Of a stretch of 64,000 bases of DNA, positions 1 to 64,000 are shown piece by piece. Source of the stretch: Pelotomaculum sp. (GTDB lineage: Bacteria; Bacillota; Desulfotomaculia; Desulfotomaculales; Pelotomaculaceae). The notes under the pieces were generated by a model that had not been told where the DNA came from, searched no databases, and saw nothing but the letters and a program-made list of their open reading frames with translations. Numbering within the stretch: position 1 is the first letter of the stretch; every line of letters begins with the position of its first letter. The DNA is taken from the NCBI GenBank assembly GCA_018435055.1, contig JAHDOA010000039.1:1-64000 (forward strand), given 5' to 3'. The position numbers and the translations under genes were made by a program.

Positions 1-128
1 GATGCATGGATACATTATAAAGGATTATATGATAATGGCTCACTTTATCCGGAATAGTGGCTCATTCGAAAACGGAAAGCTGGCTCACTTTGGCCGGACT
101 GGTGGCTCAAAATGGACAAGATTACCCA
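1..128. mobile_element. IS21-family-like element terminus (partial)
   Basis: Four copies of TGGCTCA start at 36, 58, 81 and 103, giving units of 22, 23 and 22 bp, and copies 1 and 3 extend to TGGCTCACTTT. Iterated sites of about 20 bp inside the ends are typical of IS21-family elements, where they are thought to bind the IstA transposase, and those elements end in CA-3'. Here the repeat block ends in CA at 127-128 and the next base begins a CRISPR-repeat remnant. No transposase gene is in the window; it would lie to the left. Family assignment is inference from the repeat pattern only. Confidence 0.5.
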
Positions 129-3100
129 TAAAACCGAGAGATAATTTGTTTTAGGATGTCGAGGATGTTATGTTTCAATTCCTCATAGGAAGGCTAAAAC
201 CACGGACAGTCCACAGGACGTCCAACGGATGTCCAGCGGTTTCAATTCCTCATAGGAAGGCTAAAACCGCAGTATAGCCAGCATCCTTCAGTGCCATTCC
301 CACGGAGTTTCAATTCCTCATAGGAAGGCTAAAACCCAAATAAAACAATGGGAGTGCGAACACAGTCAACCGCGTTTCAATTCCTCATAGGAAGGCTAAA
401 ACCAGTATAGCCAGCATCCTTCAGTGCCATTCCCACGGAGTTTCAATTCCTCATAGGAAGGCTAAAACCCCCCGTCATCAGCATCAAGCCAAATTTCTTT
501 GCCTTTGTTTCAATTCCTCATAGGAAGGCTAAAACCTTTGAATTTACCGTTTGCTTCTCTGACGTTCATATTATGTTTCAATTCCTCATAGGAAGGCTAA
601 AACCAGCCTGCCCGCTCTGCCAAGATCCTGAAGGGGTATCTGGTTTCAATTCCTCATAGGAAGGCTAAAACCGCTTTCAATATGGGGATTTTATGCGCTG
701 AATATAGGCGTTTCAATTCCTCATAGGAAGGCTAAAACCAAGTGACGGTCTTGAGTCATTTGCCTCTAGCTTCGTTAGTTTCAATTCCTCATAGGAAGGC
801 TAAAACCTTTGCCCTTTGCGCTTTTGATTATACTGTTTTTGTGTTTCAATTCCTCATAGGAAGGCTAAAACCACAACTTATTTTTTGCCATTGTAGAATC
901 AAACAATTAGTTTCAATTCCTCATAGGAAGGCTAAAACCACAAGTTCAAAATGATGACCACTATAGCCTTTATTGTTTCAATTCCTCATAGGAAGGCTAA
1001 AACCGAAAAGCCGGAAGGGTTTCGCCGGCTGATAGAAACGGGTTTCAATTCCTCATAGGAAGGCTAAAACCCTCTCGCAACTGGATCCTGGGGCTTTGGC
1101 GCTTCTTTGTTTCAATTCCTCATAGGAAGGCTAAAACCGACTTGTGTTAGTGATTATATATCCATACCCGCCATGTTTCAATTCCTCATAGGAAGGCTAA
1201 AACCTTACCTCGCTGTTATATGCTTGTCCTCTAAAAATTAGTTTCAATTCCTCATAGGAAGGCTAAAACCCCATGCTAGAAGAATTAATTAATCAAATTG
1301 CTACATGTTTCAATTCCTCATAGGAAGGCTAAAACCTATGGCAGTAAATATTTTATATTCTTCAATATTGGTAGTTTCAATTCCTCATAGGAAGGCTAAA
1401 ACCGACTACATATATAATATATCATAGATGGAGGGAGTTGGTTTCAATTCCTCATAGGAAGGCTAAAACCAACGGCGGCCCGGCTTCCGTCGATGTCAAT
1501 GAGATAGTTTCAATTCCTCATAGGAAGGCTAAAACCCAACAACCCGCAGAAATCGTGCATCCTCTATTTTATGTTTCAATTCCTCATAGGAAGGCTAAAA
1601 CCGAGAAGGAGACTGATTTCATCGACGTGGTGGTATGGAGGTTTCAATTCCTCATAGGAAGGCTAAAACCGGATAGGGAGTATGTGAAAATGGTAAAAAA
1701 TTATTGGTTTCAATTCCTCATAGGAAGGCTAAAACCTTTTTCTGTTGAATGCCTTTTTGAATATGATATTCGTTTCAATTCCTCATAGGAAGGCTAAAAC
1801 CTTGGGATTTTTTCATTTTTTACACTCCTTTTATTTTTGTTTCAATTCCTCATAGGAAGGCTAAAACCTGCAAAAAGCCCGATTAAATGATTGTAATTTA
1901 CACGGGGTTTCAATTCCTCATAGGAAGGCTAAAACCAAAAGAAAAAACGCAGCTACCACCTGCAAAAAGTCTGTTTCAATTCCTCATAGGAAGGCTAAAA
2001 CCTTGATAGTCGTTGTCGATAGATCCATTATGGATACCGAGTTTCAATTCCTCATAGGAAGGCTAAAACCTTTTCGCTTCTTTTTCTAGGCAACATTATC
2101 ATTCCTGGTTTCAATTCCTCATAGGAAGGCTAAAACCGAAATGTCTCGCGGTTCCCGTCCTGGTACGTCACTCGTTTCAATTCCTCATAGGAAGGCTAAA
2201 ACCCCCACCAGGCCAGATTCTGCCCGTCTGAAACACTGGTTTCAATTCCTCATAGGAAGGCTAAAACCTCTAAATAAGCCTGCCTGTTGCCGATAGAGAT
2301 TTGCTGTTTCAATTCCTCATAGGAAGGCTAAAACCGCCCAGGGCCGACCCTGCGAACACTGATTGATCAATGGGTTTCAATTCCTCATAGGAAGGCTAAA
2401 ACCTAAATCCGTTCTTGCCGTTACCCCGACCCATGACAATGTTTCAATTCCTCATAGGAAGGCTAAAACCGTAGAGGGTTTAATATTTAAGAACGCAAGG
2501 ATCTTGTTTCAATTCCTCATAGGAAGGCTAAAACCGATATACTCCACAGCAGGCGCTCCTGCCTGCACTCCTGGTTTCAATTCCTCATAGGAAGGCTAAA
2601 ACCAACGGCATCGGCAAGGAGTTTCTGGCGCTGGGCCAAGTTTCAATTCCTCATAGGAAGGCTAAAACCTCAACGGGGTACTTATACGGCGCGGCTTGAT
2701 GATGGTTTCAATTCCTCATAGGAAGGCTAAAACCACGATGTTGCGGACGTAAACTAACTAACGAGGGCGGTTTCAATTCCTCATAGGAAGGCTAAAACCC
2801 CCTGCTTCTTCTTCTATTCCATCATCATACTGAGCTAGTTTCAATTCCTCATAGGAAGGCTAAAACCCACAATCGTGTTCACTGCTTTCTCCTTTCAGTA
2901 AGTAGTTTCAATTCCTCATAGGAAGGCTAAAACCATGTCGTTAATCGTTTCCGTGTGTGACGGCTTCTTGCGTTTCAATTCCTCATAGGAAGGCTAAAAC
3001 CACACCGCGCCCATACAAAACCCCATCGTAAAGCCGTGTTTCAATTCCTCATAGGAAGGCTAAAACCTTTGCAGTAGCTCTGTCATACCCCAACCACAGG

Positions 3101-5599
3101 CGGGTGTTTCAATTCCTCATAGGAAGGCTAAAACCATATCTCCTGTGCTTACATTTGTAAACACCTTTTTTAGTTTCAATTCCTCATAGGAAGGCTAAAA
3201 CCTGTTGTGTCTCCTGAAAAAATCATCCAGATATCCTGTGTTTCAATTCCTCATAGGAAGGCTAAAACCAGGAGCCGGTTTAGCAGCCCCTGGCTGTCGT
3301 CATCCTGGTTTCAATTCCTCATAGGAAGGCTAAAACCTCTTTTTGAAGTTTTGCTAATCTCTTTTCAGATTTTCGTTTCAATTCCTCATAGGAAGGCTAA
3401 AACCATCCATACCCGCCATCAATGGCTATATCATAACCGGTTTCAATTCCTCATAGGAAGGCTAAAACCGCTTTAGTGCCGGTGACTGTTCCCGGGGTGC
3501 CTACTGGTTTCAATTCCTCATAGGAAGGCTAAAACCCAGCACGAGCCCGGCCATTAGGGCGCCCATACCAAGTTTCAATTCCTCATAGGAAGGCTAAAAC
3601 CCCCCGGTTGCTGCGAGAAGCCTGAATTGCCTTGTCAGGTTTCAATTCCTCATAGGAAGGCTAAAACCTTTGAGCTTATACACGCGTATGACAATGAACC
3701 TGTTGGTTTCAATTCCTCATAGGAAGGCTAAAACCGGCGGCTCAATGCAACTATGGAGCCCGCCCTCGGCGGTTTCAATTCCTCATAGGAAGGCTAAAAC
3801 CGCAAATTCGATTTGCGTCCCGCTTACCTGTCTGCCGGTTTCAATTCCTCATAGGAAGGCTAAAACCCCTTTTGACAAAAAAATATTCTGATTATTGTCG
3901 ATAGTTTCAATTCCTCATAGGAAGGCTAAAACCAATAGCTACCCACATTAAACAACCCGCGCTCCCAAAGTTTCAATTCCTCATAGGAAGGCTAAAACCG
4001 CATGGCAGGTGGCCAGACAGCGAGCGCTGGCCCGTGAGTTTCAATTCCTCATAGGAAGGCTAAAACCCATTATAGTTTACCGTACCGCTACTTCCATCTA
4101 TAGTTTCAATTCCTCATAGGAAGGCTAAAACCTGCTGACCAGTAGTTGTCCAATCATTCAGGCCGGAGTTTCAATTCCTCATAGGAAGGCTAAAACCTTT
4201 ATCTTGCCTGCCACTTTCTCACCACCTTTCAGGGTTTCAATTCCTCATAGGAAGGCTAAAACCGGTTGGAGTGCTGAAGGACCAGCAGGCCGAAGGAGAG
4301 TTTCAATTCCTCATAGGAAGGCTAAAACCTCCAGCTATCTGGCCATCCTGATTCAGCGCTCCGACCGGTTTCAATTCCTCATAGGAAGGCTAAAACCCAT
4401 CGCCTTTGAGGTGCCGGAGAAGATGACGGACGTGTGTTTCAATTCCTCATAGGAAGGCTAAAACCTGTGGATGGCCTCGCTGCTTCAATTGCTGCTGATG
4501 TTAGTTTCAATTCCTCATAGGAAGGCTAAAACCCAAAGATTAGGAAGCCCCAGGGGGCCAAAAAACTTGGTTTCAATTCCTCATAGGAAGGCTAAAACCC
4601 GACCACAGAAACAAAGGGCGAGCCCTGGAAGAAAATGTTTCAATTCCTCATAGGAAGGCTAAAACCTATAGATACAGTTGCGGCAGTATACCGGGAAGAG
4701 GAAGTTTCAATTCCTCATAGGAAGGCTAAAACCGAAGATAATATCGTTGGGGAAGCAAAAAATGACGGGCGTTTCAATTCCTCATAGGAAGGCTAAAACC
4801 CTTGCATCATCAGGATCAATTGTTGCAAATGATGGGTTTCAATTCCTCATAGGAAGGCTAAAACCACAGGTAGGTTGGGATGGCAATACAAGGACGGTGA
4901 CCAGTTTCAATTCCTCATAGGAAGGCTAAAACCGCAGCGCCTTGTGAAGTAGAAATTAGCAAAGTGGGGGTTTCAATTCCTCATAGGAAGGCTAAAACCG
5001 TATAACCTTTCATTACGGCCTGGATATCTAGTGTTGGTTTCAATTCCTCATAGGAAGGCTAAAACCATAACTGTAAGCCAGGTGGGCCGGCTTGATTTCC
5101 TCGTTTCAATTCCTCATAGGAAGGCTAAAACCGGGAAGTATATTTTAGTCTGCGGTGTGCGCTATGGCTGTTTCAATTCCTCATAGGAAGGCTAAAACCC
5201 TCTCGCTATTCCGATAGTTGAATAGACTCTCGCATGTTTCAATTCCTCATAGGAAGGCTAAAACCAGAAGTTCGGCGCCTGGGGGCTGTTTATTGCTATC
5301 CAGGTTTCAATTCCTCATAGGAAGGCTAAAACCTTACGTCGAACTCTACATTGAGAATTGGGTTGTCCTGTTTCAATTCCTCATAGGAAGGCTAAAACCT
5401 GGAATTCCAAAAAGTAATTGATATTAGTAGCCAGTTGTTTCAATTCCTCATAGGAAGGCTAAAACCATGTGTCTGGCGCAGAGCTGGAGCCGGTAGACAT
5501 AAGTTTCAATTCCTCATAGGAAGGCTAAAACCATCACCCGGAAGCCGGCCACAAAAGCAACCGGGCAAGGTTTCAATTCCTCATAGGAAGGCTAAAACC
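129..5599 (-). CRISPR. CRISPR array, 82 intact repeats plus a truncated one, 82 spacers
   Basis: A 30-nt repeat beginning GTTTCAATTCCTCATAGG and ending AGGCTAAAACC occurs 82 times, first at 172-201 and last at 5570-5599, at intervals of 65-68 nt (spacers mostly 35-38 nt). I saw no repeat variants. At 129-135 the last seven bases of a repeat (TAAAACC) remain, followed by a 36-nt spacer (136-171), so the left end is a cut-off array. Read on the minus strand the repeat ends in ATTGAAAC, the usual 5' crRNA handle of type I-B and III systems, and the cas genes lie to the right on the minus strand. Transcription is therefore inferred leftward, with the newest spacers near 5599. Apparent ORFs here that repeat VSIPHRKAKT or FQFLIGRLKP are translations of the repeat. 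Confidence 0.99.
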
Positions 5600-5780
5600 C
5601 CGTTAAAATGCTTAAAAAATAAGGCTTTTTTAATTGCCATAAGATTAATAATCCCGGTATTTGATTTTAGGTAAGTCTTATAATATCTAGTTTTCCGGCT
5701 ATTTTAATGTCGTCGATATAGGTTTAATTGTACGCTATCATAGGTGGACGACAATTTAGACGACTGTATAACATGGAAAA
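5600..5780 (-). promoter_or_regulatory. CRISPR leader region
   Basis: This AT-rich, non-coding stretch lies between the end of cas2 and the first repeat in the inferred direction of transcription, where the leader is expected. It contains two GACGAC copies 12 bp apart (5747-5752, 5759-5764) and an inverted GTCGTC (5709-5714), which could be adaptation-complex or host-factor sites. A convincing -35/-10 pair could not be fixed by eye. Leader identity rests on position and base composition. Confidence 0.65.
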
Positions 5781-6056
5781 TTATATGATATTTTCCTGAC
5801 CTCCTTTTTCTAAACCCATTATTTCCCGGGAAGAATATTTTGTAGTCCTCAGGGTATAGAAAATAACGGAATCCTCCTCTTTTTTTATAATACGCTCCAA
5901 TTCCATCTTCAGCTTCTTTAAATTTGCGTCTGAAATTTCACCTTCCAGAACAGAGTTTTGAACCCAGTGTAAATACTGGCGGCATTTTTTTAGAACTTTA
6001 CCTACCCTCTTCTGATTGACATCATATACCAAAATAATAAACAAAGTAAACACCAC
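5781..6056 (-). CDS. cas2: CRISPR-associated endonuclease Cas2
   Basis: A 91-residue protein of normal Cas2 size. It begins with a hydrophobic beta strand ending in Y-D (Asp12), the conserved acidic position of the ferredoxin-like Cas2 fold, followed by the R-V-G-K-V-L-K-K helix. Cas2 dimers bridge two Cas1 dimers in the spacer-integration complex. The start is GTG at 6056 (a second GTG follows directly) with only a weak upstream site, 10 nt after the cas1 stop, so translational coupling to cas1 is likely. It is the last gene before the leader and array. Family assignment is firm. Confidence 0.93.
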   Translation of the reverse strand: MVFTLFIILVYDVNQKRVGKVLKKCRQYLHWVQNSVLEGEISDANLKKLKMELERIIKKEEDSVIFYTLRTTKYSSREIMGLEKGGQENII

Positions 6057-6066
6057 GTTAAATTAT

Positions 6067-7059
6067 TTACCATCTGGCCACAAATGCGCTGTATTCCTTT
6101 TCACCGATCAGGTGTTTTTCTATTTTATAAAGTTCCAGGCGAATTAACCTCCGATAGGATACGTGCCGGCCGATTTCCCTATGGTTAATAGTAGTCTTAA
6201 GCTTGTTGTCCAACTCCTCGATAAAGCACTTTCTGGCTTTTTCTTTGAGCATAATACCTTCCGTATCCCGATCAAAATCCTGCTTGGTAATCATCTTTTT
6301 ACCTATCAAGGTGAAAATAATGCGGTCTATAATTATAGGTTTAAAAATTTCTGCTAGATCCAGGTTTAAGGTGAAACGGCGGAAATTGGTGGCATGCAAA
6401 TAACCAATGCGCGGGTCTAAATGGGTTTTATAAATTTCACTGAGACAAATAGTATAAAGTAGGGAGTTGCCAAAGCTGATCAGTGTGTTGAGATAATTTT
6501 TTGGTGGCCGTCTGCTGCGCACCTGGAAAATAAAGTCCGGATTGCCGGTTATATTGTCAAATGCCTTATAATAATGATCCCTGATATTGCCTTCTATTGC
6601 CATTAAAGTAGTAGTATCCGGGCAATCATTAATTACTTCTAGAAGCCTTTCCACCGATTGAAGAACCTCAGTTACGTTTTTATCACGGCTTTGATAATAC
6701 TTCAGAACCTGACGAATATTCCTCGCGGCCCCGTATACTATTCCTTTTGCAATAGTAAGACGTTTTTCATCATCCAGATAGTGTTCAGCCTGCTTTAGGG
6801 TCATGTAGCCGGAATTAAGGTGTTCTCTGGGATAAAATGATCCCATGTAGTAACCGTAATAATTAAAAAAATGCAGCACAATTTCTTTTTGGGAGAGGAA
6901 ATCCAAAAGTTTTTTATTAACTGTAACCTCGCCAAAAATCATGATTTCACCGGTATCCTCAACAGGTATGTACTTTTTCGCTTCTTCAGATTCGAAATAA
7001 AGGGTATTGGCTTTTCTCACCAATTCCCCGTTGGAAAAAATATATAATGTTTTTTTCAA
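6067..7059 (-). CDS. cas1: CRISPR-associated endonuclease Cas1
   Basis: Integrase subunit of the adaptation complex, 330 residues from the chosen TTG start at 7059, which has AAGGAG at suitable spacing; the longer frame to 7086 would overlap cas4. The metal-binding triad is visible: Glu156 (in AIEGN), His222 (in YLHATN) and Asp234 (in LDLAEIFKP). The N-terminal beta domain and helical C-terminal lobe have normal lengths. The gene lies between cas4 and cas2 in the usual cas4-cas1-cas2 order of type I-B loci and is the only cas1 here, so it presumably supplies spacers for both the I-B and III-D effectors. Confidence 0.96.
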   Translation of the reverse strand: MKKTLYIFSNGELVRKANTLYFESEEAKKYIPVEDTGEIMIFGEVTVNKKLLDFLSQKEIVLHFFNYYGYYMGSFYPREHLNSGYMTLKQAEHYLDDEKRLTIAKGIVYGAARNIRQVLKYYQSRDKNVTEVLQSVERLLEVINDCPDTTTLMAIEGNIRDHYYKAFDNITGNPDFIFQVRSRRPPKNYLNTLISFGNSLLYTICLSEIYKTHLDPRIGYLHATNFRRFTLNLDLAEIFKPIIIDRIIFTLIGKKMITKQDFDRDTEGIMLKEKARKCFIEELDNKLKTTINHREIGRHVSYRRLIRLELYKIEKHLIGEKEYSAFVARW

Positions 7060-7073
7060 CTTTATTCGCTCCT

Positions 7074-7580
7074 TCAGGACCAGCAAAACTCAGCGTAGGC
7101 GCATTTTTTACAGAACTTTATTTTAACGGCAGGAGGAGGCTGTGGCAGGTAGAGGATGCGTAAAATCTCACGTTTGGTTTGGTTAAGTTCCTTCTCAGTC
7201 TCTTCATCCAAAATGACTTCTTCACGCTGTTTTTCCCGGGGAAAACGCAGCTCACCCCTGGCCGTTATGCCGCGTTGTTTTAATTCTTCAAGGTAGAACG
7301 CCAACTGCATCCTGGCACTAAAGCGGTATTTGGAGGTTTTTTTTACTTCGCCAATAATCAATTCTCCGCCAGCTATTTTGAAAACGTCCATTTTACTGTG
7401 GCCGATGGCAAGTTCCTTGCGCTCCCTGGGATAAGAATAATCCTGGATAAACCGGCCAAGGGACACGTTGGCGTCGTCCTGATCGGGTGTGATCTGATGG
7501 GCTATCAACCAGACCTCCCGGGGGCAGATGTAATAGTACCATATTAAAGTGCCGCTGACGTTGATTTCACTGCTTTCCAA
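7074..7580 (-). CDS. cas4: CRISPR-associated exonuclease Cas4
   Basis: A 168-residue Cas4 of the compact Dna2/RecB-like type. Four cysteines for the [4Fe-4S] cluster are present: Cys19 (in YICPREVW) and Cys157, Cys160 and Cys166 at the C terminus. The PD-(D/E)XK nuclease core is represented by Asp65, Glu78 and Lys80 (in GEVKKTS). Cas4 trims prespacers and helps select PAM-adjacent, correctly oriented spacers. Translation begins at TTG with GGGAGG upstream. It follows the III-D effector block and overlaps the longest possible cas1 frame. The spacer pair sharing one PAM-side end (see findings) agrees with an active Cas4. Confidence 0.95.
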   Translation of the reverse strand: MESSEINVSGTLIWYYYICPREVWLIAHQITPDQDDANVSLGRFIQDYSYPRERKELAIGHSKMDVFKIAGGELIIGEVKKTSKYRFSARMQLAFYLEELKQRGITARGELRFPREKQREEVILDEETEKELNQTKREILRILYLPQPPPAVKIKFCKKCAYAEFCWS

Positions 7581-7611
7581 TCGGTTACCTCCCTAGGAAT
7601 GAGACATAATA

Positions 7612-9555
7612 CTATTTTACTCCAAGCGGCTCTGGCAACACTTTACGTTCCTTAAATACATCTATATCCATGTAGCGAGTTGTCTCCGAAGTCTTGCCCG
7701 GCCATTCCAACATTTTCAAGAGTGTCTTGATTCGTTTGGTATTTACAAGACATTCCGCATCACCCTTGTCATCCGGATGTATTTCTTCTAAAATGTGACA
7801 TTCAAAAGCATTGACAAAATAATTATTATTTTTAACAATTGTTTCCCCCTCAAACCACCGTCCGTTTTTTATTAAGCTTTTGTAACGGCTTTTACGATCC
7901 ATAAGATGCAGCACTGGCTCTATTTTTACTGAACCCATGCCAAGCGGCTTGCCCATGCCAAGCTTGTGGCGGTATTTATCACCGGGAAGGCTCAGTACCC
8001 AAAGTAAAGCCCCAAGTTCTTTGTCTTCCATATTTTCAAAATAAATGCAAAAGGAAAAGTTTACACCCGGTCTTACTGGTTTAATTAACGTGTATTTTTT
8101 TGGATTTTGTTTTATTTCGTCATCATTTTCCTTAATGTTATTTATTTGCACATCTCTTTTGTGCCAGTATAGCTTATGTCCGCGAATAATTGTTGAGGGA
8201 CTGGCATAATGGTTGAGCTTTCCCGGGTCTTCCGGTATTTGCTGGGTTAGATAATGCTGAAAGGCTGCAGGTTTGGGTGAGCTAAGCACTTTTGGTGTGA
8301 TAATAGGTTTGCTATCTAACCAAAGGCTGTCAGATACTGACTTAACACAAGCATCTGTAAAAAAGACTCTCCCAGCCCGGCTTTTACTGTTATCTTCTCC
8401 TTTTTTATGATCCATGCTATTCGCAAAGCCAAATATTGCCTCAGCCAGATCAATTTCGTTTTCTCTGCGCAGGTGATCAGGCGTATAATCATAAGGGCTT
8501 GCAGCTCGGTCCAGGTGATTTGGTATAGCAGGAATCCTGAAATTGGGACTGTGTCCAAAAAAGTAAACTGATTCATTCTTTAAGACGTAAAAAACAGGAC
8601 GCCCCTCCTTTAAGCAGCCGTATCTGCTATCAAAAGGTTCCTGTTTTTGAAAGGGAGTTAATGTAGATAAGTAATCTGTGACAACACTTTCGTTGATCTT
8701 TAAAGCTTTCTTCTTATTATCCTGTTCTAGAATAACAACATGAGTGGTTCTAGGTGATGTCTTTTCTCCTCCTGTTTCCGCCATATTTCCCGAACAGACG
8801 AGAATGCCGCAATATTTGGATCCAGGTTTAGCTGTCTCAAGGTCGAAAATTCTGGGTTTCCCTTTTACAATCTTGACATTGAAAGAAACCTCGTGGTATT
8901 GGGGCTTATAATTTTGCTTGTCTTCAAGGCTTATAAATCCTAGCAATGTTTTATTGGAAATATCCTTATCCTTTATTTCCAGGTAAGATTTTTTGTAATG
9001 CCGGTCATAATCGGATGGAGTCTTAGCCGGCTGAATATACCAGGAGTCGTTCTTTTTACGAAGATAACCGGCCTTCACATTAGAGGAATATTTGCCCATA
9101 ATTTTTCTATATTCTGCTGCCAGGGAGTCCTTTTCGGGGGATGTTGCAACTGCGCGAAAAGTTACCCGGTCTTTAATTAACCACTGCATTTTCCCATAAG
9201 CAGCGATCTCCACTAGTGATCGCACCATTCCCCGCAGGCTGCTGCCCGGTATAACCGGTTCATCTGGTCGGTCCGGCCTATGGTAGAATTGCGCCCGTTC
9301 TATTTTTTGCTCTTCTGATAATTGGGGAAATTCGTTATCGCCAAATCTACTAAAGAAGTCCTTGGTCATAGCCGACCGGATGTAAAGAGGCGTTTCTACG
9401 GTAAGGGTACATTTAATGTAACCGTTATTCCCTGTATACTCATCTTGTCCGGGTATATCATTAATGTCAACAGTTACTACTTTTTCCGGCAGGGGAACAA
9501 AATTATAAGGTGCGCAGGCAATGCGGTTTTTAGGGTTGTTGTGTTTCGGGTTCAC
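7612..9555 (-). CDS. TIGR03986-family RAMP protein (large Cas7-like subunit, III-D)
   Basis: A 647-residue RAMP protein of the TIGR03986 type. An N-terminal RRM-like strand precedes VIPGSSLRGM (residues 101-110), the Gly-rich signature of Cas7-like folds, and a C-terminal loop K-L-G-M-G-K-P-L-G-M-G (about 545-556) closes the second half. The long insertion between these landmarks makes it the probable counterpart of the insertion-bearing Cas7 subunit of III-D effectors. It should sit in the backbone of the Cas10 complex and contact crRNA or target RNA. Start GTG at 9555; the gene is last in the effector block, 23 nt after csx19. Family confident; exact position in the complex inferred. Confidence 0.85.
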   Translation of the reverse strand: MNPKHNNPKNRIACAPYNFVPLPEKVVTVDINDIPGQDEYTGNNGYIKCTLTVETPLYIRSAMTKDFFSRFGDNEFPQLSEEQKIERAQFYHRPDRPDEPVIPGSSLRGMVRSLVEIAAYGKMQWLIKDRVTFRAVATSPEKDSLAAEYRKIMGKYSSNVKAGYLRKKNDSWYIQPAKTPSDYDRHYKKSYLEIKDKDISNKTLLGFISLEDKQNYKPQYHEVSFNVKIVKGKPRIFDLETAKPGSKYCGILVCSGNMAETGGEKTSPRTTHVVILEQDNKKKALKINESVVTDYLSTLTPFQKQEPFDSRYGCLKEGRPVFYVLKNESVYFFGHSPNFRIPAIPNHLDRAASPYDYTPDHLRRENEIDLAEAIFGFANSMDHKKGEDNSKSRAGRVFFTDACVKSVSDSLWLDSKPIITPKVLSSPKPAAFQHYLTQQIPEDPGKLNHYASPSTIIRGHKLYWHKRDVQINNIKENDDEIKQNPKKYTLIKPVRPGVNFSFCIYFENMEDKELGALLWVLSLPGDKYRHKLGMGKPLGMGSVKIEPVLHLMDRKSRYKSLIKNGRWFEGETIVKNNNYFVNAFECHILEEIHPDDKGDAECLVNTKRIKTLLKMLEWPGKTSETTRYMDIDVFKERKVLPEPLGVK

Positions 9556-9578
9556 CTTGTAGCTCCACTCCTTTAATA

Positions 9579-10157
9579 TTATTTCAATGACATCGGGCGG
9601 CTGTACGGGATGTAAGCTTGGCCATCACTGTCGTAATCAATATAATGGCGGACTTGAAGGGTTACCGGGAATTTAAACTTTTCCCTGATAGGGGGGGCAT
9701 GCAAGAAACCTTGACTTCCTTCCTCCAGCAAGGTAAAACCTTCACGAGTTTCCCTCACCGATTTTCCCCATAAAAGGTAGTCCTCATCATAATACTCTTT
9801 TTCCACACCCTCTCCATCTTGCAGCAACCTGGCCCGCCAGCGCTGGCCGGTGCCGTTCCTCCATACGAACAACTCGCCGCTTATCCCGAAAAGCCTGGCC
9901 TGCTGCAGGGTAATAGCCCGCAAAGAAGTAGCTACACTAGGTGACTCAGGGAAATAATCGCTGGACAGGAGCATATCCCCGTCCCGGTTCTCTCCCCATA
10001 TTACCCCGTCGTCGGCATGGGCCAAAAACCAGTGTAGGTTATATAATTCGCCTTGCTTAAACAGCCAGCCCCTAATATCACTTTCAAAGCTGTCCGGAAC
10101 TTGTAAAGAGCTAATCATAGAGTATGTCTTTAATGTCTTACCTGTCTTAAATGTCAA
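9579..10157 (-). CDS. csx19: Type III-D CRISPR protein Csx19 (TIGR03984)
   Basis: A 192-residue protein recognised as Csx19/TIGR03984 by its W-F-L-A-H-A-D-D-G-V-I-W-G segment (about residues 43-55) and by its place between RAMP genes. Csx19 accompanies Csx10 in subtype III-D effectors; its biochemical role is poorly defined. It starts at TTG (10157) with GGAGGTGA upstream and overlaps the preceding RAMP gene by 11 nt, indicating translational coupling. No catalytic motif is apparent. Its presence is one of the main reasons for calling the module III-D rather than III-A or III-B. Confidence 0.85.
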   Translation of the reverse strand: MTFKTGKTLKTYSMISSLQVPDSFESDIRGWLFKQGELYNLHWFLAHADDGVIWGENRDGDMLLSSDYFPESPSVATSLRAITLQQARLFGISGELFVWRNGTGQRWRARLLQDGEGVEKEYYDEDYLLWGKSVRETREGFTLLEEGSQGFLHAPPIREKFKFPVTLQVRHYIDYDSDGQAYIPYSRPMSLK

Positions 10158-11646
10158 TTCTACTCACCTCCCGAATAAAACTCTGAACGTAGACTTCCAA
10201 AAGATCCTGGGAATTGCCTTCTATGATTAACCTGTCATCCGTTGATCTTTTTAATAACCACTCCTTTTCAAAAAGGCCATTATTCTTCCTGGTAAGACTG
10301 GCTTCTAGTCCCTTCAGGCGGCCACGTCCTATGCCAGTTTCTCCCCCCAGGGGTAAGTCTCCGGTCCATAGATCCTTTAATAATAAGAGTAAAAGCCCAA
10401 TATCTTCATCCTTTGGGTTTTGGACCATAAGATCTATCTGAACTTGTGTTTCGTCGAGACCACAGATCGGTAACTCATCGAAAAGAGCGCTACGGTAAGC
10501 CCCTCCGGTAAACCGGTCAATCTTTACCCGGTTTACTACCATCTCCGACGGGTTAATAATCTCCTTTTCTTCTGCAATCAGCCTACTGGCTTTTGGATTT
10601 TCATTTTGTTTATCTGAACCAAATAGCTCCTCAATCAATTTATTGGCTGCTGTGTTAGTGCCAACAGTTTTTGCGATGCGTAGCGCCCGAGCCCGCAATG
10701 CGCCGGCAAGACTGGTACCACTTAATATAGGGACTATCTTGTCGCCGCGCCATGAATGCAGGTGTGCCGTGTCCGGCGAGTCTGAAGCACCTGAACTGGA
10801 ACGGATGATTAGTGTGCCCTCCAATTTACAAGTTGCATTAATAAAAATGGCTGATCTTCTGTCTAGGTCAACTTTTTGCGCTCCCAATAAATTGCTGATG
10901 TCTGTCCCGCTTTGCTTCTCTCCCTCACTTCCGGAAAGCCAGTCGAGCAAACCCTCGGGTCTGCTAAAGTCATAGCGACAAACTTGCCAATGTTTTACCC
11001 GACAGCGACCAAACCCCCGGCTTTTACGCGCACCCAGAGCTATTTCTCCCTTCTCCAGCCCCTCCAGGGCAATTGCCAGAGCGCTGAGTAATTGCTCTCT
11101 ATCACTTTCCCGCACCAGTAGTTCCAAACGCAGGGGAAAGGCGATACCTGCTGCGGCTGCCAGCAATTCCATATCATACTTATATTTGTAATCTGCCGTA
11201 CGGGTGGTGTGGTTAATGGCCACACCATCCCGCAGTTCCAGCCAGGGTCTTGTATAGTTAACTATGACATGATCTTTGAAAGCCAACTGTTTTTTTTCGG
11301 TATCCGGGCGAAAGCCTACTTCAGCCAGGGCGTCGCTTATTATAAGCCAACTTTGTGCACCATCGCTGTCCTTTTGAAAACCAAAAAGGAATGTTTCCAA
11401 ACTACTTTCATTCCCTTCTTTCCTGTAACCGTGCTCTCGTTCCCGCAAGTAATGACGCAGGGCGCCAGCCAGGGAAGCGCCGGTAAGGAGGGCCCGCCCC
11501 TCTAAAGGATCAAGTAAAAGGGGCATGTCCACCAGAGAAGAACCATCTCCTCCACCGAAGTAAACCGGTGTTTCCAGAACAAGATGACCGGTGACAACAA
11601 TACGCTCTGTGATTTCGCGGCTCTGCAGCCATCTAGCTTTCTGCAC
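10147..11646 (-). CDS. Double-Cas7 RAMP protein (Cas7-2x-like), III-D backbone
   Basis: A 499-residue protein with two consecutive Cas7-like modules. Module 1 carries LVDMPLLLD (Asp40 at the position of the Cas7 target-cleaving aspartate) and GASLAGALR (56-64), then GARKSRGFGR. Module 2 repeats GTSLAGALR (about 309-317) after an Asp-containing loop, and ends with GETGIGRGRL. Each module should occupy one backbone position and may cut target RNA. Start GTG at 11646 with AAGGAGGAG upstream; it overlaps csx10 by 14 nt and csx19 by 11 nt. This architecture matches the tandem Cas7 protein of III-D/III-Dv loci. Whether both aspartates are catalytic cannot be told by reading. Confidence 0.85.
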   Translation of the reverse strand: MQKARWLQSREITERIVVTGHLVLETPVYFGGGDGSSLVDMPLLLDPLEGRALLTGASLAGALRHYLREREHGYRKEGNESSLETFLFGFQKDSDGAQSWLIISDALAEVGFRPDTEKKQLAFKDHVIVNYTRPWLELRDGVAINHTTRTADYKYKYDMELLAAAAGIAFPLRLELLVRESDREQLLSALAIALEGLEKGEIALGARKSRGFGRCRVKHWQVCRYDFSRPEGLLDWLSGSEGEKQSGTDISNLLGAQKVDLDRRSAIFINATCKLEGTLIIRSSSGASDSPDTAHLHSWRGDKIVPILSGTSLAGALRARALRIAKTVGTNTAANKLIEELFGSDKQNENPKASRLIAEEKEIINPSEMVVNRVKIDRFTGGAYRSALFDELPICGLDETQVQIDLMVQNPKDEDIGLLLLLLKDLWTGDLPLGGETGIGRGRLKGLEASLTRKNNGLFEKEWLLKRSTDDRLIIEGNSQDLLEVYVQSFIREVSRIDI

Positions 11647-13222
11647 GCTGTTTCTCCTCCTTTGCGGCTATTGCTAAAATACCGTCAATCAGCCGGGCGG
11701 CATACTCCAGAGCCAGTTCAGCTGATAAATCCGGTTTTACTCCTCCTATGGACGGTAAATCGCTGCTTTCAATCTTTAAAAGATCCCATACTTCTTTAGG
11801 ATTTTCCGCCAAATTTTTGAGCCAAGTTGTTAGCAGCTGTTCCATAATACTAACTCTGACCTTGGAGCTATCAAACTGGTCTCTTGCCGCTGTTTTCAGA
11901 TGATCCAGATGGTCGCACAATGGTTTTATGTTTTTATCCTTCATAACCTGCCTGAGTAAGGAGCGCAGTCGCCCGATTTGGCTTCTGCTCAAGTTGGATG
12001 TAAATCTAATATGGTTAATTAAATGTATCAGGTGTTCGTCAAGATCGACTCTCAGCATCCGGTCCACCATCCTTGCCGCCAAAGAACAGGCATCTTTATC
12101 ATTTTTATCCAAAAGGTAAGGAAGGGGTTTTTGCTTGTTTTCTTTCTTGACTTTAATCACTTTGGCTCTGTGCCAGTTAATAGCCAACCGGCCAAAACCC
12201 TCGGAACGCCTCTCCCCAACGCCTTTGTTAATTAGCTCGAACAGCTTTTCCGGAAGAACGGCATTTTTGCATTTATATACAAATACACTGCCGGCCTGAA
12301 TTGCCATGGTCTGGGTAAGCGGAAGGTTCCAGGTGCGGTTGAAGCCACCTATAATACGGGTGCGTTTATAAGCCCGAAGGTTTTTTAAGCCGTAAAAGCC
12401 CAGCGCCTGATCCAGATCCGCAACCCAATTGCCTGTTTCATTATCTCTGATTATGGCATCGCTCAGAAGAGTCACTACCACTAAATCTGTATCATCCTCC
12501 AGCGATTTGTATTCTGACCAGTCATTTGACCACTGTACATCGGAGAATTCTACTCTTCCGTAACCGGCCTGGTGGGACCCTCCCAGGTTAAAACATATAC
12601 CGTCAAAAACCAATCTTCCCAGTTCCTTTTTAATCTCATTAAAATCATTGGAGGTCAAATCGTCGTTAAACACCACGGAACATGCATACTTTTCACCAGG
12701 CGCCAGCGCCTGATAGCGAAATACATTGCTTTCCTTAGGCCTATTCAGGCATTTCCTGTCACCCCGATCAATATGAATATTTAACTGCTTATGGGGCTGG
12801 TGAAATGTGGCACAAAAATCGCTTCCCGAACTACTCAATGTGTGACAGAAGGGAAGACTTACACTTTTCCAAATCTTATCAGGACCTGGTTCAACAACTG
12901 CAAAATCTAGTACCGGCTCATTGGTGTCTTTTTCTACATACCAGGACAGTGGGGTTGGCAAAGTACGGCTTCCATCCCTGGATTGAGGATAGGCATTCAA
13001 AAAGCATACGGCTTCGCTGAAAAACAATCTGTGAAAAAGTATATCGGAAGCATTTACTCTTCCATCAGGAGTTCTTTCTTTGACATAACGGCCAATAAGG
13101 GCGCCGCGCAGCGCACTACCCGGTATAAAATCAAAACTCCGGGCACTATTCGGGTCGCCAGCACTCATCTGGGTGGCCAGTAGAGGCTCAAGTAGTTTGA
13201 TTGAAAAAGTTAGGGCACGCAT
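11633..13222 (-). CDS. csx10: Csx10 RAMP protein with helical C-terminal extension
   Basis: A 529-residue Csx10, the Cas5-group RAMP that marks subtype III-D and holds the crRNA 5' handle. Landmarks are FIPGSALRGAL (32-42), a Gly-rich loop GGSHQAGYGRV (about 215-225) and GERRSEGFGRL (about 340-350). From about residue 360 to 529 the sequence becomes almost entirely helical and charged, with no RAMP motif, and resembles a Cas11-type small subunit; that reading is inference. Start ATG with GGAGGTG upstream. It overlaps the upstream cas7 by 13 nt. No separate small-subunit gene occurs in this operon, which supports the idea that the extension plays that part. Confidence 0.85.
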   Translation of the reverse strand: MRALTFSIKLLEPLLATQMSAGDPNSARSFDFIPGSALRGALIGRYVKERTPDGRVNASDILFHRLFFSEAVCFLNAYPQSRDGSRTLPTPLSWYVEKDTNEPVLDFAVVEPGPDKIWKSVSLPFCHTLSSSGSDFCATFHQPHKQLNIHIDRGDRKCLNRPKESNVFRYQALAPGEKYACSVVFNDDLTSNDFNEIKKELGRLVFDGICFNLGGSHQAGYGRVEFSDVQWSNDWSEYKSLEDDTDLVVVTLLSDAIIRDNETGNWVADLDQALGFYGLKNLRAYKRTRIIGGFNRTWNLPLTQTMAIQAGSVFVYKCKNAVLPEKLFELINKGVGERRSEGFGRLAINWHRAKVIKVKKENKQKPLPYLLDKNDKDACSLAARMVDRMLRVDLDEHLIHLINHIRFTSNLSRSQIGRLRSLLRQVMKDKNIKPLCDHLDHLKTAARDQFDSSKVRVSIMEQLLTTWLKNLAENPKEVWDLLKIESSDLPSIGGVKPDLSAELALEYAARLIDGILAIAAKEEKQRAES

Positions 13223-13887
13223 TTTAACACCTCCTGTTTAAATAGGAAGTAATATTTTGATGTAACGTCGTGCAGGTTTTCATCTAATAACCTGGCGCAA
13301 ACTTCGCCGCGCCCCCTGTTACGCCCGCTACCGACCCGCCTGAAAGCCATCACACAAGCAGCTAAAAGAGCCAACTCCATTTCTGCCAGTTTTGTTGAAA
13401 AAGACAAAGGCGCTTCGAAAACAGTGTTTCGCAGGATTACCCGCATTGCACGCAGTGTTTCATCCTGAGCAGCGGCAGTTTCTGCACTTATAGCTGTCTG
13501 CCAGCGGACAGTTGTGAGTGATTCAAGTACTTGTTGCCGGGTAATTTCATGCCGTTTAACACTAACCTCAACAGCCTTTCGCAAATTTAACGGCAGGCGC
13601 GCGTCCCCAACATGCATGATCGACTGATCTCGAATCGTGCTGCCGGGAACACCGAATAGTCTTTGCGCCGCCTTTGGGAAGGATGTGTCTTTTGTTTTTT
13701 GGATCTTGAGCGCAAAAAGGATATTAGCGCATTCCTCCTGTAATATACCTTTTAAAGATCGCCCTCCCAGATATGGCAACCCCCATTCGTCATGATATAT
13801 TTCATTATCAACTTTTTCGGTAGACCCTTCCCCCCGACCGAAGAGGGTATCACTTAACAACCAAAACTTCAGCCATATTTTCAACAT
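13210..13887 (-). CDS. cas7: Cas7/Csm3-like RAMP protein
   Basis: A single-module Cas7 of 225 residues. Residues 26-47 hold the Csm3-like pattern V-D-N-E-I-Y-H-D followed by L-G-G-R-S-L-K-G; Asp27 aligns with the aspartate that cleaves target RNA in Csm3. A Gly/Arg loop, GSGRNRGRGEV, lies near the C terminus. The ATG at 13887 overlaps the cas10 stop (ATGTTGA) and has GGAGGTG 7 nt upstream, so it is preferred to the longer frame. The gene lies directly between cas10 and csx10, the place where III-Dv loci carry the first module of a Cas7-5-11 fusion. Confidence 0.88.
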   Translation of the reverse strand: MLKIWLKFWLLSDTLFGRGEGSTEKVDNEIYHDEWGLPYLGGRSLKGILQEECANILFALKIQKTKDTSFPKAAQRLFGVPGSTIRDQSIMHVGDARLPLNLRKAVEVSVKRHEITRQQVLESLTTVRWQTAISAETAAAQDETLRAMRVILRNTVFEAPLSFSTKLAEMELALLAACVMAFRRVGSGRNRGRGEVCARLLDENLHDVTSKYYFLFKQEVLKCVP

Positions 13888-15506
13888 GGCGCATCCACCT
13901 CCAGCGGTACAAAGAATTCCAATGCTTCTAGCGCGTCGTAGCAGGTGCAACGTTTATCGATGTAGCCTGTATCTCTTGCCACATCGTTGCCAGGCACTAC
14001 GGGAAGTTGGGGAAGTTGGTATATCTTGCGGAACTGCTTTACTGTTTCTTCACCCCTCCGCAAAGCACTTTGCAGGTCCTTCAACTTATTGCGTCTTGAT
14101 GACCATTTTGAGGATCGGAATTCTTTTATCATAGAAGAAAAGAGAGCCCATGTGCGCCAATCGGCGCCTATTACTCTACCCAAGCGTATCGGTCGCATTA
14201 GTAAGAACCTGTCGTCAGGCATAAAATCCTGCTCACGTAAGACATCCAGTGTCCTTATCAATCCGCTCATCGCAAAATGCCAGTCAATTACTGATTCATT
14301 TATACCATCAGAAGATAGTTCTCTTATACGTTCTTTGGCTGATTTTGTTAATTCTTCTACTAGGGAATATGCTCGGGCAAACGGATAATGGGCCTTTACT
14401 ATTGCCACGCCTGCCCTGGCTGTATGAGGCAGTTCGTCGGACAGGGGACTTCCGGTAAACAAAGAGAGGTAATTTTGAGCCAGGGTAAGGCCCAGTCGCC
14501 CATTGCAGATAAAAGTAGCGTCATCACCCCCAAAAACGATGGGACGGAAGGGGAGGTAGTTATTTTTTAACTCAACAACACCAGCCACCTTTTTTACTCC
14601 ATTTTTGTCTTCTATGGAACGTATTAACTGGTCAACAGTGCCATTTAAAGCTTTTTCCGCTGCTTTATTGATGGATTGAGACAACTTTCGCATCTCCTCA
14701 ATATACCTGCGGTTATCTATGCAGCTAGAAAAGTTTTTGGCTATGGTGTTAACGCGCTTTCCCATGCCATTCCCGTCGGTATGCACTACAGCAATGTAAC
14801 TTGACTTGCCCTTGTCCAGGCCAAAATCATCAAGGAATACAGGGATTTCGTAAGAGCCTTTACTATTGTCAAGCGCTATAATACTTAAAAGGCGGTTGTG
14901 AGCGGCAGAAAACGCATCCAACTTAGCTACTACCTCTGCTGACACACGCTTTTTCTCGCTTTCACCCATGTCCCTTTCGCAAATTGCCGGCAGGCCCGTG
15001 AACTGACAATCTGCTGTAACACTAAGGCCGAGCAACGGAGTTGACACTGGTCGATTGGCCTTTTTTGCGTTTAACTCACCGATTAACTTTATTACGGTTT
15101 CTGAAAGGGAAGGATTATTATACCAGTCAAATTCCTTGTGTTTTATAATGACTTGCAGGCCGGGCGCATACAACAAAGCGTTGCGACTAAGCTTTTTAGC
15201 AAATTCTTTAGCGATGTCCAGCTTGCTAAAAATTATTACTGCATTCCCTCCGCCGGTGTAAACTAATTCCGATGTTAATCCGCCATGTTCAATTCCTTTT
15301 TCTTCAAAAATGAGTTTTAAAACCTTATTCTTATGTTTTAGAATAATATTAGTAGATCCTAACTCTTGTAACACCTCGTAAACCCAATCATGCGTTGCGC
15401 GGTAAACAAGTTCCGAGGCGCCTATGTTTTGCCTTAAATTGTTGCTGGCGTAAATATAGTTTTGAATGCCTGCCGTCTCTATAATCGTTAGCGTGAATTC
15501 GCCCAA
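13881..15506 (-). CDS. cas10: Cas10 (type III signature; cyclic oligoadenylate synthase, no HD domain)
   Basis: A 541-residue Cas10. The second Palm domain has F-G-G-D-D (GGDD at 326-329), the motif that makes cyclic oligoadenylates, and the first Palm has V-H-T-D-G-N-G-M-G-K (241-250). The N terminus begins directly with a Palm-like strand; there is no HD nuclease, so DNA cleavage by this subunit is not expected. The TTG at 15506 is chosen because AAGGGGG precedes it by a proper distance and lies 19 nt past the upstream gene; the longer frame to 15623 would overlap that gene by 98 nt. The two CARF proteins upstream in the operon fit cOA production. Confidence 0.93.
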   Translation of the reverse strand: MGEFTLTIIETAGIQNYIYASNNLRQNIGASELVYRATHDWVYEVLQELGSTNIILKHKNKVLKLIFEEKGIEHGGLTSELVYTGGGNAVIIFSKLDIAKEFAKKLSRNALLYAPGLQVIIKHKEFDWYNNPSLSETVIKLIGELNAKKANRPVSTPLLGLSVTADCQFTGLPAICERDMGESEKKRVSAEVVAKLDAFSAAHNRLLSIIALDNSKGSYEIPVFLDDFGLDKGKSSYIAVVHTDGNGMGKRVNTIAKNFSSCIDNRRYIEEMRKLSQSINKAAEKALNGTVDQLIRSIEDKNGVKKVAGVVELKNNYLPFRPIVFGGDDATFICNGRLGLTLAQNYLSLFTGSPLSDELPHTARAGVAIVKAHYPFARAYSLVEELTKSAKERIRELSSDGINESVIDWHFAMSGLIRTLDVLREQDFMPDDRFLLMRPIRLGRVIGADWRTWALFSSMIKEFRSSKWSSRRNKLKDLQSALRRGEETVKQFRKIYQLPQLPVVPGNDVARDTGYIDKRCTCYDALEALEFFVPLEVDAPC

Positions 15507-15525
15507 GTTGGCCGCCCCCTTACAT

Positions 15526-16683
15526 TTAAGTACAAATCCAATCCTGCAGGTAATCCTGCAAGGTATGCAAGTGTTCTTCACCGAAAACGCGTATCTTTCC
15601 AGGCGCATCCCATGACTGCTCAACTTCCTGCTGAAGAGAATCAGGGTCGCTATAATTGCAGATAAGACCTACTCGCGCTTCACCACCCCCTACCTGCCTG
15701 GCCCGCACGAAAACTTCGAAGAGGTGTTCTTTGCATTTTGATTTTTCATCCGACACAATACATGAAATAGCAAAAAGCCGGTATCCCAAAATTAAGGCTA
15801 AATCCAATTCAAAATCACTTTTTTGTTTTGAGTTTTTTAAGCATTTCAGGTTCATGCCGTAATCGCTAACATTGTTAAGTTTGTTTTGGTTGATTAACCG
15901 AATAATAGTATTCAGTACATAGCTTTCTAACCATTTGCCCTGAAACCAGGTTTGACAGGAGCAAAGACCTTTTTCATAATATCCTATTGCACGGGCTAAA
16001 TTACTTGCGTTGAATTCTTTTCTGTTACATATTTGTTTCATAACAAGAACTACACCCTCTAAACCATCTGTTGCCGGAGGCAAATTCTTACATTGATCTT
16101 TGTTTGTCCACTTTTTCCAGGTATTCAGGGCTTTCTTGTCTTTATAAAGGTTTGCTATGGCCTCACACAATTCGGGATGCTTGGGAACTCTAGTGAATTC
16201 ATCTTCATTAATACTTAGACCGTGGAGACCCAGTATTTCTGCAATTGTTATTCTAATCTTATCATTTGCCGGCACATCGTCGGAATAGCCATCAGCTTTG
16301 CTAATTTTCATTTTCAAGCTACGGTCATCAAGATAACTGTATATTGCATTTGTATTGACTTCTTTTATTGCCTGATAGGCATGGACAGCCATTGTCTTTC
16401 TGCCACCGGTATAATTAAGGCCAACACCTTCCTTTTCACGGGCATAGGGAGATATTGCCTGGTAAATTGAGTGAGGGTCAGCCTCATCCACCTGGATCTT
16501 GTTGTACCGTTTAGCATCAGGTAATTTCAGTATATTAATCAGTTTATCTGCTATATGCCCGGTGTTTCTACTGTGCACAAAATAAAAATGCGTATCAGGA
16601 CCGGCCAACATTTTCGCTGCAACATAGTTGGGCAGGGGATTGGTCCCGATTAACATAAACAAGTGTTCACTTACATAAGACAT
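15526..16683 (-). CDS. Card1/Can2-like CARF protein with PD-(D/E)XK-type C terminus
   Basis: A 385-residue cOA-responsive effector. The CARF half has a Rossmann strand with a G-T-N-P-L-P loop (13-18), H-S-R-N-T-G (37-42) and L-N-Y-T-G-G-R-K-T-M (89-98), the usual nucleotide-binding signature. The C-terminal half resembles a PD-(D/E)XK nuclease: W-L-E (Glu253), F-E-L-D (Asp294), then Y-R-L-F-A-I-S-C (301-308) and V-R-A-R-Q-V-G-G-G-E-A-R (326-337). Where many homologues have Glu-x-Lys after the strand, this one has Ser-Cys-Ile. Cyclic oligoadenylate from Cas10 would activate it. Start ATG with GGTGGTGA upstream; it precedes cas10 by 19 nt. CARF fold firm; nuclease activity uncertain. Confidence 0.75.
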   Translation of the reverse strand: MSYVSEHLFMLIGTNPLPNYVAAKMLAGPDTHFYFVHSRNTGHIADKLINILKLPDAKRYNKIQVDEADPHSIYQAISPYAREKEGVGLNYTGGRKTMAVHAYQAIKEVNTNAIYSYLDDRSLKMKISKADGYSDDVPANDKIRITIAEILGLHGLSINEDEFTRVPKHPELCEAIANLYKDKKALNTWKKWTNKDQCKNLPPATDGLEGVVLVMKQICNRKEFNASNLARAIGYYEKGLCSCQTWFQGKWLESYVLNTIIRLINQNKLNNVSDYGMNLKCLKNSKQKSDFELDLALILGYRLFAISCIVSDEKSKCKEHLFEVFVRARQVGGGEARVGLICNYSDPDSLQQEVEQSWDAPGKIRVFGEEHLHTLQDYLQDWICT

Positions 16684-16816
16684 AATAAGGCTTCACCACC
16701 AATTTATTGTTTTTATAGATATACATTTAAAACAGTGAATCAATAAAAAACTAATTATCGGGAATTATCTGTTTCAATGATTAAGTCGGTTATTTGGTTA
16801 TAATGAGTGGTTCACT

Positions 16817-18736
16817 TCATTCTTCGTCCAGCCAGATAAGTTCCCCCTTCACATATGGGTTGTCCCTCTGTGCTTGCGATGTGCGACGGTCCAATAGGGC
16901 TACGCACCGCACCGGGCGGCCTACTTGCTTGGTGCGCGCGGCGATTTGCTGCACAATGTACTGCATAGCCGTGGTGCCGCCGGTGATGTTGACGACCACT
17001 TGACCGCTATGCAGGATGACCGGCAACGCAACCGCCGCTAACGACTCAGCTTCGTTGAAGCCGCTGTGCGGGTCCTGCATGTGCCGGATTGTGCTTTTCC
17101 CCGACCAGGTGGCCTTTTGGGCGATCTCTTCATATGAACCCGCCGCGCTTGCAGAAGTTATAACAAAGAGTTGGTGCGGCTGGATGTGGTGTAAGGCTGA
17201 ATAAAGCAGTCCTTTGGACAAGCCCAGGGGACTTACCAGCAAGGTGCTACGGCCATTCTCTTCAAGCACCATCTTTTCCCGGACAGTTCCTGCCCGTTTT
17301 TCCGGGTGCGCTTTTGCCTGACTTACCGGCCCGGCGGGGGGAGCACCTTCCGGGTTATCCGGTATGGCAGGACCAAGTCTCCATTTTTCTCTGTCGCCCA
17401 GGGAGCCTTTTATTTCCCGCCAGCGCTCTTTGATTTCATTTATTTTCACCTGGTTTAACAGGGCAATGTCTTCTTTAAAACCGTGGTGGTGCAAGTCATT
17501 GCGCCTCTTGGCAATATCTTTCCAATGCCCTGTCAGCCAGCCCTGGCCTTCAGTTAAATGATTCCGTAGAGCCTTTTTACTGTTATCATCTATCCGCTTG
17601 ACCATTGCTCCCAACTGCTGCTCTATTTTTTTCCTGCCTTCCTCACCCTTATAGGAAAGCCACTGTTTGCCGTCAACTTGCTTCTTGCCCCCTGACTTTT
17701 CCTTATGGAACATAGCTGCCGACACGATCCATTCCCGAATGAGGCCAAGAGCATAGTTTATATAACCTTGCTCCAGGTAGGTGTCTATGATTGCAGTCTG
17801 CCGCATGAGTTCCGCTTCGTCCAGTGGCAGCGCGGTTTTACCTTGCCTCCAATTAGATAAGTGCAGGGTAAAGGGCTTGACAAACGAGTTGATCTTACCG
17901 AATAATTCATCCGGCAGGGGCATCTTGTCCCTTAGATGTTCAGGCGCCGGTTCTGCCAGCTTGTTCAGCAGTTCCGCCGCTTCAAGACCGAACTCCACCG
18001 GCAAGGCCTGGAGATAAGCGGCAGCCGCTGCGTCAAAGGATTCCCGTAGCGTTTTAAGCGTTGAATAGGGGCGGCAGGCAGGCCCGGTCAAGCCTTCCGG
18101 TCGATTTTCAAAAGGAACCAGTAGTTCGGTGATGTGGCCGGCCTGGCCGGTTTCAAGAAAGGTGCGGGTGGCGTAAAACCATTCGACCATGTCAAGGATA
18201 AGCGACAGGTCAACAATAGGTTTTTCATCTCCATCTGCTTCAAACATACCGTAATAAACTGCCTCGACCTGCACGTTGTGCAGCGCTTTTAGAAACATAG
18301 CTGCAGTAAAAAACAAGAAGGGGTAGGTACGGAACCCGTGAGTAAGGTCCAAGGTGAGGCGGCAGCCCGGCGGCACGGCGTTCAGGATCGAGTGCAATAT
18401 TTGCCACAACTCGTCCGTGGTTTTGCCATCGGGGATGGAAAGGGGACTTACTGTGATTTGTGTGCCTGTTCCAACCCTGGTCCCGCCGCCTATGTCGGCT
18501 ACGGTACTCGTATTAATGAGCTCCTTCACCTGGCCAAACTGTTCCTCCAGCGTTTTGGTGCAGAGTACAATTACTTCCTGGGGCAGGCACTCCGGTTGCA
18601 ATAATTTTATCAGAGCCAGGGGTGACTGGTTTGCCCTAGCCGTCTTACCGTATAGAGAATAGACCGCATCTCTGGGACTAGGGCTCAAAGAAGTGATGAG
18701 GATGTGTTTTGTGGCATCATTATCTTCATATAGCAC
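16817..18736 (-). CDS. csx1: Csx1-type CARF-HEPN ribonuclease with extra C-terminal CARF-like domain
   Basis: GTG at 18736 is chosen because GAGGGGGG lies 9 nt upstream; this gives 639 residues. Residues 10-190 are a TM1812/Csx1-type CARF domain with LDLTHGFRTYPF (129-140). Residues about 230-430 are helical HEPN, with R-R-N-D-L-H-H-H-G at 411-419; Arg412 and His417 fit the R-x4-6-H ribonuclease motif. A Pro/Ala-rich linker (about 455-485) leads to a second Rossmann module (498-639) with a Pro-Leu-Gly-Leu-Ser loop and V-N-I-T-G-G-T-T-A-M-Q-Y (582-593), the CARF signature again. Ordinary Csx1 proteins are about 400-500 residues and lack this part. It is first in the III-D operon. Activity as a cOA-activated RNase is inferred. 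Confidence 0.82.
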   Translation of the reverse strand: MLYEDNDATKHILITSLSPSPRDAVYSLYGKTARANQSPLALIKLLQPECLPQEVIVLCTKTLEEQFGQVKELINTSTVADIGGGTRVGTGTQITVSPLSIPDGKTTDELWQILHSILNAVPPGCRLTLDLTHGFRTYPFLFFTAAMFLKALHNVQVEAVYYGMFEADGDEKPIVDLSLILDMVEWFYATRTFLETGQAGHITELLVPFENRPEGLTGPACRPYSTLKTLRESFDAAAAAYLQALPVEFGLEAAELLNKLAEPAPEHLRDKMPLPDELFGKINSFVKPFTLHLSNWRQGKTALPLDEAELMRQTAIIDTYLEQGYINYALGLIREWIVSAAMFHKEKSGGKKQVDGKQWLSYKGEEGRKKIEQQLGAMVKRIDDNSKKALRNHLTEGQGWLTGHWKDIAKRRNDLHHHGFKEDIALLNQVKINEIKERWREIKGSLGDREKWRLGPAIPDNPEGAPPAGPVSQAKAHPEKRAGTVREKMVLEENGRSTLLVSPLGLSKGLLYSALHHIQPHQLFVITSASAAGSYEEIAQKATWSGKSTIRHMQDPHSGFNEAESLAAVALPVILHSGQVVVNITGGTTAMQYIVQQIAARTKQVGRPVRCVALLDRRTSQAQRDNPYVKGELIWLDEE

Positions 18737-18993
18737 TAAATAACGCCCCCCTCGCAATTTTGAAATAACACGTTTTTTAGTTCTCTGCCATTCTTTAAAA
18801 AAGGAAATTACCTTCAACTTGTGGTGAAAGATTCTGAAACAGCAGCTAGGAGTAACGGAAGATGAGTGTTAGAATATGATGTAGCGTTACTCTGAAGGTA
18901 TTGTAAATAATGCAAGCCTTTGTTAGTTCAATTCCATATTTTTATTAACTTGATAACTTCTATTACAGGGAAGATAGAGGGGAAATGCGAATT
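18737..18993 (-). promoter_or_regulatory. Intergenic region before the III-D operon, with perfect inverted repeat
   Basis: No gene is seen between the csx1 start and the cas3 stop. A perfect 8-bp inverted repeat, GAGTAACG (18851-18858) and CGTTACTC (18886-18893), is separated by 27 bp, and AT-rich tracts lie on its cas3 side. This is the natural place for a promoter or operator allowing the III-D block to be expressed apart from cas3. No promoter could be fixed with confidence. Confidence 0.35.
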
Positions 18994-21342
18994 TTATAAT
19001 ATTGCAACGATTCCCTCAACTAATAAGCCGCAATCGCTTGAATAATATCCATCACGCAGCAGCCAATGCCCTAAATATTCATTGGCGATTTGCTGTGGTT
19101 GGAAACGAGGATGGGCATAAACACTTACAGACACCATGGCTATACGACCGGCAAGTTTTCTCCAGGCTTCCCTGCGTTTCCACCGGTCAGCAATACTATT
19201 AGCATTGGCCATTTCTTCCTGTAGCGAAGGGTCTTCCTCAATTACTAAAAAAGTATGTTGTCTATGCTCTTTTCCGCGTAACAACTCGTGTACTGGCAGG
19301 TCGTCCTGCCAGCGGGCAAACCTTTTTAGATGAACTTTGCCGGTATCCTTTTTGTCAAGCAGTTGGTTAAAATAGCGGTTGGATAAATCCAACACGTTTT
19401 CTTCCGGCATTTCCGGTATATCTTTTATTAATTCCCTGGTTACCTGCAGATGGACAGGATCATAAATCATCTCGGAATACCGGTTTCCTTCTTCGTCTGT
19501 CAAGTCGATTATTTCGACCTGACAGCGTTCTTTTTTCCCTTCACGGTTACATCTTCCGGCAATCTGAATCAGGTTATCCAGCGGTGCAAAGTCACGGATA
19601 ACCAGATCCATGTCGATATTGACCCCGGCTTCTATACACTGCGTCGAAACAACAATACCTGGTTGGCCTTCTTTGATTTTTTCTATCGTTTTTAAACGGT
19701 CAAGTGGCGTAACATCAGCACTGATAAAATAGACCGGAAGATCGTGCTCCGCCTTAATCAAATCAACCAATACATCTCTTACTATCCTGGCGGATTTTCT
19801 TGTGTTGAGGGTAATTAGGACACGTCTCTTTTCTTTGAGCCATACGGGTAGTCTTTTTTCCAGCTCTTCGCTGAAACTTTCAATACTTAGTTCATCTTTG
19901 AGTCTGAAAAGCAACTTATACCTCTTGAATTGGGAAAAATACTTTTCGTAAGCGGGCAGGAGCGGAATTGCGTTTTTCACAAATGGCGGCAGTGTTGCCG
20001 ACATTAATAAAATCTTGCTGTTGCCAGTTGCGGCAAGGCTATTAAGGATGCTTTCCAGGGGTTGCCACAACTTACAGGGCAGAGATTGCACCTCGTCCAT
20101 AACTATTAGGGCGTCACACAAGTTATGAAAACGCATCTGGTATTTGGCCCTCGGGTCCATCAGGCTCATCAAAAACTGGTCGTAAGTGGTGATTATTAAC
20201 TCACTGCGCCAGGTATCCACAAAAAACGGTTCATCATCTTTTTCTACCCATGCGGCATAATGACGGTCTGCAAGGGAGTGACTGGTTAATAACCAGGCGC
20301 CGTCAGCTTCATAACCACCGGTTTGCAGAAGCTTCATATAATCTTTTATGGTTTGATCAATAATTGACAGAAAAGGTAATACAACTATTATTCTCGGAGG
20401 CGCTTCCGGCAAAGAGGCAATAATTTCTCTCAGACTGAAAGCCCAGGTGGCCGCCAGGAGGGTTTTGCCGCTCCCGGTGGGTGCGGTCAGGCTGTAAACC
20501 CTGTCGGTCTTGTTTTGTTCAATAACTCTTAACACGTCGTCCCTGACCTGTAGCCTTAAGCGGTTTGTTTTTGTATCAGGCGGCTCCCCGATATACCTGT
20601 CGATCCACTGTACTTGCCAGTGCCGCGTTTCTCTCTTTAAATAGTGCGCAGGCTCGGAAACTGCCAGGAATGCTTTGTCGGCTTCAAGAAATATGGAAAA
20701 AACAAGTTGTGCTCTCAGTCTAAAATCAACTGCTTCCCTTTCCGGTAAAGATAATAGTGTAAAGATAATAGTGTTGGTTAGAAACCTCTTCAGCTTTGTG
20801 AGGAGTTTTGTAAAATCATCATTTGCAGTTAACTGTCTAAGTATTTGCAGATCGATTCCAGTTTCTGCAGTGATACCGGGATGGTTGACCATGTTTAGCT
20901 GCTTTTTGATTAGTCTGGCTTTTGCGCCGCCGGCAAAATTATCGATATCCCATTCCGGGCAGCTAACACCGTCAAACTGTCTTTCTGGTACTGTTGGCAG
21001 CCTTCCGTGATGGCCCTTTGCAGCCGCGGCCAGGATAAAAGTCTCTAGTTCCTCCCAGTTTTCGTCAATAGCTTTGGCAACGGTAAAGATCAGCGACAAG
21101 GTAGTGTGGGATTTTTCATCTCTGGCACCCCTGTAGTCAGCAGGGTTTATTATATATTCCTGAAAAGCAGTTGTGCCTTTGCCTAGATCGTGCAGTAAAA
21201 CAAGCTTTTGTAGTGTATTGACAATTGACGGCGTAATTGTCTCCGGTGAATGCCAGTTCCCAATGCCATAGATCGCCTTGTTGATCTGTTCGATATGCTC
21301 ACTCAAGAAAAGATGCGGGTGTGAATTAATCCTTTTGGTCAT
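18994..21342 (-). CDS. cas3: CRISPR-associated helicase-nuclease Cas3 (type I-B)
   Basis: A 782-residue Cas3 with an N-terminal HD nuclease fused to an SF2 helicase. HD landmarks are L-L-H-D-L-G-K-G (His51-Asp52) and K-G-H-H-G (His111-His112). Helicase landmarks are A-P-T-G-S-G-K-T (287-294), M-D-E-V-Q (415-419), S-A-T-L-P, and a late Q-I-A-G-R-C-N-R-E-G. Cas3 is recruited by a target-bound Cascade and degrades the non-target strand. The start overlaps the end of cas5 by 4 nt (ATGA). It is the last gene of the I-B interference block; the III-D operon follows on the same strand. All catalytic motifs look intact. Confidence 0.95.
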   Translation of the reverse strand: MTKRINSHPHLFLSEHIEQINKAIYGIGNWHSPETITPSIVNTLQKLVLLHDLGKGTTAFQEYIINPADYRGARDEKSHTTLSLIFTVAKAIDENWEELETFILAAAAKGHHGRLPTVPERQFDGVSCPEWDIDNFAGGAKARLIKKQLNMVNHPGITAETGIDLQILRQLTANDDFTKLLTKLKRFLTNTIIFTLLSLPEREAVDFRLRAQLVFSIFLEADKAFLAVSEPAHYLKRETRHWQVQWIDRYIGEPPDTKTNRLRLQVRDDVLRVIEQNKTDRVYSLTAPTGSGKTLLAATWAFSLREIIASLPEAPPRIIVVLPFLSIIDQTIKDYMKLLQTGGYEADGAWLLTSHSLADRHYAAWVEKDDEPFFVDTWRSELIITTYDQFLMSLMDPRAKYQMRFHNLCDALIVMDEVQSLPCKLWQPLESILNSLAATGNSKILLMSATLPPFVKNAIPLLPAYEKYFSQFKRYKLLFRLKDELSIESFSEELEKRLPVWLKEKRRVLITLNTRKSARIVRDVLVDLIKAEHDLPVYFISADVTPLDRLKTIEKIKEGQPGIVVSTQCIEAGVNIDMDLVIRDFAPLDNLIQIAGRCNREGKKERCQVEIIDLTDEEGNRYSEMIYDPVHLQVTRELIKDIPEMPEENVLDLSNRYFNQLLDKKDTGKVHLKRFARWQDDLPVHELLRGKEHRQHTFLVIEEDPSLQEEMANANSIADRWKRREAWRKLAGRIAMVSVSVYAHPRFQPQQIANEYLGHWLLRDGYYSSDCGLLVEGIVAIL

Positions 21343-22067
21343 AGAAGCATCAAAACCCTTTCCTTACCCAGGTATGCTTCGGTTGTTTTTAAAGGTATTG
21401 GCCGGGCGTCTTTTTCCGCGAAGTAATTGGCGTGTTTAAATACTCTTTTGGGTGTTACTGTTCTGGGCATGCGCAGGAGATTGATGGCGAGTTTTTCAAT
21501 GTAGCACTTTTTAATATCGAGCTGAACATAATCCTGCCTGACTGCTGTTTCAACCGGGTAGGTTCCCTCCGGTAATTTTCTGGCTGCGATGGAATCAATA
21601 AATTCAATATCGGCCATCATTTCCGACAAACCCAGGCTCGGCTGGAAATACCACTTCCGCATTTTAAGGCGATTTTCCAGTTCGGTATGATATGGTTCAG
21701 GCAAGCCGGCCCATACTTCGTAAGATGGATTGAATAACCACTCCTGGGTAATCAATGTTGCTTTTTCCGGCTTGGTATTTTTTTCTTGTTTTTGAGACCT
21801 TTTAACAGCGCAGGAAAGCAATTCAGGGGGATCTTTCCTCAGCTTGGCCTTATGCCAGTGAGTAACAGGGATTTTGCCGGATAAAGCAACATGCATCGGT
21901 TTAAGCAATTCCTGGGGCTGATCTTTGGGAAGACCAAGCACGGCTCCCATGAGCCCGATAATCACTGTCCTCGGTGGTATAGGGTAGCTTAAGGCGCTCG
22001 CTCCTGCATCTGCCCGGAGAAAATGGCCGAAACGCCCATGTAAGCGAAAATTTATTAGTTTTATCAT
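21339..22067 (-). CDS. cas5: Cascade subunit Cas5 (type I-B)
   Basis: A 242-residue Cas5. It opens with K-L-I-N-F-R-L-H-G-R-F-G-H-F and then S-Y-P-I-P-P-R-T-V-I-I-G-L-M-G-A-V-L-G (about 27-45), the typical Cas5 Gly-rich signature. It caps the crRNA 5' handle in the I-B Cascade. The gene sits between csh2 (6 nt upstream) and cas3 (4-nt overlap) in the standard cas8-cas7-cas5-cas3 order. No catalytic His triad suggesting Cas6-type activity is evident, and a separate Cas6 is present in this locus. Confidence 0.92.
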   Translation of the reverse strand: MIKLINFRLHGRFGHFLRADAGASALSYPIPPRTVIIGLMGAVLGLPKDQPQELLKPMHVALSGKIPVTHWHKAKLRKDPPELLSCAVKRSQKQEKNTKPEKATLITQEWLFNPSYEVWAGLPEPYHTELENRLKMRKWYFQPSLGLSEMMADIEFIDSIAARKLPEGTYPVETAVRQDYVQLDIKKCYIEKLAINLLRMPRTVTPKRVFKHANYFAEKDARPIPLKTTEAYLGKERVLMLL

Positions 22068-22073
22068 AGAATA

Positions 22074-23060
22074 TCAGCAACCTTCAGGTAAACATTCGAT
22101 ATCCAGCGCTTCCCATTCGGCCGGTAACTTGGATACAATTTGAATATCCTTGGAAACAGCGCAACGGACTGTTTGAATGCGCTTTGCCTGATCAGAAATC
22201 CTGGCTAGCAGCTTATCAATATCCACATTGAAATCCGCCGGTGAGGACCATGCCTGTTCCTCTTTATCACCAGTGGCAACTAATTTCACATAGTCATGCA
22301 GCCTGCCGAACTGAAACTCTTCGCCAGGGTTATATTCTATGCTGATTAATAAGTGAGGTATCTGTCCTACTTTTGTTCTCGTATTAGCTGCTGACCGGAC
22401 ACCGTGCCAGAGGGATTTTAAAAACAGCTCATAATCAGCGTCAGTCATTTTGGATATCCGGGCCGAGTGCTCGTTCGCCACCCCTGAAAATCCGATCAAA
22501 GCGTAGCGAAGGCCGAAATAAGTGGTAAAAGTCCCTTGTCCTTTGGATTGATCACTGGCAAACACTGAAGTTCCGTGAATATCTACACTTTCAGCCCGAT
22601 GGAGTACTTCACCCATGTTGATCTGAACGGGACCCGTCATTGTCTTGGGTTCCGTTTTGGGCTCCCAGTCCACTTCTTTCCCGTCTTTATTTTTAATTTT
22701 TCCTGTTTTAAAAGCAAAAGAACTGCCGAAAAGCCGGGCATCGATAAAAGCATCCAGGAGAATATCAACCAACTCTTTGCCTTCGGCCTTTTCTTTGTCG
22801 ATAGCATTCAGGTAATGAATCACCCGGCCGGTCAGGTTGGTTGTTCTGCCCTCAATGTTGTCAACCAGTATATCTTGTCCTCTAAATTTTAAAAAGTCTC
22901 TGGCAAAACGCTTTAAACGCACATCGGTAACATAATTTGTTCCGTCCGGCAGCACTCTTGGGCGGTTTTCGTCGGGATCACCATTGGGATTGCCCATTTT
23001 AATATCATACAGAAATAGAAATTCTCTTCTCCCGGATAATGTTTTCACTGCGCTTTCCAT
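22074..23060 (-). CDS. cas7: Cascade backbone Cas7 (Csh2, type I-B)
   Basis: A 328-residue Csh2. Diagnostic features are F-L-F-L-Y-D-I-K-M-G-N-P-N-G-D-P-D (about 14-30), R-L-K-R-F-A-R-D-F-L, and G-T-S-V-F-A-S-D-Q in the middle; N-P-N-G-D-P is typical of DevR/Csh2 Cas7 proteins. Multiple copies coat the crRNA spacer. The ATG overlaps the cas8b stop (TAATG), so the two are translationally coupled. Csh2 together with Csh1 places the interference module in subtype I-B. Confidence 0.95.
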   Translation of the reverse strand: MESAVKTLSGRREFLFLYDIKMGNPNGDPDENRPRVLPDGTNYVTDVRLKRFARDFLKFRGQDILVDNIEGRTTNLTGRVIHYLNAIDKEKAEGKELVDILLDAFIDARLFGSSFAFKTGKIKNKDGKEVDWEPKTEPKTMTGPVQINMGEVLHRAESVDIHGTSVFASDQSKGQGTFTTYFGLRYALIGFSGVANEHSARISKMTDADYELFLKSLWHGVRSAANTRTKVGQIPHLLISIEYNPGEEFQFGRLHDYVKLVATGDKEEQAWSSPADFNVDIDKLLARISDQAKRIQTVRCAVSKDIQIVSKLPAEWEALDIECLPEGC

Positions 23061-25099
23061 TAATTCTCACTCCCTTTTTTTTCTTTTGCAGGCAGTATGT
23101 CTGCCGTCATTGATTGACCCAATAAAAGATAATAGTTTGTTTGGACATCACTTAGTTTGATGTTGTCGCCCAATATTAGACCTACCCTACCTATTTCAGC
23201 AACAAGTCTTCTAACCTCTTGATTCTTTTCAGTATCATAAGCGAGTAGTTTTTCCCTGACTTTAATGTACAGTTCCGGCAGATCTTTGCCTTGCAAGGTA
23301 AGGCGCTTTAACCAACTTAGAGCATTTGCGCTTATATTAACTCCTCTTGCCGCCTGCACCTGCAGTAATTTCCCATAAAGCACGCCGAGCATAAAGGCAA
23401 AGGCCTTAGCCAGTGTATCTATTCCGCTAGCCGGGCCAAAATATTTCTTCAACTCATCCATGTCAGGTTCAAAATATTCTTTTTCCATTTCCATAACCCC
23501 CACTTTTTTAAAATAGTGCAGCCACCAGTTCAGATATCTGATCCAGCCTGCCGCCGTAAGGAAAGGTCCTTTTTTGCTTAAACCTTCATACAAAAGCCCT
23601 TTATGACCATCCTTTTGTTCTATTGCGTTGAGCCAGTACCAGCGTGCTGTTGCCAGGACTTCTTCCCAAAAGCGTTCTAAAGGGATTTTGTTTTGAAGGT
23701 ACACACAGGCGGCAATTTGACGTTTTACCTGGAAGAGCTGCCTGCTCTTGTTTGCGCCTTCAGCCTTTTTACCGCCGGGCCGGTGAAAAAGTGAACGCAG
23801 AGCTTTTAGGGAAAGATCCGGGGCAAAGTTCACCGGTTTCTGTTGTAACTTCACTCTTGGAAACAAAGGGTGCTTCCAGTCCAGCGATTTGCCGTTCATC
23901 CCGGACAATTCTTTTAGCCTGCTGGGTATTACGTTGGTGATCATGCCTGTGACGTTGCCAATTTCCTGTCCAACATCTGCCCAGATTATGATTAGATTTA
24001 AAATTGTTTCCTTGTCTTTCAACAATTCGAGCAGGTTGTCTTCGTCAAACTCAACATCTGTAGGTATATTTTCAATGTAACCCTTTGCTTCCATTATTAC
24101 TTCAAGGCGCGATTCTGCCGGCAAACCGGGTATAAAACAAGGGATGATAAGGGCATTATCACCCGCGATTCTTGCGCCGAAGGGCTGACGGTCCTTTTTA
24201 GGCCCATCTTTTTTTAAAACATGGAATTTATATATATAGAGAAGATCCGCGCAAGATCCGCATAAGGCATACTTTTTCCAGGCTTGGAAAGTGTCAATGC
24301 CTGGAAAAGCGCCGGCTCTGTCCACGTTATTAAGATTAATACCGGCTCCCTTAAGGGCATTGGGGAATATGGCAACCTCAAAGGCATTGCACAAGCAACA
24401 GCTTCCATTTTTCTTTGCAGGCGCCTGTAACGTTGCATATCGCTCACCGGCTAATTTTTCAGTTAGCAGATAATCAACGTACATGGCATTTTCTCCCGGC
24501 AATCGACCTTTGCTATCTCTTACTGTTAAAAACACCGTGCCGCTTTGCGGGCCAATTTTGTCGACTGCGCAGGCCAGCATATTTGCATAACCGCTTTCCT
24601 GCCAGTTTATTATGTCGCCACCGACTGTTTTGAGGTTGGCACAGTTAAGGATAGCAATGATTTCTTGAAAATAGGGGGACCAGGGCTTGTCCTCCCGGGC
24701 TATCTCGGAAAAATATTTCATTGTTGTAACAAGTATTTTTTCAGATGGTCCGCCTCCTTTATTGCGATCATATGACCTTTTAATAACGGGACCGACCTGG
24801 GGGCTTTGCGGGCCGGTCGGCCGCATAAAAGGCAGTTTGTTAGGGGTGCATCCATTAGTGGCATTGTCGGTATCGTTTAAAATGTCTTGTACTGTCAATT
24901 GCACTAAGCCGTCTCCGCATTTTTCCAAAATATAAACTGTGGTAATCTTGCCGCTGTCCTCTACTAAATAGGGAAATAACTTGCCGGGGGAATTTTTACG
25001 AAGCTCTTGATACCATTTTTCGTTTTCAGGCGGCGGGGCTTTACCTATTATTTTTTCCGCCAGGTAGTCTAGGGCCATTGTACGCATCGCCTCAATCAA
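23060..25099 (-). CDS. cas8b: Cascade large subunit Cas8b (Csh1/TM1802 family)
   Basis: A 679-residue TM1802/Csh1-type large subunit. It has a central zinc-ribbon-like pair of cysteine motifs (C-C-L-C and, about 40 residues on, C-G-S-C), as in other Cas8b proteins. Cas8b recognises the PAM and recruits Cas3. Start TTG at 25099 with AAAGGATG upstream. It is the first gene of the I-B block csh1-csh2-cas5-cas3. Subtype assignment depends on this gene and csh2; sequence identity in this family is low, so the call rests on length, Cys motifs and gene order as well. Confidence 0.9.
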   Translation of the reverse strand: MIEAMRTMALDYLAEKIIGKAPPPENEKWYQELRKNSPGKLFPYLVEDSGKITTVYILEKCGDGLVQLTVQDILNDTDNATNGCTPNKLPFMRPTGPQSPQVGPVIKRSYDRNKGGGPSEKILVTTMKYFSEIAREDKPWSPYFQEIIAILNCANLKTVGGDIINWQESGYANMLACAVDKIGPQSGTVFLTVRDSKGRLPGENAMYVDYLLTEKLAGERYATLQAPAKKNGSCCLCNAFEVAIFPNALKGAGINLNNVDRAGAFPGIDTFQAWKKYALCGSCADLLYIYKFHVLKKDGPKKDRQPFGARIAGDNALIIPCFIPGLPAESRLEVIMEAKGYIENIPTDVEFDEDNLLELLKDKETILNLIIIWADVGQEIGNVTGMITNVIPSRLKELSGMNGKSLDWKHPLFPRVKLQQKPVNFAPDLSLKALRSLFHRPGGKKAEGANKSRQLFQVKRQIAACVYLQNKIPLERFWEEVLATARWYWLNAIEQKDGHKGLLYEGLSKKGPFLTAAGWIRYLNWWLHYFKKVGVMEMEKEYFEPDMDELKKYFGPASGIDTLAKAFAFMLGVLYGKLLQVQAARGVNISANALSWLKRLTLQGKDLPELYIKVREKLLAYDTEKNQEVRRLVAEIGRVGLILGDNIKLSDVQTNYYLLLGQSMTADILPAKEKKGSEN

Positions 25100-25255
25100 T
25101 CTATCACATCCTTTCTGTATATTATCTGAAGGTCGAAAAAGAATATTTTATAAATTCACATATTTACAAAAGGGCTTGAAACAGTTATTTTGCCGTAGAA
25201 GAGTATTTTAGACTACCTATAAGGGATTACACTACCATAGAAAGGAGTTGCTTAT

Positions 25256-25504
25256 GTGTTTGCCGGTAAAGAAAACTTGGCGACACGGCAAAAACACTGG
25301 AAAAACTTTAATTCCTGGGAAACAATATTTCAAGAAACTGAGCTGAAAACGGATTTGAATGATTTATTAAAGTGGTATGCCGTGGCTTGGAAAATAGCTA
25401 AATCAAAAAACCCTGACTGGGTTAGACCACAGATAGATCAAGAAAAGCTTTGGCGCTTACAGAGAATACGAAATGCATTTGCCGAATTAGGAGAACTCAA
25501 ATGA
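25256..25504 (+). CDS. Small helical protein, partner of a nucleotidyltransferase
   Basis: An 82-residue, Trp- and Lys-rich, mostly helical protein that I do not recognise. GTG at 25256 is chosen: AAAGGAG ends 8 nt before it, and its frame ends in ATGA overlapping the next gene. An ATG two bases earlier opens a different, short frame. The overlap with the nucleotidyltransferase at 25501 suggests a two-gene unit such as a toxin-antitoxin or abortive-infection pair. It reads opposite to the cas genes on both sides. Function unknown. Confidence 0.65.
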   Translation: MFAGKENLATRQKHWKNFNSWETIFQETELKTDLNDLLKWYAVAWKIAKSKNPDWVRPQIDQEKLWRLQRIRNAFAELGELK

Positions 25505-26040
25505 ATGTGCTTGACCGCAGTCTTAAAGCAATAACGGCTTTTTTAAAAAAAGAACATGTTCCCTACATGGTTATTGGCGGCATGTCTAATATGGTCTGGG
25601 GTAGGGCCAGGCTAACCCGTGACATTGATATTACAATTTACTGTAAAGAATTAGACATTTTAGATTTGATAAAAAAACTGATTGATAGATTTAAAGTCTT
25701 GCCCGAAGAGCCATATTCTTTTATACAACAGACCAGAGTTTTACCTTTGATGAGTAATGAAGGAGTGCGAATCGATCTGGTTTTTGGACAACTGGCATAC
25801 GAAGAGTTGGCTATAAAACGGGCGAAAACAGTAAAGTATGGTAATTATTCAGTAAAAGTTTGCACAGCCGAAGACCTTATTGTCCATAAGATTACTTCTG
25901 AACGTCCTATCGACAAGGAAGATGTTAGGTGGATAATCAAGCGGCAAAATGAAAACCTGGATAGGGGATATCTTGATGCGATTGTCAAAGAACTAAGCTA
26001 TTTACTTGAGAGAGGCAAGAGATTTGGGAATTTTATTTAG
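25501..26040 (+). CDS. Nucleotidyltransferase-fold protein (AbiEii/DUF6036-like)
   Basis: A 179-residue protein with the minimal nucleotidyltransferase signature: I-G-G-M-S-N-M-V-W-G (25-34) followed by T-R-D-I-D-I (Asp41 and Asp43) and a later acidic strand R-I-D-L-V-F. This pattern occurs in AbiEii/MNT-like toxins and antitoxins. The ATG at 25501 overlaps the preceding stop (ATGA). The pair stands between cas8b and cas6, breaking the usual I-B order and facing the other way, so it looks acquired. It may be a defence or stabilisation module; whether it modifies tRNA, protein or nothing is not visible. Confidence 0.75.
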   Translation: MNVLDRSLKAITAFLKKEHVPYMVIGGMSNMVWGRARLTRDIDITIYCKELDILDLIKKLIDRFKVLPEEPYSFIQQTRVLPLMSNEGVRIDLVFGQLAYEELAIKRAKTVKYGNYSVKVCTAEDLIVHKITSERPIDKEDVRWIIKRQNENLDRGYLDAIVKELSYLLERGKRFGNFI

Positions 26041-26063
26041 ATTGCTTTACTAAATGATTAAAG

Positions 26064-26092
26064 TGCAAGGTTTAACTGTGTTTTACCTTGCA
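26064..26092. terminator. Bidirectional terminator between nucleotidyltransferase and cas6
   Basis: Perfect 8-bp stem TGCAAGGT (26064-26071) with ACCTTGCA (26085-26092), situated in the convergent gap; T-rich sequence lies in the loop and nearby. Likely serves both strands. Confidence 0.5.
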
Positions 26093-26830
26093 TTACCTTA
26101 CCTTTTCCACACACCCGTACCCCTGGCTTCCTTTTCCCCCGAGCCCTGCATCCAGACCGATTTGCAGCAGTTCACGCGACCCCGTCAATTTCAGTCGGCA
26201 GGTATATCCTTTGATAACTGTGCCTTTATAATAAGTCACATGTTGACGGGGCCTGTCCAGAGCCCTTGTCTGTACATCTCCTTCCGGAGGCTGTTTACCG
26301 TAAAAAGCTTCATATTTTTTGCGTAAATTGGCGTTAATTAGCTTATTAAATTCATTTTCACCTGGTTGATAGTAACAAGTATACTTGCCGCCCTCCGGCT
26401 TCAGTAATGTACTGTAAACAACTACCGGAGAGAGAGTGCGAACTATTAAAACATCATCCGCAGCTTTCTGTTCGTCAAAGCGGACTTCATTGATATTTAA
26501 AAAGGAATCGCCAAGCCGGATGTGGTTTTTTATGAGAAAATTGTTAACCAGGGCAAGAAAAAATTCTGCATCCGGAGAAGAAATCACCAGGCAGGCGCCA
26601 TCCGGAAATTTTATTGTTCCTGCAGCTCTGTTAATAACGAACTTACCTAAAATGCGAGAAAAAGAAAACATTTTGAAGTTTCTCTTGCCGGCAGAATAGC
26701 CATTATCATGCACCCGGGAAGCGATATCTCCGGGGAGTGCCGCATAAATGGCCGATTGAATAAAATAGTTGTAATGGAGGGGAAGGTCGGGTCTAGATGG
26801 ATCTACTTTCAAACCGATATATGCGTGCAA
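26093..26830 (-). CDS. cas6: CRISPR RNA endoribonuclease Cas6
   Basis: The single Cas6 of the locus, 245 residues from a TTG at 26830 that has GGGAGG about 8 nt upstream; the longer frame to 26896 adds a hydrophobic stretch not expected in Cas6. Typical features are L-P-L-H-Y-N-Y (17-23), H-D-N-G-Y (41-45) and the C-terminal Gly-rich loop G-L-G-G-K-G-S-Q-G-Y-G-C-V (about 229-241). Cas6 cuts the repeat to leave the 8-nt 5' handle. With one repeat type and one Cas6, this enzyme must supply crRNAs to both the I-B and III-D complexes. It is separated from cas8b by the nucleotidyltransferase pair. Confidence 0.92.
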   Translation of the reverse strand: MHAYIGLKVDPSRPDLPLHYNYFIQSAIYAALPGDIASRVHDNGYSAGKRNFKMFSFSRILGKFVINRAAGTIKFPDGACLVISSPDAEFFLALVNNFLIKNHIRLGDSFLNINEVRFDEQKAADDVLIVRTLSPVVVYSTLLKPEGGKYTCYYQPGENEFNKLINANLRKKYEAFYGKQPPEGDVQTRALDRPRQHVTYYKGTVIKGYTCRLKLTGSRELLQIGLDAGLGGKGSQGYGCVEKVR

Positions 26831-27054
26831 TGTGAATCCTCCCAAGATCAATATCCTAATCAAAAAAAGTATAACATCCGCGTGTGACTGCTTCATGTCA
26901 CCTAAATTAAAAAAATTTAAATTTTAACTATGTTCCATATTTATTTAATAGATACAGATAGCACCATATTTTATTATAACACCATAATTTACAAACTGCT
27001 ACAAAAAAGGACAATATATGTTTCTTGCTGGTAAATAATGGGGGGGGTGTGTTA

Positions 27055-27205
27055 TGGCTTATGATCAGTGATCTACCGTGCCGCAAGGCTTTGTCTTATA
27101 TTGAGGCCGTAGCTGAACTAAAGAGGCGGGCTCCGGATTAAGTTTGATTCCGAACTGGTGACAAAATTTTTAGAAATCCTTGATTTAAGGCAGTTTAATT
27201 CATAA
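27055..27205 (+). pseudogene. Decayed 3' fragment of an HD-GYP phosphodiesterase gene
   Basis: Three short reading frames in series spell the C-terminal end of an HD-GYP domain: M-A-Y-D (27055), then I-S-D-L-P-C-R-K-A-L-S-Y-I-E-A-V-A-E-L (from 27064), a stop at 27139-27141, then F-D-S-E-L-V-T-K-F-L-E-I-L (27143-27181) to a stop at 27203. Intact proteins have A-Y-D-A-M-T-S-D-R-P-Y-R and F-D-P-E-L-V at these places. At least two frameshifts separate the pieces. The gap 26831-27398 otherwise holds only the hairpin and promoter listed next. Confidence 0.6.
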
Positions 27206-27257
27206 TATTAGAAGGGATAAAACTATACCTTATAGAAAAATAGTTAATGAGAAATTA

Positions 27258-27279
27258 GCCCCGGTACCGCTGCCGGGGC
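27258..27279 (+). terminator. Possible terminator hairpin after the HD-GYP remnant
   Basis: Stem GCCCCGG (27258-27264) with CCGGGGC (27273-27279). The T-run (27295-27300) is about 15 nt away, so this is only a possible terminator. Confidence 0.3.
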
Positions 27280-27301
27280 AGTTCATTTGCGCAATTTTTT
27301 G

Positions 27302-27330
27302 TTGTATTATTATGCATTGAAATGTATAAT
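27302..27330 (+). promoter_or_regulatory. arg operon promoter with overlapping ARG-box-like operator
   Basis: A -35 TTGTAT (27302-27307) is followed after 17 bp by a perfect -10 TATAAT (27325-27330). Overlapping spacer and -10 is a near-perfect palindrome, ATTATGCAT (27309-27317), TGAA, ATGTATAAT (27322-27330), which matches the form of ArgR/AhrC operators (T-G-x-A-T, A/T core, A-T-x-x-A). Binding there would block RNA polymerase, as expected for arginine repression. About 70 nt of leader precede argC. Confidence 0.65.
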
Positions 27331-27398
27331 TATAAATAGGCGGCAACGGTATTTGGCTGTCTTCCATTATTTCTATTTCGGGGCGAGAGGTGATGTTA

Positions 27399-28442
27399 AT
27401 GGCTATTAAGGTAAGTATTATCGGGGCGACCGGCTATACCGGCTCAGAGCTGGTGCGTATTTTGTACCGTCACCCGGAGGTAGAGCTCGTGTCGTTGACC
27501 ACCAGGAGCTACATCGGGATGCAGATGCGCGAAGTATACCCACATTTGTTTAAGTACAATTATTTAACTTGCGAAGAGGCGGACCTGGCCAAAATTTTTG
27601 ATATTTCCGATGTCGTTTTTATCGCCCTGCCGCACGGGCACGCCATGCCGGTGGCCCTTGAGGCGGCGCGGTACGGCAAAAAGGTGATCGATTTGGGCGC
27701 CGATTTTCGCTTCAGCGATTATCAGGTTTATGAGAAATGGTACAAGGTAAATCACCAGGCGAAGGAACTGCTGCCTGAGGCTGTCTACGCGCTGCCCGAG
27801 ATCAACCGGGAGGAGATAAAGGGGGCCTGGCTTATTGCCAACCCCGGCTGTTATCCCACCAGCGCCATCCTGGCCCTGGCGCCCCTTTTAGGGGAGGGGC
27901 TTATCGACACCGGCAGCATCGTTGTTGACTCTAAGTCAGGGGTTTCAGGGGCAGGCCGGGGGCTTTCCCTGGGGTCCCACTTCTCCGAGGTCAACGAGAA
28001 TTTCAGGGCATACAATGTTGCCGCGCACCGCCACACACCGGAAATTGAGCAGGAGTTGAGCAGGATTGCGGGGGAGCAAATCACTATTACTTTTACTCCG
28101 CACCTGCTGCCCATAACCAGGGGCATTCTTAGCACTGTTTACGCCAAGTTGTCGTCTGACGCCGGTGTGGAGCAGCTTCGCGAGCTGTATCGGGAATACT
28201 ATAAGAATGAATTTTTTGTACGGGTGCTGCCGGACGGGACGCTGCCCCAGACCAAGTGGGTCGCCGGCACAAATCACTGCGACATCGGCCTGACTGTGGA
28301 TAAGCGGACCGGGCGGGCAATTGTTATAACGGCCATTGACAACGTGGTCAAGGGGGCCTCCGGGCAGGCGGTGCAGAATATGAATATCATCTGTGAACTG
28401 CCTGAGGACACCGCTCTGGCCGGGCCGGGGCTGTACCCGTAG
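27399..28442 (+). CDS. argC: N-acetyl-gamma-glutamyl-phosphate reductase
   Basis: Third step of arginine synthesis: NADPH-dependent reduction of N-acetylglutamyl phosphate. The N terminus has the Rossmann loop G-A-T-G-Y-T-G, and the catalytic cysteine is in N-P-G-C-Y-P-T (Cys151). Length is 347 residues. ATG at 27399 is preferred, 8 nt after GAGAGG; GTG 27390 and ATG 27393 lie on or next to that site. First gene of the arg operon and directly under the ARG-box promoter. Confidence 0.97.
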   Translation: MAIKVSIIGATGYTGSELVRILYRHPEVELVSLTTRSYIGMQMREVYPHLFKYNYLTCEEADLAKIFDISDVVFIALPHGHAMPVALEAARYGKKVIDLGADFRFSDYQVYEKWYKVNHQAKELLPEAVYALPEINREEIKGAWLIANPGCYPTSAILALAPLLGEGLIDTGSIVVDSKSGVSGAGRGLSLGSHFSEVNENFRAYNVAAHRHTPEIEQELSRIAGEQITITFTPHLLPITRGILSTVYAKLSSDAGVEQLRELYREYYKNEFFVRVLPDGTLPQTKWVAGTNHCDIGLTVDKRTGRAIVITAIDNVVKGASGQAVQNMNIICELPEDTALAGPGLYP

Positions 28443-28496
28443 AAATATGCGGTCAGCAGGAAGAATATGCAAGCTATAACCGGAGGCTGAATTGAG

Positions 28497-29720
28497 TTGA
28501 AAGATGACAATTATAATTTTGAAATCATACCGGGCGGTGTCACAATGCCTGCCGGGTTCTTGGCCGGGACTGCCTGCGCGGCTATAAAAAAGGCAAACAA
28601 ACGTGATGTTGCCGTCATATATTCCTCTGTCCCAGCTGCCGCCGCCGGGGTTTTTACCCTCAACAGGGTCAAGGCGGCCCCGGTAATTGTTTCTATGGAG
28701 AGGCTGGCGGCGGGAAATGCCCGGGCTGTGGTTGTGAACAGCGGCAACGCCAATGCCTGCAACGGGGAACAGGGGATGAGGGACGCGCTGGCTATGGCCG
28801 CTGAGGCGGCGGTTGTCCTCGGCATCCCGGCGGAAGAAGTGCTGGTGGCGTCTACCGGCGTCATTGGCAAGAAGATGCCTATGGACAAGGTACTGCCGGG
28901 CGTCCGGGCGGCGGCCGGGCAGGTTTCACCGGATGGAGGCGCCCTGGCGGCCCAGGCTATTATGACCACGGATACCTTCCCCAAGGAAGCTGCTGTACAA
29001 CTGACGCTGGGGGGCAGGAAGGCCACTATCGCCGGCACGGCCAAGGGGTCGGGCATGATTCACCCGGACATGGCGACGATGCTGTGCTTTATAACCACCG
29101 ACGCGGCGGTGTCAGCCGCCTGTTTAAAAAAGGCGCTGCAGTATGCCGCTGCTCTCAGTTTCAATATGATCACTGTTGACGGTGACAGCAGCACGAACGA
29201 TATGGCGGTGATCATGGCCAACGGCATGGCCGGCAATAAAACTATCGAAGTCGGGAACCCTGATTATATATATTTCAGGGATGCCCTGACGGCAGTCTGC
29301 GCCAGTCTGGCCAGAGCCATAGCGCGTGATGGCGAGGGAGCTACCAAAATGATCGAAGTAAAGGTGCTGGGCGCCGCGACAGAACAAGACGCCCGCCTGG
29401 CGGCCCGCTCGGTGGCCGGTTCGAGTCTGGTTAAGGCGGCGATTTTCGGCAATGACGCCAACTGGGGCAGGGTGATCTGCGCGGCCGGGTATTCCGGCGC
29501 TTGTTTCGACCCGGACAAGGTTGACATCTTTCTTGGTGATGTGCAGGTGGCCAGGGACGGCGAATCCCTGGAATTCAGCGAGGAGCAGGCCCTGCAGGTG
29601 TTGCGGAAAGACACAGTCACGATCACGCTTGACTTTAAGTCCGGCGGGTGCGCCGCCACAGCCTGGGGCTGCGACCTTTCGTACGACTATGTTAAAATAA
29701 ACGCCGACTACAGGACGTAA
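28497..29720 (+). CDS. argJ: Bifunctional ornithine acetyltransferase / N-acetylglutamate synthase
   Basis: ArgJ recycles the acetyl group from N-acetylornithine to glutamate and, in bifunctional forms, also makes N-acetylglutamate from acetyl-CoA. The autocatalytic cleavage site is present in G-M-I-H-P-D-M-A-T-M-L, between Ala193 and Thr194; Thr194 becomes the nucleophile. Length 407. TTG start with GGAGG 10 nt upstream. No argA or argE occurs in the window, which fits the acetyl-recycling pathway. Follows argC by 54 nt. Confidence 0.97.
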   Translation: MKDDNYNFEIIPGGVTMPAGFLAGTACAAIKKANKRDVAVIYSSVPAAAAGVFTLNRVKAAPVIVSMERLAAGNARAVVVNSGNANACNGEQGMRDALAMAAEAAVVLGIPAEEVLVASTGVIGKKMPMDKVLPGVRAAAGQVSPDGGALAAQAIMTTDTFPKEAAVQLTLGGRKATIAGTAKGSGMIHPDMATMLCFITTDAAVSAACLKKALQYAAALSFNMITVDGDSSTNDMAVIMANGMAGNKTIEVGNPDYIYFRDALTAVCASLARAIARDGEGATKMIEVKVLGAATEQDARLAARSVAGSSLVKAAIFGNDANWGRVICAAGYSGACFDPDKVDIFLGDVQVARDGESLEFSEEQALQVLRKDTVTITLDFKSGGCAATAWGCDLSYDYVKINADYRT

Positions 29721-29825
29721 ATAGCGTTAAGAAATTAGATATGGGACGTGACCTTGAAAGAATATAGATACCTAGCTAGCGTTTTGTGTCAGGTATCCGG
29801 GGTCCGGTAACTGAATTAGGGGGGA

Positions 29826-30719
29826 ATGGTTTTGTCGCAGGGTTCGGGAAGGGCATCTGTGCTGGTAGAGGCGCTGCCTTACATAAAAAAATTTTACGGG
29901 AAAACGGTGGTAATAAAGTACGGCGGGCACGCCATGCCCAATGCGGAACTAAAAGAAGCGGTGCTTACCGATATAGTGCTGATGAAGTATGTGGGCATGA
30001 ACCCGGTAATCGTGCACGGTGGCGGTCCGGAAATAACGGATATGCTGAAAAGGGTAGGCAAGGAAAGCCGCTTTGTCGGCGGGCTGCGGGTCACCGACAG
30101 GGAAACTATGGAAATTGTGGAAATGGTCCTGGTGGGGAAGATCAATAAGGAGATTGTAACCAGGATTAACCGCATCGGGGGGAGAGCGGTAGGCCTGTCC
30201 GGCAAGGACGGAGACCTGTTTGAAGCAGTAAAAAAATACAGGAAAACGCGCACCCCCGAGGGCGGTGAAGAAATGGTTGACATCGGGTTTGTAGGGGATA
30301 TCAACAGGGTGAACCCGGAGATAGTCACCACTGTTATTGCCAGAGGATACATTCCGGTAGTGGCGCCGGTAGCGGTAGGCCTGGATGGGCAGGGCTATAA
30401 TGTTAACGCCGATTACGCGGCAGGACGGCTGGCCGCCGCCTTGAACGCTGATAAATTAATTATTCTCACTGATGTAGAGGGGATCATGGCGGACTGCTCC
30501 GATCCGGCTTCTCTTTATTCGGTGTTGAAGGCGGATGAAATACCTTCATTGATTGACCGGGGTATAATCGAGGGGGGAATGATCCCCAAGGTCGAATGCT
30601 GCCTTGACGCCCTGGCCGGCGGGGTCAAGACCACGCACATCCTGGATGGAAGAGAGATCCACTCTATCCTTTTGGAGTTGTTGACTGACAGAGGTATCGG
30701 CACTATGGTGGAAAAATGA
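29826..30719 (+). CDS. argB: Acetylglutamate kinase
   Basis: Phosphorylates N-acetylglutamate, the committed and usually arginine-inhibited step. Typical motifs are V-V-I-K-Y-G-G-H-A (about 25-33), H-G-G-G-P-E-I, and N-V-N-A-D-Y-A-A-G near the C-terminal third. The ATG at 29826 lies only 1 nt after AGGGGGG; a TTG at 29832, in frame and 7 nt from that site, is the likelier true start (295 residues). Lies between argJ and argD in the operon. Confidence 0.97.
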
Positions 30720-30783
30720 TGCGGCTATAACCGGCGGGCAAAGTCCGCCCTGCAGCGCTACTACTACGATGGAGGAGAGTGCG

Positions 30784-31974
30784 ATGAATACAAAAGAAAT
30801 TGTTAAACTCGGTGATAAATACCTGATGCGCAACTATGGGCGGATCCCTCTGGCCCCAGTGAAGGGAGACGGGGTACGGCTATGGGACGCTGACGGTCAG
30901 GAATATCTGGATTTTGTAAGTGGCATAGCCGTGAACGCACTGGGTCACTGTAACCTGGCGGTTGTGGAGGCTATTTGCGAACAGGCCGGGAAGCTTATTC
31001 ACTGCTCCAATTTATACTATATTGAGTCCCAGGCGCTTCTGGCTAAAATGCTGATAAAGAACAGCGTTATGGATAAAGCCTTTTTCTGCAACAGCGGCGC
31101 CGAGGCCAATGAAGCGGCGATAAAGCTGGCCCGCAAGTACGCCAAGGTCAAATACGGCCCGGAAAAGGTAGAAATTATTACTGCCCTGGATTCTTTTCAC
31201 GGCCGGACGCTGGCGGCGATTACAGCTACCGGGCAGCCCAAGTACCAAAAAGGTTTTGAGCCGCTGCCCGCTGGTTTCAAATACGTGCCGTTTAACGACC
31301 TGCAGGCCCTGACTGAAGCCATCGGTCCCCAAACCTGCGCAGTAATGCTGGAGCCGATCCAGGGTGAGGGCGGAGTAAACGTGGCTACGATGGAGTACAT
31401 TGACGGCGTGAGGGATCTCTGCAAAAAATTTGGGGCCCTGCTGATTTTTGACGAGGTGCAGACCGGTATCGGCCGGACCGGGCGCCTGTTCGCTTACGAG
31501 CATTACAATGTGAAGCCGGACATAGTTACACTGGCCAAAGCGCTCGGCGGCGGTTTCCCCATCGGCGCCATGCTGGCCAGGGGTGAGGCGGCAAAGGTTT
31601 TTCAACCCGGTGACCACGCCTCAACCTTTGGCGGCAACCCGCTGGCCTGCGCGGCAGCCCTGGCCACCCTGGAGGAGATCATCGAGGGAAAGGTAGCGGA
31701 GTATACTGGCACTGTGGGAGAGATCCTGTACAGAGAACTGGAGAAGTTGCGTGAAAAATATGGATACGTCAAGGATATCAGGGGTAAGGGCCTCTTAGTC
31801 GGCATGGAGCTTTCCATAGAAGGAAAGAAAATAGTGGACGCCTGCCAGCAAAAAGGACTTTTGATCAACTGTGTGGGCGGTTATGTGCTCCGTTTTATAC
31901 CTCCCCTGATCGTCAGTGCCACAGAAATAAGGCAGGCGATAGGCATCCTGGATGGGGTAATGGCAGAAATATAA
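30784..31974 (+). CDS. argD: Acetylornithine aminotransferase
   Basis: PLP-dependent class III aminotransferase converting N-acetylglutamate semialdehyde to N-acetylornithine. Features: C-N-S-G-A-E-A-N-E-A-A, F-H-G-R-T-L-A, E-P-I-Q-G-E-G-G, F-D-E-V-Q-T-G-I-G-R-T-G, and L-A-K-A-L-G-G-G containing the Schiff-base lysine. Start ATG at 30784, because the ATG at 30769 overlaps the GGAGGAG ribosome site that serves it. Length 396. Fourth gene of the operon. Confidence 0.96.
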   Translation: MNTKEIVKLGDKYLMRNYGRIPLAPVKGDGVRLWDADGQEYLDFVSGIAVNALGHCNLAVVEAICEQAGKLIHCSNLYYIESQALLAKMLIKNSVMDKAFFCNSGAEANEAAIKLARKYAKVKYGPEKVEIITALDSFHGRTLAAITATGQPKYQKGFEPLPAGFKYVPFNDLQALTEAIGPQTCAVMLEPIQGEGGVNVATMEYIDGVRDLCKKFGALLIFDEVQTGIGRTGRLFAYEHYNVKPDIVTLAKALGGGFPIGAMLARGEAAKVFQPGDHASTFGGNPLACAAALATLEEIIEGKVAEYTGTVGEILYRELEKLREKYGYVKDIRGKGLLVGMELSIEGKKIVDACQQKGLLINCVGGYVLRFIPPLIVSATEIRQAIGILDGVMAEI

Positions 31975-32034
31975 ATTAGGGAATAAATGTAGGACTTATA
32001 TATTAGGCTATGCGTAGAAAAGAGGGGGGTAATT

Positions 32035-32976
32035 TTGGGGCCTGGTAAAATTGATTTAAGGGGGCGCGACCTGATCTGCCTGCATGACTTTGCGCCGGGC
32101 GAGATAGCGGCTATATTGGAACTGGCCGGGGATTTAAAAGAGAAGCAAAAGAAAAATATTCCCCATGCCTGTCTTCAGGGAAAGACTTTGGGTATGATAT
32201 TTTATAAATCTTCCACCCGCACACGTGTTTCCTTTGAGGTGGGTATGTACCAGTTGGGAGGTTATTCTCTGTTTCTGGATTCCAATGACCTCCAGCTGGG
32301 GCGGGGTGAGACTGTGCAGGACACTGCCAGGGTATTGTCCCGTTATTTGAGCGGGATTATGATCCGTACTTACGAGCATGCGGAAGTGGAGGAACTGGCG
32401 GAGTATGCCGGTATTCCTGTGATTAACGGGCTCACTGATTTGCAGCACCCCTGCCAGGTACTGGCGGACCTGCAGACTATTTTGGAAAGAAAGGGGCGGC
32501 TAAAAGGACTGAAAATGGCCTATGTCGGGGATGGTAATAATGTCTGCCATTCCCTCCTGATTGGTAGCGCCAAGGTGGGCATGGATATCACGGTGGCGTC
32601 GCCGGATGGTTACAAGCCGGATCAGGAAGTGGTGCGCCAGGCCCGGGAGGATGCGCGCGACACCGGCGCCCGGATCGAGATCATCACAGACCCGGTGGAG
32701 GCTGTGACCGGCGCCGATGTGGTTGTCACCGACGTATGGGCCAGCATGGGGCAGGAAATAGAGCAGGCCTTGCGTGCCCGTATCTTTGCGCCCTACCAGG
32801 TCAATCCGGCGCTGGTTAGCCATGCCCGGCCCGATTACATTTTTCTGCACTGCCTGCCGGCCCACCGGGGCCAGGAGGTAGTGGATGAAATTATTGACGG
32901 GCCGCACTCAGTGGTCTGGGATGAGGCCGAAAATCGCCTGCATGCCCAGAAGGCGGTTCTGGCTATGCTATTATGA
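32035..32976 (+). CDS. argF: Ornithine carbamoyltransferase
   Basis: Makes citrulline from ornithine and carbamoyl phosphate. Signature motifs: [10 protein letters not shown] (carbamoyl phosphate loop), [16 protein letters not shown] and [11 protein letters not shown] start at 32035 with AGAGGGGGG upstream; 313 residues. Fifth gene of the operon, 60 nt after argD. Confidence 0.97.
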
Positions 32977-33032
32977 AGAAAAATTAATTATGAAACTATG
33001 CGATATTTTTATAATAAGGAGTTGTTGTATAT

Positions 33033-34238
33033 ATGCCGAAGGTAGTGCTGGCTTACTCCGGCGGTTTGGATACATCTGTTATAATCCCCTGGCTGAAGGA
33101 GAATTATGGCTATGAGGTTATTGCCCTGACAGTCGACCTCGGTCAGAAGGAAGAACTGGAACCTTTGAATGAAAAGGCGATAAAAAGCGGCGCCAGTAAA
33201 ATTTATATTGAAGACGCCAGGCGGGAATTTGCCGAGGAGTATATATTCCCTACTTTGAAGGCTGGCGCTGTTTACGAAGGCAAGTACCTGCTGGGGACTT
33301 CGATGGCCCGCCCGCTGATTGCCAAAAAAATGGTGGAAATAGCGAGAAAGGAAGGGGCCGAGGCGATCGCGCACGGCGCCACCGGCAAAGGAAACGACCA
33401 GGTCCGCTTTGAGCTGGGGATCAAGGCGCTGGCGCCGGACTTGAAAATAGTGGCTCCCTGGCGGGAGTGGGATATCCGCTCCCGGGAAGACGCCATCGAT
33501 TACGCCAGCGCCAGGGGCATCCCTGTGCCGGTAACCAAAGCGCGTCCTTATAGCCTGGATCGCAACATGTGGCACCTGAGCCACGAAGGGGCTGACCTGG
33601 AGGATCCCTGGAATGAGCCGCTCGATGATGTCCTGCTCCTGATTACTCCGCCGGCCAAAGCGCCGGACAAACCAACCTACGTGGAAATTGGTTTTGAACA
33701 GGGGATCCCGGTCAAGCTGGACGGGGCGGCGCTGGATCCGGTTACCCTAATCGAAAAGCTTAACGAAATCGCTGGCTTAAACGGTGTGGGGATCGTGGAC
33801 ATGGTGGAAAACCGCCTGGTCGGGATGAAGTCGCGCGGTGTTTATGAAACCCCCGCCGGCACCGTGCTGTTCAACGCCCACAGGGAGATGGAACTCTTGA
33901 CTTTGGACCGCGTCACCCTGCATTTCAAGGAAATCATCGCGGCCCGCTATGCGGAACTGGTTTACGACGGGGTCTGGTTTTCCCCGCTGCGGGAAGCCAT
34001 GGACGCCTTTGTCGACAGCACCCAGAAGACCGTCACCGGCGTCGTGCGGATGAAGCTCTACAAGGGCAACTGCACCCCGGCCGGCTCAAAGTCTCCGTAT
34101 TCGCTCTATAACCAGGAGCTTTCCACCTTCAGCCGGGACGAAATTTACAACCAGCGCGACGCCGAGGGCTTTATCAACCTGTTCGGCCTGCCGCTGAAAG
34201 TGCGCGCGCTCATGGAAAAGAAAACGGGATTGAGATAA
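33033..34238 (+). CDS. argG: Argininosuccinate synthase
   Basis: ATP-dependent condensation of citrulline and aspartate. The PP-loop A-Y-S-G-G-L-D-T-S is at residues 7-15, followed by [13 protein letters not shown] and R-P-Y-S-L-D-R-N. Length 401, normal. ATG preceded by AAGGAG at a slightly long spacing. Last gene of this arg run; a convergent terminator follows. argH, normally adjacent, is 3.8 kb downstream. Confidence 0.98.
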
Positions 34239-34268
34239 TACTAGATCTGTAAAATTATACCAGGATGT

Positions 34269-34298
34269 GCCGCTCTGAAAAGGGCGGCGGCTTATTTT
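34269..34298. terminator. Terminator after argG (convergent with the AbrB-family gene)
   Basis: Stem GCCGCTCT (34269-34276), GAAA loop, AGGGCGGC (34281-34288; one G-T pair), followed by a T-rich tail. It lies in the 63-nt convergent gap and probably acts on the plus-strand transcript. Confidence 0.7.
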
Positions 34299-34301
34299 AC
34301 G

Positions 34302-35372
34302 TCAAGGACTCTTGCCTTGTGCCCCGGCGCTGCCGAAAAACCGCTTCAGCGCCAGCGTCATAACAAACAGGATAAAAAGCAGCCGGAACATCTGGTACGC
34401 GGTGACCAGGGAAACATTGGCGCCTACCAGGACTGCCGTCAGCCCCATTTCACCCATGCCGCCCGGAGACGTCCCCAAAAAAGCGCTGGTTAAGCCCATG
34501 GAGTGCATGCGCGTCAGCATAAAACCTACCCCAAGGGAAAAGAACACCACCGCGATACTTCCCATAAGGGTGTAAGGCAGCAGCTTTTTCCAGTTTTCCA
34601 GGCTGGCGGGCTGGATGCTTAACCCCAGGTAGGCGCCGATGCACAGCTGCGAGATAACAACCAGGATAGATGGCGTACTTGGCGCCTGAAAACCGGCGAG
34701 GGCCAGGGCGGCGGCCCCAATCAGGGGGCCCAGCAGAAACGGGGTGGGCAGGCTGATCTTTACCGCGGCCCATGCGGCAATTAGGACAATGACGGTATAT
34801 AAAAGCGCGTTCCATGGTGTTTGAAATATACTGCTATTAATGACTGAAGTTCCGGCGGCAGCCGCCTGCCCGCCGGACGCGGCCATTCCGTGGATAACGA
34901 TGAAGGGCACGATGAAAACCGTCGACAGCAGCCGGATGGTCTGCATAAAAGTGACCACCGTCAGGTCCGTGTCCGCAATCTCTTCGCTTAAGACAACCAT
35001 TTGCGTCAGCCCGCCCGGTACGCTCCCGATAATGCCGCTCGACAGGCTTACCCCCGTGCGGCGGCAGACGATGTACCCGACGGCCAGGCTGAATATTATA
35101 GTTGAGGAAGTTGCAAATACCATGGCCGGAAGCTGTCTGATGATTTGCTGTACTGTCCCGGCGGAAAACGACGCCCCCAGCATAAAGCCGAGGATAATCA
35201 AGCCGGAGTTGCGGAGTTCCACCGGCCAGAATAAATCTCTCTTGACAGCCAGGCTCCACACCATGACAGATGTTAAAGACCCCAGCAGCCACGGCAGGGG
35301 CAGGTGCGACAGGCGGAAGATCAGCCCGCCTGCTAAAGAAATCAACAGGGTTTCTAAAAATCGAAGCAACAT
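34302..35372 (-). CDS. AbrB-family integral membrane protein (COG3180)
   Basis: About 356 residues and roughly ten hydrophobic segments arranged as two related halves. Each half carries a Gly/Pro motif: G-S-V-P-G-G-L-T-Q-M in the first and G-T-S-P-G-G-M-G-E-M in the second, the duplicated AbrB-type membrane domain formerly annotated as ammonia monooxygenase-like. Family members are thought to be transporters or regulators; the substrate is unknown. ATG at 35372 with AAAGG upstream is preferred to the GTG at 35387. It faces argG and is not part of the arg operon. Confidence 0.85.
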   Translation of the reverse strand: MLLRFLETLLISLAGGLIFRLSHLPLPWLLGSLTSVMVWSLAVKRDLFWPVELRNSGLIILGFMLGASFSAGTVQQIIRQLPAMVFATSSTIIFSLAVGYIVCRRTGVSLSSGIIGSVPGGLTQMVVLSEEIADTDLTVVTFMQTIRLLSTVFIVPFIVIHGMAASGGQAAAAGTSVINSSIFQTPWNALLYTVIVLIAAWAAVKISLPTPFLLGPLIGAAALALAGFQAPSTPSILVVISQLCIGAYLGLSIQPASLENWKKLLPYTLMGSIAVVFFSLGVGFMLTRMHSMGLTSAFLGTSPGGMGEMGLTAVLVGANVSLVTAYQMFRLLFILFVMTLALKRFFGSAGAQGKSP

Positions 35373-35510
35373 TAAACTGCCTTTCACTTTAGTTTAAAAC
35401 AAGTCAAGGGTCAGGCGCCCATAGTATACCTGTTCGACTTTTATAAGAAAGCACCTTCCGGCTGACAATCCTTATGAAGGCACTATAATTTATGGCAGGT
35501 GAATATTTAC

Positions 35511-36218
35511 ATGGACCGTATCATTGAAAAAATCCGCCGGGAATTGCAAGAGAACAGCGATGAACACACAAGGCAGTCAGGACAGAGATTTTTTAAAGAA
35601 AGCGTGAATATCTATGGTGTTAAAACTGCCTTAGTCAGCAAGATCGCAAAAGAGAGCTTTAAGAGCATTAAAGACAAAAGTAAGGCTGATATTTTTAATT
35701 TGTGCGAGGAGCTGTGGCGGTCCGGGTATATGGAAGAGTCGTTTATCGCCTGCAACTGGTCGTATTTTATTTACAAGCAGTATGAGCCGGCGGATTTCGC
35801 GGTATTTGAAAAATGGGTAAATAATTATGTCAGCAACTGGGCCTCGTGCGATACCCTCTGCAACCACACCATCGGCGCTTTTATTGAAATGTACCCCGAA
35901 TATTTATCAAGTCTAAAAGTGTGGGCCGGATCAGAAAACCGCTGGGTGCGCCGCGCGTCCGCCGTATCACTGATTATCCCCGCTAAGCAGGGGAAATTTT
36001 TAAAAGACATTTTTGAGATTGCCGATATCCTGCTCCTGGACCAGGACGACCTGGTGCGCAAAGGTTACGGCTGGATGCTGAAGGAAGCCAGCCGCAAAAA
36101 CCTCAAAGAAGTATTTGATTACGTTATGGCGAACAAAAAGACAATGCCCCGCACGGCTCTGCGGTACGCTATTGAGAAAATGCCGGCGGAATTAAAAAAA
36201 GAGGCGATGGCTAAATAA
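35511..36218 (+). CDS. AlkD-like DNA alkylation repair protein
   Basis: A 235-residue HEAT-repeat DNA glycosylase of the AlkD family. The active-site pattern N-W-A-S-C-D (Trp and Asp four apart, as in Bacillus AlkD Trp109/Asp113) is present, and a later Trp in K-G-Y-G-W-M-L-K-E matches the third catalytic-site aromatic residue. AlkD removes N3- and N7-alkylated purines without base flipping. ATG 35511 is chosen, 9 nt after AGGTGA; the GTG at 35499 overlaps that site. Monocistronic between a divergent membrane gene and gene remnants. Confidence 0.88.
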
Positions 36219-36289
36219 ACGCGCCTGGCGTCTGCGGCATGTGTTTATACGTTTTGTTAAAACATAAAGTTGACAGGAGTGGTGAGAAA

Positions 36290-36400
36290 TTGAAACGGGC
36301 ACTGCTGGTAATTGACGTCCAAAACGAGTACTTTACAGGAAAGCTGCCGGTGACCTACCCGCCAGGCAGCCTGGAGCAGGTTATTAAAGTTAGATCATGA
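36290..36400 (+). pseudogene. N-terminal fragment of an isochorismatase-family hydrolase
   Basis: TTG at 36290, behind AGGAGTGG, opens [17 protein letters not shown], the unmistakable start of a cysteine hydrolase (the D in V-I-D-V-Q is the catalytic aspartate). The frame stops after 36 codons at 36398, where intact proteins have about 180-220 residues. The stop overlaps the start of the DUF2953 remnant, so a deletion probably removed the rest. Confidence 0.75.
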
Positions 36401-37065
36401 GCATAATCATGTGGGCGGTAATTGCAATAGCCATCGTGATAGCAGCTGTCCTGCTAACGCCGGTATCCTTACACGCCAAGGGCTGCCTGGCTAATCAGAA
36501 AAATTTCCAGGGAGAAATCGGCTAGGCGGGAGGCTTGACTTCCTTTAGCATGGTTGTGGCTGAAAGCGGGAACGTGTTTTCTGTACGCCTTGGTTTTTGG
36601 TGTAAGCAGCTACAAAAAAGTTCCCCTGCCCAAAAGGAAAAAATTAAAGAAAAAATAAGGGGAGAAACAAAAGAAAAAACAAGGGTAACTAAAAACACTA
36701 ACCGGCCAGGGACTCTGGGTATAAACACCTTTTTTAACATATCTTTATTGAGGGAAATGTTCGCTTTTCTTAGCCGCGCCTTTCGTTCCCTGAACTTAAA
36801 GCTTTGCGTTGAAGGAGAATACGGCGCCGGTGACCCGGCGGTTACCGGGTACCTGTCGGCGCTGGTCGGATTAATCAACAGCAGCAGATGTAAACTGCGC
36901 CTCAATCCCAATTTCCAGGAACTTATCCTGAACTTGCGCGGTGAAATGCGCGCACATTTGATCCCGGCAGTGTTAATTTTTCATACCATTAGATTCTTTT
37001 TTGCCCCCGCAGTCAGGAGGATATGGTGGAAAGTTTTAAAATCGAAAACTAAAAGGAGAGTGTAA
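36397..37065 (+). pseudogene. DUF2953 protein gene interrupted by an in-frame TAG
   Basis: From ATG 36397 the frame encodes a membrane anchor (W-A-V-I-A-I-A-I-V-I-A-A-V-L-L-T-P-V) and the start of a DUF2953 domain, then meets TAG at 36523-36525. The same frame continues without further stops to 37065 (A-G-G-L-T-S-F-S-M-V-V-A and on), directly before ytfJ, as DUF2953 genes usually lie. A Trp codon (TGG to TAG) is the simplest origin. A shorter protein could start at TTG 36535 but would lack the anchor. Readthrough or sequencing error cannot be excluded. Confidence 0.7.
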
Positions 37066-37067
37066 AA

Positions 37068-37418
37068 ATGTTTAAAGAAAGTATGGAAGCCATTGTTTCA
37101 CACCTGGAGAACATGATTAAAACCAAGACCATCGTCGGCGATCCAATCAATGTTGACAATACAACCATCATCCCCGTTATGTCGGCCAGCTTCGGCTTTG
37201 GCACGGGTGTCGGGGAAGGAACGGAGCCTGGTAAAGGCGGTGGAAAAGGGGGTGGCGGCGGAGCAGGGGCTAAAGTCAATCCCTCCGCATTAATTATTAT
37301 CCGTGACGGGGAAGTAAATGTTTATAACCTGGGACAGAAGGGGACCCTGGAAAAACTGGCGGGGATGATACCGGAGGTCATGAGCAAGTTCAGCAAAGAA
37401 GGAACAAGCGCTGAGTAA
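37068..37418 (+). CDS. ytfJ: Sporulation protein YtfJ (GerW family)
   Basis: A 116-residue YtfJ/GerW protein: amphipathic N terminus, T-I-V-G-D-P-I, the strand I-I-P-V-M-S-A-S-F-G-F-G, a Gly/Lys-rich loop (about 56-67), and P-S-A-L-I-I-I-R-D-G. In Bacillus GerW is needed for normal germination. Strong ribosome site (AAAAGGAG). Directly follows the broken DUF2953 gene, the usual partner, and ends in a strong terminator. It supports an endospore-forming host. Confidence 0.92.
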   Translation: MFKESMEAIVSHLENMIKTKTIVGDPINVDNTTIIPVMSASFGFGTGVGEGTEPGKGGGKGGGGGAGAKVNPSALIIIRDGEVNVYNLGQKGTLEKLAGMIPEVMSKFSKEGTSAE

Positions 37419-37462
37419 GAACACATTTTTTTAAGCGGCTGTTCCGGGGCGCCATTAGCCAT

Positions 37463-37495
37463 AAACCTTCCTCTGTTGAGGAAGGTTTAGTTTTT
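37463..37495 (+). terminator. Rho-independent terminator after ytfJ
   Basis: Perfect 11-bp stem AAACCTTCCTC (37463-37473), TGTT loop, GAGGAAGGTTT (37478-37488), then AGTTTTT. Confidence 0.85.
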
Positions 37496-37554
37496 ACAGT
37501 GATAAATTTGTTTTCCTGACCAGATACAGGGATTAATTAACAGTAAAATGGTTG

Positions 37555-37584
37555 TTGACCTTCCATTTGCTAGTATGATATGAT
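37555..37584 (+). promoter_or_regulatory. Sigma-A-type promoter for the 34-codon ORF
   Basis: TTGACC (37555-37560), 18-bp spacer, TATGAT (37579-37584), about 50 nt before the small ORF at 37634. No other feature is seen in 37496-37633. Confidence 0.5.
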
Positions 37585-37633
37585 TGATATTACCATTTAA
37601 TAAGGTTAGACAATTTTTTATGGGGGGTATTGA

Positions 37634-37738
37634 ATGCTGACAAGAGAGCTCATTAACGAAATCCTCGATGACATCGGGTTAGAGTCAATCGCTGATGAAG
37701 AAACAAACAAGGAGGCTTTAATTAGTTTTGACACTTAA
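37634..37738 (+). CDS. Small acidic protein of 34 residues, unknown
   Basis: ATG at 37634 follows GGGGGG and encodes M-L-T-R-E-L-I-N-E-I-L-D-D-I-G and on to F-D-T, acidic and probably helical. A promoter-like pair precedes it and a terminator follows 20 nt after its stop, so it looks like a self-contained transcription unit rather than chance. No family recognised. The terminator pairing and ribosome site are the only support. Confidence 0.45.
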   Translation: MLTRELINEILDDIGLESIADEETNKEALISFDT

Positions 37739-37757
37739 AACCGGAGGATATTAAGGG

Positions 37758-37800
37758 GAAGTAGGCGGACAAAATTGCCTGCTTCTTCTTCTTTTTATTT
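37758..37800 (+). terminator. Terminator after the 34-codon ORF
   Basis: Stem GAAGTAGGC (37758-37766) with GCCTGCTTC (37777-37785), one G-T pair, followed by TTCTTCTTTTTATTT. Confidence 0.75.
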
Positions 37801-37853
37801 GCAATATAAAATGGACATGTTAGAATTATAATAAAATTCATGGGGGTAAAAAA

Positions 37854-38033
37854 ATGGTCGAAGAAAAAATAGATGAGAGCAATATGGAGCAGGGGCCGAT
37901 GGAGGAACATCCTTTTTATAGAAATAGACCTCTAAAGATATTTATTTTATTGCTTACGGTGGCGGTCTTTGTGATACCCGTAATAATGATCATTAACGTT
38001 CTTTTGGGCAAACCGGCGTTTTTCTTTTTTTAA
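37854..38033 (+). CDS. Small single-pass membrane protein, unknown
   Basis: A 59-residue protein: an acidic, Met-rich N-terminal half (residues 1-20), a basic R-N-R-P-L-K turn, one hydrophobic segment (about 29-50), and a Phe run at the end. GGGGG lies 8 nt before the ATG. Its stop is 18 nt before argH, so it may be cotranscribed with it. No family recognised. Confidence 0.55.
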   Translation: MVEEKIDESNMEQGPMEEHPFYRNRPLKIFILLLTVAVFVIPVIMIINVLLGKPAFFFF

Positions 38034-38051
38034 AAGGGGTGCGAACAGGAC

Positions 38052-39425
38052 ATGACTAAATTATGGGGCGGCCGTTTTCTCAAAGAAACTGACCGTTTAG
38101 TGGAAGATTTTCATTCTTCCATTTCGTTTGATCAAAGACTTTATAAATACGATATAAAAGGCAGCATAGCCCACGCCTTAATGCTGGGCCAGACCGGCAT
38201 AATCCGGCCTGATGAGGCCGGCGCCATTATCCGCGGGCTGGAAGAGGTTCTCGCTGACATAGAAGAGGGCCGGGTAGAGCTGTCGGTTGGAGCCGAAGAT
38301 ATCCATATGAATGTGGAACAGCTGTTGACTGAAAAGGTCGGCGAACTGGGCAAAAAGCTGCATACGGCGCGTAGCAGGAACGACCAGGTAGCGCTGGACG
38401 TCCGCATGTACTTAAAAGATGAGATCGACAATATTATCGCCCTGTTGCGTGGGCTGCAGCTGTCCCTGCTGGATCTGGCGGAAAAACACCTTGACACTGT
38501 CATGCCCGGCTACACTCACCTGCAGCGGGCCCAGCCCGTTACTTACGCCCACCACCTGATGGCATACTGCGAGATGTTTCGCCGGGATGAGGAGCGGCTG
38601 GCTGACTGCCGCAGGCGTACTGACGTAATGCCGCTGGGGGCCGGCGCCCTGGCCGGGACCACTTTCCCTCTGGACCGGGACTATGTGGCCCGTCAGCTTG
38701 GTTTTGCCGCAATAACTGAAAACAGCCTTGATGCGGTAAGCGACCGTGATTTTGCGGTAGAATTCACGGCGTCCGCCTCTTTAATCATGGTGCATATGAG
38801 CCGCCTGTGCGAGGAAATTATCCTCTGGTCTGCAGCGGAATTTTCCTTTATTGAGCTTGATGACGCCTATAGCACCGGCAGCAGCATGATGCCCCAGAAA
38901 AAGAACCCGGACGTGGCGGAACTAATCCGGGGCAAGTCAGGCCGGGTATTCGGCCACCTGCAGGCGCTGCTGGCCATGCTAAAAGGTCTTCCTCTGGCCT
39001 ACAACAAGGATATGCAGGAAGACAAGGAGGCGCTATTTGACGCGGTCGACACCGTGAAAAAATGCCTGATAGTTTTTCAGCCCATGCTGGAAACCATCCA
39101 GGTCAAAAAAGATGTAATGGCGGAGGCGGCGCAGGGAGGCTTTACCAACGCCACTGATCTGGCTGACTATTTAGTGCGCCGGGGGATGCCTTTTCGTGAA
39201 GCCCACGCGACGGCGGGGCAGGCAGTGCTGTACTGCCTGAAAAAGGGACTGACGCTGGACCGGATGAGCCTGGAAGAATACAAGGAGTTCAGCCCCCTGG
39301 TGGAAGGGGATGTGTATCAGGCCATCGACATCAAAAACTGCGTGGGGGCAAGAAAGGCGCCGGGGGGCCCTGCGCCGGAAGCAGTCGCCGGGGCTATAGC
39401 CAGGGCCAGGAAGCGCCTCAAATAA
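38052..39425 (+). CDS. argH: Argininosuccinate lyase
   Basis: Last step of arginine synthesis, releasing arginine and fumarate. The family signature G-S-S-M-M-P-Q-K-K-N-P-D contains the catalytic serine; T-A-R-S-R-N-D-Q lies near residue 110 and H-L-Q-R-A-Q-P near 160. Length 457, normal. ATG with AAGGGG upstream. It stands apart from the argCJBDFG run, with its own small upstream ORF, and need not share the ARG-box control. Confidence 0.97.
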   Translation: MTKLWGGRFLKETDRLVEDFHSSISFDQRLYKYDIKGSIAHALMLGQTGIIRPDEAGAIIRGLEEVLADIEEGRVELSVGAEDIHMNVEQLLTEKVGELGKKLHTARSRNDQVALDVRMYLKDEIDNIIALLRGLQLSLLDLAEKHLDTVMPGYTHLQRAQPVTYAHHLMAYCEMFRRDEERLADCRRRTDVMPLGAGALAGTTFPLDRDYVARQLGFAAITENSLDAVSDRDFAVEFTASASLIMVHMSRLCEEIILWSAAEFSFIELDDAYSTGSSMMPQKKNPDVAELIRGKSGRVFGHLQALLAMLKGLPLAYNKDMQEDKEALFDAVDTVKKCLIVFQPMLETIQVKKDVMAEAAQGGFTNATDLADYLVRRGMPFREAHATAGQAVLYCLKKGLTLDRMSLEEYKEFSPLVEGDVYQAIDIKNCVGARKAPGGPAPEAVAGAIARARKRLK

Positions 39426-39498
39426 AGATTTTTGTTAAGAAATTTAGATACAGGTGTATCCATCTGCTTGCCGGATAGCAGAGGAACGCCCCCCGTTT

Positions 39499-39527
39499 TG
39501 CGACAGGAGAGACGTCCCCCTGTCGCA
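39499..39527. repeat. REP-like palindrome after argH
   Basis: Perfect 9-bp stem TGCGACAGG (39499-39507) and CCTGTCGCA (39519-39527). The flanks (G-A-G-G-A-A-C-G upstream and a GACGTCCCC loop) resemble dispersed palindromic elements in this bacterial group. It may double as the argH terminator. Confidence 0.4.
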
Positions 39528-39578
39528 TTGTGATTATTAGTGACAGCTTAGAAAAAACTGGTTGGGAGGCCGGCGCCT

Positions 39579-40490
39579 TTGTTTCTTACGGTCTTTATGT
39601 ATACGGCTATAACGGCCTTTGTAGTATTTTCATTACGTAAGGCCTGGCAGTACGCCCGCCACCCGCTGGCCAACCGCTGGGAATTGTACCCCGTCCCCGG
39701 GGAGCCCGGCGCGAGAAGGCGCTACGGTGGTTCCTACTACGAGGAGGCGGGTTGGTGGACCAGGCCCAGGCAAATATTCCGTGCCGGGCAATATGGTGAA
39801 ATGCTGAAGGAAATGCTGTTCATGAAAAGCCTTTTTTATAGCCGCGGGAAATTCTGGATTCTCAGCTACGCCATGCACCTGGGTATATACCTGCTGGGTT
39901 TGTTCACATTGTTTTTACTAGCCGGGGCGGTTACAGAAATATCCGGGATGCCGCTGACCGTTTCAGACGGCGCCGGCAGCCACCTGTGGGCGACGCTGGT
40001 CTATTTGGCCACAGCGGCCGCGGGCTTCTCCGGCGCTTTCCTGACCGCTTGCGGCAGCGCTTCCCTGTTGATTTACAGGATAACGGACGGGGCACTGAGG
40101 AAATACACCACCGGCGTTGAATATTTTAATTTATTTTTTATCCTGGCGGCGGCTGTCTCCGGGCTGGCAGCCTGGAGCATGGACCCCGGCTTCAATAACA
40201 GCCGGGAGGTCGTGACCTCCATGCTCGCTATTGCGCCCGTCAGGGCCGGGGTCCCGCTTACAGTTCATTTATTGCTTTTTGGAGCGTTATTGATTTACAT
40301 TCCCTGGACTAAAATGAGCCATTACATAGGGAAATATTTTGCCTACCACAAAGTGCTCTGGGATAATGAGCCCAACCTGAAAGGTTCGGCGCTGGAAAGG
40401 ATCGTTGAAAGAAACCTGGCAAACAGGCCGCGGGGCGGCTGGTCCTCTCCGCACACTAAATCGACCGGGGCCGGGAATCATAAAGTATAG
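39579..40490 (+). CDS. DsrM/NarI-like membrane cytochrome b subunit
   Basis: A 303-residue protein with five to six hydrophobic segments (residues 1-18, 93-120, 130-155, 180-205, 225-245) separated by an initial soluble loop. It resembles the gamma subunit of respiratory nitrate reductase and DsrM/HmeC/HdrE-type quinone-reactive cytochromes b; candidate haem histidines are in Y-A-M-H-L-G-I-Y and V-H-L-L-L-F. Start TTG with GGGAGG 9 nt upstream. The Fe-S partner follows after 21 nt. It likely passes electrons between menaquinone and that subunit; the physiological partner is not shown. Confidence 0.8.
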   Translation: MFLTVFMYTAITAFVVFSLRKAWQYARHPLANRWELYPVPGEPGARRRYGGSYYEEAGWWTRPRQIFRAGQYGEMLKEMLFMKSLFYSRGKFWILSYAMHLGIYLLGLFTLFLLAGAVTEISGMPLTVSDGAGSHLWATLVYLATAAAGFSGAFLTACGSASLLIYRITDGALRKYTTGVEYFNLFFILAAAVSGLAAWSMDPGFNNSREVVTSMLAIAPVRAGVPLTVHLLLFGALLIYIPWTKMSHYIGKYFAYHKVLWDNEPNLKGSALERIVERNLANRPRGGWSSPHTKSTGAGNHKV

Positions 40491-40511
40491 GAACAGCAAG
40501 GGATGTACTAA

Positions 40512-42110
40512 ATGGATAAATTAAAGCCGCATGACATGTCAAAACCGTCCTCTGAGCAACTGGTCAGCCTTGAGCAATTAATGCCGCTGCCGGCGCCTTA
40601 TGACAGGCCGGGCATGGACCCCGGGCTGGAACCGGTAAAGGACGCCTGGCGGGAAACTTACTGCGCCAGCCTGGACGGCGTTGTCGGCAACGACCGGTTA
40701 AAACGCCCGGGGAGCAAGGCAGAAGAGGAAGAATTTATTAAAAAATTTTTAAACGGGCTGGACAAGCTTTTTTCCAAAGAAACAAACGGTGGTTTTTTGA
40801 CCCCCTTTCTACTTGCTTTTGAGTACTGCGCCAGGTGCGGCGTCTGCTCGGAAGCATGCCACGTCTTTAAGGCCAGCGGAGAGAAAGAGGTATACAGGCC
40901 TCTTTTTCGCTCTGATACGCTGCGCAGGCTTTATAAAAGCTATAAAAAGCGAGGTAGCCTGGCCGCCCGGTTTACCGGCGGGGATATGGATATCAATATT
41001 GAAGCGATCCTGCGGCTGGGTGAGCTGGCTTACCGCTGCAACCTCTGCCGCCGCTGCGCCCAGACCTGCCCGCTGGGACTGGACAACAGCGTGATCGCCA
41101 GGGCGATCCGCGCCCTGTTCAGCATGGAGATGGGCATAGCCCCGACCCTGCTGCATGAAAGGGGCACAGTGCTGCAGTTGAAAACAGGTTCAAGCACCGG
41201 CATGAACAGGAATGCTTTTTTAGATAACATAGAATTTATTGAAGAAGATATCCATGAGCGGCTCGGTAAAAAGTACAAATTTTTCATTGATAAAAAAGGC
41301 GCGGATATCCTCCTGATTCACAATGCCGGCGAGTATTTGTCCTGGCCGGACAACCCGGCCGCCTTTGCTATCCTCTTCGCAGAAGCCGGCCTGGACTGGA
41401 CCATGAGCAGCGAGCTGGCCGGTTACGACGGAGTGAACTACGGCATCTGGTACGACGACGCCCAGGCGAAAAAGATAGCCCTGGCCCAGCGCCGGGCGGC
41501 CAGGGAACTGGGGGTGAGGAGGATAGTGATCGGGGAGTGCGGCCACGCTCACCGGGCTGCGGCCGTGTCGTCCGACCGGCTGGCGGTTGGCGGGGACAAT
41601 ATACCGCGTGAAAGCTGCTTTCCCATCCTGCGGGACATTGTCAAGAGCGGAGCGATCAAATTTGACCCGCTTCGCAACAACTTTCCGGTTACCCTGCATG
41701 ACCCCTGTAATATTGTCCGGTCTATGGGCGTGGTAATGCCCCAACGTCAGGTCCTAAAAGAACTATGCCCGCAGTTCAGGGAGATGGCGCCCCACGGGGT
41801 AAAAAACTACTGCTGCGGCGGTGGCGGCGGCTTTGCCGTGATGAGGAGCATGAATTTTTCCGAGTGGGAAATGAAGGTGGCTGCCCGGATGAAGTTTAAG
41901 CAAATCCTGGAGGTTTTTCAGGACAAAATAAAGGACCCTGCCGCGCCAAAATATATCTGTGCCCCGTGCTCCAACTGCAAGGGCGCTTTCCGGGATATGC
42001 TGGATTACTACCAGGCTGCGTCAAGGTTTAATGTGCGGTACGGCGGCATTGCGGAACTGATGGTTAATTCAATGGCTATGTTTGACCGGCCGTATTTTGA
42101 GTGGCTGTAA
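40512..42110 (+). CDS. DsrK/HdrD-like Fe-S oxidoreductase
   Basis: A 532-residue cytoplasmic-side subunit. Two [4Fe-4S] ferredoxin motifs are present, C-A-R-C-G-V-C-S-E-A-C (about 111-121) and C-N-L-C-R-R-C-A-Q-T-C-P (about 177-188). Two CCG-type domains follow, with H-D-P-C-N, N-Y-C-C-G-G-G-G-G and C-A-P-C-S-N-C-K, which hold the unusual noncubane cluster in heterodisulfide reductases. Together with the cytochrome b it forms a DsrMK/TmcBC-like module. Sulfate reducers and syntrophs use such modules with thiol/disulfide carriers. Function in this host is inferred. Confidence 0.85.
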   Translation: MDKLKPHDMSKPSSEQLVSLEQLMPLPAPYDRPGMDPGLEPVKDAWRETYCASLDGVVGNDRLKRPGSKAEEEEFIKKFLNGLDKLFSKETNGGFLTPFLLAFEYCARCGVCSEACHVFKASGEKEVYRPLFRSDTLRRLYKSYKKRGSLAARFTGGDMDINIEAILRLGELAYRCNLCRRCAQTCPLGLDNSVIARAIRALFSMEMGIAPTLLHERGTVLQLKTGSSTGMNRNAFLDNIEFIEEDIHERLGKKYKFFIDKKGADILLIHNAGEYLSWPDNPAAFAILFAEAGLDWTMSSELAGYDGVNYGIWYDDAQAKKIALAQRRAARELGVRRIVIGECGHAHRAAAVSSDRLAVGGDNIPRESCFPILRDIVKSGAIKFDPLRNNFPVTLHDPCNIVRSMGVVMPQRQVLKELCPQFREMAPHGVKNYCCGGGGGFAVMRSMNFSEWEMKVAARMKFKQILEVFQDKIKDPAAPKYICAPCSNCKGAFRDMLDYYQAASRFNVRYGGIAELMVNSMAMFDRPYFEWL

Positions 42111-42155
42111 AAATAATTATCCTTAAAGCCCACGCCGGAAAGGATGAATGACTAA

Positions 42156-42413
42156 ATGGTTTTTATGCCGGGAGTATTTCCAAAGCTTGAAACTGAAGGG
42201 TTAGCACACTGGTTTGTCTTTCACCGGGGTGCGATGCTGGTGCGCCTGGGTGAGGGCAAAGCCACCATCCCGACCTTTGCCGGCAGGCAGGCGCCGGGAC
42301 CTGATATGACCCGGGCAATATACTTTGGACAACTTGACGGGACGCCATGCTACGCTACTATTGGTAATAAACTTGCTGGAATTTTTAATGATTTACCCGG
42401 ATACTATTTGTAG
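42156..42413 (+). pseudogene. N-terminal remnant of an NADH pyrophosphatase (NudC-like)
   Basis: The 85-residue frame resembles the N-terminal domain of NudC-type hydrolases: H-W-F-V-F-H-R-G-A-M-L-V-R, then A-I-Y-F-G-Q-L-D-G-T-P-C-Y-A. It stops at 42411 before the zinc ribbon and Nudix box, which intact enzymes carry within about 260-280 residues. No later piece is seen before the terminator. It could be a stand-alone domain, but a truncated gene is more likely. Confidence 0.6.
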
Positions 42414-42454
42414 CAGGCCTGCCCGCTGTTTACTACAATCCAAAAAGTATTAAA

Positions 42455-42474
42455 GGGGTAAGAAACCTTACCCC
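42455..42474. terminator. Bidirectional terminator
   Basis: Stem GGGGTAAG (42455-42462) with CTTACCCC (42467-42474), AAAC loop; A-rich on the right and T-rich when read on the minus strand. It ends the minus-strand unit below and may also stop readthrough from the left. Confidence 0.75.
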
Positions 42475-42491
42475 AAAAATTATTTACCTTC

Positions 42492-43052
42492 CTACGCCTT
42501 GTCTTTTTCAGCCTTAGCGGGAGAACCAGGTCCGGCGCTGGTTGCGTCACCTTTGGCGAGGTTGGCGCCGGCGCTTAGTTCCGGGAAAATGATGGGCGCG
42601 CCGGGACCCATGCCCATACCGGGACCCATGCCCATGCCGGGACCCATGCCCATGCCAGGACCCATGCCCATACCGGGACCGGGCAGCATACCCGGGCCGC
42701 CAAAGGTGTCAGACCCGATATTTATGCCGGGGCTGCTTCCTATTGAGGGGCCCACGCCGATACCGGGGCCCGTAGAAGGGCAGGTCGGGCCAGCGGGACA
42801 GGGAGCGGGAGGACAGGGAGCGGGAATGCCGGGCTGCCAGCCGGTTCCAGGGGAACCCGGCATGCATGTGTCACAGCTGCAACAGTGAACATTGCTCCAA
42901 AATTTCGCCTCGCCGGTTTCCTCATCGATCAGGCGCAGGACCATCACCCTGGCCGCTTCATTTGGAGCCAGCATGGCCAACCGGGCCAGGTGACAGATCT
43001 GCTGCAATTCCGAGTTTATTATTTGGCTGACTTTATCACACCATGTTGACAT
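42492..43052 (-). CDS. Gly-Pro-Met-repeat protein, probable spore-surface protein
   Basis: A 186-residue protein. Residues 1-60 form an ordinary helical domain ending in a cysteine cluster (C-C-S-C-D-T-C). Then comes a Pro/Gly/Cys-rich stretch (P-A-P-C-P-P-A-P-C-P) and, at about 120-155, tandem hexapeptides of the type G-M-G-M-G-P (four near-identical copies), followed by a charged Ala/Lys tail. Such low-complexity Gly/Met repeats with cysteines are common in coat and exosporium proteins. AAGGAGG precedes the ATG. The upstream neighbour and sigma-K-like promoter support a spore role, but no family is recognised. Confidence 0.6.
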   Translation of the reverse strand: MSTWCDKVSQIINSELQQICHLARLAMLAPNEAARVMVLRLIDEETGEAKFWSNVHCCSCDTCMPGSPGTGWQPGIPAPCPPAPCPAGPTCPSTGPGIGVGPSIGSSPGINIGSDTFGGPGMLPGPGMGMGPGMGMGPGMGMGPGMGMGPGAPIIFPELSAGANLAKGDATSAGPGSPAKAEKDKA

Positions 43053-43077
43053 AACATTAACCTCCTTATATAAATAT

Positions 43078-43422
43078 CTATTTTTCTTTCTCTTCAGTCG
43101 CAGCGTAAAAAAGAGGCGGCATAAACGGGTGTTTTATGGGCGGCGGGTCGGCGGGCATATTAGGCATAGCCGCCCCTATTCCGTAAGCGGCCGCAATGGC
43201 GTTCAGGGTGGCGGCCTGGTTGGCCTCCTCAGCGGCCATCATCGCAATCATCCTTTGCAGGCAGGGTGTGGGAGCGCATTGGGCCAGAACAGCATACAGC
43301 GCTGCCTCATTGCGCTCATGCATGGCAATAGTTTCAAGCAAGGCGCGCGGTTCCATCGGACACATATCCGTCATGTGCCCGCCTGTCATGGCTTCAGCCT
43401 GGACATCGGTTTTATTATCCAT
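43078..43422 (-). CDS. Small Met/Ala-rich helical protein, unknown
   Basis: A 114-residue protein from ATG 43422 (GGAGGA lies 9 nt upstream; the ATG at 43431 is adjacent to that site). The central part, M-E-P-R-A-L-L-E-T-I-A-M-H-E-R-N-E-A-A-L and A-A-E-E-A-N-Q-A, reads like two ferritin-like helices with E-x-x-H and Glu residues, then a Pro-rich tail. It leads a two-gene unit with the Gly-Pro-Met protein 25 nt downstream. Possibly a coat-associated or rubrerythrin-like protein; unproven. Confidence 0.6.
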   Translation of the reverse strand: MDNKTDVQAEAMTGGHMTDMCPMEPRALLETIAMHERNEAALYAVLAQCAPTPCLQRMIAMMAAEEANQAATLNAIAAAYGIGAAMPNMPADPPPIKHPFMPPLFYAATEEKEK

Positions 43423-43451
43423 ATTTTGCATTCCTCCTGGTCACTTTTTTA

Positions 43452-43479
43452 CATAGTATGTAATAGTATTTATTGTGGT
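43452..43479 (-). promoter_or_regulatory. Sigma-K-like promoter for the two-gene coat-like unit
   Basis: On the minus strand, AC is followed after exactly 17 bp by CATACTATG, close to the sigma-K pattern AC-N17-CATA-N3-TA. It lies about 30 nt before the start codon at 43422. By-eye match only. Confidence 0.4.
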
Positions 43480-43549
43480 TACAATTTCCAAAAGCTAACC
43501 TTTTTTCATGCGAATAGTAATAATATAAAAAGACAGGGCAAATTATAAC

Positions 43550-43578
43550 TTGACACTTTTAGGGGTTTTTTGTATACT
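43550..43578 (+). promoter_or_regulatory. Strong sigma-A promoter of the ilv-leu operon
   Basis: Perfect -35 TTGACA (43550-43555), 17-bp spacer, -10 TATACT (43573-43578), just upstream of the T-box leader. Confidence 0.85.
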
Positions 43579-43584
43579 GAAAAA

Positions 43585-43875
43585 CAGCTATATTGGCAAA
43601 AGCTATGAAGGGGACCAGTGCCCGTTGTCGGGGCTGCAGAGAGCCGGGTTAGCTGAAAACCGGCGCTTTAAGGCGGGTTACGATATCACCCCGGAGTTGC
43701 AGGCTGAAAAACGCAGTAAGCCGGGCCGGTTCAGGCATCCGTTATCATGCCCTGCTTTTTTAAGCAGCACAAGAGGCTTCCCGCTTTGGGAAGCAAGCAG
43801 GGTGGTACCGCGCAGGGTTTCAACCTCTCGTCCCTGACAGTTTAAAGAGCTGTCAGGTGGGAGGTTTTTTTAATT
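43585..43875 (+). promoter_or_regulatory. T-box riboswitch, probable isoleucine specifier
   Basis: The distal stem I motif AGAGAGCC with the loop G-G-T-T-A-G-C-T-G-A-A-A-A lies near 43638-43663. The specifier-loop side reads GAT-ATC-ACCCC, placing an ATC (Ile) codon at 43685-43687, with GGGG (from about 43610) able to pair with CCCC. The antiterminator motif GGGTGGTACCGCG is near 43799-43811; its TGGT calls for a tRNA with discriminator A, as tRNA-Ile has. A terminator built on CCTGACAG/CTGTCAGG ends in a T-run at 43865-43871. Uncharged tRNA-Ile should thus switch on the ilv-leu operon. The ORF spanning it is not a gene. Confidence 0.93.
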
Positions 43876-43928
43876 TATAAGAATTAATGAGATAGTGATA
43901 CTATTATATTTTTAGGGGGGATGGTCTG

Positions 43929-44813
43929 ATGATCATTTATTTAAACGGTGAATTTGTGCCAAAAGAAAAAGCGGTTGTTTCTGTTTTTGACCACGGGCTT
44001 CTTTACGGTGACGGGGTGTTTGAAGGTATCCGGGCGTATTATGGCAGAGTGTTTAAGCTGGGTGAGCACCTGGATCGCCTCTATGAAGGGGCGCAGGCCC
44101 TCTGCCTGAAAATTCCTTGCAGCAAGGACGAAATGCGGGAAATTGTGCTGGAAACACTGAGGCGCAACAAATTGCGTGACGCTTATATCAGGCTGGTAGT
44201 GACCAGGGGTCCCGGAGACCTTGGCCTGGACCCGAAAAAATGTCACAGGGCTTTTGTTTTCTGCATTACCGCCTCTATAGTCCTTTACCCGGATGAATTG
44301 TATGAAAAAGGCATGTCGGTCATTTCCGTGTCCACACGCCGGAACATACCTACCGCCTGCATTCCGCGGGTGAAGTCGCTGAACTACCTGAACAACATTT
44401 ATGCCAAGATGGAGGCCAACCTGGCCGGCATGCCCGAGGCCATCATGCTGAATAACGAAGGTTATGTGGCTGAGGCAACTGGGGATAATATTTTTATAGT
44501 GAAAAACGGCGTTTTGATTACGCCGCCTTCCTCTGCCGGCATTCTGGAGGGAATCACCCGCAACGCGGTGATGGATCTAGCCCGCGAAAAGGGTATCGCC
44601 GTTGTGGAAAAATTGTTTACCATGTTCGATGTTTATACCGCCGACGAGGTATTTTTTACCGGTACCGCCGCGGAGGTTATACCTTGCATTAACGTAGACG
44701 GGCGAATTATTGGAGATGGCGTACCCGGGGAAATGACACGGGAGCTTATTACCGCTTTCCATGAGCTTACCAAGGCAGACGGCCCTTTTATATACCCCGG
44801 CGGGAGCGCTTAA
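43929..44813 (+). CDS. ilvE: Branched-chain amino-acid aminotransferase
   Basis: PLP fold-type IV aminotransferase, 294 residues, making Ile, Leu and Val from their oxo acids. Features: Y-L-N-G-E-F-V, F-D-H-G-L-L-Y-G-D-G-V-F-E-G, the PLP lysine in R-V-K-S-L-N-Y-L-N-N, E-A-T-G-D-N-I-F, and G-I-L-E-G-I-T-R. The related D-amino-acid aminotransferase has a similar fold, but T-box control and operon position favour IlvE. AGGGGGG precedes the ATG. First gene of the operon. Confidence 0.93.
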   Translation: MIIYLNGEFVPKEKAVVSVFDHGLLYGDGVFEGIRAYYGRVFKLGEHLDRLYEGAQALCLKIPCSKDEMREIVLETLRRNKLRDAYIRLVVTRGPGDLGLDPKKCHRAFVFCITASIVLYPDELYEKGMSVISVSTRRNIPTACIPRVKSLNYLNNIYAKMEANLAGMPEAIMLNNEGYVAEATGDNIFIVKNGVLITPPSSAGILEGITRNAVMDLAREKGIAVVEKLFTMFDVYTADEVFFTGTAAEVIPCINVDGRIIGDGVPGEMTRELITAFHELTKADGPFIYPGGSA

Positions 44814-44850
44814 AAAAGCAATACCTTTTTGTAACATTATAATACGGGCG

Positions 44851-44880
44851 AATGGCCGGCCGTGCACCGGCCATTTTCTT
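44851..44880 (+). terminator. Hairpin between ilvE and ilvB
   Basis: Stem AATGGCCGG (44851-44859) with CCGGCCATT (44867-44875), followed by TTCTT. It could be a partial terminator setting a lower level for downstream genes, or an RNA-stabilising hairpin. Confidence 0.5.
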
Positions 44881-44966
44881 ATAATAAAGCAAAAACGCCC
44901 GAAATATTTTAAAGCAGCAGGCTCTCCCTGCCTGCGTTGGGGGACTTGCAGGAAGGAATGACTGAC

Positions 44967-46634
44967 ATGACTGAAATTAAACTGTCAGGGGCGGAAATAC
45001 TTTTGAAAAGTATTGAGGCGGAAGGTGTGGACACCATATTCGGGTATCCCGGGGGCATGGCGCTGCCGATTTATGACGCGCTGTACGATTCCGGTATCAG
45101 GCATATCCTGGGCCGGCATGAACAGGGTGTCGCCCATGCCGCGGACGGTTACGCCCGGGCTACCGGCAGGCCGGGTGTCTGTCTGGCCACCTCCGGCCCC
45201 GGCGCCACCAACCTGGTTACCGGCCTCGCTAATGCATTTATGGATTCTATTCCCATTGTGGCCATTACCGGCCAGGTGACCCGCCCGTCGCTGGGCAGGG
45301 ATTCCTTCCAGGAAGCGGACATCACCGGCATCACCATGCCAATAACAAAACATAATTTTTTGGTTAAGGAACCTGCCGAATTAGCAAGAACAGTGAAAGA
45401 AGCATTTTATATCGCCACGACCGGCAGGCCCGGCCCGGTGCTGATCGATGTGCCCAGTGATATTTCCCTGTCACAGATAGATTACGAACCGCCGTATGAG
45501 ATCAACCTGCCCGGATATAAGCCGGCGCCGGATACCGATGCGCGGCAGATAAATAAGGCTGCAGAGGCGATAGCGGATGCCAGGCGACCGCTTATTTATG
45601 CCGGTGGCGGCGTGATCATATCCGGCGCCCACGACGAATTGCTGAGGCTGGCAGAGACGCTGGCGGCGCCGGTTACCTGCACCCTGATGGGGATGGGGGG
45701 ATTCCCCGGCAGCCACCCCTTATTTCTTGGCATGCTGGGTATGCACGGCACCAAGTACGCCAACTTTGCTGTTAGCGAATGTGACCTGCTCATTGCTGTG
45801 GGGGCCCGTTTTGACAACCGGGTGACGGGCAAGCTGGAGACATTTGCTTCAAAGGCGAAGATAATTCATATTGACATTGACCCGGCCGAAATCGGCAAAA
45901 ACGTGAAGGTCGACATTCCTATTGAAGGCGATGTTAAAGCAGTACTTGACCAGCTGCTGGCTGTGCTCCGGCCCAACCTGGCAGAGGCCTGGCGGGAAAA
46001 AATAAATGCTTGGAAAAAAGAATACCCCTTGAAATATTGCAATAGCGGCAATATCAAACCACAGTATGTCATCGAGGAAATATACAACATTACGGGGGGC
46101 AATGCCCGGATTACTACTGAGGTGGGCCAGCACCAGATGTGGGCGGCGCAGTATTACAGTTTTAGCAAACCACGTTCCTTTATCACATCCGGCGGACTCG
46201 GCACAATGGGGTTCGGCTTGCCGGCGGCCATCGGCGTCCAGGTGGGCTGCCCGGACGAAGTAGTCTTTGACATCGCCGGTGACGGCAGCATTCAAATGAA
46301 TATACAGGAGCTGTGCACCGCGGTTAATTATGATCTGCCCATTAATGTGGCCATATTAAATAATGGTTATCTGGGTTTGGTCAGGCAATGGCAGGAGATG
46401 TTCTACAACCGGCGCTATTCGCATAGTGAACTGTTCAACCCCGATTTCGTCAAACTGGCTGACGCATATGGGGCTGTGGGGATCAGAGTGACCAGGAAAG
46501 AGGAGCTTGCGCCGGCGCTGCAGCGGGCTATCCAGCTCAAAAAACCGGTAATGCTGGATATTATTGTGGACAAGGAAGATAATGTCCTGCCCATAGTTCC
46601 GCCAGGTGGGTCGCTGGATAAAATGCTGGGATAA
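44967..46634 (+). CDS. ilvB: Acetolactate synthase large subunit (first copy)
   Basis: ThDP-dependent enzyme making acetolactate or acetohydroxybutyrate. Residues: F-G-Y-P-G-G near the N terminus, R-H-E-Q-G-V-A-H-A-A-D-G-Y-A-R with the catalytic region, and the ThDP motif G-D-G-S followed by N-N-G-Y about 30 residues on. About 555 residues from ATG 44967, chosen for its spacing from GGAAGGA; ATG 44958 is possible. Followed at once by the regulatory subunit ilvN, the likely partner. A second large-subunit gene lies 3.3 kb downstream. Confidence 0.95.
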   Translation: MTEIKLSGAEILLKSIEAEGVDTIFGYPGGMALPIYDALYDSGIRHILGRHEQGVAHAADGYARATGRPGVCLATSGPGATNLVTGLANAFMDSIPIVAITGQVTRPSLGRDSFQEADITGITMPITKHNFLVKEPAELARTVKEAFYIATTGRPGPVLIDVPSDISLSQIDYEPPYEINLPGYKPAPDTDARQINKAAEAIADARRPLIYAGGGVIISGAHDELLRLAETLAAPVTCTLMGMGGFPGSHPLFLGMLGMHGTKYANFAVSECDLLIAVGARFDNRVTGKLETFASKAKIIHIDIDPAEIGKNVKVDIPIEGDVKAVLDQLLAVLRPNLAEAWREKINAWKKEYPLKYCNSGNIKPQYVIEEIYNITGGNARITTEVGQHQMWAAQYYSFSKPRSFITSGGLGTMGFGLPAAIGVQVGCPDEVVFDIAGDGSIQMNIQELCTAVNYDLPINVAILNNGYLGLVRQWQEMFYNRRYSHSELFNPDFVKLADAYGAVGIRVTRKEELAPALQRAIQLKKPVMLDIIVDKEDNVLPIVPPGGSLDKMLG

Positions 46635-46650
46635 GTTGGGGGGGTAAAAA

Positions 46651-48164
<1,514 letters not shown>

Positions 48165-48177
48165 ATGGTAGCGGATA

Positions 48178-48244
48178 GGGGGACAACTGTGTTCCTCTGG
48201 GGTCGAGATATGTCCCCAATTGGAATGGCGGGCTAAAGCCCGCC
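48178..48244. repeat. Two palindromes between ilvC and the second ilvB
   Basis: GGGGACA (48179-48185) pairs with TGTCCCC (48211-48217), and a perfect hairpin GGCGGGC-TAAA-GCCCGCC lies at 48227-48244. The first resembles REP-type elements common in this group. There is no T-run, so termination is unlikely. The 147-nt gap otherwise holds only the ribosome site GGGGGGAG of the next gene. Confidence 0.45.
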
Positions 48245-48311
48245 CATAGCGGCATGGGGATAACAGCGGTTTGTCTCCGGGTGACCGGCATCTGAATGGG
48301 GGGAGTTTGTT

Positions 48312-49973
48312 TTGGAAATCACTGTTGCGGAGGCCCTTATCCGGTGTCTGGAGCAGGAAAACGTGGAAATTATATTTGGCTATCCAGGCGGGGCGATACT
48401 GCCTGTATATGACGCCCTGAATAAAACTGTGATTAAGCATGTGCTTGTCCGCCATGAACAGGGCGCCGCCCACATGGCGGACGGGTACGCCCGGGTTACC
48501 GGTAAGGTCGGTGTATGCCTGGCCACGTCCGGTCCCGGCGCAACCAACCTGGTTACCGGCATCGCCAATGCTTATATGGACTCTGTGCCGATGGTGGTCA
48601 TCACCGGTCAGGTTTCTACCAGCATGGTGGGGACAGACGCATTTCAGGAAGTTGATATCACTGGTATCACTATTCCGATCACCAAACATAATTACCTGGT
48701 AAAGGAACCGGAGCAGCTGCCGGCGATAGTCAAAAAAGCATTCCTCCTGGCGTCTTCCGGTCGCCCGGGTCCGGTGCTGATAGACCTGCCCAAAGATGTG
48801 GCCCAGGCAAAAATAGATTTTAAATATCCCAAAAAGGTGGGATTGCCAGGATACAAACCGACTGTCAAGGGGCACACCGCAATGGTGCAGCAGGCCGCCA
48901 GAATAATGTGCCGATCCCAGCGTCCAGTGATATACGCCGGTGGAGGTGTGCGGATAGCCGGCGCTGCGCCGGAACTGCTGCAGTTGGCGGAAACCATCTG
49001 CGCCCCGGTGACCCATACCCTGATGGGTTTGGGTAGTTTTCCGGGTGATCACCATCTTTTTCTCGGTATGCTGGGGCTGCACGGAACCCGCTACGCCAAC
49101 CAGGCGGTTACGGAGTGTGACTGCCTGATCGCTGTGGGCGCCCGTTTTGATGACCGGGTAGTTACCAAAATCAGTGGTTTCGCGCCTACCGCCAAAATTA
49201 TCCACATTGACATTGACCCTGCCGAAATCGGTAAAAACGTTATCACTCAGCTGCCCATCGTCGGTGATGTGAAAAATGTCCTCAGAGCTATTTTACCCCA
49301 CCTGCAAAAGAAGGAAAACACCGCCTGGATGGAAAGAATTCGCCGTCTTAAAGAGGGGATGCCCCTGAGATATAAACAAGACGGCGCCTTAAAACCACAA
49401 TTTGTGATAGAAAAGCTAAACGAATATAAGGAAGACAGCGCTATTGTGGTTACCGACGTGGGGCAGCACCAGATGTGGGCAGCGCAATACATGCGTTTTA
49501 ACGAGCCGCGCAGTTTTATATCCTCCGGCGGTCTAGGGGCGATGGGCTTTTGCCTGCCTGCCGCTATCGGCGCCCAGTTGGGGGCGCCGGACAGACAGGT
49601 GATTATGGTGGTGGGTGACGGCGGCATACAAATGACCATGCAGGAACTGGGCACCGCCGCTGAGCAGAGGCTGCCGCTGAAAATTTTTATATTGAACAAT
49701 AACCGTCTCGGCATGGTCCGCCAGCTACAGGAATTTTATTGTGAAAGTAGATATATTGCTGTGGATTTCAATTTTAATCCCGATTTTGCAGAACTTGGGC
49801 GCATTTACGGGATGGAAGGGCACACCGTCGAAACACCTGAGCAGTTGCTGGCAATACTGCCGCAGGTGTTAAGCTCTGCCTCGCCGGTTATTGTTAACTG
49901 TATTATTGACCGGGAGGAAGACGTCCTGCCTATGGTCCTGGACGGATCCAATATAGATGAAGCCATAGGCTAG
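48312..49973 (+). CDS. ilvB: Acetolactate synthase large subunit (second copy)
   Basis: A 553-residue second large subunit with the same motifs as the first (F-G-Y-P-G-G, H-E-Q-G-A-A-H-M-A-D-G-Y-A-R, G-D-G-G and N-N-N-R). TTG start with GGGGGGAG upstream. It is clearly diverged from the first copy, for example E-F-Y-C-E-S-R in place of E-M-F-Y-N-R-R near the end of the ThDP region. It has no small subunit of its own. The biosynthetic type is favoured over the catabolic AlsS because it sits between ilvC and leuA. Confidence 0.93.
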   Translation: MEITVAEALIRCLEQENVEIIFGYPGGAILPVYDALNKTVIKHVLVRHEQGAAHMADGYARVTGKVGVCLATSGPGATNLVTGIANAYMDSVPMVVITGQVSTSMVGTDAFQEVDITGITIPITKHNYLVKEPEQLPAIVKKAFLLASSGRPGPVLIDLPKDVAQAKIDFKYPKKVGLPGYKPTVKGHTAMVQQAARIMCRSQRPVIYAGGGVRIAGAAPELLQLAETICAPVTHTLMGLGSFPGDHHLFLGMLGLHGTRYANQAVTECDCLIAVGARFDDRVVTKISGFAPTAKIIHIDIDPAEIGKNVITQLPIVGDVKNVLRAILPHLQKKENTAWMERIRRLKEGMPLRYKQDGALKPQFVIEKLNEYKEDSAIVVTDVGQHQMWAAQYMRFNEPRSFISSGGLGAMGFCLPAAIGAQLGAPDRQVIMVVGDGGIQMTMQELGTAAEQRLPLKIFILNNNRLGMVRQLQEFYCESRYIAVDFNFNPDFAELGRIYGMEGHTVETPEQLLAILPQVLSSASPVIVNCIIDREEDVLPMVLDGSNIDEAIG

Positions 49974-49994
49974 CAAGGCTTTAGGGAGGGAATT

Positions 49995-51551
49995 ATGAGC
50001 CAGCGTGTTTATATTTTTGATACCACACTGAGAGACGGAGAGCAGTCACCCGGTGTAAGCCTGACTGTAGGCGAAAAGACTCAGATCGCCCGGCAACTGG
50101 CCAGGCTGGGCGTCGACATCATTGAAGCGGGCTTCCCCATTTCGTCGCCGGGGGACTTTGAATCCGTCAGCGCCATTGCGCGCGCGGTCAAGGGAGTTGC
50201 CGTGGCGGGTCTGGCCCGGGCCGAGTTCAAGGATATAGACCGGGCCTGGGAAGCGGTGCGCCATGCCGAGCAGGCCCGGATACACACCTTCATCGCCACT
50301 TCGGACATCCATTTGAAATACAAATTGCGCATGACCAGGGAGCAGGTTCTGGAAGCTGCTGTGGCTGCAGTTAAACGGGCCAGGTCATATACGAGCGATG
50401 TTGAATTTTCCGCCGAGGACGCCTCACGGACCGATTTTGACTACCTGTGCCGGGTTTTGGCCGCAGTCATAGAGGCAGGGGCTACTACTGTAAACATCCC
50501 CGATACAGTCGGTTATGCCATCCCGGGTGAATGGGGCGTCTTAATCAATAATATCTGCCAAAGGGTTGCAGGAATAGAAAAGGCTGTTGTAAGCGTGCAC
50601 TGCCATAACGACCTGGGCCTGGCGGTCGCCAACTCGCTAGCCGCTGTAATAAACGGCGCCCGGCAGGTAGAGGGGGCCATAAACGGCATCGGGGAGCGGG
50701 CCGGCAACGCTGCCGTCGAGGAAGTGATCATGGCCATGCATACCCGAAAAGACAACCTGGGGTTCTTTACCGGCGCCCGCACGGAGGAAATTTACCGGGC
50801 CAGCAGGCTGGTCAGCACCCTTACCGGCATGAAAGTGCAGGCCAACAAGGCGATAGTAGGTGACAACGCGTTTGCCCACGAGGCCGGTATTCACCAGGAC
50901 GGTGTGCTTAAGGAACGCACAACCTACGAGATCATGAACCCGTCCATGATCGGCATCAGCAGGAGCAACCTGGTGCTGGGCAAGCACTCGGGGCGGCATG
51001 CCCTGCGTCAGCGGCTTGAGGATATGGGCTATTTCCTTTCCGAAGAAGAACTAAACAGCGCGTTTGCCAGTTTTAAAAAGCTATCAGATAAAAAGACACA
51101 TATCACCGGTGAGGATATTGAAGCGATCATAGAAGAACAGATGAGCGCCCTCCCTCATTCCTTAACGCTGTCATACCTGCATATTTCCAGTGGTACTACC
51201 GTGGTGCCTACAGCGACGGTAGGTTTAAGACGAAACGGGCAGCTTTTTGAGGAGGCGGCCTGCGGCAACGGCCCGGTAGACGCCATCTGCAAAGCTGTGG
51301 ACAAAATTACCGGGATCAGCTGCACGATGATCAACTGGGGGATCAACGCTGTTACTTCAGGCAAGGACGCCCTTGGTGACGTTAACCTGAAAATTACCAC
51401 CGATGGGGAAAAGGTTTTTTTCGGCCGCGGCATCAGTACCGATATCCTGGAAGCAAGCGCCAAGGCTTATGTGAACGCAGTGAACAAGTTGATCCATATA
51501 GAACGGACAGCCGCCGCCAGGCAGGCTGAAAAAAATGAGGTGGAAAACTGA
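49995..51551 (+). CDS. leuA: 2-isopropylmalate synthase
   Basis: First step of leucine synthesis. [12 protein letters not shown] is the catalytic N-terminal motif, and [12 protein letters not shown] and [10 protein letters not shown] follow. The C-terminal leucine-sensing domain is present (518 residues in all), so feedback inhibition is expected. AGGGAGG upstream of the ATG. The stop overlaps leuC (TGATG). Confidence 0.97.
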
Positions 51552-52813
51552 TGCCGATGACAATTACAGAAAAAATCCTTGCCGCCCACGCCGGCAGGGA
51601 TCGGGTTGTCCCGGGCGAGTTAATCAACGCCAGGGTCGACCTGGTACTGGGTAATGATATCACCGCGCCGGTTGCCATCAAAGAATTTAATAAGATAGGG
51701 GCTACGGATGTCTTTGACCGTCAGCGGATAGCCCTGGTGCCGGATCATTTTACGCCAAATAAGGATATTAAGTCAGCCGAGCAGTCTAAAATAGTCAGGG
51801 ATTTTGCCGGGAAACACCAAATAGTCAACTATTTTGATGTCGGCAGGATGGGTATTGAACACTGCCTGCTACCGGAGCAGGGATTAGTCGGTCCCGGCGA
51901 TCTGGTGATTGGAGCAGATTCACATACCTGTACCTACGGCGCTCTGGGCGCCTTTTCTACCGGTATGGGCAGCACCGACATCGCGGCTGCTATGGCTCTC
52001 GGGGAAACCTGGCTAAAGGTCCCCGAGTCGCTAAAATTTGTTTTTGCAGGAGAATTAAAACCCTGGGTCGGCGGCAAGGATCTAATCCTGCGCGTTATCG
52101 GTGACATCGGTGTGGACGGCGCGCTGTACCGTGCTATGGAATTTACCGGCCCCACCATCGAAAACCTTTCTATGGACGGGCGTTTTACCATGTGCAACAT
52201 GGCCGTTGAGGCCGGGGCGAAAAACGGTATAATCCCGCCTGACGAGATCACCAGGGCTTATGTGGAGGGGCGTTGCCGGCGTCCTTGCGAGTTTTACAGG
52301 AGCGACCCGGACGCCGAATATGTTAAGGTCTTTAAATATGACGCCTCAAAGATTGAGCCGCAGGTGGCTTTCCCGCATTTGCCGGAAAACAGCCGCGCTG
52401 TCAGCGAGGCCGGACATGTGGAGATCGACCAGTCAGTGATTGGTTCGTGCACAAACGGGCGCATCGAAGATTTAAGGGATGCCGCAAAAGTGCTGCAGGG
52501 CAAAAAGGTCCATAAAAATGTACGCCTGATTATCCTCCCGGGGACTCAGGATATTTACTTGCAGGCCCTTGGAGAAGGTTTAATTGAAACTTTTGTCAGG
52601 GCCGGCGCGGCAGTCAGCACCCCCACCTGCGGTCCCTGTCTGGGCGGACACATGGGTATTCTGGCCGGCGGTGAGCGCTGCATTGCCACAACTAACCGCA
52701 ACTTTGCAGGCCGGATGGGACACACTGAGAGCGAAATCTATTTGTCCAATCCGGCTGTTGCCGCAGCTTCGGCTATTCTCGGCCGCATAGCCGGCCCGTG
52801 GGAGGTGGAGTAA
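51551..52813 (+). CDS. leuC: 3-isopropylmalate dehydratase large subunit
   Basis: A 420-residue aconitase-family large subunit of the HacA/LeuC2 type. [4Fe-4S] ligands lie in I-G-S-C-T-N-G-R and [15 protein letters not shown] and G-S-T-D-I-A are also typical. With LeuD it isomerises 2- to 3-isopropylmalate; in this subtype it may also act on citramalate from CimA. Overlaps leuA by a base and precedes leuD by one. Confidence 0.96.
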
Positions 52814-52814
52814 T

Positions 52815-53315
52815 ATGAAACTGCAAGGCAGGGCCTGGAAGTTCGGCCCGGACGTTGATACCGACGCCATCATCCCGGCCCGCTACCTGAACACGTCTGA
52901 CCCGGCCGAACTGGCCGAACACTGCATGGAGGACGCGGAGCCATCTTTCCCGCCCGCATTCCAAAACGGTGACATTTTTGTGGCGGGTAAAAATTTTGGC
53001 TGCGGCAGCTCGCGAGAGCACGCCCCAATAGCTATTAAAGCTGCCGGAGTTTCCTGTGTCATCGCCAGGACTTTTGCCCGGATTTTTTACCGCAACGCCT
53101 TTAACATCGGCCTGCCCATATTTGAGTCGCCCGAAGCCGCGGAAGACGTCCGCGAAGGCGATAAGCTGGCGGTCGATGCCTGTAGCGGCATAATCACCAA
53201 CCTGACCACCGGCAGAAAGTATAAATCCGCCCCGGTGCCCCCGTTCATGCAGGAAATAATCGCTGCCGGCGGCCTGATCAACCACGTTTCCAACAGACTT
53301 AAAGATAAAGAATAA
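52815..53315 (+). CDS. leuD: 3-isopropylmalate dehydratase small subunit
   Basis: A 166-residue swivelling-domain subunit with [12 protein letters not shown] and the substrate-binding [10 protein letters not shown]. Short form matching the LeuC2-type large subunit. GGAGGTGGAG upstream of the ATG. Last gene before the inverted-repeat element. Confidence 0.96.
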
Positions 53316-53321
53316 TAATAA

Positions 53322-53488
53322 TTCACATGATTTACAGGATTTATAAAATTAACAAGATTTTTATGCCATAGTGGGATAAAAATTAAATCAGAACATGACA
53401 TTAAAGGACTATTAAGGCTAAAAAGGTTTATTTTTAAATAAATTTATATACTGGTTTTGGTTATTTTTAATCCTGTTAATCCTGTGAA
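53322..53488. repeat. 167-bp AT-rich element with terminal inverted repeats (MITE-like)
   Basis: The left end reads TTCACATGATTTACAGGATT and the right end, on the opposite strand, TTCACAGGATTAACAGGATT: 18 of 20 positions agree. No coding capacity. The interior is much more AT-rich than the operon. It separates leuD from leuB, which otherwise follow closely. Small dispersed elements containing ACAGGATT units are common in related Firmicutes. Confidence 0.6.
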
Positions 53489-53512
53489 AATATGTTTTAG
53501 AAAGGTCTGGAT

Positions 53513-54586
53513 ATGTACAAAATTGCTGTTTTGCCCGGTGACGGGATCGGCGCCGAGGTTACCGCACAGGCTGTGAGGGTCCTAAAAGCGGTAGGACGCC
53601 GTTTTAAACGAGAGTTTGAGTTTACTGAAGGCCTGGTAGGCGGGGCCGCTTATGATACTACGGGTACTCCCCTGCCCAAAGAAACACTGGAGCTGTGCCA
53701 TGCCAGTGACGCCATCCTGTTCGGCGCCGCCGGGGGGCCAAAGTGGGACTCTCTGCCCGCGCAGCTTCGCCCCGAAGCGGGTGGGATCCTTTCCTTAAGG
53801 AAGGAGTTGGGCCTTTTTGCCAACCTGCGTCCGGTCATGGTTTTTGCAGCGCTGGAAAACGCTTCAACCCTCAAGCCGGGGGTTGTCGCCGGAGTTGATC
53901 TTTTAATTGTCCGGGAACTGACGGGCGGTCTTTATTTCGGCAAAAAATACAGGGAGGACCTGCCGGACGGCAGTATCAAGGTTGTGGACACGCTGGAATA
54001 CACAACCTCTGAGATAGAGCGCATCGTCCGGGTGGCTTTTGACCTGGCCGGGAAACGTAAGGGCAAAGTTACCTCTGTGGATAAGGCCAACGTGCTGGAG
54101 AGCTCCCGCCTCTGGCGGGAGGTGGCTACGGCTGTTGGGAGAGATTACCCGGATGTGAGTTTGGAACATATGTATGTGGATAACTGCGCCATGCAGCTGA
54201 TCAAAAACCCCGGCCAGTTTGATGTCCTGGTAACAGAAAACATGTTTGGAGATATTCTCAGTGACCAGGCCTCGGTTCTATCCGGTTCCCTGGGCATGCT
54301 GGCCTCAGCCAGCCTGGGCGGGCGGACGGCCCTGTACGAACCGGCGCACGGTTCAGCGCCGGATATTGCCGGGAAGAAACAGGCCAATCCGATCGCATCT
54401 ATCCTTTCCGGCGCCCTGCTCCTGCGTTTTTCATTTAATCTGGTTGAAGAAGCAGGCTGTATTGAAAGAGCAATAACCGATGTGCTCAACCAGGGCTACC
54501 GCACCGCAGATTTGCTGGAACAGGGTAAAAACGCAGTAAACACAGTGGAGATGACTGATTTAATCGTTAAACAGATATTAGTTTAG
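53513..54586 (+). CDS. leuB: 3-isopropylmalate dehydrogenase
   Basis: A 357-residue NAD-dependent beta-decarboxylating dehydrogenase. L-P-G-D-G-I-G-A-E-V at the start, R-E-L-T-G-G-L-Y-F-G (substrate loop), D-K-A-N-V-L and N-M-F-G-D-I-L-S-D and E-P-A-H-G-S-A-P-D-I-A-G-K are all present. It acts after LeuCD and likely also on methylmalate from the citramalate route. AGAAAGG upstream of the ATG. Confidence 0.97.
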   Translation: MYKIAVLPGDGIGAEVTAQAVRVLKAVGRRFKREFEFTEGLVGGAAYDTTGTPLPKETLELCHASDAILFGAAGGPKWDSLPAQLRPEAGGILSLRKELGLFANLRPVMVFAALENASTLKPGVVAGVDLLIVRELTGGLYFGKKYREDLPDGSIKVVDTLEYTTSEIERIVRVAFDLAGKRKGKVTSVDKANVLESSRLWREVATAVGRDYPDVSLEHMYVDNCAMQLIKNPGQFDVLVTENMFGDILSDQASVLSGSLGMLASASLGGRTALYEPAHGSAPDIAGKKQANPIASILSGALLLRFSFNLVEEAGCIERAITDVLNQGYRTADLLEQGKNAVNTVEMTDLIVKQILV

Positions 54587-54638
54587 CTGAATGTCTCCGG
54601 TTAGCATAAATTTTATTTTTCTGAATGGTGTGAAATTA

Positions 54639-56207
54639 ATGCGGTTTGTACAAATCTATGATACAACGCTGCGCGACGGCTCACAGGCTGAAGGTATTTC
54701 TTTTTCCTGTGAAGACAAAATCAAGATAGCCCAGAACCTGGATAAAATGGGTTTTCATTATATTGAAGGCGGCTGGCCGCTTTCCAACCCCAAGGACCTT
54801 GAATTTTTTACTTCAATGCGGGGACATAATTTTAAGAACGCAAAGCTGGTGGCTTTTGGCTCGACCCGGAAAGCCGGGATAAAAGCTGAAAACGATGCCA
54901 ACATAAAGGCCATTTTGGATACCGGCGTACAGGTAGCGACTGTTTTCGGCAAGTCGTGGGATTTTCATGTGACAAAAGCCCTGCGTATTACGCTCGAAGA
55001 AAACCTGGATATGATCAGGGACACCATCGCCTACTTGAAAAGCTGCGGCCTTGAGGTAATCTATGACGCCGAACATTTCTTCGACGCCTGCAAGGCCAAT
55101 CCTGAATATGCACTGAGTACAATTAAGGCGGCAAAAGAAGGCGGCGCCTCAACCGTTGTTTTATGCGACACCAACGGCGGCAGCCTGCCTTTGGAAATAA
55201 AAGATATGGTGGAGCTTGCAGTGGAAAAGCTGGGCATCCCGGTCGGGATCCACGCCCATAATGACGCTGATGTGGCCGTGGCCAACTCGCTGATGGCAGT
55301 GCAGGCCGGCGCCGTGCAGGTGCACGGTACAGTCAACGGGTATGGTGAGAGATGCGGCAACGCCAACCTCTGCTCCGTCATTCCCAACCTCACTTTCAAG
55401 TGCGGCTTTGAGACCATCCCCCGGGAAAACATCGCGCACCTAACCGAGATGTCCCGCTTCGTCAGCGAAGTAGCCAATGTCAAACCGAATACTCACCAGC
55501 CGTATGTGGGACTCAGCGCCTTTGCTCATAAGGGCGGCGTGCATGTGAGCGCGCTGTTAAAAGACTCGCGGTCATACGAACACATAGCCCCGGAGGTGGT
55601 GGGCAACCGCCGCCGGGTGCTGGTTTCTGAGCTGTCGGGGATTTCCAACATGCTGTATAAATATAAGGAGTTAAACGTCGATGTTGATGGCCAGAACCAG
55701 GAAGGAAAGCGCATCTTAGAAGAGATCAAGGATATGGAAAACCGGGGCTTTCAGTTCGAGGGGGCGGAAGGTTCTTTTGAACTGCTGCTGAGGAAGGCTT
55801 ATGACGGGTATGTCGAGCCTTTTACCCTTGAAGCCTTGCGGCTGATCGTAGAAGTCAAGCAGGGCGGCGGCGCCTATTCCGAAGCGATCATCAAAATGAG
55901 GGTCGGCGAAGAGGTCGTGCATACCGCCGCAGAAGGCAACGGTCCGGTAAACGCGCTGGACAACGCCCTGAGAAAAGCGCTGGAAGGTTTCTTCCCGTGC
56001 ATCCGCTCAATGCGCCTTACCGACTACAAGGTCAGGGTTATTGACGAAAGCGACGGCACTGGCGCTATCGTGCGCGTGCACATCGAGACCGGCGATGGGC
56101 AAAAATCGTGGGGCACGGTGGGTGTGTCGGAAAACATCATTGAGGCCAGCTGGCAGGCGCTGGCGGACAGCCTGGCCTTCGGCCTGCTGAAAGGCGAAAT
56201 GCAATGA
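54639..56207 (+). CDS. cimA: (R)-citramalate synthase
   Basis: A LeuA-family enzyme of the TIGR00977 type, about 522 residues from ATG 54639. It has Q-I-Y-D-T-T-L-R-D-G-S-Q-A-E-G (the A-E-G ending separates it from LeuA and homocitrate synthase), Y-I-E-G-G-W-P, G-I-H-A-H-N-D and N-G-Y-G-E-R-C-G-N-A-N. It condenses pyruvate with acetyl-CoA to citramalate, supplying 2-oxobutyrate for isoleucine without threonine. The longer frame from 54591 has no better ribosome site. Last gene of the operon. Confidence 0.95.
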   Translation: MRFVQIYDTTLRDGSQAEGISFSCEDKIKIAQNLDKMGFHYIEGGWPLSNPKDLEFFTSMRGHNFKNAKLVAFGSTRKAGIKAENDANIKAILDTGVQVATVFGKSWDFHVTKALRITLEENLDMIRDTIAYLKSCGLEVIYDAEHFFDACKANPEYALSTIKAAKEGGASTVVLCDTNGGSLPLEIKDMVELAVEKLGIPVGIHAHNDADVAVANSLMAVQAGAVQVHGTVNGYGERCGNANLCSVIPNLTFKCGFETIPRENIAHLTEMSRFVSEVANVKPNTHQPYVGLSAFAHKGGVHVSALLKDSRSYEHIAPEVVGNRRRVLVSELSGISNMLYKYKELNVDVDGQNQEGKRILEEIKDMENRGFQFEGAEGSFELLLRKAYDGYVEPFTLEALRLIVEVKQGGGAYSEAIIKMRVGEEVVHTAAEGNGPVNALDNALRKALEGFFPCIRSMRLTDYKVRVIDESDGTGAIVRVHIETGDGQKSWGTVGVSENIIEASWQALADSLAFGLLKGEMQ

Positions 56208-56262
56208 TCCCTATCCTATATAATCTCAGCAAAATATAAAGATTTCCTGCAGGAAACAGCTT

Positions 56263-56296
56263 CCCGCTTCCCGAAATAGGGTATTGCGGGTTTTTT
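56263..56296 (+). terminator. Terminator of the ilv-leu operon
   Basis: CCCGC (56263-56267) pairs with GCGGG (56286-56290), with an inner CCC/GGG helix, followed by six T residues (56291-56296). Confidence 0.75.
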
Positions 56297-56347
56297 GTAA
56301 TATAATGGAGACATAATATTCCTCGTAAGTCATAGGGGGTTAAAACT

Positions 56348-57184
56348 TTGGAGCAGTTCTGGCTCCCCAGCCTCGATTATTTAAAAGCAATTTTAAGATT
56401 CAACCTGAGCAGTGTCATAGATATCCTCATCGTCGCCTATTTGATGTACAGGTTAATGCTGCTGATCCGGGGCACAAGGGCGGTCCAACTGCTCAAGGGT
56501 CTGGCTGTATTACTGGTGATTACCGCCTTTGCCAGCCTTTTTAACCTGTATACCATTAACTGGCTGCTCGGCAAATTAATGACTGCGCTGGTGGTTGCCC
56601 TGCCGATCGTATTCCAGCCTGAACTGAGGCGGGCCCTGGAAAAGCTGGGGCGCGGCAGAATTTTAAAACATCCGCCCCTTACCTTTGCTGGTGATGCCGG
56701 CCAGGCTAAGATTATTGCTGAAATTGCCAGGTCGGCTGCTGTGCTGTCCAAGAACAAGATGGGCGGTTTGATCGTTATTGAAAGGGAAACCGGCCTGGAA
56801 GAGCATATCGACACCGGTGTCAAGATTGACGGCCTGGCCACCGCCGAATTTCTAGTAAACATTTTTGTGCCGAAAACACCGCTGCACGACGGCGCGGTGA
56901 TCATCCGGGGTGACCGTGTCGCTGCGGCGGCATGTCTCCTGCCGTTAAGTGAAAATCCCCACCTGTCTACTGACCTTGGCACAAGGCACCGGGCGGGGAT
57001 CGGCATTACCGAGCATTCCGACGCGGTGGCGATAATTATTTCTGAGGAAACGGGAACAATTTCACTGGCCGTTGAGGGAGGCCTCTACAGGCATCTGGAT
57101 GAATCTGATTTGTCGAAAAGGCTGTCCCAGCTATTATCTAACCGGCCCGGCCATTCGCTGGCATCACTACTGCTCAGGAGGTAG
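56348..57184 (+). CDS. cdaA: Diadenylate cyclase CdaA
   Basis: Membrane-bound cyclic di-AMP synthase, 278 residues. Three hydrophobic segments (about 15-95) precede a DAC domain with the catalytic L-H-D-G-A-V-I-I and G-T-R-H-R-A-G-I-G motifs. TTG start with AGGGGG upstream. It heads the conserved cdaA-cdaR-glmM cluster. c-di-AMP governs potassium and cell-wall homeostasis in Firmicutes. Confidence 0.97.
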   Translation: MEQFWLPSLDYLKAILRFNLSSVIDILIVAYLMYRLMLLIRGTRAVQLLKGLAVLLVITAFASLFNLYTINWLLGKLMTALVVALPIVFQPELRRALEKLGRGRILKHPPLTFAGDAGQAKIIAEIARSAAVLSKNKMGGLIVIERETGLEEHIDTGVKIDGLATAEFLVNIFVPKTPLHDGAVIIRGDRVAAAACLLPLSENPHLSTDLGTRHRAGIGITEHSDAVAIIISEETGTISLAVEGGLYRHLDESDLSKRLSQLLSNRPGHSLASLLLRR

Positions 57185-57190
57185 ACACAT

Positions 57191-58147
57191 TTGGCCCGTT
57201 TTAACTGGCGCAACAATTCTTTGATGCTCCTTTCCCTGCTGCTGGCCTTTGCCCTGTGGCTTTATGTCAGCAACGAGCAGGACCCTCTGCGGGAAAAAGT
57301 TTTAACCATAGAACTGGAAAAAACCGTTCTTGAACCGGATTATATCATTTTAGGAGGTATGCCGCAGAATGTCACGGTGAAGATCCAGGGGAACCGCAGC
57401 CAGCTGACAAATCTGGCGCCTGCTGATTTCAAGGCTGTATTAAATATACCGGCGGGAAAAACCGGTGATCTGGCCGTGCCCGTGCAGGTAAGCACAACAA
57501 CTGGACTGCGCGTAAACCAGGTTACGCCGGATATAGTCAACCTGTCCATAGATCGTATTACTGAGAAAGAGGTTACAGTCGCGATAAGCCTGAGGGGAGC
57601 GCCGGGCGAGGGTTTCACTGCCCTGGCCCCGTTTTACCAGCCAAATTTAGTGGTGGCCAGGGGTCCCTCCAGGGTCATTGACGGCGTCAAACAGGCTACC
57701 GCCCTGATAGACATACAGGGAGCTACGGCAGACGTGGAGCAAAATCTCCAGATCGGTGTGGGGGACTCGAGGGTATCGCTGTACCCGGACACAGTCAAGG
57801 TGGTCGTGCCGGTTATAGAAATGGCAACAGTAAAAACTGTGCCGGTGACGATCCAGGTGTCCGGCAGTCCGGCCGTAGGTTATCAAGTAAACGGTACTGC
57901 TGTCGAACCGGTTTCAGTGCAGCTTTCGGGGCAGCCGGAGGCTCTAAGTACAATAAACAGCATCCAAACAGAGCATGTTGATATCACCGGCGCCAACAAA
58001 AGCCTGACCAGGGAAGTGGCTCTAACAGTTCCGCAGGGGTTAAATGTAGAACCGGGAAAGGTCAAGGTGAAGGTTGAAATAGTAAAGAAAGAAACACCGC
58101 CCGACATACCACCGGATGACAACGAGGACACCGGGCAAGAAAATTAG
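57191..58147 (+). CDS. cdaR: CdaA regulatory protein CdaR (YbbR domains)
   Basis: A 318-residue protein with one N-terminal membrane segment (about 10-27, L-M-L-L-S-L-L-L-A-F-A-L-W-L-Y-V) ending in the typical L-W-L-Y-V-S-N-E, then three to four YbbR beta repeats outside the membrane. It binds and modulates CdaA. The hydrophilic, acidic C terminus (P-P-D-D-N-E-D) is unremarkable. TTG start, 6 nt after cdaA. Confidence 0.93.
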   Translation: MARFNWRNNSLMLLSLLLAFALWLYVSNEQDPLREKVLTIELEKTVLEPDYIILGGMPQNVTVKIQGNRSQLTNLAPADFKAVLNIPAGKTGDLAVPVQVSTTTGLRVNQVTPDIVNLSIDRITEKEVTVAISLRGAPGEGFTALAPFYQPNLVVARGPSRVIDGVKQATALIDIQGATADVEQNLQIGVGDSRVSLYPDTVKVVVPVIEMATVKTVPVTIQVSGSPAVGYQVNGTAVEPVSVQLSGQPEALSTINSIQTEHVDITGANKSLTREVALTVPQGLNVEPGKVKVKVEIVKKETPPDIPPDDNEDTGQEN

Positions 58148-58262
58148 ATTTTGGTTTAATTACCGGAATCCCGCTGGATACATATTATAAAGGGTAATTG
58201 ACAGCGGAAATGTGCAAAGATATAATGAGTTGTATTTTTTTGTTGCAAGGGGGCGTTTTTTG

Positions 58263-59600
58263 ATGGGGGCATTGTTTGGCACTGATGGGGTCAGAGGTGT
58301 GGCAAACGACGATTTATCACCGGATATAGCATTTAGACTCGGACGGGCCGGGGCTCATATATTAACTAACTGCTCTTCTCCCAGGCGGATCGTGATCGGC
58401 AGGGATACCAGGATTTCCGGCGATATGCTTGAGGCTGCCATGATGGCCGGTATATGTTCCGCCGGAGTCGACGTTTTGAAGGTCGGGGTATTGCCCACTC
58501 CCGCCATTGCCTACTTAACGAAAGAGTTGCAGGCAGCCGCCGGGGCGGTAATCTCCGCCTCCCACAACCCTGTGGAAGACAATGGAATCAAGTTCTTCGG
58601 CGCCAGTGGCTACAAGCTTTCCGATGAGATCGAGGCGGAGATCGAGTCCCTGGCTATTGATAATTGCGCCGGTGTAATGAGTCCAGTCGGTAGCGGGGTC
58701 GGGCGGGTTTACGAGATGCGTGACGCAGTGGACCGCTATGTCAAGTTTGCCTGCGGCACTATTAACACTGACCTGAAAGGCCTGAAAATTGTGGTTGACT
58801 GCGCCAACGGCGCGGCCTGCCAGGTGGCCCCGCGCATCTACGGTGAGCTTGGCGCTGACGTAACGGCAATTTTCAATACGCCGGACGGAGTTAACATCAA
58901 TAGCGGGTGCGGCTCTACCCACCCGGAAACCTTGATGGAGGCCGTAGTTTCTTCAGGCGCGGACCTGGGCCTGGCCCATGACGGCGACGCCGATCGCGTA
59001 ATTGCCGTTGACGCCAGGGGCAGGTTGGTCGACGGGGACCAGATCATGCTTATCTGCGCGCGTAGTTTAAAGAAGAAAGGCTGTTTAGCGAAAAATGCGG
59101 CTGTCGTAACTGTAATGAGCAACATGGGATTTCACCTGGCCATGCGCGAGAGCGGCATCCGGGTATTGGAAACTAAAGTAGGCGACCGCTATGTGCTGGA
59201 GGAGCTACTGCGTTCAGGGGCCAGGTTCGGCGGTGAACAGTCCGGGCATATCCTGTTTTTAGACCACAGCACGACCGGAGACGGCATTTTGACCGCGCTG
59301 CAGCTCCTCGCCGTGATGAAGGAGGAAGGTCAGCCGCTCGACAAGCTGGCGGCTCAGATGGAGCGCCTGCCGCAGCTGCTGGTGAATGTGCAGGTAAATG
59401 ATAAGGACCTGGTGATGGGCAGCCCTGTTCTGGCCGGGGCAATTAAGGAAGAAGAGCAGAAGATGGGCGGCAGCGGCCGTATCCTGGTCCGCCCGTCAGG
59501 CACGGAGCCCCTGGTGCGGGTAATGGCTGAGGGCCGGGACATGGAGCAATTGAAGGAGATTGTTGGCAGGCTGTCGGATGTAATATCAGAGTTAGAGTAG
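58263..59600 (+). CDS. glmM: Phosphoglucosamine mutase
   Basis: A 445-residue enzyme converting glucosamine-6-P to glucosamine-1-P for peptidoglycan. F-G-T-D-G-V-R-G at the N terminus, the phosphoserine loop S-A-S-H-N-P, the metal loop D-G-D-A-D-R, and R-P-S-G-T-E-P near the C terminus are present. ATG 58263 is chosen (AAGGGGG upstream); the frame extends to 58212 without such a site. GlmM binds CdaA in Bacillus, matching the cluster. Confidence 0.97.
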
Positions 59601-59614
59601 ATAAGACTTCTATT

Positions 59615-59646
59615 GCCGTGGCTTTATAGCGCCCGGCTTTTTTATT
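59615..59646 (+). terminator. Probable terminator after glmM
   Basis: GCCG (59615-59618) pairs with CGGC (59634-59637), with imperfect inner pairing, then TTTTTTATTT. Imperfect but well placed. Confidence 0.5.
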
Positions 59647-59716
59647 TCTTATAATTACTTAATGGCCAGGCTGAGTAAAAGTCAATTATAACAAAATTGA
59701 AGAGGGGGGGAATAAA

Positions 59717-61669
59717 ATGTCTAAAAGAATTAAATATCGTATGCTCGTAAGTTTTTTGATAGTCTTTGTTTTAGTCTTATCCGCAACCGTTGCTTCTGCA
59801 AAAAACGCTCAAGATAATAACTTGGAAGCCTTTTTTGACAATACAGTGAATTCCAAGCTGGAGAAATATCATATTCCCAATGCAACAGTAGCGGTAGTGA
59901 AGGATGGTGAAATTGTATATAAGAAAGGATTCGGCCTGGCGGATATTGAGAATAATATCCCGGTTGATGCTGACACTACCCTTTTTCGTATTGGTTCTAC
60001 TTCAAAATTAATTACCTGGACCGCAGTAATGCAGCTTGTTGAAGCGGGCAAGCTGGACCTGAACACAGATATTAATACATATTTGGATTTTGAAATACCG
60101 CCACAGCTTGAAAAACCCCTCCGGAATACTACAGCAAAACCGATAACCATGACCGATTTGATGACCCACACTCCTGGCTTTGAAGATTATCCCGGCATGC
60201 TTTTCAGGCTTTCGAAAGATGAACTTTTGCCTCTGAATGATTATATAAAGAACTACCTGCCGGCCAGGATATTTCCCGCTGGTGAAGTTGCGGCCTATTC
60301 AAATTATGGTACTGCTCTGGCCGGTTATATTGTAGAAAGAGTATCTGGTCTGCCTTTTTCAGAATATGTTGAGAAAAATATTTTCACGCCTTTGAATATG
60401 AATAAAAGTACCTACCGGCAACCGCCGGCATTAGACTCGCCTGTCCGTATTGCCAAACCCTACAGGTTTGTTAACGGGTCATATACGGAAGCAAGTTTCG
60501 AATACATTATGCTCGAACCAGCCGGCAGTATGAGCAGTACCGCCTCGGATATGGCCAATTTCATGCTGGCCCATTTATCTGGTGGCGCTTATAACGGTGG
60601 ACGGATCCTTAAGGAAGAAACATTAAAAGAAATGCATAAACAGCACTTTACCTATGACTCAACTTTGGGAGGCATGACGCTTGGTTTCATGCATGGGGTC
60701 TTTAATGACAAAAATGTGCTTTTTCATGGCGGCAGTACTATGCTTTATAACACAGGTCTTTACCTGGCGCCGGAAGTGAATACAGGGATTTTTATTTCCT
60801 GCAGTGGTGGTAATCATCTTCTTCATTCCGAGGTTTTTCAAGAGTTTATGGATTTTTACTATCCAATTAAAGCGCAAATAAAGGGAGCGCCTGGCGAAGG
60901 CAACAAGGGAAGGGCTAAAGAGTTTACAGGTGAATACCAGATGAATCGGAGAAGTGTTACTACTGATGATAAAATTGCCGGCATATTGGCCGGGGGTATT
61001 ATTAATGTTGATGTGGATGAAGACGGATATCTTCTGGTAACTAATGGCGGAGAAACAAATAAATTTATTGAAATTGAGCCTGGTGTGTACCAGAATCTTA
61101 GAGAAGGAAGGACCCAGGATGCCTTTGGCCCGTTTCATAAAATTATTTTTAAAACAGATCCTTTTGGTAGAATAATGTTGACCACCGATGGCCCTATGAC
61201 ATATTCGAAAGCGCCATTTTATTCAACTATGAGTTTTACGGCATTAGCTGCAATAATTATAATATTGATCGTAATAGGTTCGCTTATCTACTGGATAATC
61301 AGTATGATAGCAAGTTGGTTTAAAAGGGGAAAAAATAAAAGTTCCGGGTTGGCGGCCATTGCTTCCTGGATTGGCATTTGCGCCAGTATCACTATCCTGA
61401 TTTTAATCGCCAACCTGTTTTCTTCTCCTGTTGACCCTGTATACCAGTTACCCCCGGATGCATACATGCCGGTAAAAGGAAATCCATTGCTTGATTTCAT
61501 ACCAATTCTTATGTGGATATTTAGTTGTTTACTGGTAGCTTCAACGTTCGTTGCCTGGTGGAAGGGATTTTGGGGGCGGGTTGCCCGTGCTCATTATAGT
61601 ATATTTACCCTGGCAGTTCTGGGATTGATGTGGATGCTTAATTACTGGAATATATTTAGTTTTGCATAA
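59717..61669 (+). CDS. Membrane-anchored serine hydrolase (beta-lactamase/PBP4*-like)
   Basis: A 650-residue protein. A signal peptide (residues 1-28, cut probably after V-A-S-A) precedes a class C beta-lactamase-type domain with S-T-S-K (Ser94, Lys97) and Y-S-N-Y (about 192-195). A C-terminal part holds about four hydrophobic segments (about 505-535, 555-580, 595-615, 625-645). Related proteins act as peptidases or esterases, often near peptide-export genes. The substrate is unknown. AGAGGGGGGG precedes the ATG. Likely cotranscribed with the next gene. Confidence 0.85.
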   Translation: MSKRIKYRMLVSFLIVFVLVLSATVASAKNAQDNNLEAFFDNTVNSKLEKYHIPNATVAVVKDGEIVYKKGFGLADIENNIPVDADTTLFRIGSTSKLITWTAVMQLVEAGKLDLNTDINTYLDFEIPPQLEKPLRNTTAKPITMTDLMTHTPGFEDYPGMLFRLSKDELLPLNDYIKNYLPARIFPAGEVAAYSNYGTALAGYIVERVSGLPFSEYVEKNIFTPLNMNKSTYRQPPALDSPVRIAKPYRFVNGSYTEASFEYIMLEPAGSMSSTASDMANFMLAHLSGGAYNGGRILKEETLKEMHKQHFTYDSTLGGMTLGFMHGVFNDKNVLFHGGSTMLYNTGLYLAPEVNTGIFISCSGGNHLLHSEVFQEFMDFYYPIKAQIKGAPGEGNKGRAKEFTGEYQMNRRSVTTDDKIAGILAGGIINVDVDEDGYLLVTNGGETNKFIEIEPGVYQNLREGRTQDAFGPFHKIIFKTDPFGRIMLTTDGPMTYSKAPFYSTMSFTALAAIIIILIVIGSLIYWIISMIASWFKRGKNKSSGLAAIASWIGICASITILILIANLFSSPVDPVYQLPPDAYMPVKGNPLLDFIPILMWIFSCLLVASTFVAWWKGFWGRVARAHYSIFTLAVLGLMWMLNYWNIFSFA

Positions 61670-61689
61670 ACAGATGGGAGGGAATAAAT

Positions 61690-62619
61690 CTGAAACGGTT
61701 AGCGAAAAAAACCTTTATGAATCCAGTAAAAACAAGTACAAAGAGTATAGTCACAAGTATATTAACGATATTGTGTGCGGCTGCTTTTACAATTGCTATT
61801 CATGCAATTATGCCTGCATCCGTGGATGTGGGAAAATTGGATAGTGTTTTAGTAACGCTTTTTGGCTTTCCCATCGTAGCAGCAAGTTATTTTTTGCTAT
61901 TATATACTCAATGTACAGTTGCTGTCAGATACATCTGCAGCCGAACTAGAGTCTCAAATTTGCAAACGGGTATTCGTTTCGGCCTTTCTTTTGCGTTAAT
62001 TTATCTGTTTGGAATGCAAGAGGTTATTGTTGAATCATCTCCTTTTGCTACATATGGATTTGAGTATATAAAATATCAATTTTTTATGGGGATAGGAGAT
62101 GCAATCCCTGTATTTATACTTTGTATAGTTATTGCGTTGTTTACAATAAAAAGTAATGCAAAAGAGATAATAGTGCACAATATCAAAATGCTAGAAAGAT
62201 TATGTGCGATTAGTATTATCACAATAAGTTTTCTGATTGAGCGGACAGTAGGCTATGAAACAGGTTTCATTCATAGCAATTGCGATACATATACCGTCCC
62301 GTGTTATATTTGGACAGTTTTATTTGGTATGATATTAGGGTATATTTATACAATACTATATCCTGTATTATTTAGTGAACGGAAATGGATTCATGTGCCG
62401 ATTAGATTTATATTAATTATTGGAGTAAACTGGATTATATTTAATAGTTTTATTGGATTAATAATGAAAGGTGCTATGTCAAATGTGCTCTTAAGAAGCG
62501 GGTTGGATGTTATTGCATTGTTTATTGCTTCATGTATTATAGGGAGATTTATTATAAGGGATAGGGTTAATAAGTGCTTGACAGACAGCCTGAAATTTGA
62601 TAATATTTCGCTTAATTAG
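61690..62619 (+). CDS. Polytopic membrane protein, unknown
   Basis: About 300-310 residues with some seven or eight hydrophobic segments and little else; no family recognised. The first ATG is at 61717, but it lacks a ribosome site. A CTG at 61690 in the same frame lies about 7 nt after GGGAGGG and gives a basic start (K-R-L-A-K-K-T-F). I list that as the likelier start, unproven. Base composition is more AT-rich than in the biosynthetic operons. It follows the serine hydrolase by 20 nt, suggesting a shared job in the envelope. Confidence 0.6.
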   Translation: MKRLAKKTFMNPVKTSTKSIVTSILTILCAAAFTIAIHAIMPASVDVGKLDSVLVTLFGFPIVAASYFLLLYTQCTVAVRYICSRTRVSNLQTGIRFGLSFALIYLFGMQEVIVESSPFATYGFEYIKYQFFMGIGDAIPVFILCIVIALFTIKSNAKEIIVHNIKMLERLCAISIITISFLIERTVGYETGFIHSNCDTYTVPCYIWTVLFGMILGYIYTILYPVLFSERKWIHVPIRFILIIGVNWIIFNSFIGLIMKGAMSNVLLRSGLDVIALFIASCIIGRFIIRDRVNKCLTDSLKFDNISLN

Positions 62620-62649
62620 TTATACGTAATGTAATATTATTTAAATGCA

Positions 62650-62949
62650 ATGACAGGGAAAATACCTTGCGTTTTATGTCGCTTCAGAGAGCTGTTGGAT
62701 GCTGAAAAACAGCGCGCAGAGCAAGTTGTGGACTCCCCCTTGAGCAGTCAGCTGAAAGCTAAAGACGCTGTCATGGCAGCTTAAAGCAAGTAGGCGCCAC
62801 CGGGTTTCTCGCCGTTACAACGAGAGGGCGTTCGTTATTTTGACTGATGCCTTTTGAGGGGGTATGTTTACATACCAAAATGAGTGGTACCGCGGGAGTT
62901 TAGCGCTTTCGTCTCTAGCATAAATGCTATGTGACGGAGGCGTTTTTTA
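62650..62949 (+). promoter_or_regulatory. T-box riboswitch, specifier unclear (TGG or GTG)
   Basis: Stem I begins G-A-C-A-G-G-G-A-A-A-A-T-A and carries AGAGAGCTGTT with a G-G-A-T-G-C-T-G-A-A-A-A loop. CTTGC pairs with GCAAG, leaving TTGTGGAC before TCCC. TGG (Trp) is placed best by analogy with other T-boxes, but GTG (Val) is also possible. The antiterminator is AGTGGTACCGCGG; its TGGT expects a discriminator A, which argues against tRNA-Trp (usually G). A terminator with stem TAGCAT/ATGCTA inside CGTC/GACG ends in TTTTTT near 62943-62948. A weak promoter (TTGATA, 18 bp, TATACG) precedes it at 62597-62626. Confidence 0.88.
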
Positions 62950-62968
62950 AATTGAGGAGGGATTTTAT

Positions 62969-64000
62969 ATGAAACTTGCATTTTCAACACTTGGTTGTCC
63001 CAACTTCAGTTGGATCGACATCTATTCAATGGCCAAAGACCTTGGTTTTAGAGGCATCGAAATTCGCGGAATGGGCAGCGAAATATCTGCGGTACGGGCT
63101 CAGCCTTTTACAGAATCACAGCTTCCGGAAACGGTAAAAAAGCTTTCAGAGCTGCGCCTCGAAATCCCCTGCCTCACGTCCGGCTGCTGCTTGAAGTTTG
63201 CTGAAAATTCCGGGAAAAATCATGCCGAGCTGGTGCAGTATATTAACCTGGCCGCCAAACTTGGCACACCATACATCCGTATTCTTGGCGACCTTGAGCC
63301 GCATCCCACCGGGGAGGTCGATGATGAGGTCGTCCTGGCCGCCCTGCGGCGCCTGATCCCGGTTGCCGAGGAGCAGGGCGTGACCCTGCTGGTGGAAACC
63401 AATGGTGTCTACGCCGACACGGCCCGGCTGTGCAGGTTGCTTGACCAGGCGGCAAGCGACGCGGTGGCGGCCCTGTGGGATATGCACCATCCCTACCGGT
63501 TTGCCGGTGAGAGTCCCGGACAAACGGTGCAGAACCTCGGCGCCTATATCAAATATGTACATATCAAAGATTCCGTGGTGGAGGACGGCTCCATACGGTA
63601 TCGCATGATGGGTGAGGGCGACCTGCCGGTTGACGATATGATGCTGGCGCTGCGCTCAATTAACTATGAAGGCTACGTATCCCTGGAATGGGTCAAGCGC
63701 TGGGCGGATGACCTGGATGATGCCGGTGTCGTCTTCCCGAATTTCGCCAACTATATGAGCAGGTACTCTGAAATAAGCGTGGTAAAGGGCCACCTGTTCG
63801 AAAACAACGCCAAGACAGGGAAATATATCTGGCAGAAGGACACGCTGATCGACCTGACCTTTCCCCAGGTGCTTGACCGCATGGTGGAAGAGTTTCCCGA
63901 CCAGTATGCTTTTCGATATACTGTGCAGGATTACACCAGGACCTATGCCGAGTTCCGGGATGATGTGGATACATTCGCCCGCTCGTTGATTGCCCTGGGC
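62969..64000 (+). CDS. TIM-barrel isomerase/AMP-dependent ligase fusion (partial, runs off window)
   Basis: The open frame from ATG 62969 (GAGGAGGGA upstream) reaches the window end, 344 codons. Residues 1-260 are a xylose-isomerase-like TIM barrel: M-K-L-A-F-S-T-L-G-C-P, G-F-R-G-I-E-I-R-G, L-V-E-T-N-G (metal-binding Glu), W-D-M-H-H-P and Y-V-H-I-K-D. Residues from about 290 match the N terminus of AMP-dependent acyl-CoA synthetases (T-F-P-Q-V-L-D-R-M-V-E-E-F-P-D-Q-Y-A-F, then Y-T-R-T-Y-A-E-F). The reaction is unknown; a sugar- or inositol-type substrate joined to an acid activation step is a guess. Controlled by the T-box directly upstream. Confidence 0.8.
   Translation, partial: MKLAFSTLGCPNFSWIDIYSMAKDLGFRGIEIRGMGSEISAVRAQPFTESQLPETVKKLSELRLEIPCLTSGCCLKFAENSGKNHAELVQYINLAAKLGTPYIRILGDLEPHPTGEVDDEVVLAALRRLIPVAEEQGVTLLVETNGVYADTARLCRLLDQAASDAVAALWDMHHPYRFAGESPGQTVQNLGAYIKYVHIKDSVVEDGSIRYRMMGEGDLPVDDMMLALRSINYEGYVSLEWVKRWADDLDDAGVVFPNFANYMSRYSEISVVKGHLFENNAKTGKYIWQKDTLIDLTFPQVLDRMVEEFPDQYAFRYTVQDYTRTYAEFRDDVDTFARSLIALG

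What the first reader, a model, noticed from the sequence alone, without database searches (positions are those of the whole stretch)
1..171. CRISPR array cut inside a repeat by an IS21-like end
Four TGGCTCA sites at 22-23 bp intervals end in CA at 127-128; the next seven bases, TAAAACC, are the end of the CRISPR repeat, and a 36-nt spacer-sized sequence (136-171) leads to the first full repeat. The simplest reading is insertion of an IS21-family element within a repeat, so more of the array, or its deletion, should be found to the left.
Basis: partly seen in the sequence, partly recalled or inferred. Interest (0 to 1): 0.6.

Follow-up and report, generated by a model that had tools for sequence, protein, structure and literature searches.

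The report
IS21 insertion splitting a CRISPR array
A common kind of jumping gene (IS21 family) landed inside one repeat of a long CRISPR array and probably cut off its twelve oldest memories; the event is real, but the same kind of event has been described in other bacteria.

Summary
Window 1-128 is the left (istA-side) end of an IS21-family insertion sequence. It ends ...GATTACCCA and is followed by TAAAACC, the last seven bases of the 30-nt CRISPR repeat. The window begins at base 1 of its contig (C9), so nothing can be read to the left.

The same end closes four other contigs. I compared all 140 contig ends. Four further ends carry a matching right end, which opens with the tail of IstB. 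Each right end pairs one-to-one with one of those four left ends through an exact 5-bp target duplication (4 of 4). All four rejoined empty sites are open through the junction. The only unpaired left end is the one in the CRISPR repeat.

The only other contig with this repeat, C36, carries the leader-distal rest of the array: 11 full repeats, a decayed last repeat and 12 spacers. It begins with the repeat's other end (TTGAAAC), but its junction to the element is not assembled. The element thus separates about 12 oldest spacers from 82 leader-side ones (join inferred).

Precedents exist in Xanthomonas citri (IS21 family) and M. tuberculosis (IS6110). This is an ordinary new instance of a known kind.

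The parts
1..128 (-). Left (istA-side) terminal 128 bp of an IS21-family element; element body lies to the left, istA would read leftwards (minus strand); terminus is ...GATTACCCA at 128
   Evidence: 100% identical to the ends of contigs C14, C32, C35, C47; homologous ends lie upstream of istA in other genomes; right-end partners with 5-bp target duplications
36..109 (+). Four TGGCTCA copies (36, 58, 81, 103), the multiple terminal repeats of the IS end, presumed transposase binding sites
   Evidence: GAGCCA pairs at 20-26 bp in 16 of 72 relatives' istA upstream regions against 2 of 1320 control stretches
129..135 (+). Last 7 bases (TAAAACC) of the interrupted CRISPR repeat; its first 5 (TAAAA) are the predicted target duplication
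136..171 (+). 36-nt spacer, the most leader-distal spacer left on the leader side of the element
172..5599 (-). Leader-side part of the CRISPR array: 82 full repeats (GTTTCAATTCCTCATAGGAAGGCTAAAACC), transcribed leftwards from the cas side (inferred from the GAAAC-type repeat end, the adjoining cas2-cas1-cas4 and the decayed repeat at the far end on C36)
5781..7580 (-). cas2, cas1 (I-B type), cas4 next to the leader end of the array
   Evidence: NCBIfam TIGR01573, TIGR03641, TIGR00372

Best explanation
An IS21-family element present in at least five copies transposed into a CRISPR repeat between its bases 23 and 24 (GGC^TAAAA), presumably copying TAAAA as a 5-bp target duplication. Its istA-side end faces the leader side. 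The element's genes should therefore run in the same direction as the array transcript, towards the 12 oldest spacers, which now sit on contig C36. Shown: the element end, its exact boundary, its copy number, its 5-bp duplications at four other sites, and the existence of a leader-distal array fragment with the same repeat. Inferred: the joining of C9, element and C36, the TAAAA duplication at this site, and the effect (loss or change of transcription of the 12 old spacers and an ill-defined 3' end for the crRNA of spacer 136-171). There is no sign that the element prefers repeats: the five flanks share no sequence.
For: Five contig ends share this end exactly. All 140 contig ends were compared: four ends share a second terminus that begins AKDFSMREVYGLDKTLSE-stop, like the IstB tail of L100 (SMREVYG), and ends CACCGGAATATCCA. 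Target duplications CGATT (C47/C18), TCGGC (C32/C38), GCATA (C14/C51) and AGATA (C35/C65) pair 4 of 4 right ends uniquely; the 16 other pairings match 0-2 bases. Rejoined sites have open frames of 137-171 codons through the junction in 4 of 4. The repeat occurs only on C9 (82 full copies) and at the very end of C36 (11 full copies) in this genome and in none of 24 other genomes of the family. C36 begins TTGAAAC plus a spacer, which is the end of the predicted flank TTTTAGCCTTCCTATGAGGAATTGAAAC. C36 carries the decayed trailer repeat and C9 the cas side.
Against: C36 stops 7 bases into the repeat and holds no element sequence, so the right junction at this site is not seen. No fifth right end exists among the 140 contig ends. 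The element's istA-istB body is not in the assembly: own-genome istA/istB hits belong to other elements. C36 could in principle be a second array, and the genome estimate carries 4.36% contamination.
Confidence: 0.9

Rival explanations
1. The element did insert into the repeat, but a later element-adjacent deletion or recombination removed or moved the far side; C36 is the trailer end of a separate, second array with the same repeat.
For: The fifth right end is missing and C36 has no element sequence.
Against: All four other right ends keep their original partners, so no element-element recombination is seen. No other contig carries the repeat, so no leader or cas side of a second array was found. 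The two contigs have complementary ends, leader side and trailer side.
Confidence: 0.08
2. Assembly artefact: the element end was joined wrongly to the array by the assembler.
For: The junction lies at a contig end, and contig ends in this assembly share 141-base stretches, as expected of a k-mer graph. C9 keeps only 128 bases of the element, the others 140-141.
Against: The break falls exactly at the element's terminus as defined by four other sites. The remainder is an in-register repeat piece followed by a normal-length spacer. A graph overlap would stop inside the element, not create this boundary.
Confidence: 0.02
3. The TGGCTCA block is an unrelated tandem repeat or an alternative leader.
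For: It is a regular, short-period repeat.
Against: Identical copies at four other sites with right-end partners and 5-bp duplications; homologous blocks upstream of istA in other genomes; cas genes lie at the other end of the array.
Confidence: 0.005

Closest known systems
IS21-family element (ISRso19-like) in the CRISPR array of Xanthomonas citri pv. citri (PMC6889575)
   Same: IS21-family element splits a CRISPR array; array pieces lie at contig ends and the inverted repeat recurs only at contig ends (section 7 read)
   Different: Xanthomonas; [quoted passage not shown] confirmed there by PCR and sequencing. Here the insertion is inside a repeat and not bench-confirmed
IS6110 in the direct-repeat locus of Mycobacterium tuberculosis (PMC7820667)
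   Same: An insertion sequence cuts one CRISPR repeat into two halves and divides one array in two, with a target duplication (passages read)
   Different: IS3 family, 3-bp duplication, type III-A locus
IS21 / IS5376 (PMC10122671)
   Same: istA + istB between two ends made of multiple repeats, terminal CA, about 5-bp target duplication (passages read)
   Different: That paper describes two repeats per end (L1/L2, R1/R2); this left end has four GAGCCA copies

Membership tests
IS21 family | istA gene next to the left end | tested here: inconclusive
   The body is not in the assembly; homologous ends in relatives lie upstream of istA, but this element's own istA is unseen
IS21 family | istB (AAA+ ATPase) ending near the right end | tested here: met
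   The right-end contigs open with an 18-residue frame ending in a stop, SMREVYG shared with the IstB of L100, which scores PF01695 at 1.1e-47; only the tail is visible
IS21 family | Termini TG...CA | tested here: met
   Read inwards, both ends start TGG; read outwards, both end CCA
IS21 family | Multiple repeats at both ends | tested here: met
   Four GAGCCA at the left; at the right GAGCCG and GAGCCACC; a 16-base stretch 15/16 identical between the ends
IS21 family | Short target duplication, about 5 bp | tested here: met
   5 bp at 4 of 4 sites where both ends are assembled; the site in the array itself could not be tested
IS21 family | DDE catalytic residues of IstA | not testable with these tools
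   istA is not assembled
CRISPR array (I-B/III locus) | Regular repeats with unique spacers and cas genes | tested here: met
   82 identical repeats, spacers of 35-38 nt (one pair alike), cas2-cas1-cas4 beside it, I-B and type III genes beyond

The most novel reading that the evidence does not exclude
Because the element's genes run in the array's own direction, read-through from its promoter could now transcribe the 12 cut-off spacers, so that the insertion sequence acts as a second leader for old memories. The distal half-repeat should keep the inner stem-loop and the ATTGAAAC handle, so processing would still be possible.
Probability: 0.12. Interest if true: 0.4.

Novelty: new member of a known kind. 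Interest (0 to 1): 0.12.

Why it matters
It corrects the size and history of this array: most likely one array of at least 94 spacers, not an 82-spacer array ending at the window edge. It also shows that the oldest spacers are probably separated from the leader by an insertion sequence. Beyond that it is one more case of an insertion sequence disrupting a CRISPR array.

Tried and rejected
Exact scan of public genomes for the element end: no match. Plasmid records: no match. Among 200 related genomes 4, G000 included, had a match to the end; G024 holds an 88% match over 90 bases without an istA nearby, a remnant. First guess that the istA/istB pieces at the start of C32 (and the similar C3) were this element's body: rejected, because the right end of C32's element is unrelated. 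C41's TGGCTC block after a broken istB, and C60's block: related but different elements. A TGGCTC-spacing pattern missed the right ends; comparing all contig ends found them. Spacers against the element's ends: 0 of the 82 C9 spacers share 12 or more bases with either end; C36's spacers were not tested. No relative with the same array was found for an empty-site comparison (0 of 24 other genomes of the family). The promoter scan of the element end (L005) gives 2 sites against 1.0 expected, and the one inside the element end lies on the strand opposite to istA; no use.

Full report
Observation. The motif cluster is unique in the window, and 0 of 200 shuffled windows hold four copies in 80 bases (single-base shuffles). 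The window is G000:C9:1-64000, so its left edge is the end of a contig.

The end recurs. A search of the window's own genome (3.28 Mb, 70 contigs) finds window 1-128 without a mismatch at the ends of C14, C32, C35 and C47, each with the element side at the contig's end. After ...GATTACCCA the five flanks differ: TAAAACCG (C9), GCATAATC, TCGGCCCC, AGATACTG and CGATTCAT. This fixes the boundary at base 128; the bases that agree with the repeat belong to the target, not to the element.

Right ends and duplications. I fetched at least 400 nt from all 140 contig ends (and the window itself) and compared them. Many groups share about 140 bases, as expected where a k-mer assembler stops at repeated DNA. 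One group of four (C18, C38, C51, C65) begins with a reading frame ending AKDFSMREVYGLDKTLSE-stop, carries GAGCC-type repeats and ends CACCGGAATATCCA. The first five flank bases of each right end are the reverse complement of the first five flank bases of exactly one left end: C18/C47 CGATT, C38/C32 TCGGC, C51/C14 GCATA, C65/C35 AGATA. None of the 16 other combinations matches more than 2 bases. A rough chance for four such matches is 6e-10. After removal of one copy of the duplication, all four rejoined sites have a frame open across the junction, 137 to 171 codons within the 400-nt ends used. So this is one element with five copies and 5-bp duplications, and the only left end without a right-end partner is the one in the CRISPR repeat.

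What the element is. Homologous ends lie directly upstream of istA in other genomes. The G191 end, 71% identical over 119 bases, adjoins an istA-like frame. G191's contig C16 and JADQBR010000139.1 (Bacillota bacterium Soudan_17) have the same length and an identical istA frame, and G191 is of the same phylum as the window's genome, so the host is probably one of the Bacillota; this is inference. Among 72 of the 80 kept istA relatives (those with at least 250 bases upstream; 8 dropped), 16 have GAGCCA pairs at 20-26 bp upstream of istA, against 2 of 1320 control stretches. L103 shows the same terminus TGGGTAATC before its GAGCCA repeats. L100 carries a full istA-istB pair between such ends; its IstB scores PF01695 at 1.1e-47 and its IstA the Mu-type C-terminal domain PF22483 at 1.1e-19. 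The published IS21 anatomy (ends of multiple repeats, terminal CA, 5-bp repeats of the target) agrees (PMC10122671, passages). The element's own istA and most of istB are not assembled: I read the istA and istB hits in this genome as belonging to other elements.

The array. C9 holds 82 identical full repeats with 82 spacers, the first of which (136-171) borders the broken repeat. cas2, cas1 and cas4 lie to the right on the minus strand, then type III and I-B genes; the leader is therefore taken to be on the right, and the window's left edge is the old, leader-distal side. The same repeat occurs elsewhere in this genome only at the start of C36: 11 full copies and one copy altered in three of its four last bases in transcript orientation, the usual mark of a trailer end. 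C36 begins TTGAAAC followed by a 35-nt spacer. If the element duplicated TAAAA, the flank after its right end must read TTTTAGCCTTCCTATGAGGAATTGAAAC and then a spacer. C36 starts with the last seven of these bases; the 21 before them, and the element's end, are missing from the contig. I read C9-element-C36 as one array of 94 spacers, 12 of them beyond the element. This join is inferred, not seen.

How it works and what follows. IS21 transposition explains the junction fully. The five targets share no sequence, so there is no evidence of preference for CRISPR repeats. The element's istA reads leftwards, the same way as the array. The leader transcript would meet about 2.5 kb of element (size from L100) before the 12 old spacers, so these are probably poorly expressed. 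Two details bear on that. The distal half-repeat should keep the inner TTCC...GGAA stem and the ATTGAAAC handle, so processing would remain possible if read-through from istAB occurred. Against it, the first distal spacer, C36:8-42, is itself terminator-like in the transcript direction (GCCGCT-loop-AGCGGC followed by TTTATTTTT; 1 found against 1.0 expected in shuffles, so weak evidence). Neither point has been tested.

Known or new. An IS21-family element in a CRISPR array, recognised by the same contig-end signature, is described in Xanthomonas citri pv. citri (PMC6889575, section 7 read). IS6110 splitting a repeat in two with a target duplication is described in M. tuberculosis (PMC7820667, passages). 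A review of the Sulfolobales calls such events rare and cites ISC1359 in a spacer (PMC4390879, passages). Four of my five literature searches concerned insertion sequences in arrays; the fifth concerned the IS21 ends. The finding is a sound, ordinary new instance. Interest is low.

Noticed in passing
window 269-306 and 404-439: Two spacers are the same over 36 bases; one is 2 bases longer at one end, as if one protospacer had been taken up twice or a segment duplicated.
   Followed up: partly
window 1602-1633: A 32-base stretch (last repeat base plus most of the spacer) matches phage record MT835537.1 (human faecal sample) at 96.9%, E 1e-3; the only match of the array (one query, window 129-5640) in 50,697 phage records.
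   Followed up: no
window 5781-25099: One long minus-strand cas locus holds a type I-B set (cas3, cas5, cas7, a weakly matching cas8), cas4-cas1-cas2 and a type III set with a 647-aa TIGR03986 RAMP protein and a weakly matching Cas10-like protein at 13881-15623.
   Followed up: no
L054 (C51 16000-20055) and L050 (C14 1-3000): One of the other copies of the element seems to sit inside another IS21-like istA gene (rejoined frame at C14/C51; rve and istB hits on C51): one IS21-family element nested in another.
   Followed up: partly
L048 8-42 (contig C36): The spacer next to the element on the far side is terminator-like in the transcript direction; such a spacer could damp transcription of older spacers.
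   Followed up: partly
contig ends of G000, groups D and F: A second repeated DNA with nine copies of each end breaks many contigs; its flanks carry TGACACG-like bases at the junctions. One end family (CCGGTTCTGTGAGGGATTGGGG) recalls a group II intron or similar element (recall, not searched).
   Followed up: no

Follow-up and report, generated by a model that had tools for sequence, protein, structure and literature searches.

In Marinitoga Csx1-Crn2, a CARF-HEPN ribonuclease is joined to a ring nuclease; the wild-type protein cuts RNA fast and then stops, and the ring-nuclease mutant goes on cutting (PMC7293037). Crn1, a ring nuclease with a CARF fold, has the sequence G-T-S in motif I and G-R-K in motif II; the motif-I serine is catalytic and the basic residues of motif II matter for cleavage or binding, and the motif-I sequence is absent from Can2 and Card1 (PMC10018336). 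Can2 itself lacks ring nuclease activity (PMC9704534). Both Csx20 and Csx3 act as ring nucleases (PMC12409355; PMC7371418). A paper of 2026 puts the number of extrinsic ring-nuclease families at eight (PMC13148439). In a survey of loci with cA4-type effectors an associated ring nuclease was present in 39 %, and its authors expect more families (PMC12409355). Adjacency and fusion to effectors had pointed to Crn4, which was later confirmed (PMC12830947). The window analysed here, a stretch of 64,000 nucleotides of Pelotomaculum sp., encodes a CARF-HEPN-CARF effector. This is predicted, with a probability of roughly 0.6, to be a self-limiting ribonuclease activated by cyclic oligoadenylate (cOA), whose C-terminal domain (the tail) binds and cuts cOA.

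The effector gene and its locus

The effector is encoded on the minus strand at 16817–18736 by an ORF of 639 aa with a GTG start at 18736; a start at the in-frame TTG of 18817, also possible, would lengthen it to 666 codons. It matched the PADLOC CARF2--CARF_HEPN_CARF profiles PDLC01840 (E 1e-193, in two stretches) and PDLC01839 (E 1.7e-96, residues 79–663) across both CARF domains and the HEPN domain, and the tail alone matched these profiles at E 2.8e-49; the matches of effector and tail are far beyond chance. The architecture, which the original prediction put forward as a candidate for an undescribed one, is therefore already catalogued, since three such models (PDLC01838–01840) exist with the same three-part order and a full-length profile match. 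The models are entries in a catalogue; the literature searched yielded no experimental work on a CARF-HEPN-CARF protein, earlier predictions for the clade may exist, and the tail itself is apparently unstudied, as far as found.

The N-terminal sensor (18122–18715, minus strand, about residues 8–205) is a Csx1-type CARF domain, as had been proposed: TIGR02221 (E 1.9e-25) and the DxTHG model TIGR02549 both matched above their cut-offs, and DLTHG was found at residues 130–134. Among the leading structural matches of the head was the CARF-HTH portion of a Marinitoga Csx1-Crn2 (8y75, Z 11.1, 24 % identity). A helical region and the HEPN ribonuclease domain follow at 17372–18121 (minus strand, about residues 206–455), as delimited by PADLOC profile coverage. 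The HEPN active-site motif is intact, R412-N-D-L-H-H417 (17486–17503, minus strand) lying exactly where it had been placed, and R-N-x3-H was kept in 15 of 15 fused homologues. The effector thus combines the two features of Csx1, a CARF domain with DxTHG and a HEPN R-x4-6-H motif (R412/H417). The expected Pro/Ala-rich linker (17270–17371, minus strand, about residues 456–489) was disordered in the structure model, with pLDDT below 50 at residues 454–495 of the full-length model, and leads into the C-terminal CARF domain, the candidate ring nuclease (16823–17269, minus strand, residues 490–638), which was defined with AlphaFold2, VIA-align, Foldseek and 20 homologous tails. That Csx1 normally stops after HEPN is only partly true, as fusions to a C-terminal CARF, Csx20, Csx16 or Csx3 have been catalogued.

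All genes named around the effector lie on the minus strand. Downstream is a Can2/Card1-like CARF-PDDEXK effector of 385 aa (15526–16683), which matched the Pfam Card1 domains PF09002 and PF23400 above cut-off and the PADLOC model CARF4--CARF_PDDEXK at E 1.3e-107. It is followed by a type III-D Cas10 (13881–15623; PADLOC Cas10d, E 2.5e-133), whose cyclase motif GGDD is intact as read in the translation, and then by a Csm3-like Cas7, Csx10, a two-part Cas7, Csx19 and a 647-aa protein. Visual inspection suggested Cas4, Cas1 and Cas2 for three genes farther downstream and type I-B for a gene set upstream of the effector (18994–25099). Both the type III-D and the type I-B gene sets are close to a CRISPR array (about 150–5600), the main repeat family of which has 81 copies; some spacer ends in the array occur twice, for example TCAGTGCCATTCCCACGGA at 288 and 421. 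Elsewhere in the window, a region about the size of a gene is present in two diverged copies at 45010–49592, with a constant spacing of 3336 bases and 73–86 % identity in pieces, and tandem 18-base repeats (about GCCGGGACCCATGCCCAT) occupy 42582–42689.

Fold and conserved residues of the C-terminal domain

The tail took a Rossmann/CARF fold in two AlphaFold2 runs and its top structural matches were CARF domains, which bears out the prediction of a second CARF-like domain. The models were built on two to three sequences and their confidence is modest: the mean pLDDT was 65 and pTM 0.62 for the tail (two sequences), and the mean pLDDT was 54 for the full-length model, in which the head was mostly poor and the tail formed strand-helix repeats with pLDDT 55–79 per ten-residue block. 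The best match was Can2 (8q3y, Z 13.6 over 127 residues, 2.7 Å), followed by Csm6, Cam1, Card1, Can1 and Csa3 and, lower, by Crn1 (8htw, Z 9.8); with the tail of the full-length model, Crn1 8htw reached Z 11.7. A six-stranded Rossmann fold matching solved CARF domains, with Z up to 13.6, places the tail in the CARF superfamily.

Residue conservation was assessed in 21 tails (15 fused and six stand-alone), in all of which G505, S507, G509, S528, D555 and the GGTT of residues 586–589 were invariant. On the minus strand, motif I (PLGLSKG, residues 503–509, including G505, S507 and G509) is encoded at 17210–17230, the DPHSGFNE motif that begins with D555 (residues 555–562) at 17051–17074 and the motif-II position (NITGGTTAMQ, residues 583–592, with no Lys or Arg) at 16961–16990. 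A DRR sequence after strand 5 (residues 616–618, 16883–16891) was present in 19–20 of 20 tails. Motif I, D555, the motif-II position (583–589) and DRR each come just after the C-terminal end of a strand (strands 1, 3, 4 and 5), and to judge from this topology the four motifs would sit on the usual Rossmann ligand face.

The NITGGTTAM signature that had been singled out is present at residues 583–591, but it is there that the tail departs from the Crn1 type. Motif I reads G-x-S in 21 of 21 tails, the middle residue being L in the window and variable among tails, whereas the G-R-K of Crn1 motif II is missing, with Thr in place of Lys/Arg in 21 of 21. The tail thus appears from its sequence to have the motif-I serine by which ring nucleases differ from sensors, without the basic residue of motif II. 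As judged by this substitution, its chemistry cannot be that of Crn1. The Crn1 profile TIGR02619 did not match the tail at E up to 1, and motif II and this profile together rule out membership of Crn1. Membership of Csx20, Csx15, Csx16 or Csx3 is likewise ruled out, the respective profiles (NF040559, NF040560, TIGR02620 and TIGR02579) giving no match at E up to 1 to the tail and four stand-alone homologues. Eight Csx20 sequences from the surveyed genomes, inspected by eye, have GDFGA near the equivalent of motif II and no Lys or Arg there; since Csx20 is active as a ring nuclease (PMC12409355), not all ring nucleases depend on motif II.

Distribution of the tail and of known ring nucleases

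The tail was present in 12 of 398 genomes drawn from the phylum (a second draw returned the same genomes) and in 13 of 113 from the class, three genomes being common to both sets. It was fused to CARF-HEPN in 15 loci. New in this analysis is a second form of the tail, a stand-alone gene of about 120–190 aa that occurs in at least five genera, in or beside type III loci with CARF-HEPN, Can2-like or CARF-RelE effectors. Genomes G017, G048, G087, G166 (cut by a contig end), G471 and G485 carry this form; the tail copy of G122 is interrupted, and those of G414 and G450 are remnants.

The arrangement of the stand-alone genes varied. One (L071, in a type III-B locus) follows a CARF2-HEPN gene directly, another (L082) comes immediately after a Can2-like gene, and a third (L033:5860–6312) lies one gene upstream of CARF2-HEPN and Cas10; L035 has the stand-alone tail with CARF7-DUF2103 and CARF9-HEPN, and L034 holds one as well. 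A DUF1848-type gene (PADLOC RTasDUF1848, E about 1e-50) adjoins the stand-alone tail at L033:6341–7291 and L035:6748–7677. In L070, a type III-B locus from the same family as the window, the stand-alone tail (8201–8767) accompanies CARF-RelE, the part of the locus that was read containing no Csx1, and is 75–80 % identical to the tail of the window, which marks a recent switch between the fused and the separate state. Trees of the tails and of the heads required at least two changes between the fused and the unfused state.

Pfam and NCBIfam contain no family for the stand-alone tail, and its strong PADLOC matches came solely from the fusion models, none being specific to it. No viral or plasmid copies were found among viral contigs, phages, plasmids and PHROGs at the sensitivities used, and use of such copies as anti-CRISPRs was rejected. 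A different elaboration of Csx1 was encountered in G263, where an 833-aa protein (L010:130–2631, minus strand) consists of two complete CARF2-HEPN units in tandem (CARF-HEPN-CARF-HEPN); its layout resembles that of Csm6-2, but it belongs to the Csx1 (CARF2) clade, and there is a Csx15 gene not more than about 2 kb away.

The tail and two known ring-nuclease families were mutually exclusive. Csx20 was found in 17 of 36 genomes that have the same type of Csx1 but no tail, compared with none of 22 that have a tail or a remnant, and Csx15 in 14 of the 36 tail-less genomes; among the genomes with a tail or remnant, G450 alone has Csx15, and it is one of those with a remnant. Taken together, Csx20 or Csx15 occurred in 0 of 20 tail genomes (the interrupted G122 copy included) compared with 30 of 36 tail-less ones (Fisher p 3e-10), and outside the class of the window in 0 of 9 compared with 30 of 36 (p 6e-6); these are genome-level counts within one phylum, and the p values ignore relatedness. 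Csx16 was detected in none of 58 genomes, and none of the profiles that the genome searches covered (Csx20, Csx15, Csx16, Csx3 and the Crn1 type) matched anywhere in the genome of the window. Matches to TIGR02619 in tail genomes were discounted as Crn1, being in frames of more than 300 aa like those of CARF effectors and not in short stand-alone ones.

Replacement was seen among relatives. The Csx1 of G291 (L032:1342–2981) falls within the clade that bears the tail (support 100/99) but is itself tail-less, and the next gene downstream is csx15. G414 combines its broken tail with a Csx1 that has a Csx3-like C-terminus (a Csx1-Csx3 fusion), and in the class-level control this Csx1 was the sole intact tail-less member of the clade. 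In related Csx1 proteins the same C-terminal fusion point is taken by Csx20 (L024) or Csx3 (L017).

Proposed function and comparison with known systems

The exclusion of Csx20 and Csx15, the replacement by Csx15 or Csx3 and the occurrence of Csx20 and Csx3 at the same fusion point make it most likely that the tail removes cOA, as a ring nuclease or, less likely, as a sponge. A CARF domain that has no effector part and is common to different effectors also fits a messenger-removing protein. In favour, too, are the motif-I Gly-x-Ser of all 21 tails, the position of the conserved motifs on the presumed ligand face and the lack of another ring nuclease, of the families searched, in the genome of the window; arguments of this kind, from adjacency and fusion, are those that led to Crn4 (PMC12830947). 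Under the proposed mechanism, the neighbouring Cas10 would make cOA once the type III-D complex finds its target RNA, and binding of cOA by the N-terminal CARF would activate the HEPN ribonuclease. The same cOA would be bound and cut by the C-terminal CARF, and the fall in its level would turn off both the effector, limiting it in time as in Marinitoga Csx1-Crn2, and the adjoining Can2-like nuclease; because Can2 itself lacks ring nuclease activity, the tail may serve to reset this neighbour. We infer cleavage of cOA by the tail, as opposed to binding alone, cA4 as the ring, and a DRR pair that takes over the phosphate work usual for the motif-II lysine.

A tail that only binds cOA, sequestering the messenger and so setting the threshold for HEPN activation, is an improbable alternative, but one to which several observations lend themselves. 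The motif-II Lys/Arg is missing from every tail, there are Csx15 proteins that act as cA4 sponges without being enzymes (PMC13148439), and the stand-alone genes and the exclusion of Csx20 and Csx15 are as compatible with a sponge as with a nuclease. The invariant motif-I serine and the almost invariant DRR nevertheless suggest selection beyond binding, and a sponge fused 1:1 to its effector can buffer messenger only in an amount equimolar to itself.

The original prediction had offered an off-switch or a second sensor, and of these the off-switch is best supported, by the stand-alone relatives, the exclusion and the replacement. A second sensor or allosteric site, which would bind cOA, perhaps of another ring size, and tune HEPN activity or oligomerization, is likewise improbable, slightly more so than the sponge. 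The top structural matches of the tail are sensor CARFs (Can2, Cam1, Csm6) and not Crn1, and the second CARF of Can1, an effector without ring nuclease activity (PMC9704534), has a similar GTTAM. Such a role does not explain separate tail genes that have no effector domain, nor would replacement by Csx15 or Csx3 in relatives and exclusion of Csx20 be expected from it.

It is very unlikely that the tail is a structural dimerization module or a decaying, ligand-less remnant. CARF domains are dimeric and the tails of G414 and G450 have indeed decayed, but invariant residues lie at the presumed ligand face and the tail is on average the most conserved of the three domains of the fused proteins (mean identity over 105 pairs 39 %, against 35 % for the first CARF and 27 % for HEPN). 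Misassembly or a frameshift joining two separate genes was rejected, even though the halves exist elsewhere as separate neighbours (L071), because the survey for the same three-part order found it in one frame at 14 loci in 13 other genomes and the PADLOC profiles span both parts.

The preferred reading, removal of cOA by the tail, can be extended to its relatives. The chances are about even that the tail and its stand-alone relatives form a further, unrecognized CARF-subtype family of ring nucleases, which would cut cOA with DRR and without the motif-II Lys/Arg, would have moved more than once between fused and separate forms and would also work alone beside Can2-like and CARF-RelE effectors. 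Such a family would have stayed hidden because the survey of PMC12409355 limited its candidates to 250 aa and the family databases searched name only the fusion. If real, it would account for some of the loci with cA4-type effectors in the phylum of the window that seem to have no ring nuclease, and its motifs would bear on whether a CARF domain needs the motif-II lysine to cut cOA.

Among known systems, Marinitoga Csx1-Crn2 (PMC7293037; PDB 8y6z, 8y7g) is like the effector in joining a CARF-HEPN ribonuclease to a C-terminal cOA-removing domain (predicted in the present case), but its ring nuclease has a DUF1874 fold with a catalytic histidine, whereas the tail is a CARF. The Csx1-Csx20 and Csx1-Csx3 fusions (PDLC01843 and PDLC01844) share the Csx1 clade and the fusion point, while Csx20 and Csx3 are other families, none of whose profiles the tail matches. 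Crn1 (Sso2081, Sis0455) has in common with the tail the CARF fold and the motif-I Gly-x-Ser; the tail differs in having DRR instead of the motif-II Arg/Lys and in lacking a TIGR02619 match. The CARF domains of Can2/Card1 and Can1 are the closest folds, and GTTAM is shared with the second CARF of Can1, but these are sensors fused to PD-D/ExK nucleases and, in Can2/Card1, are devoid of motif I (PMC10018336).
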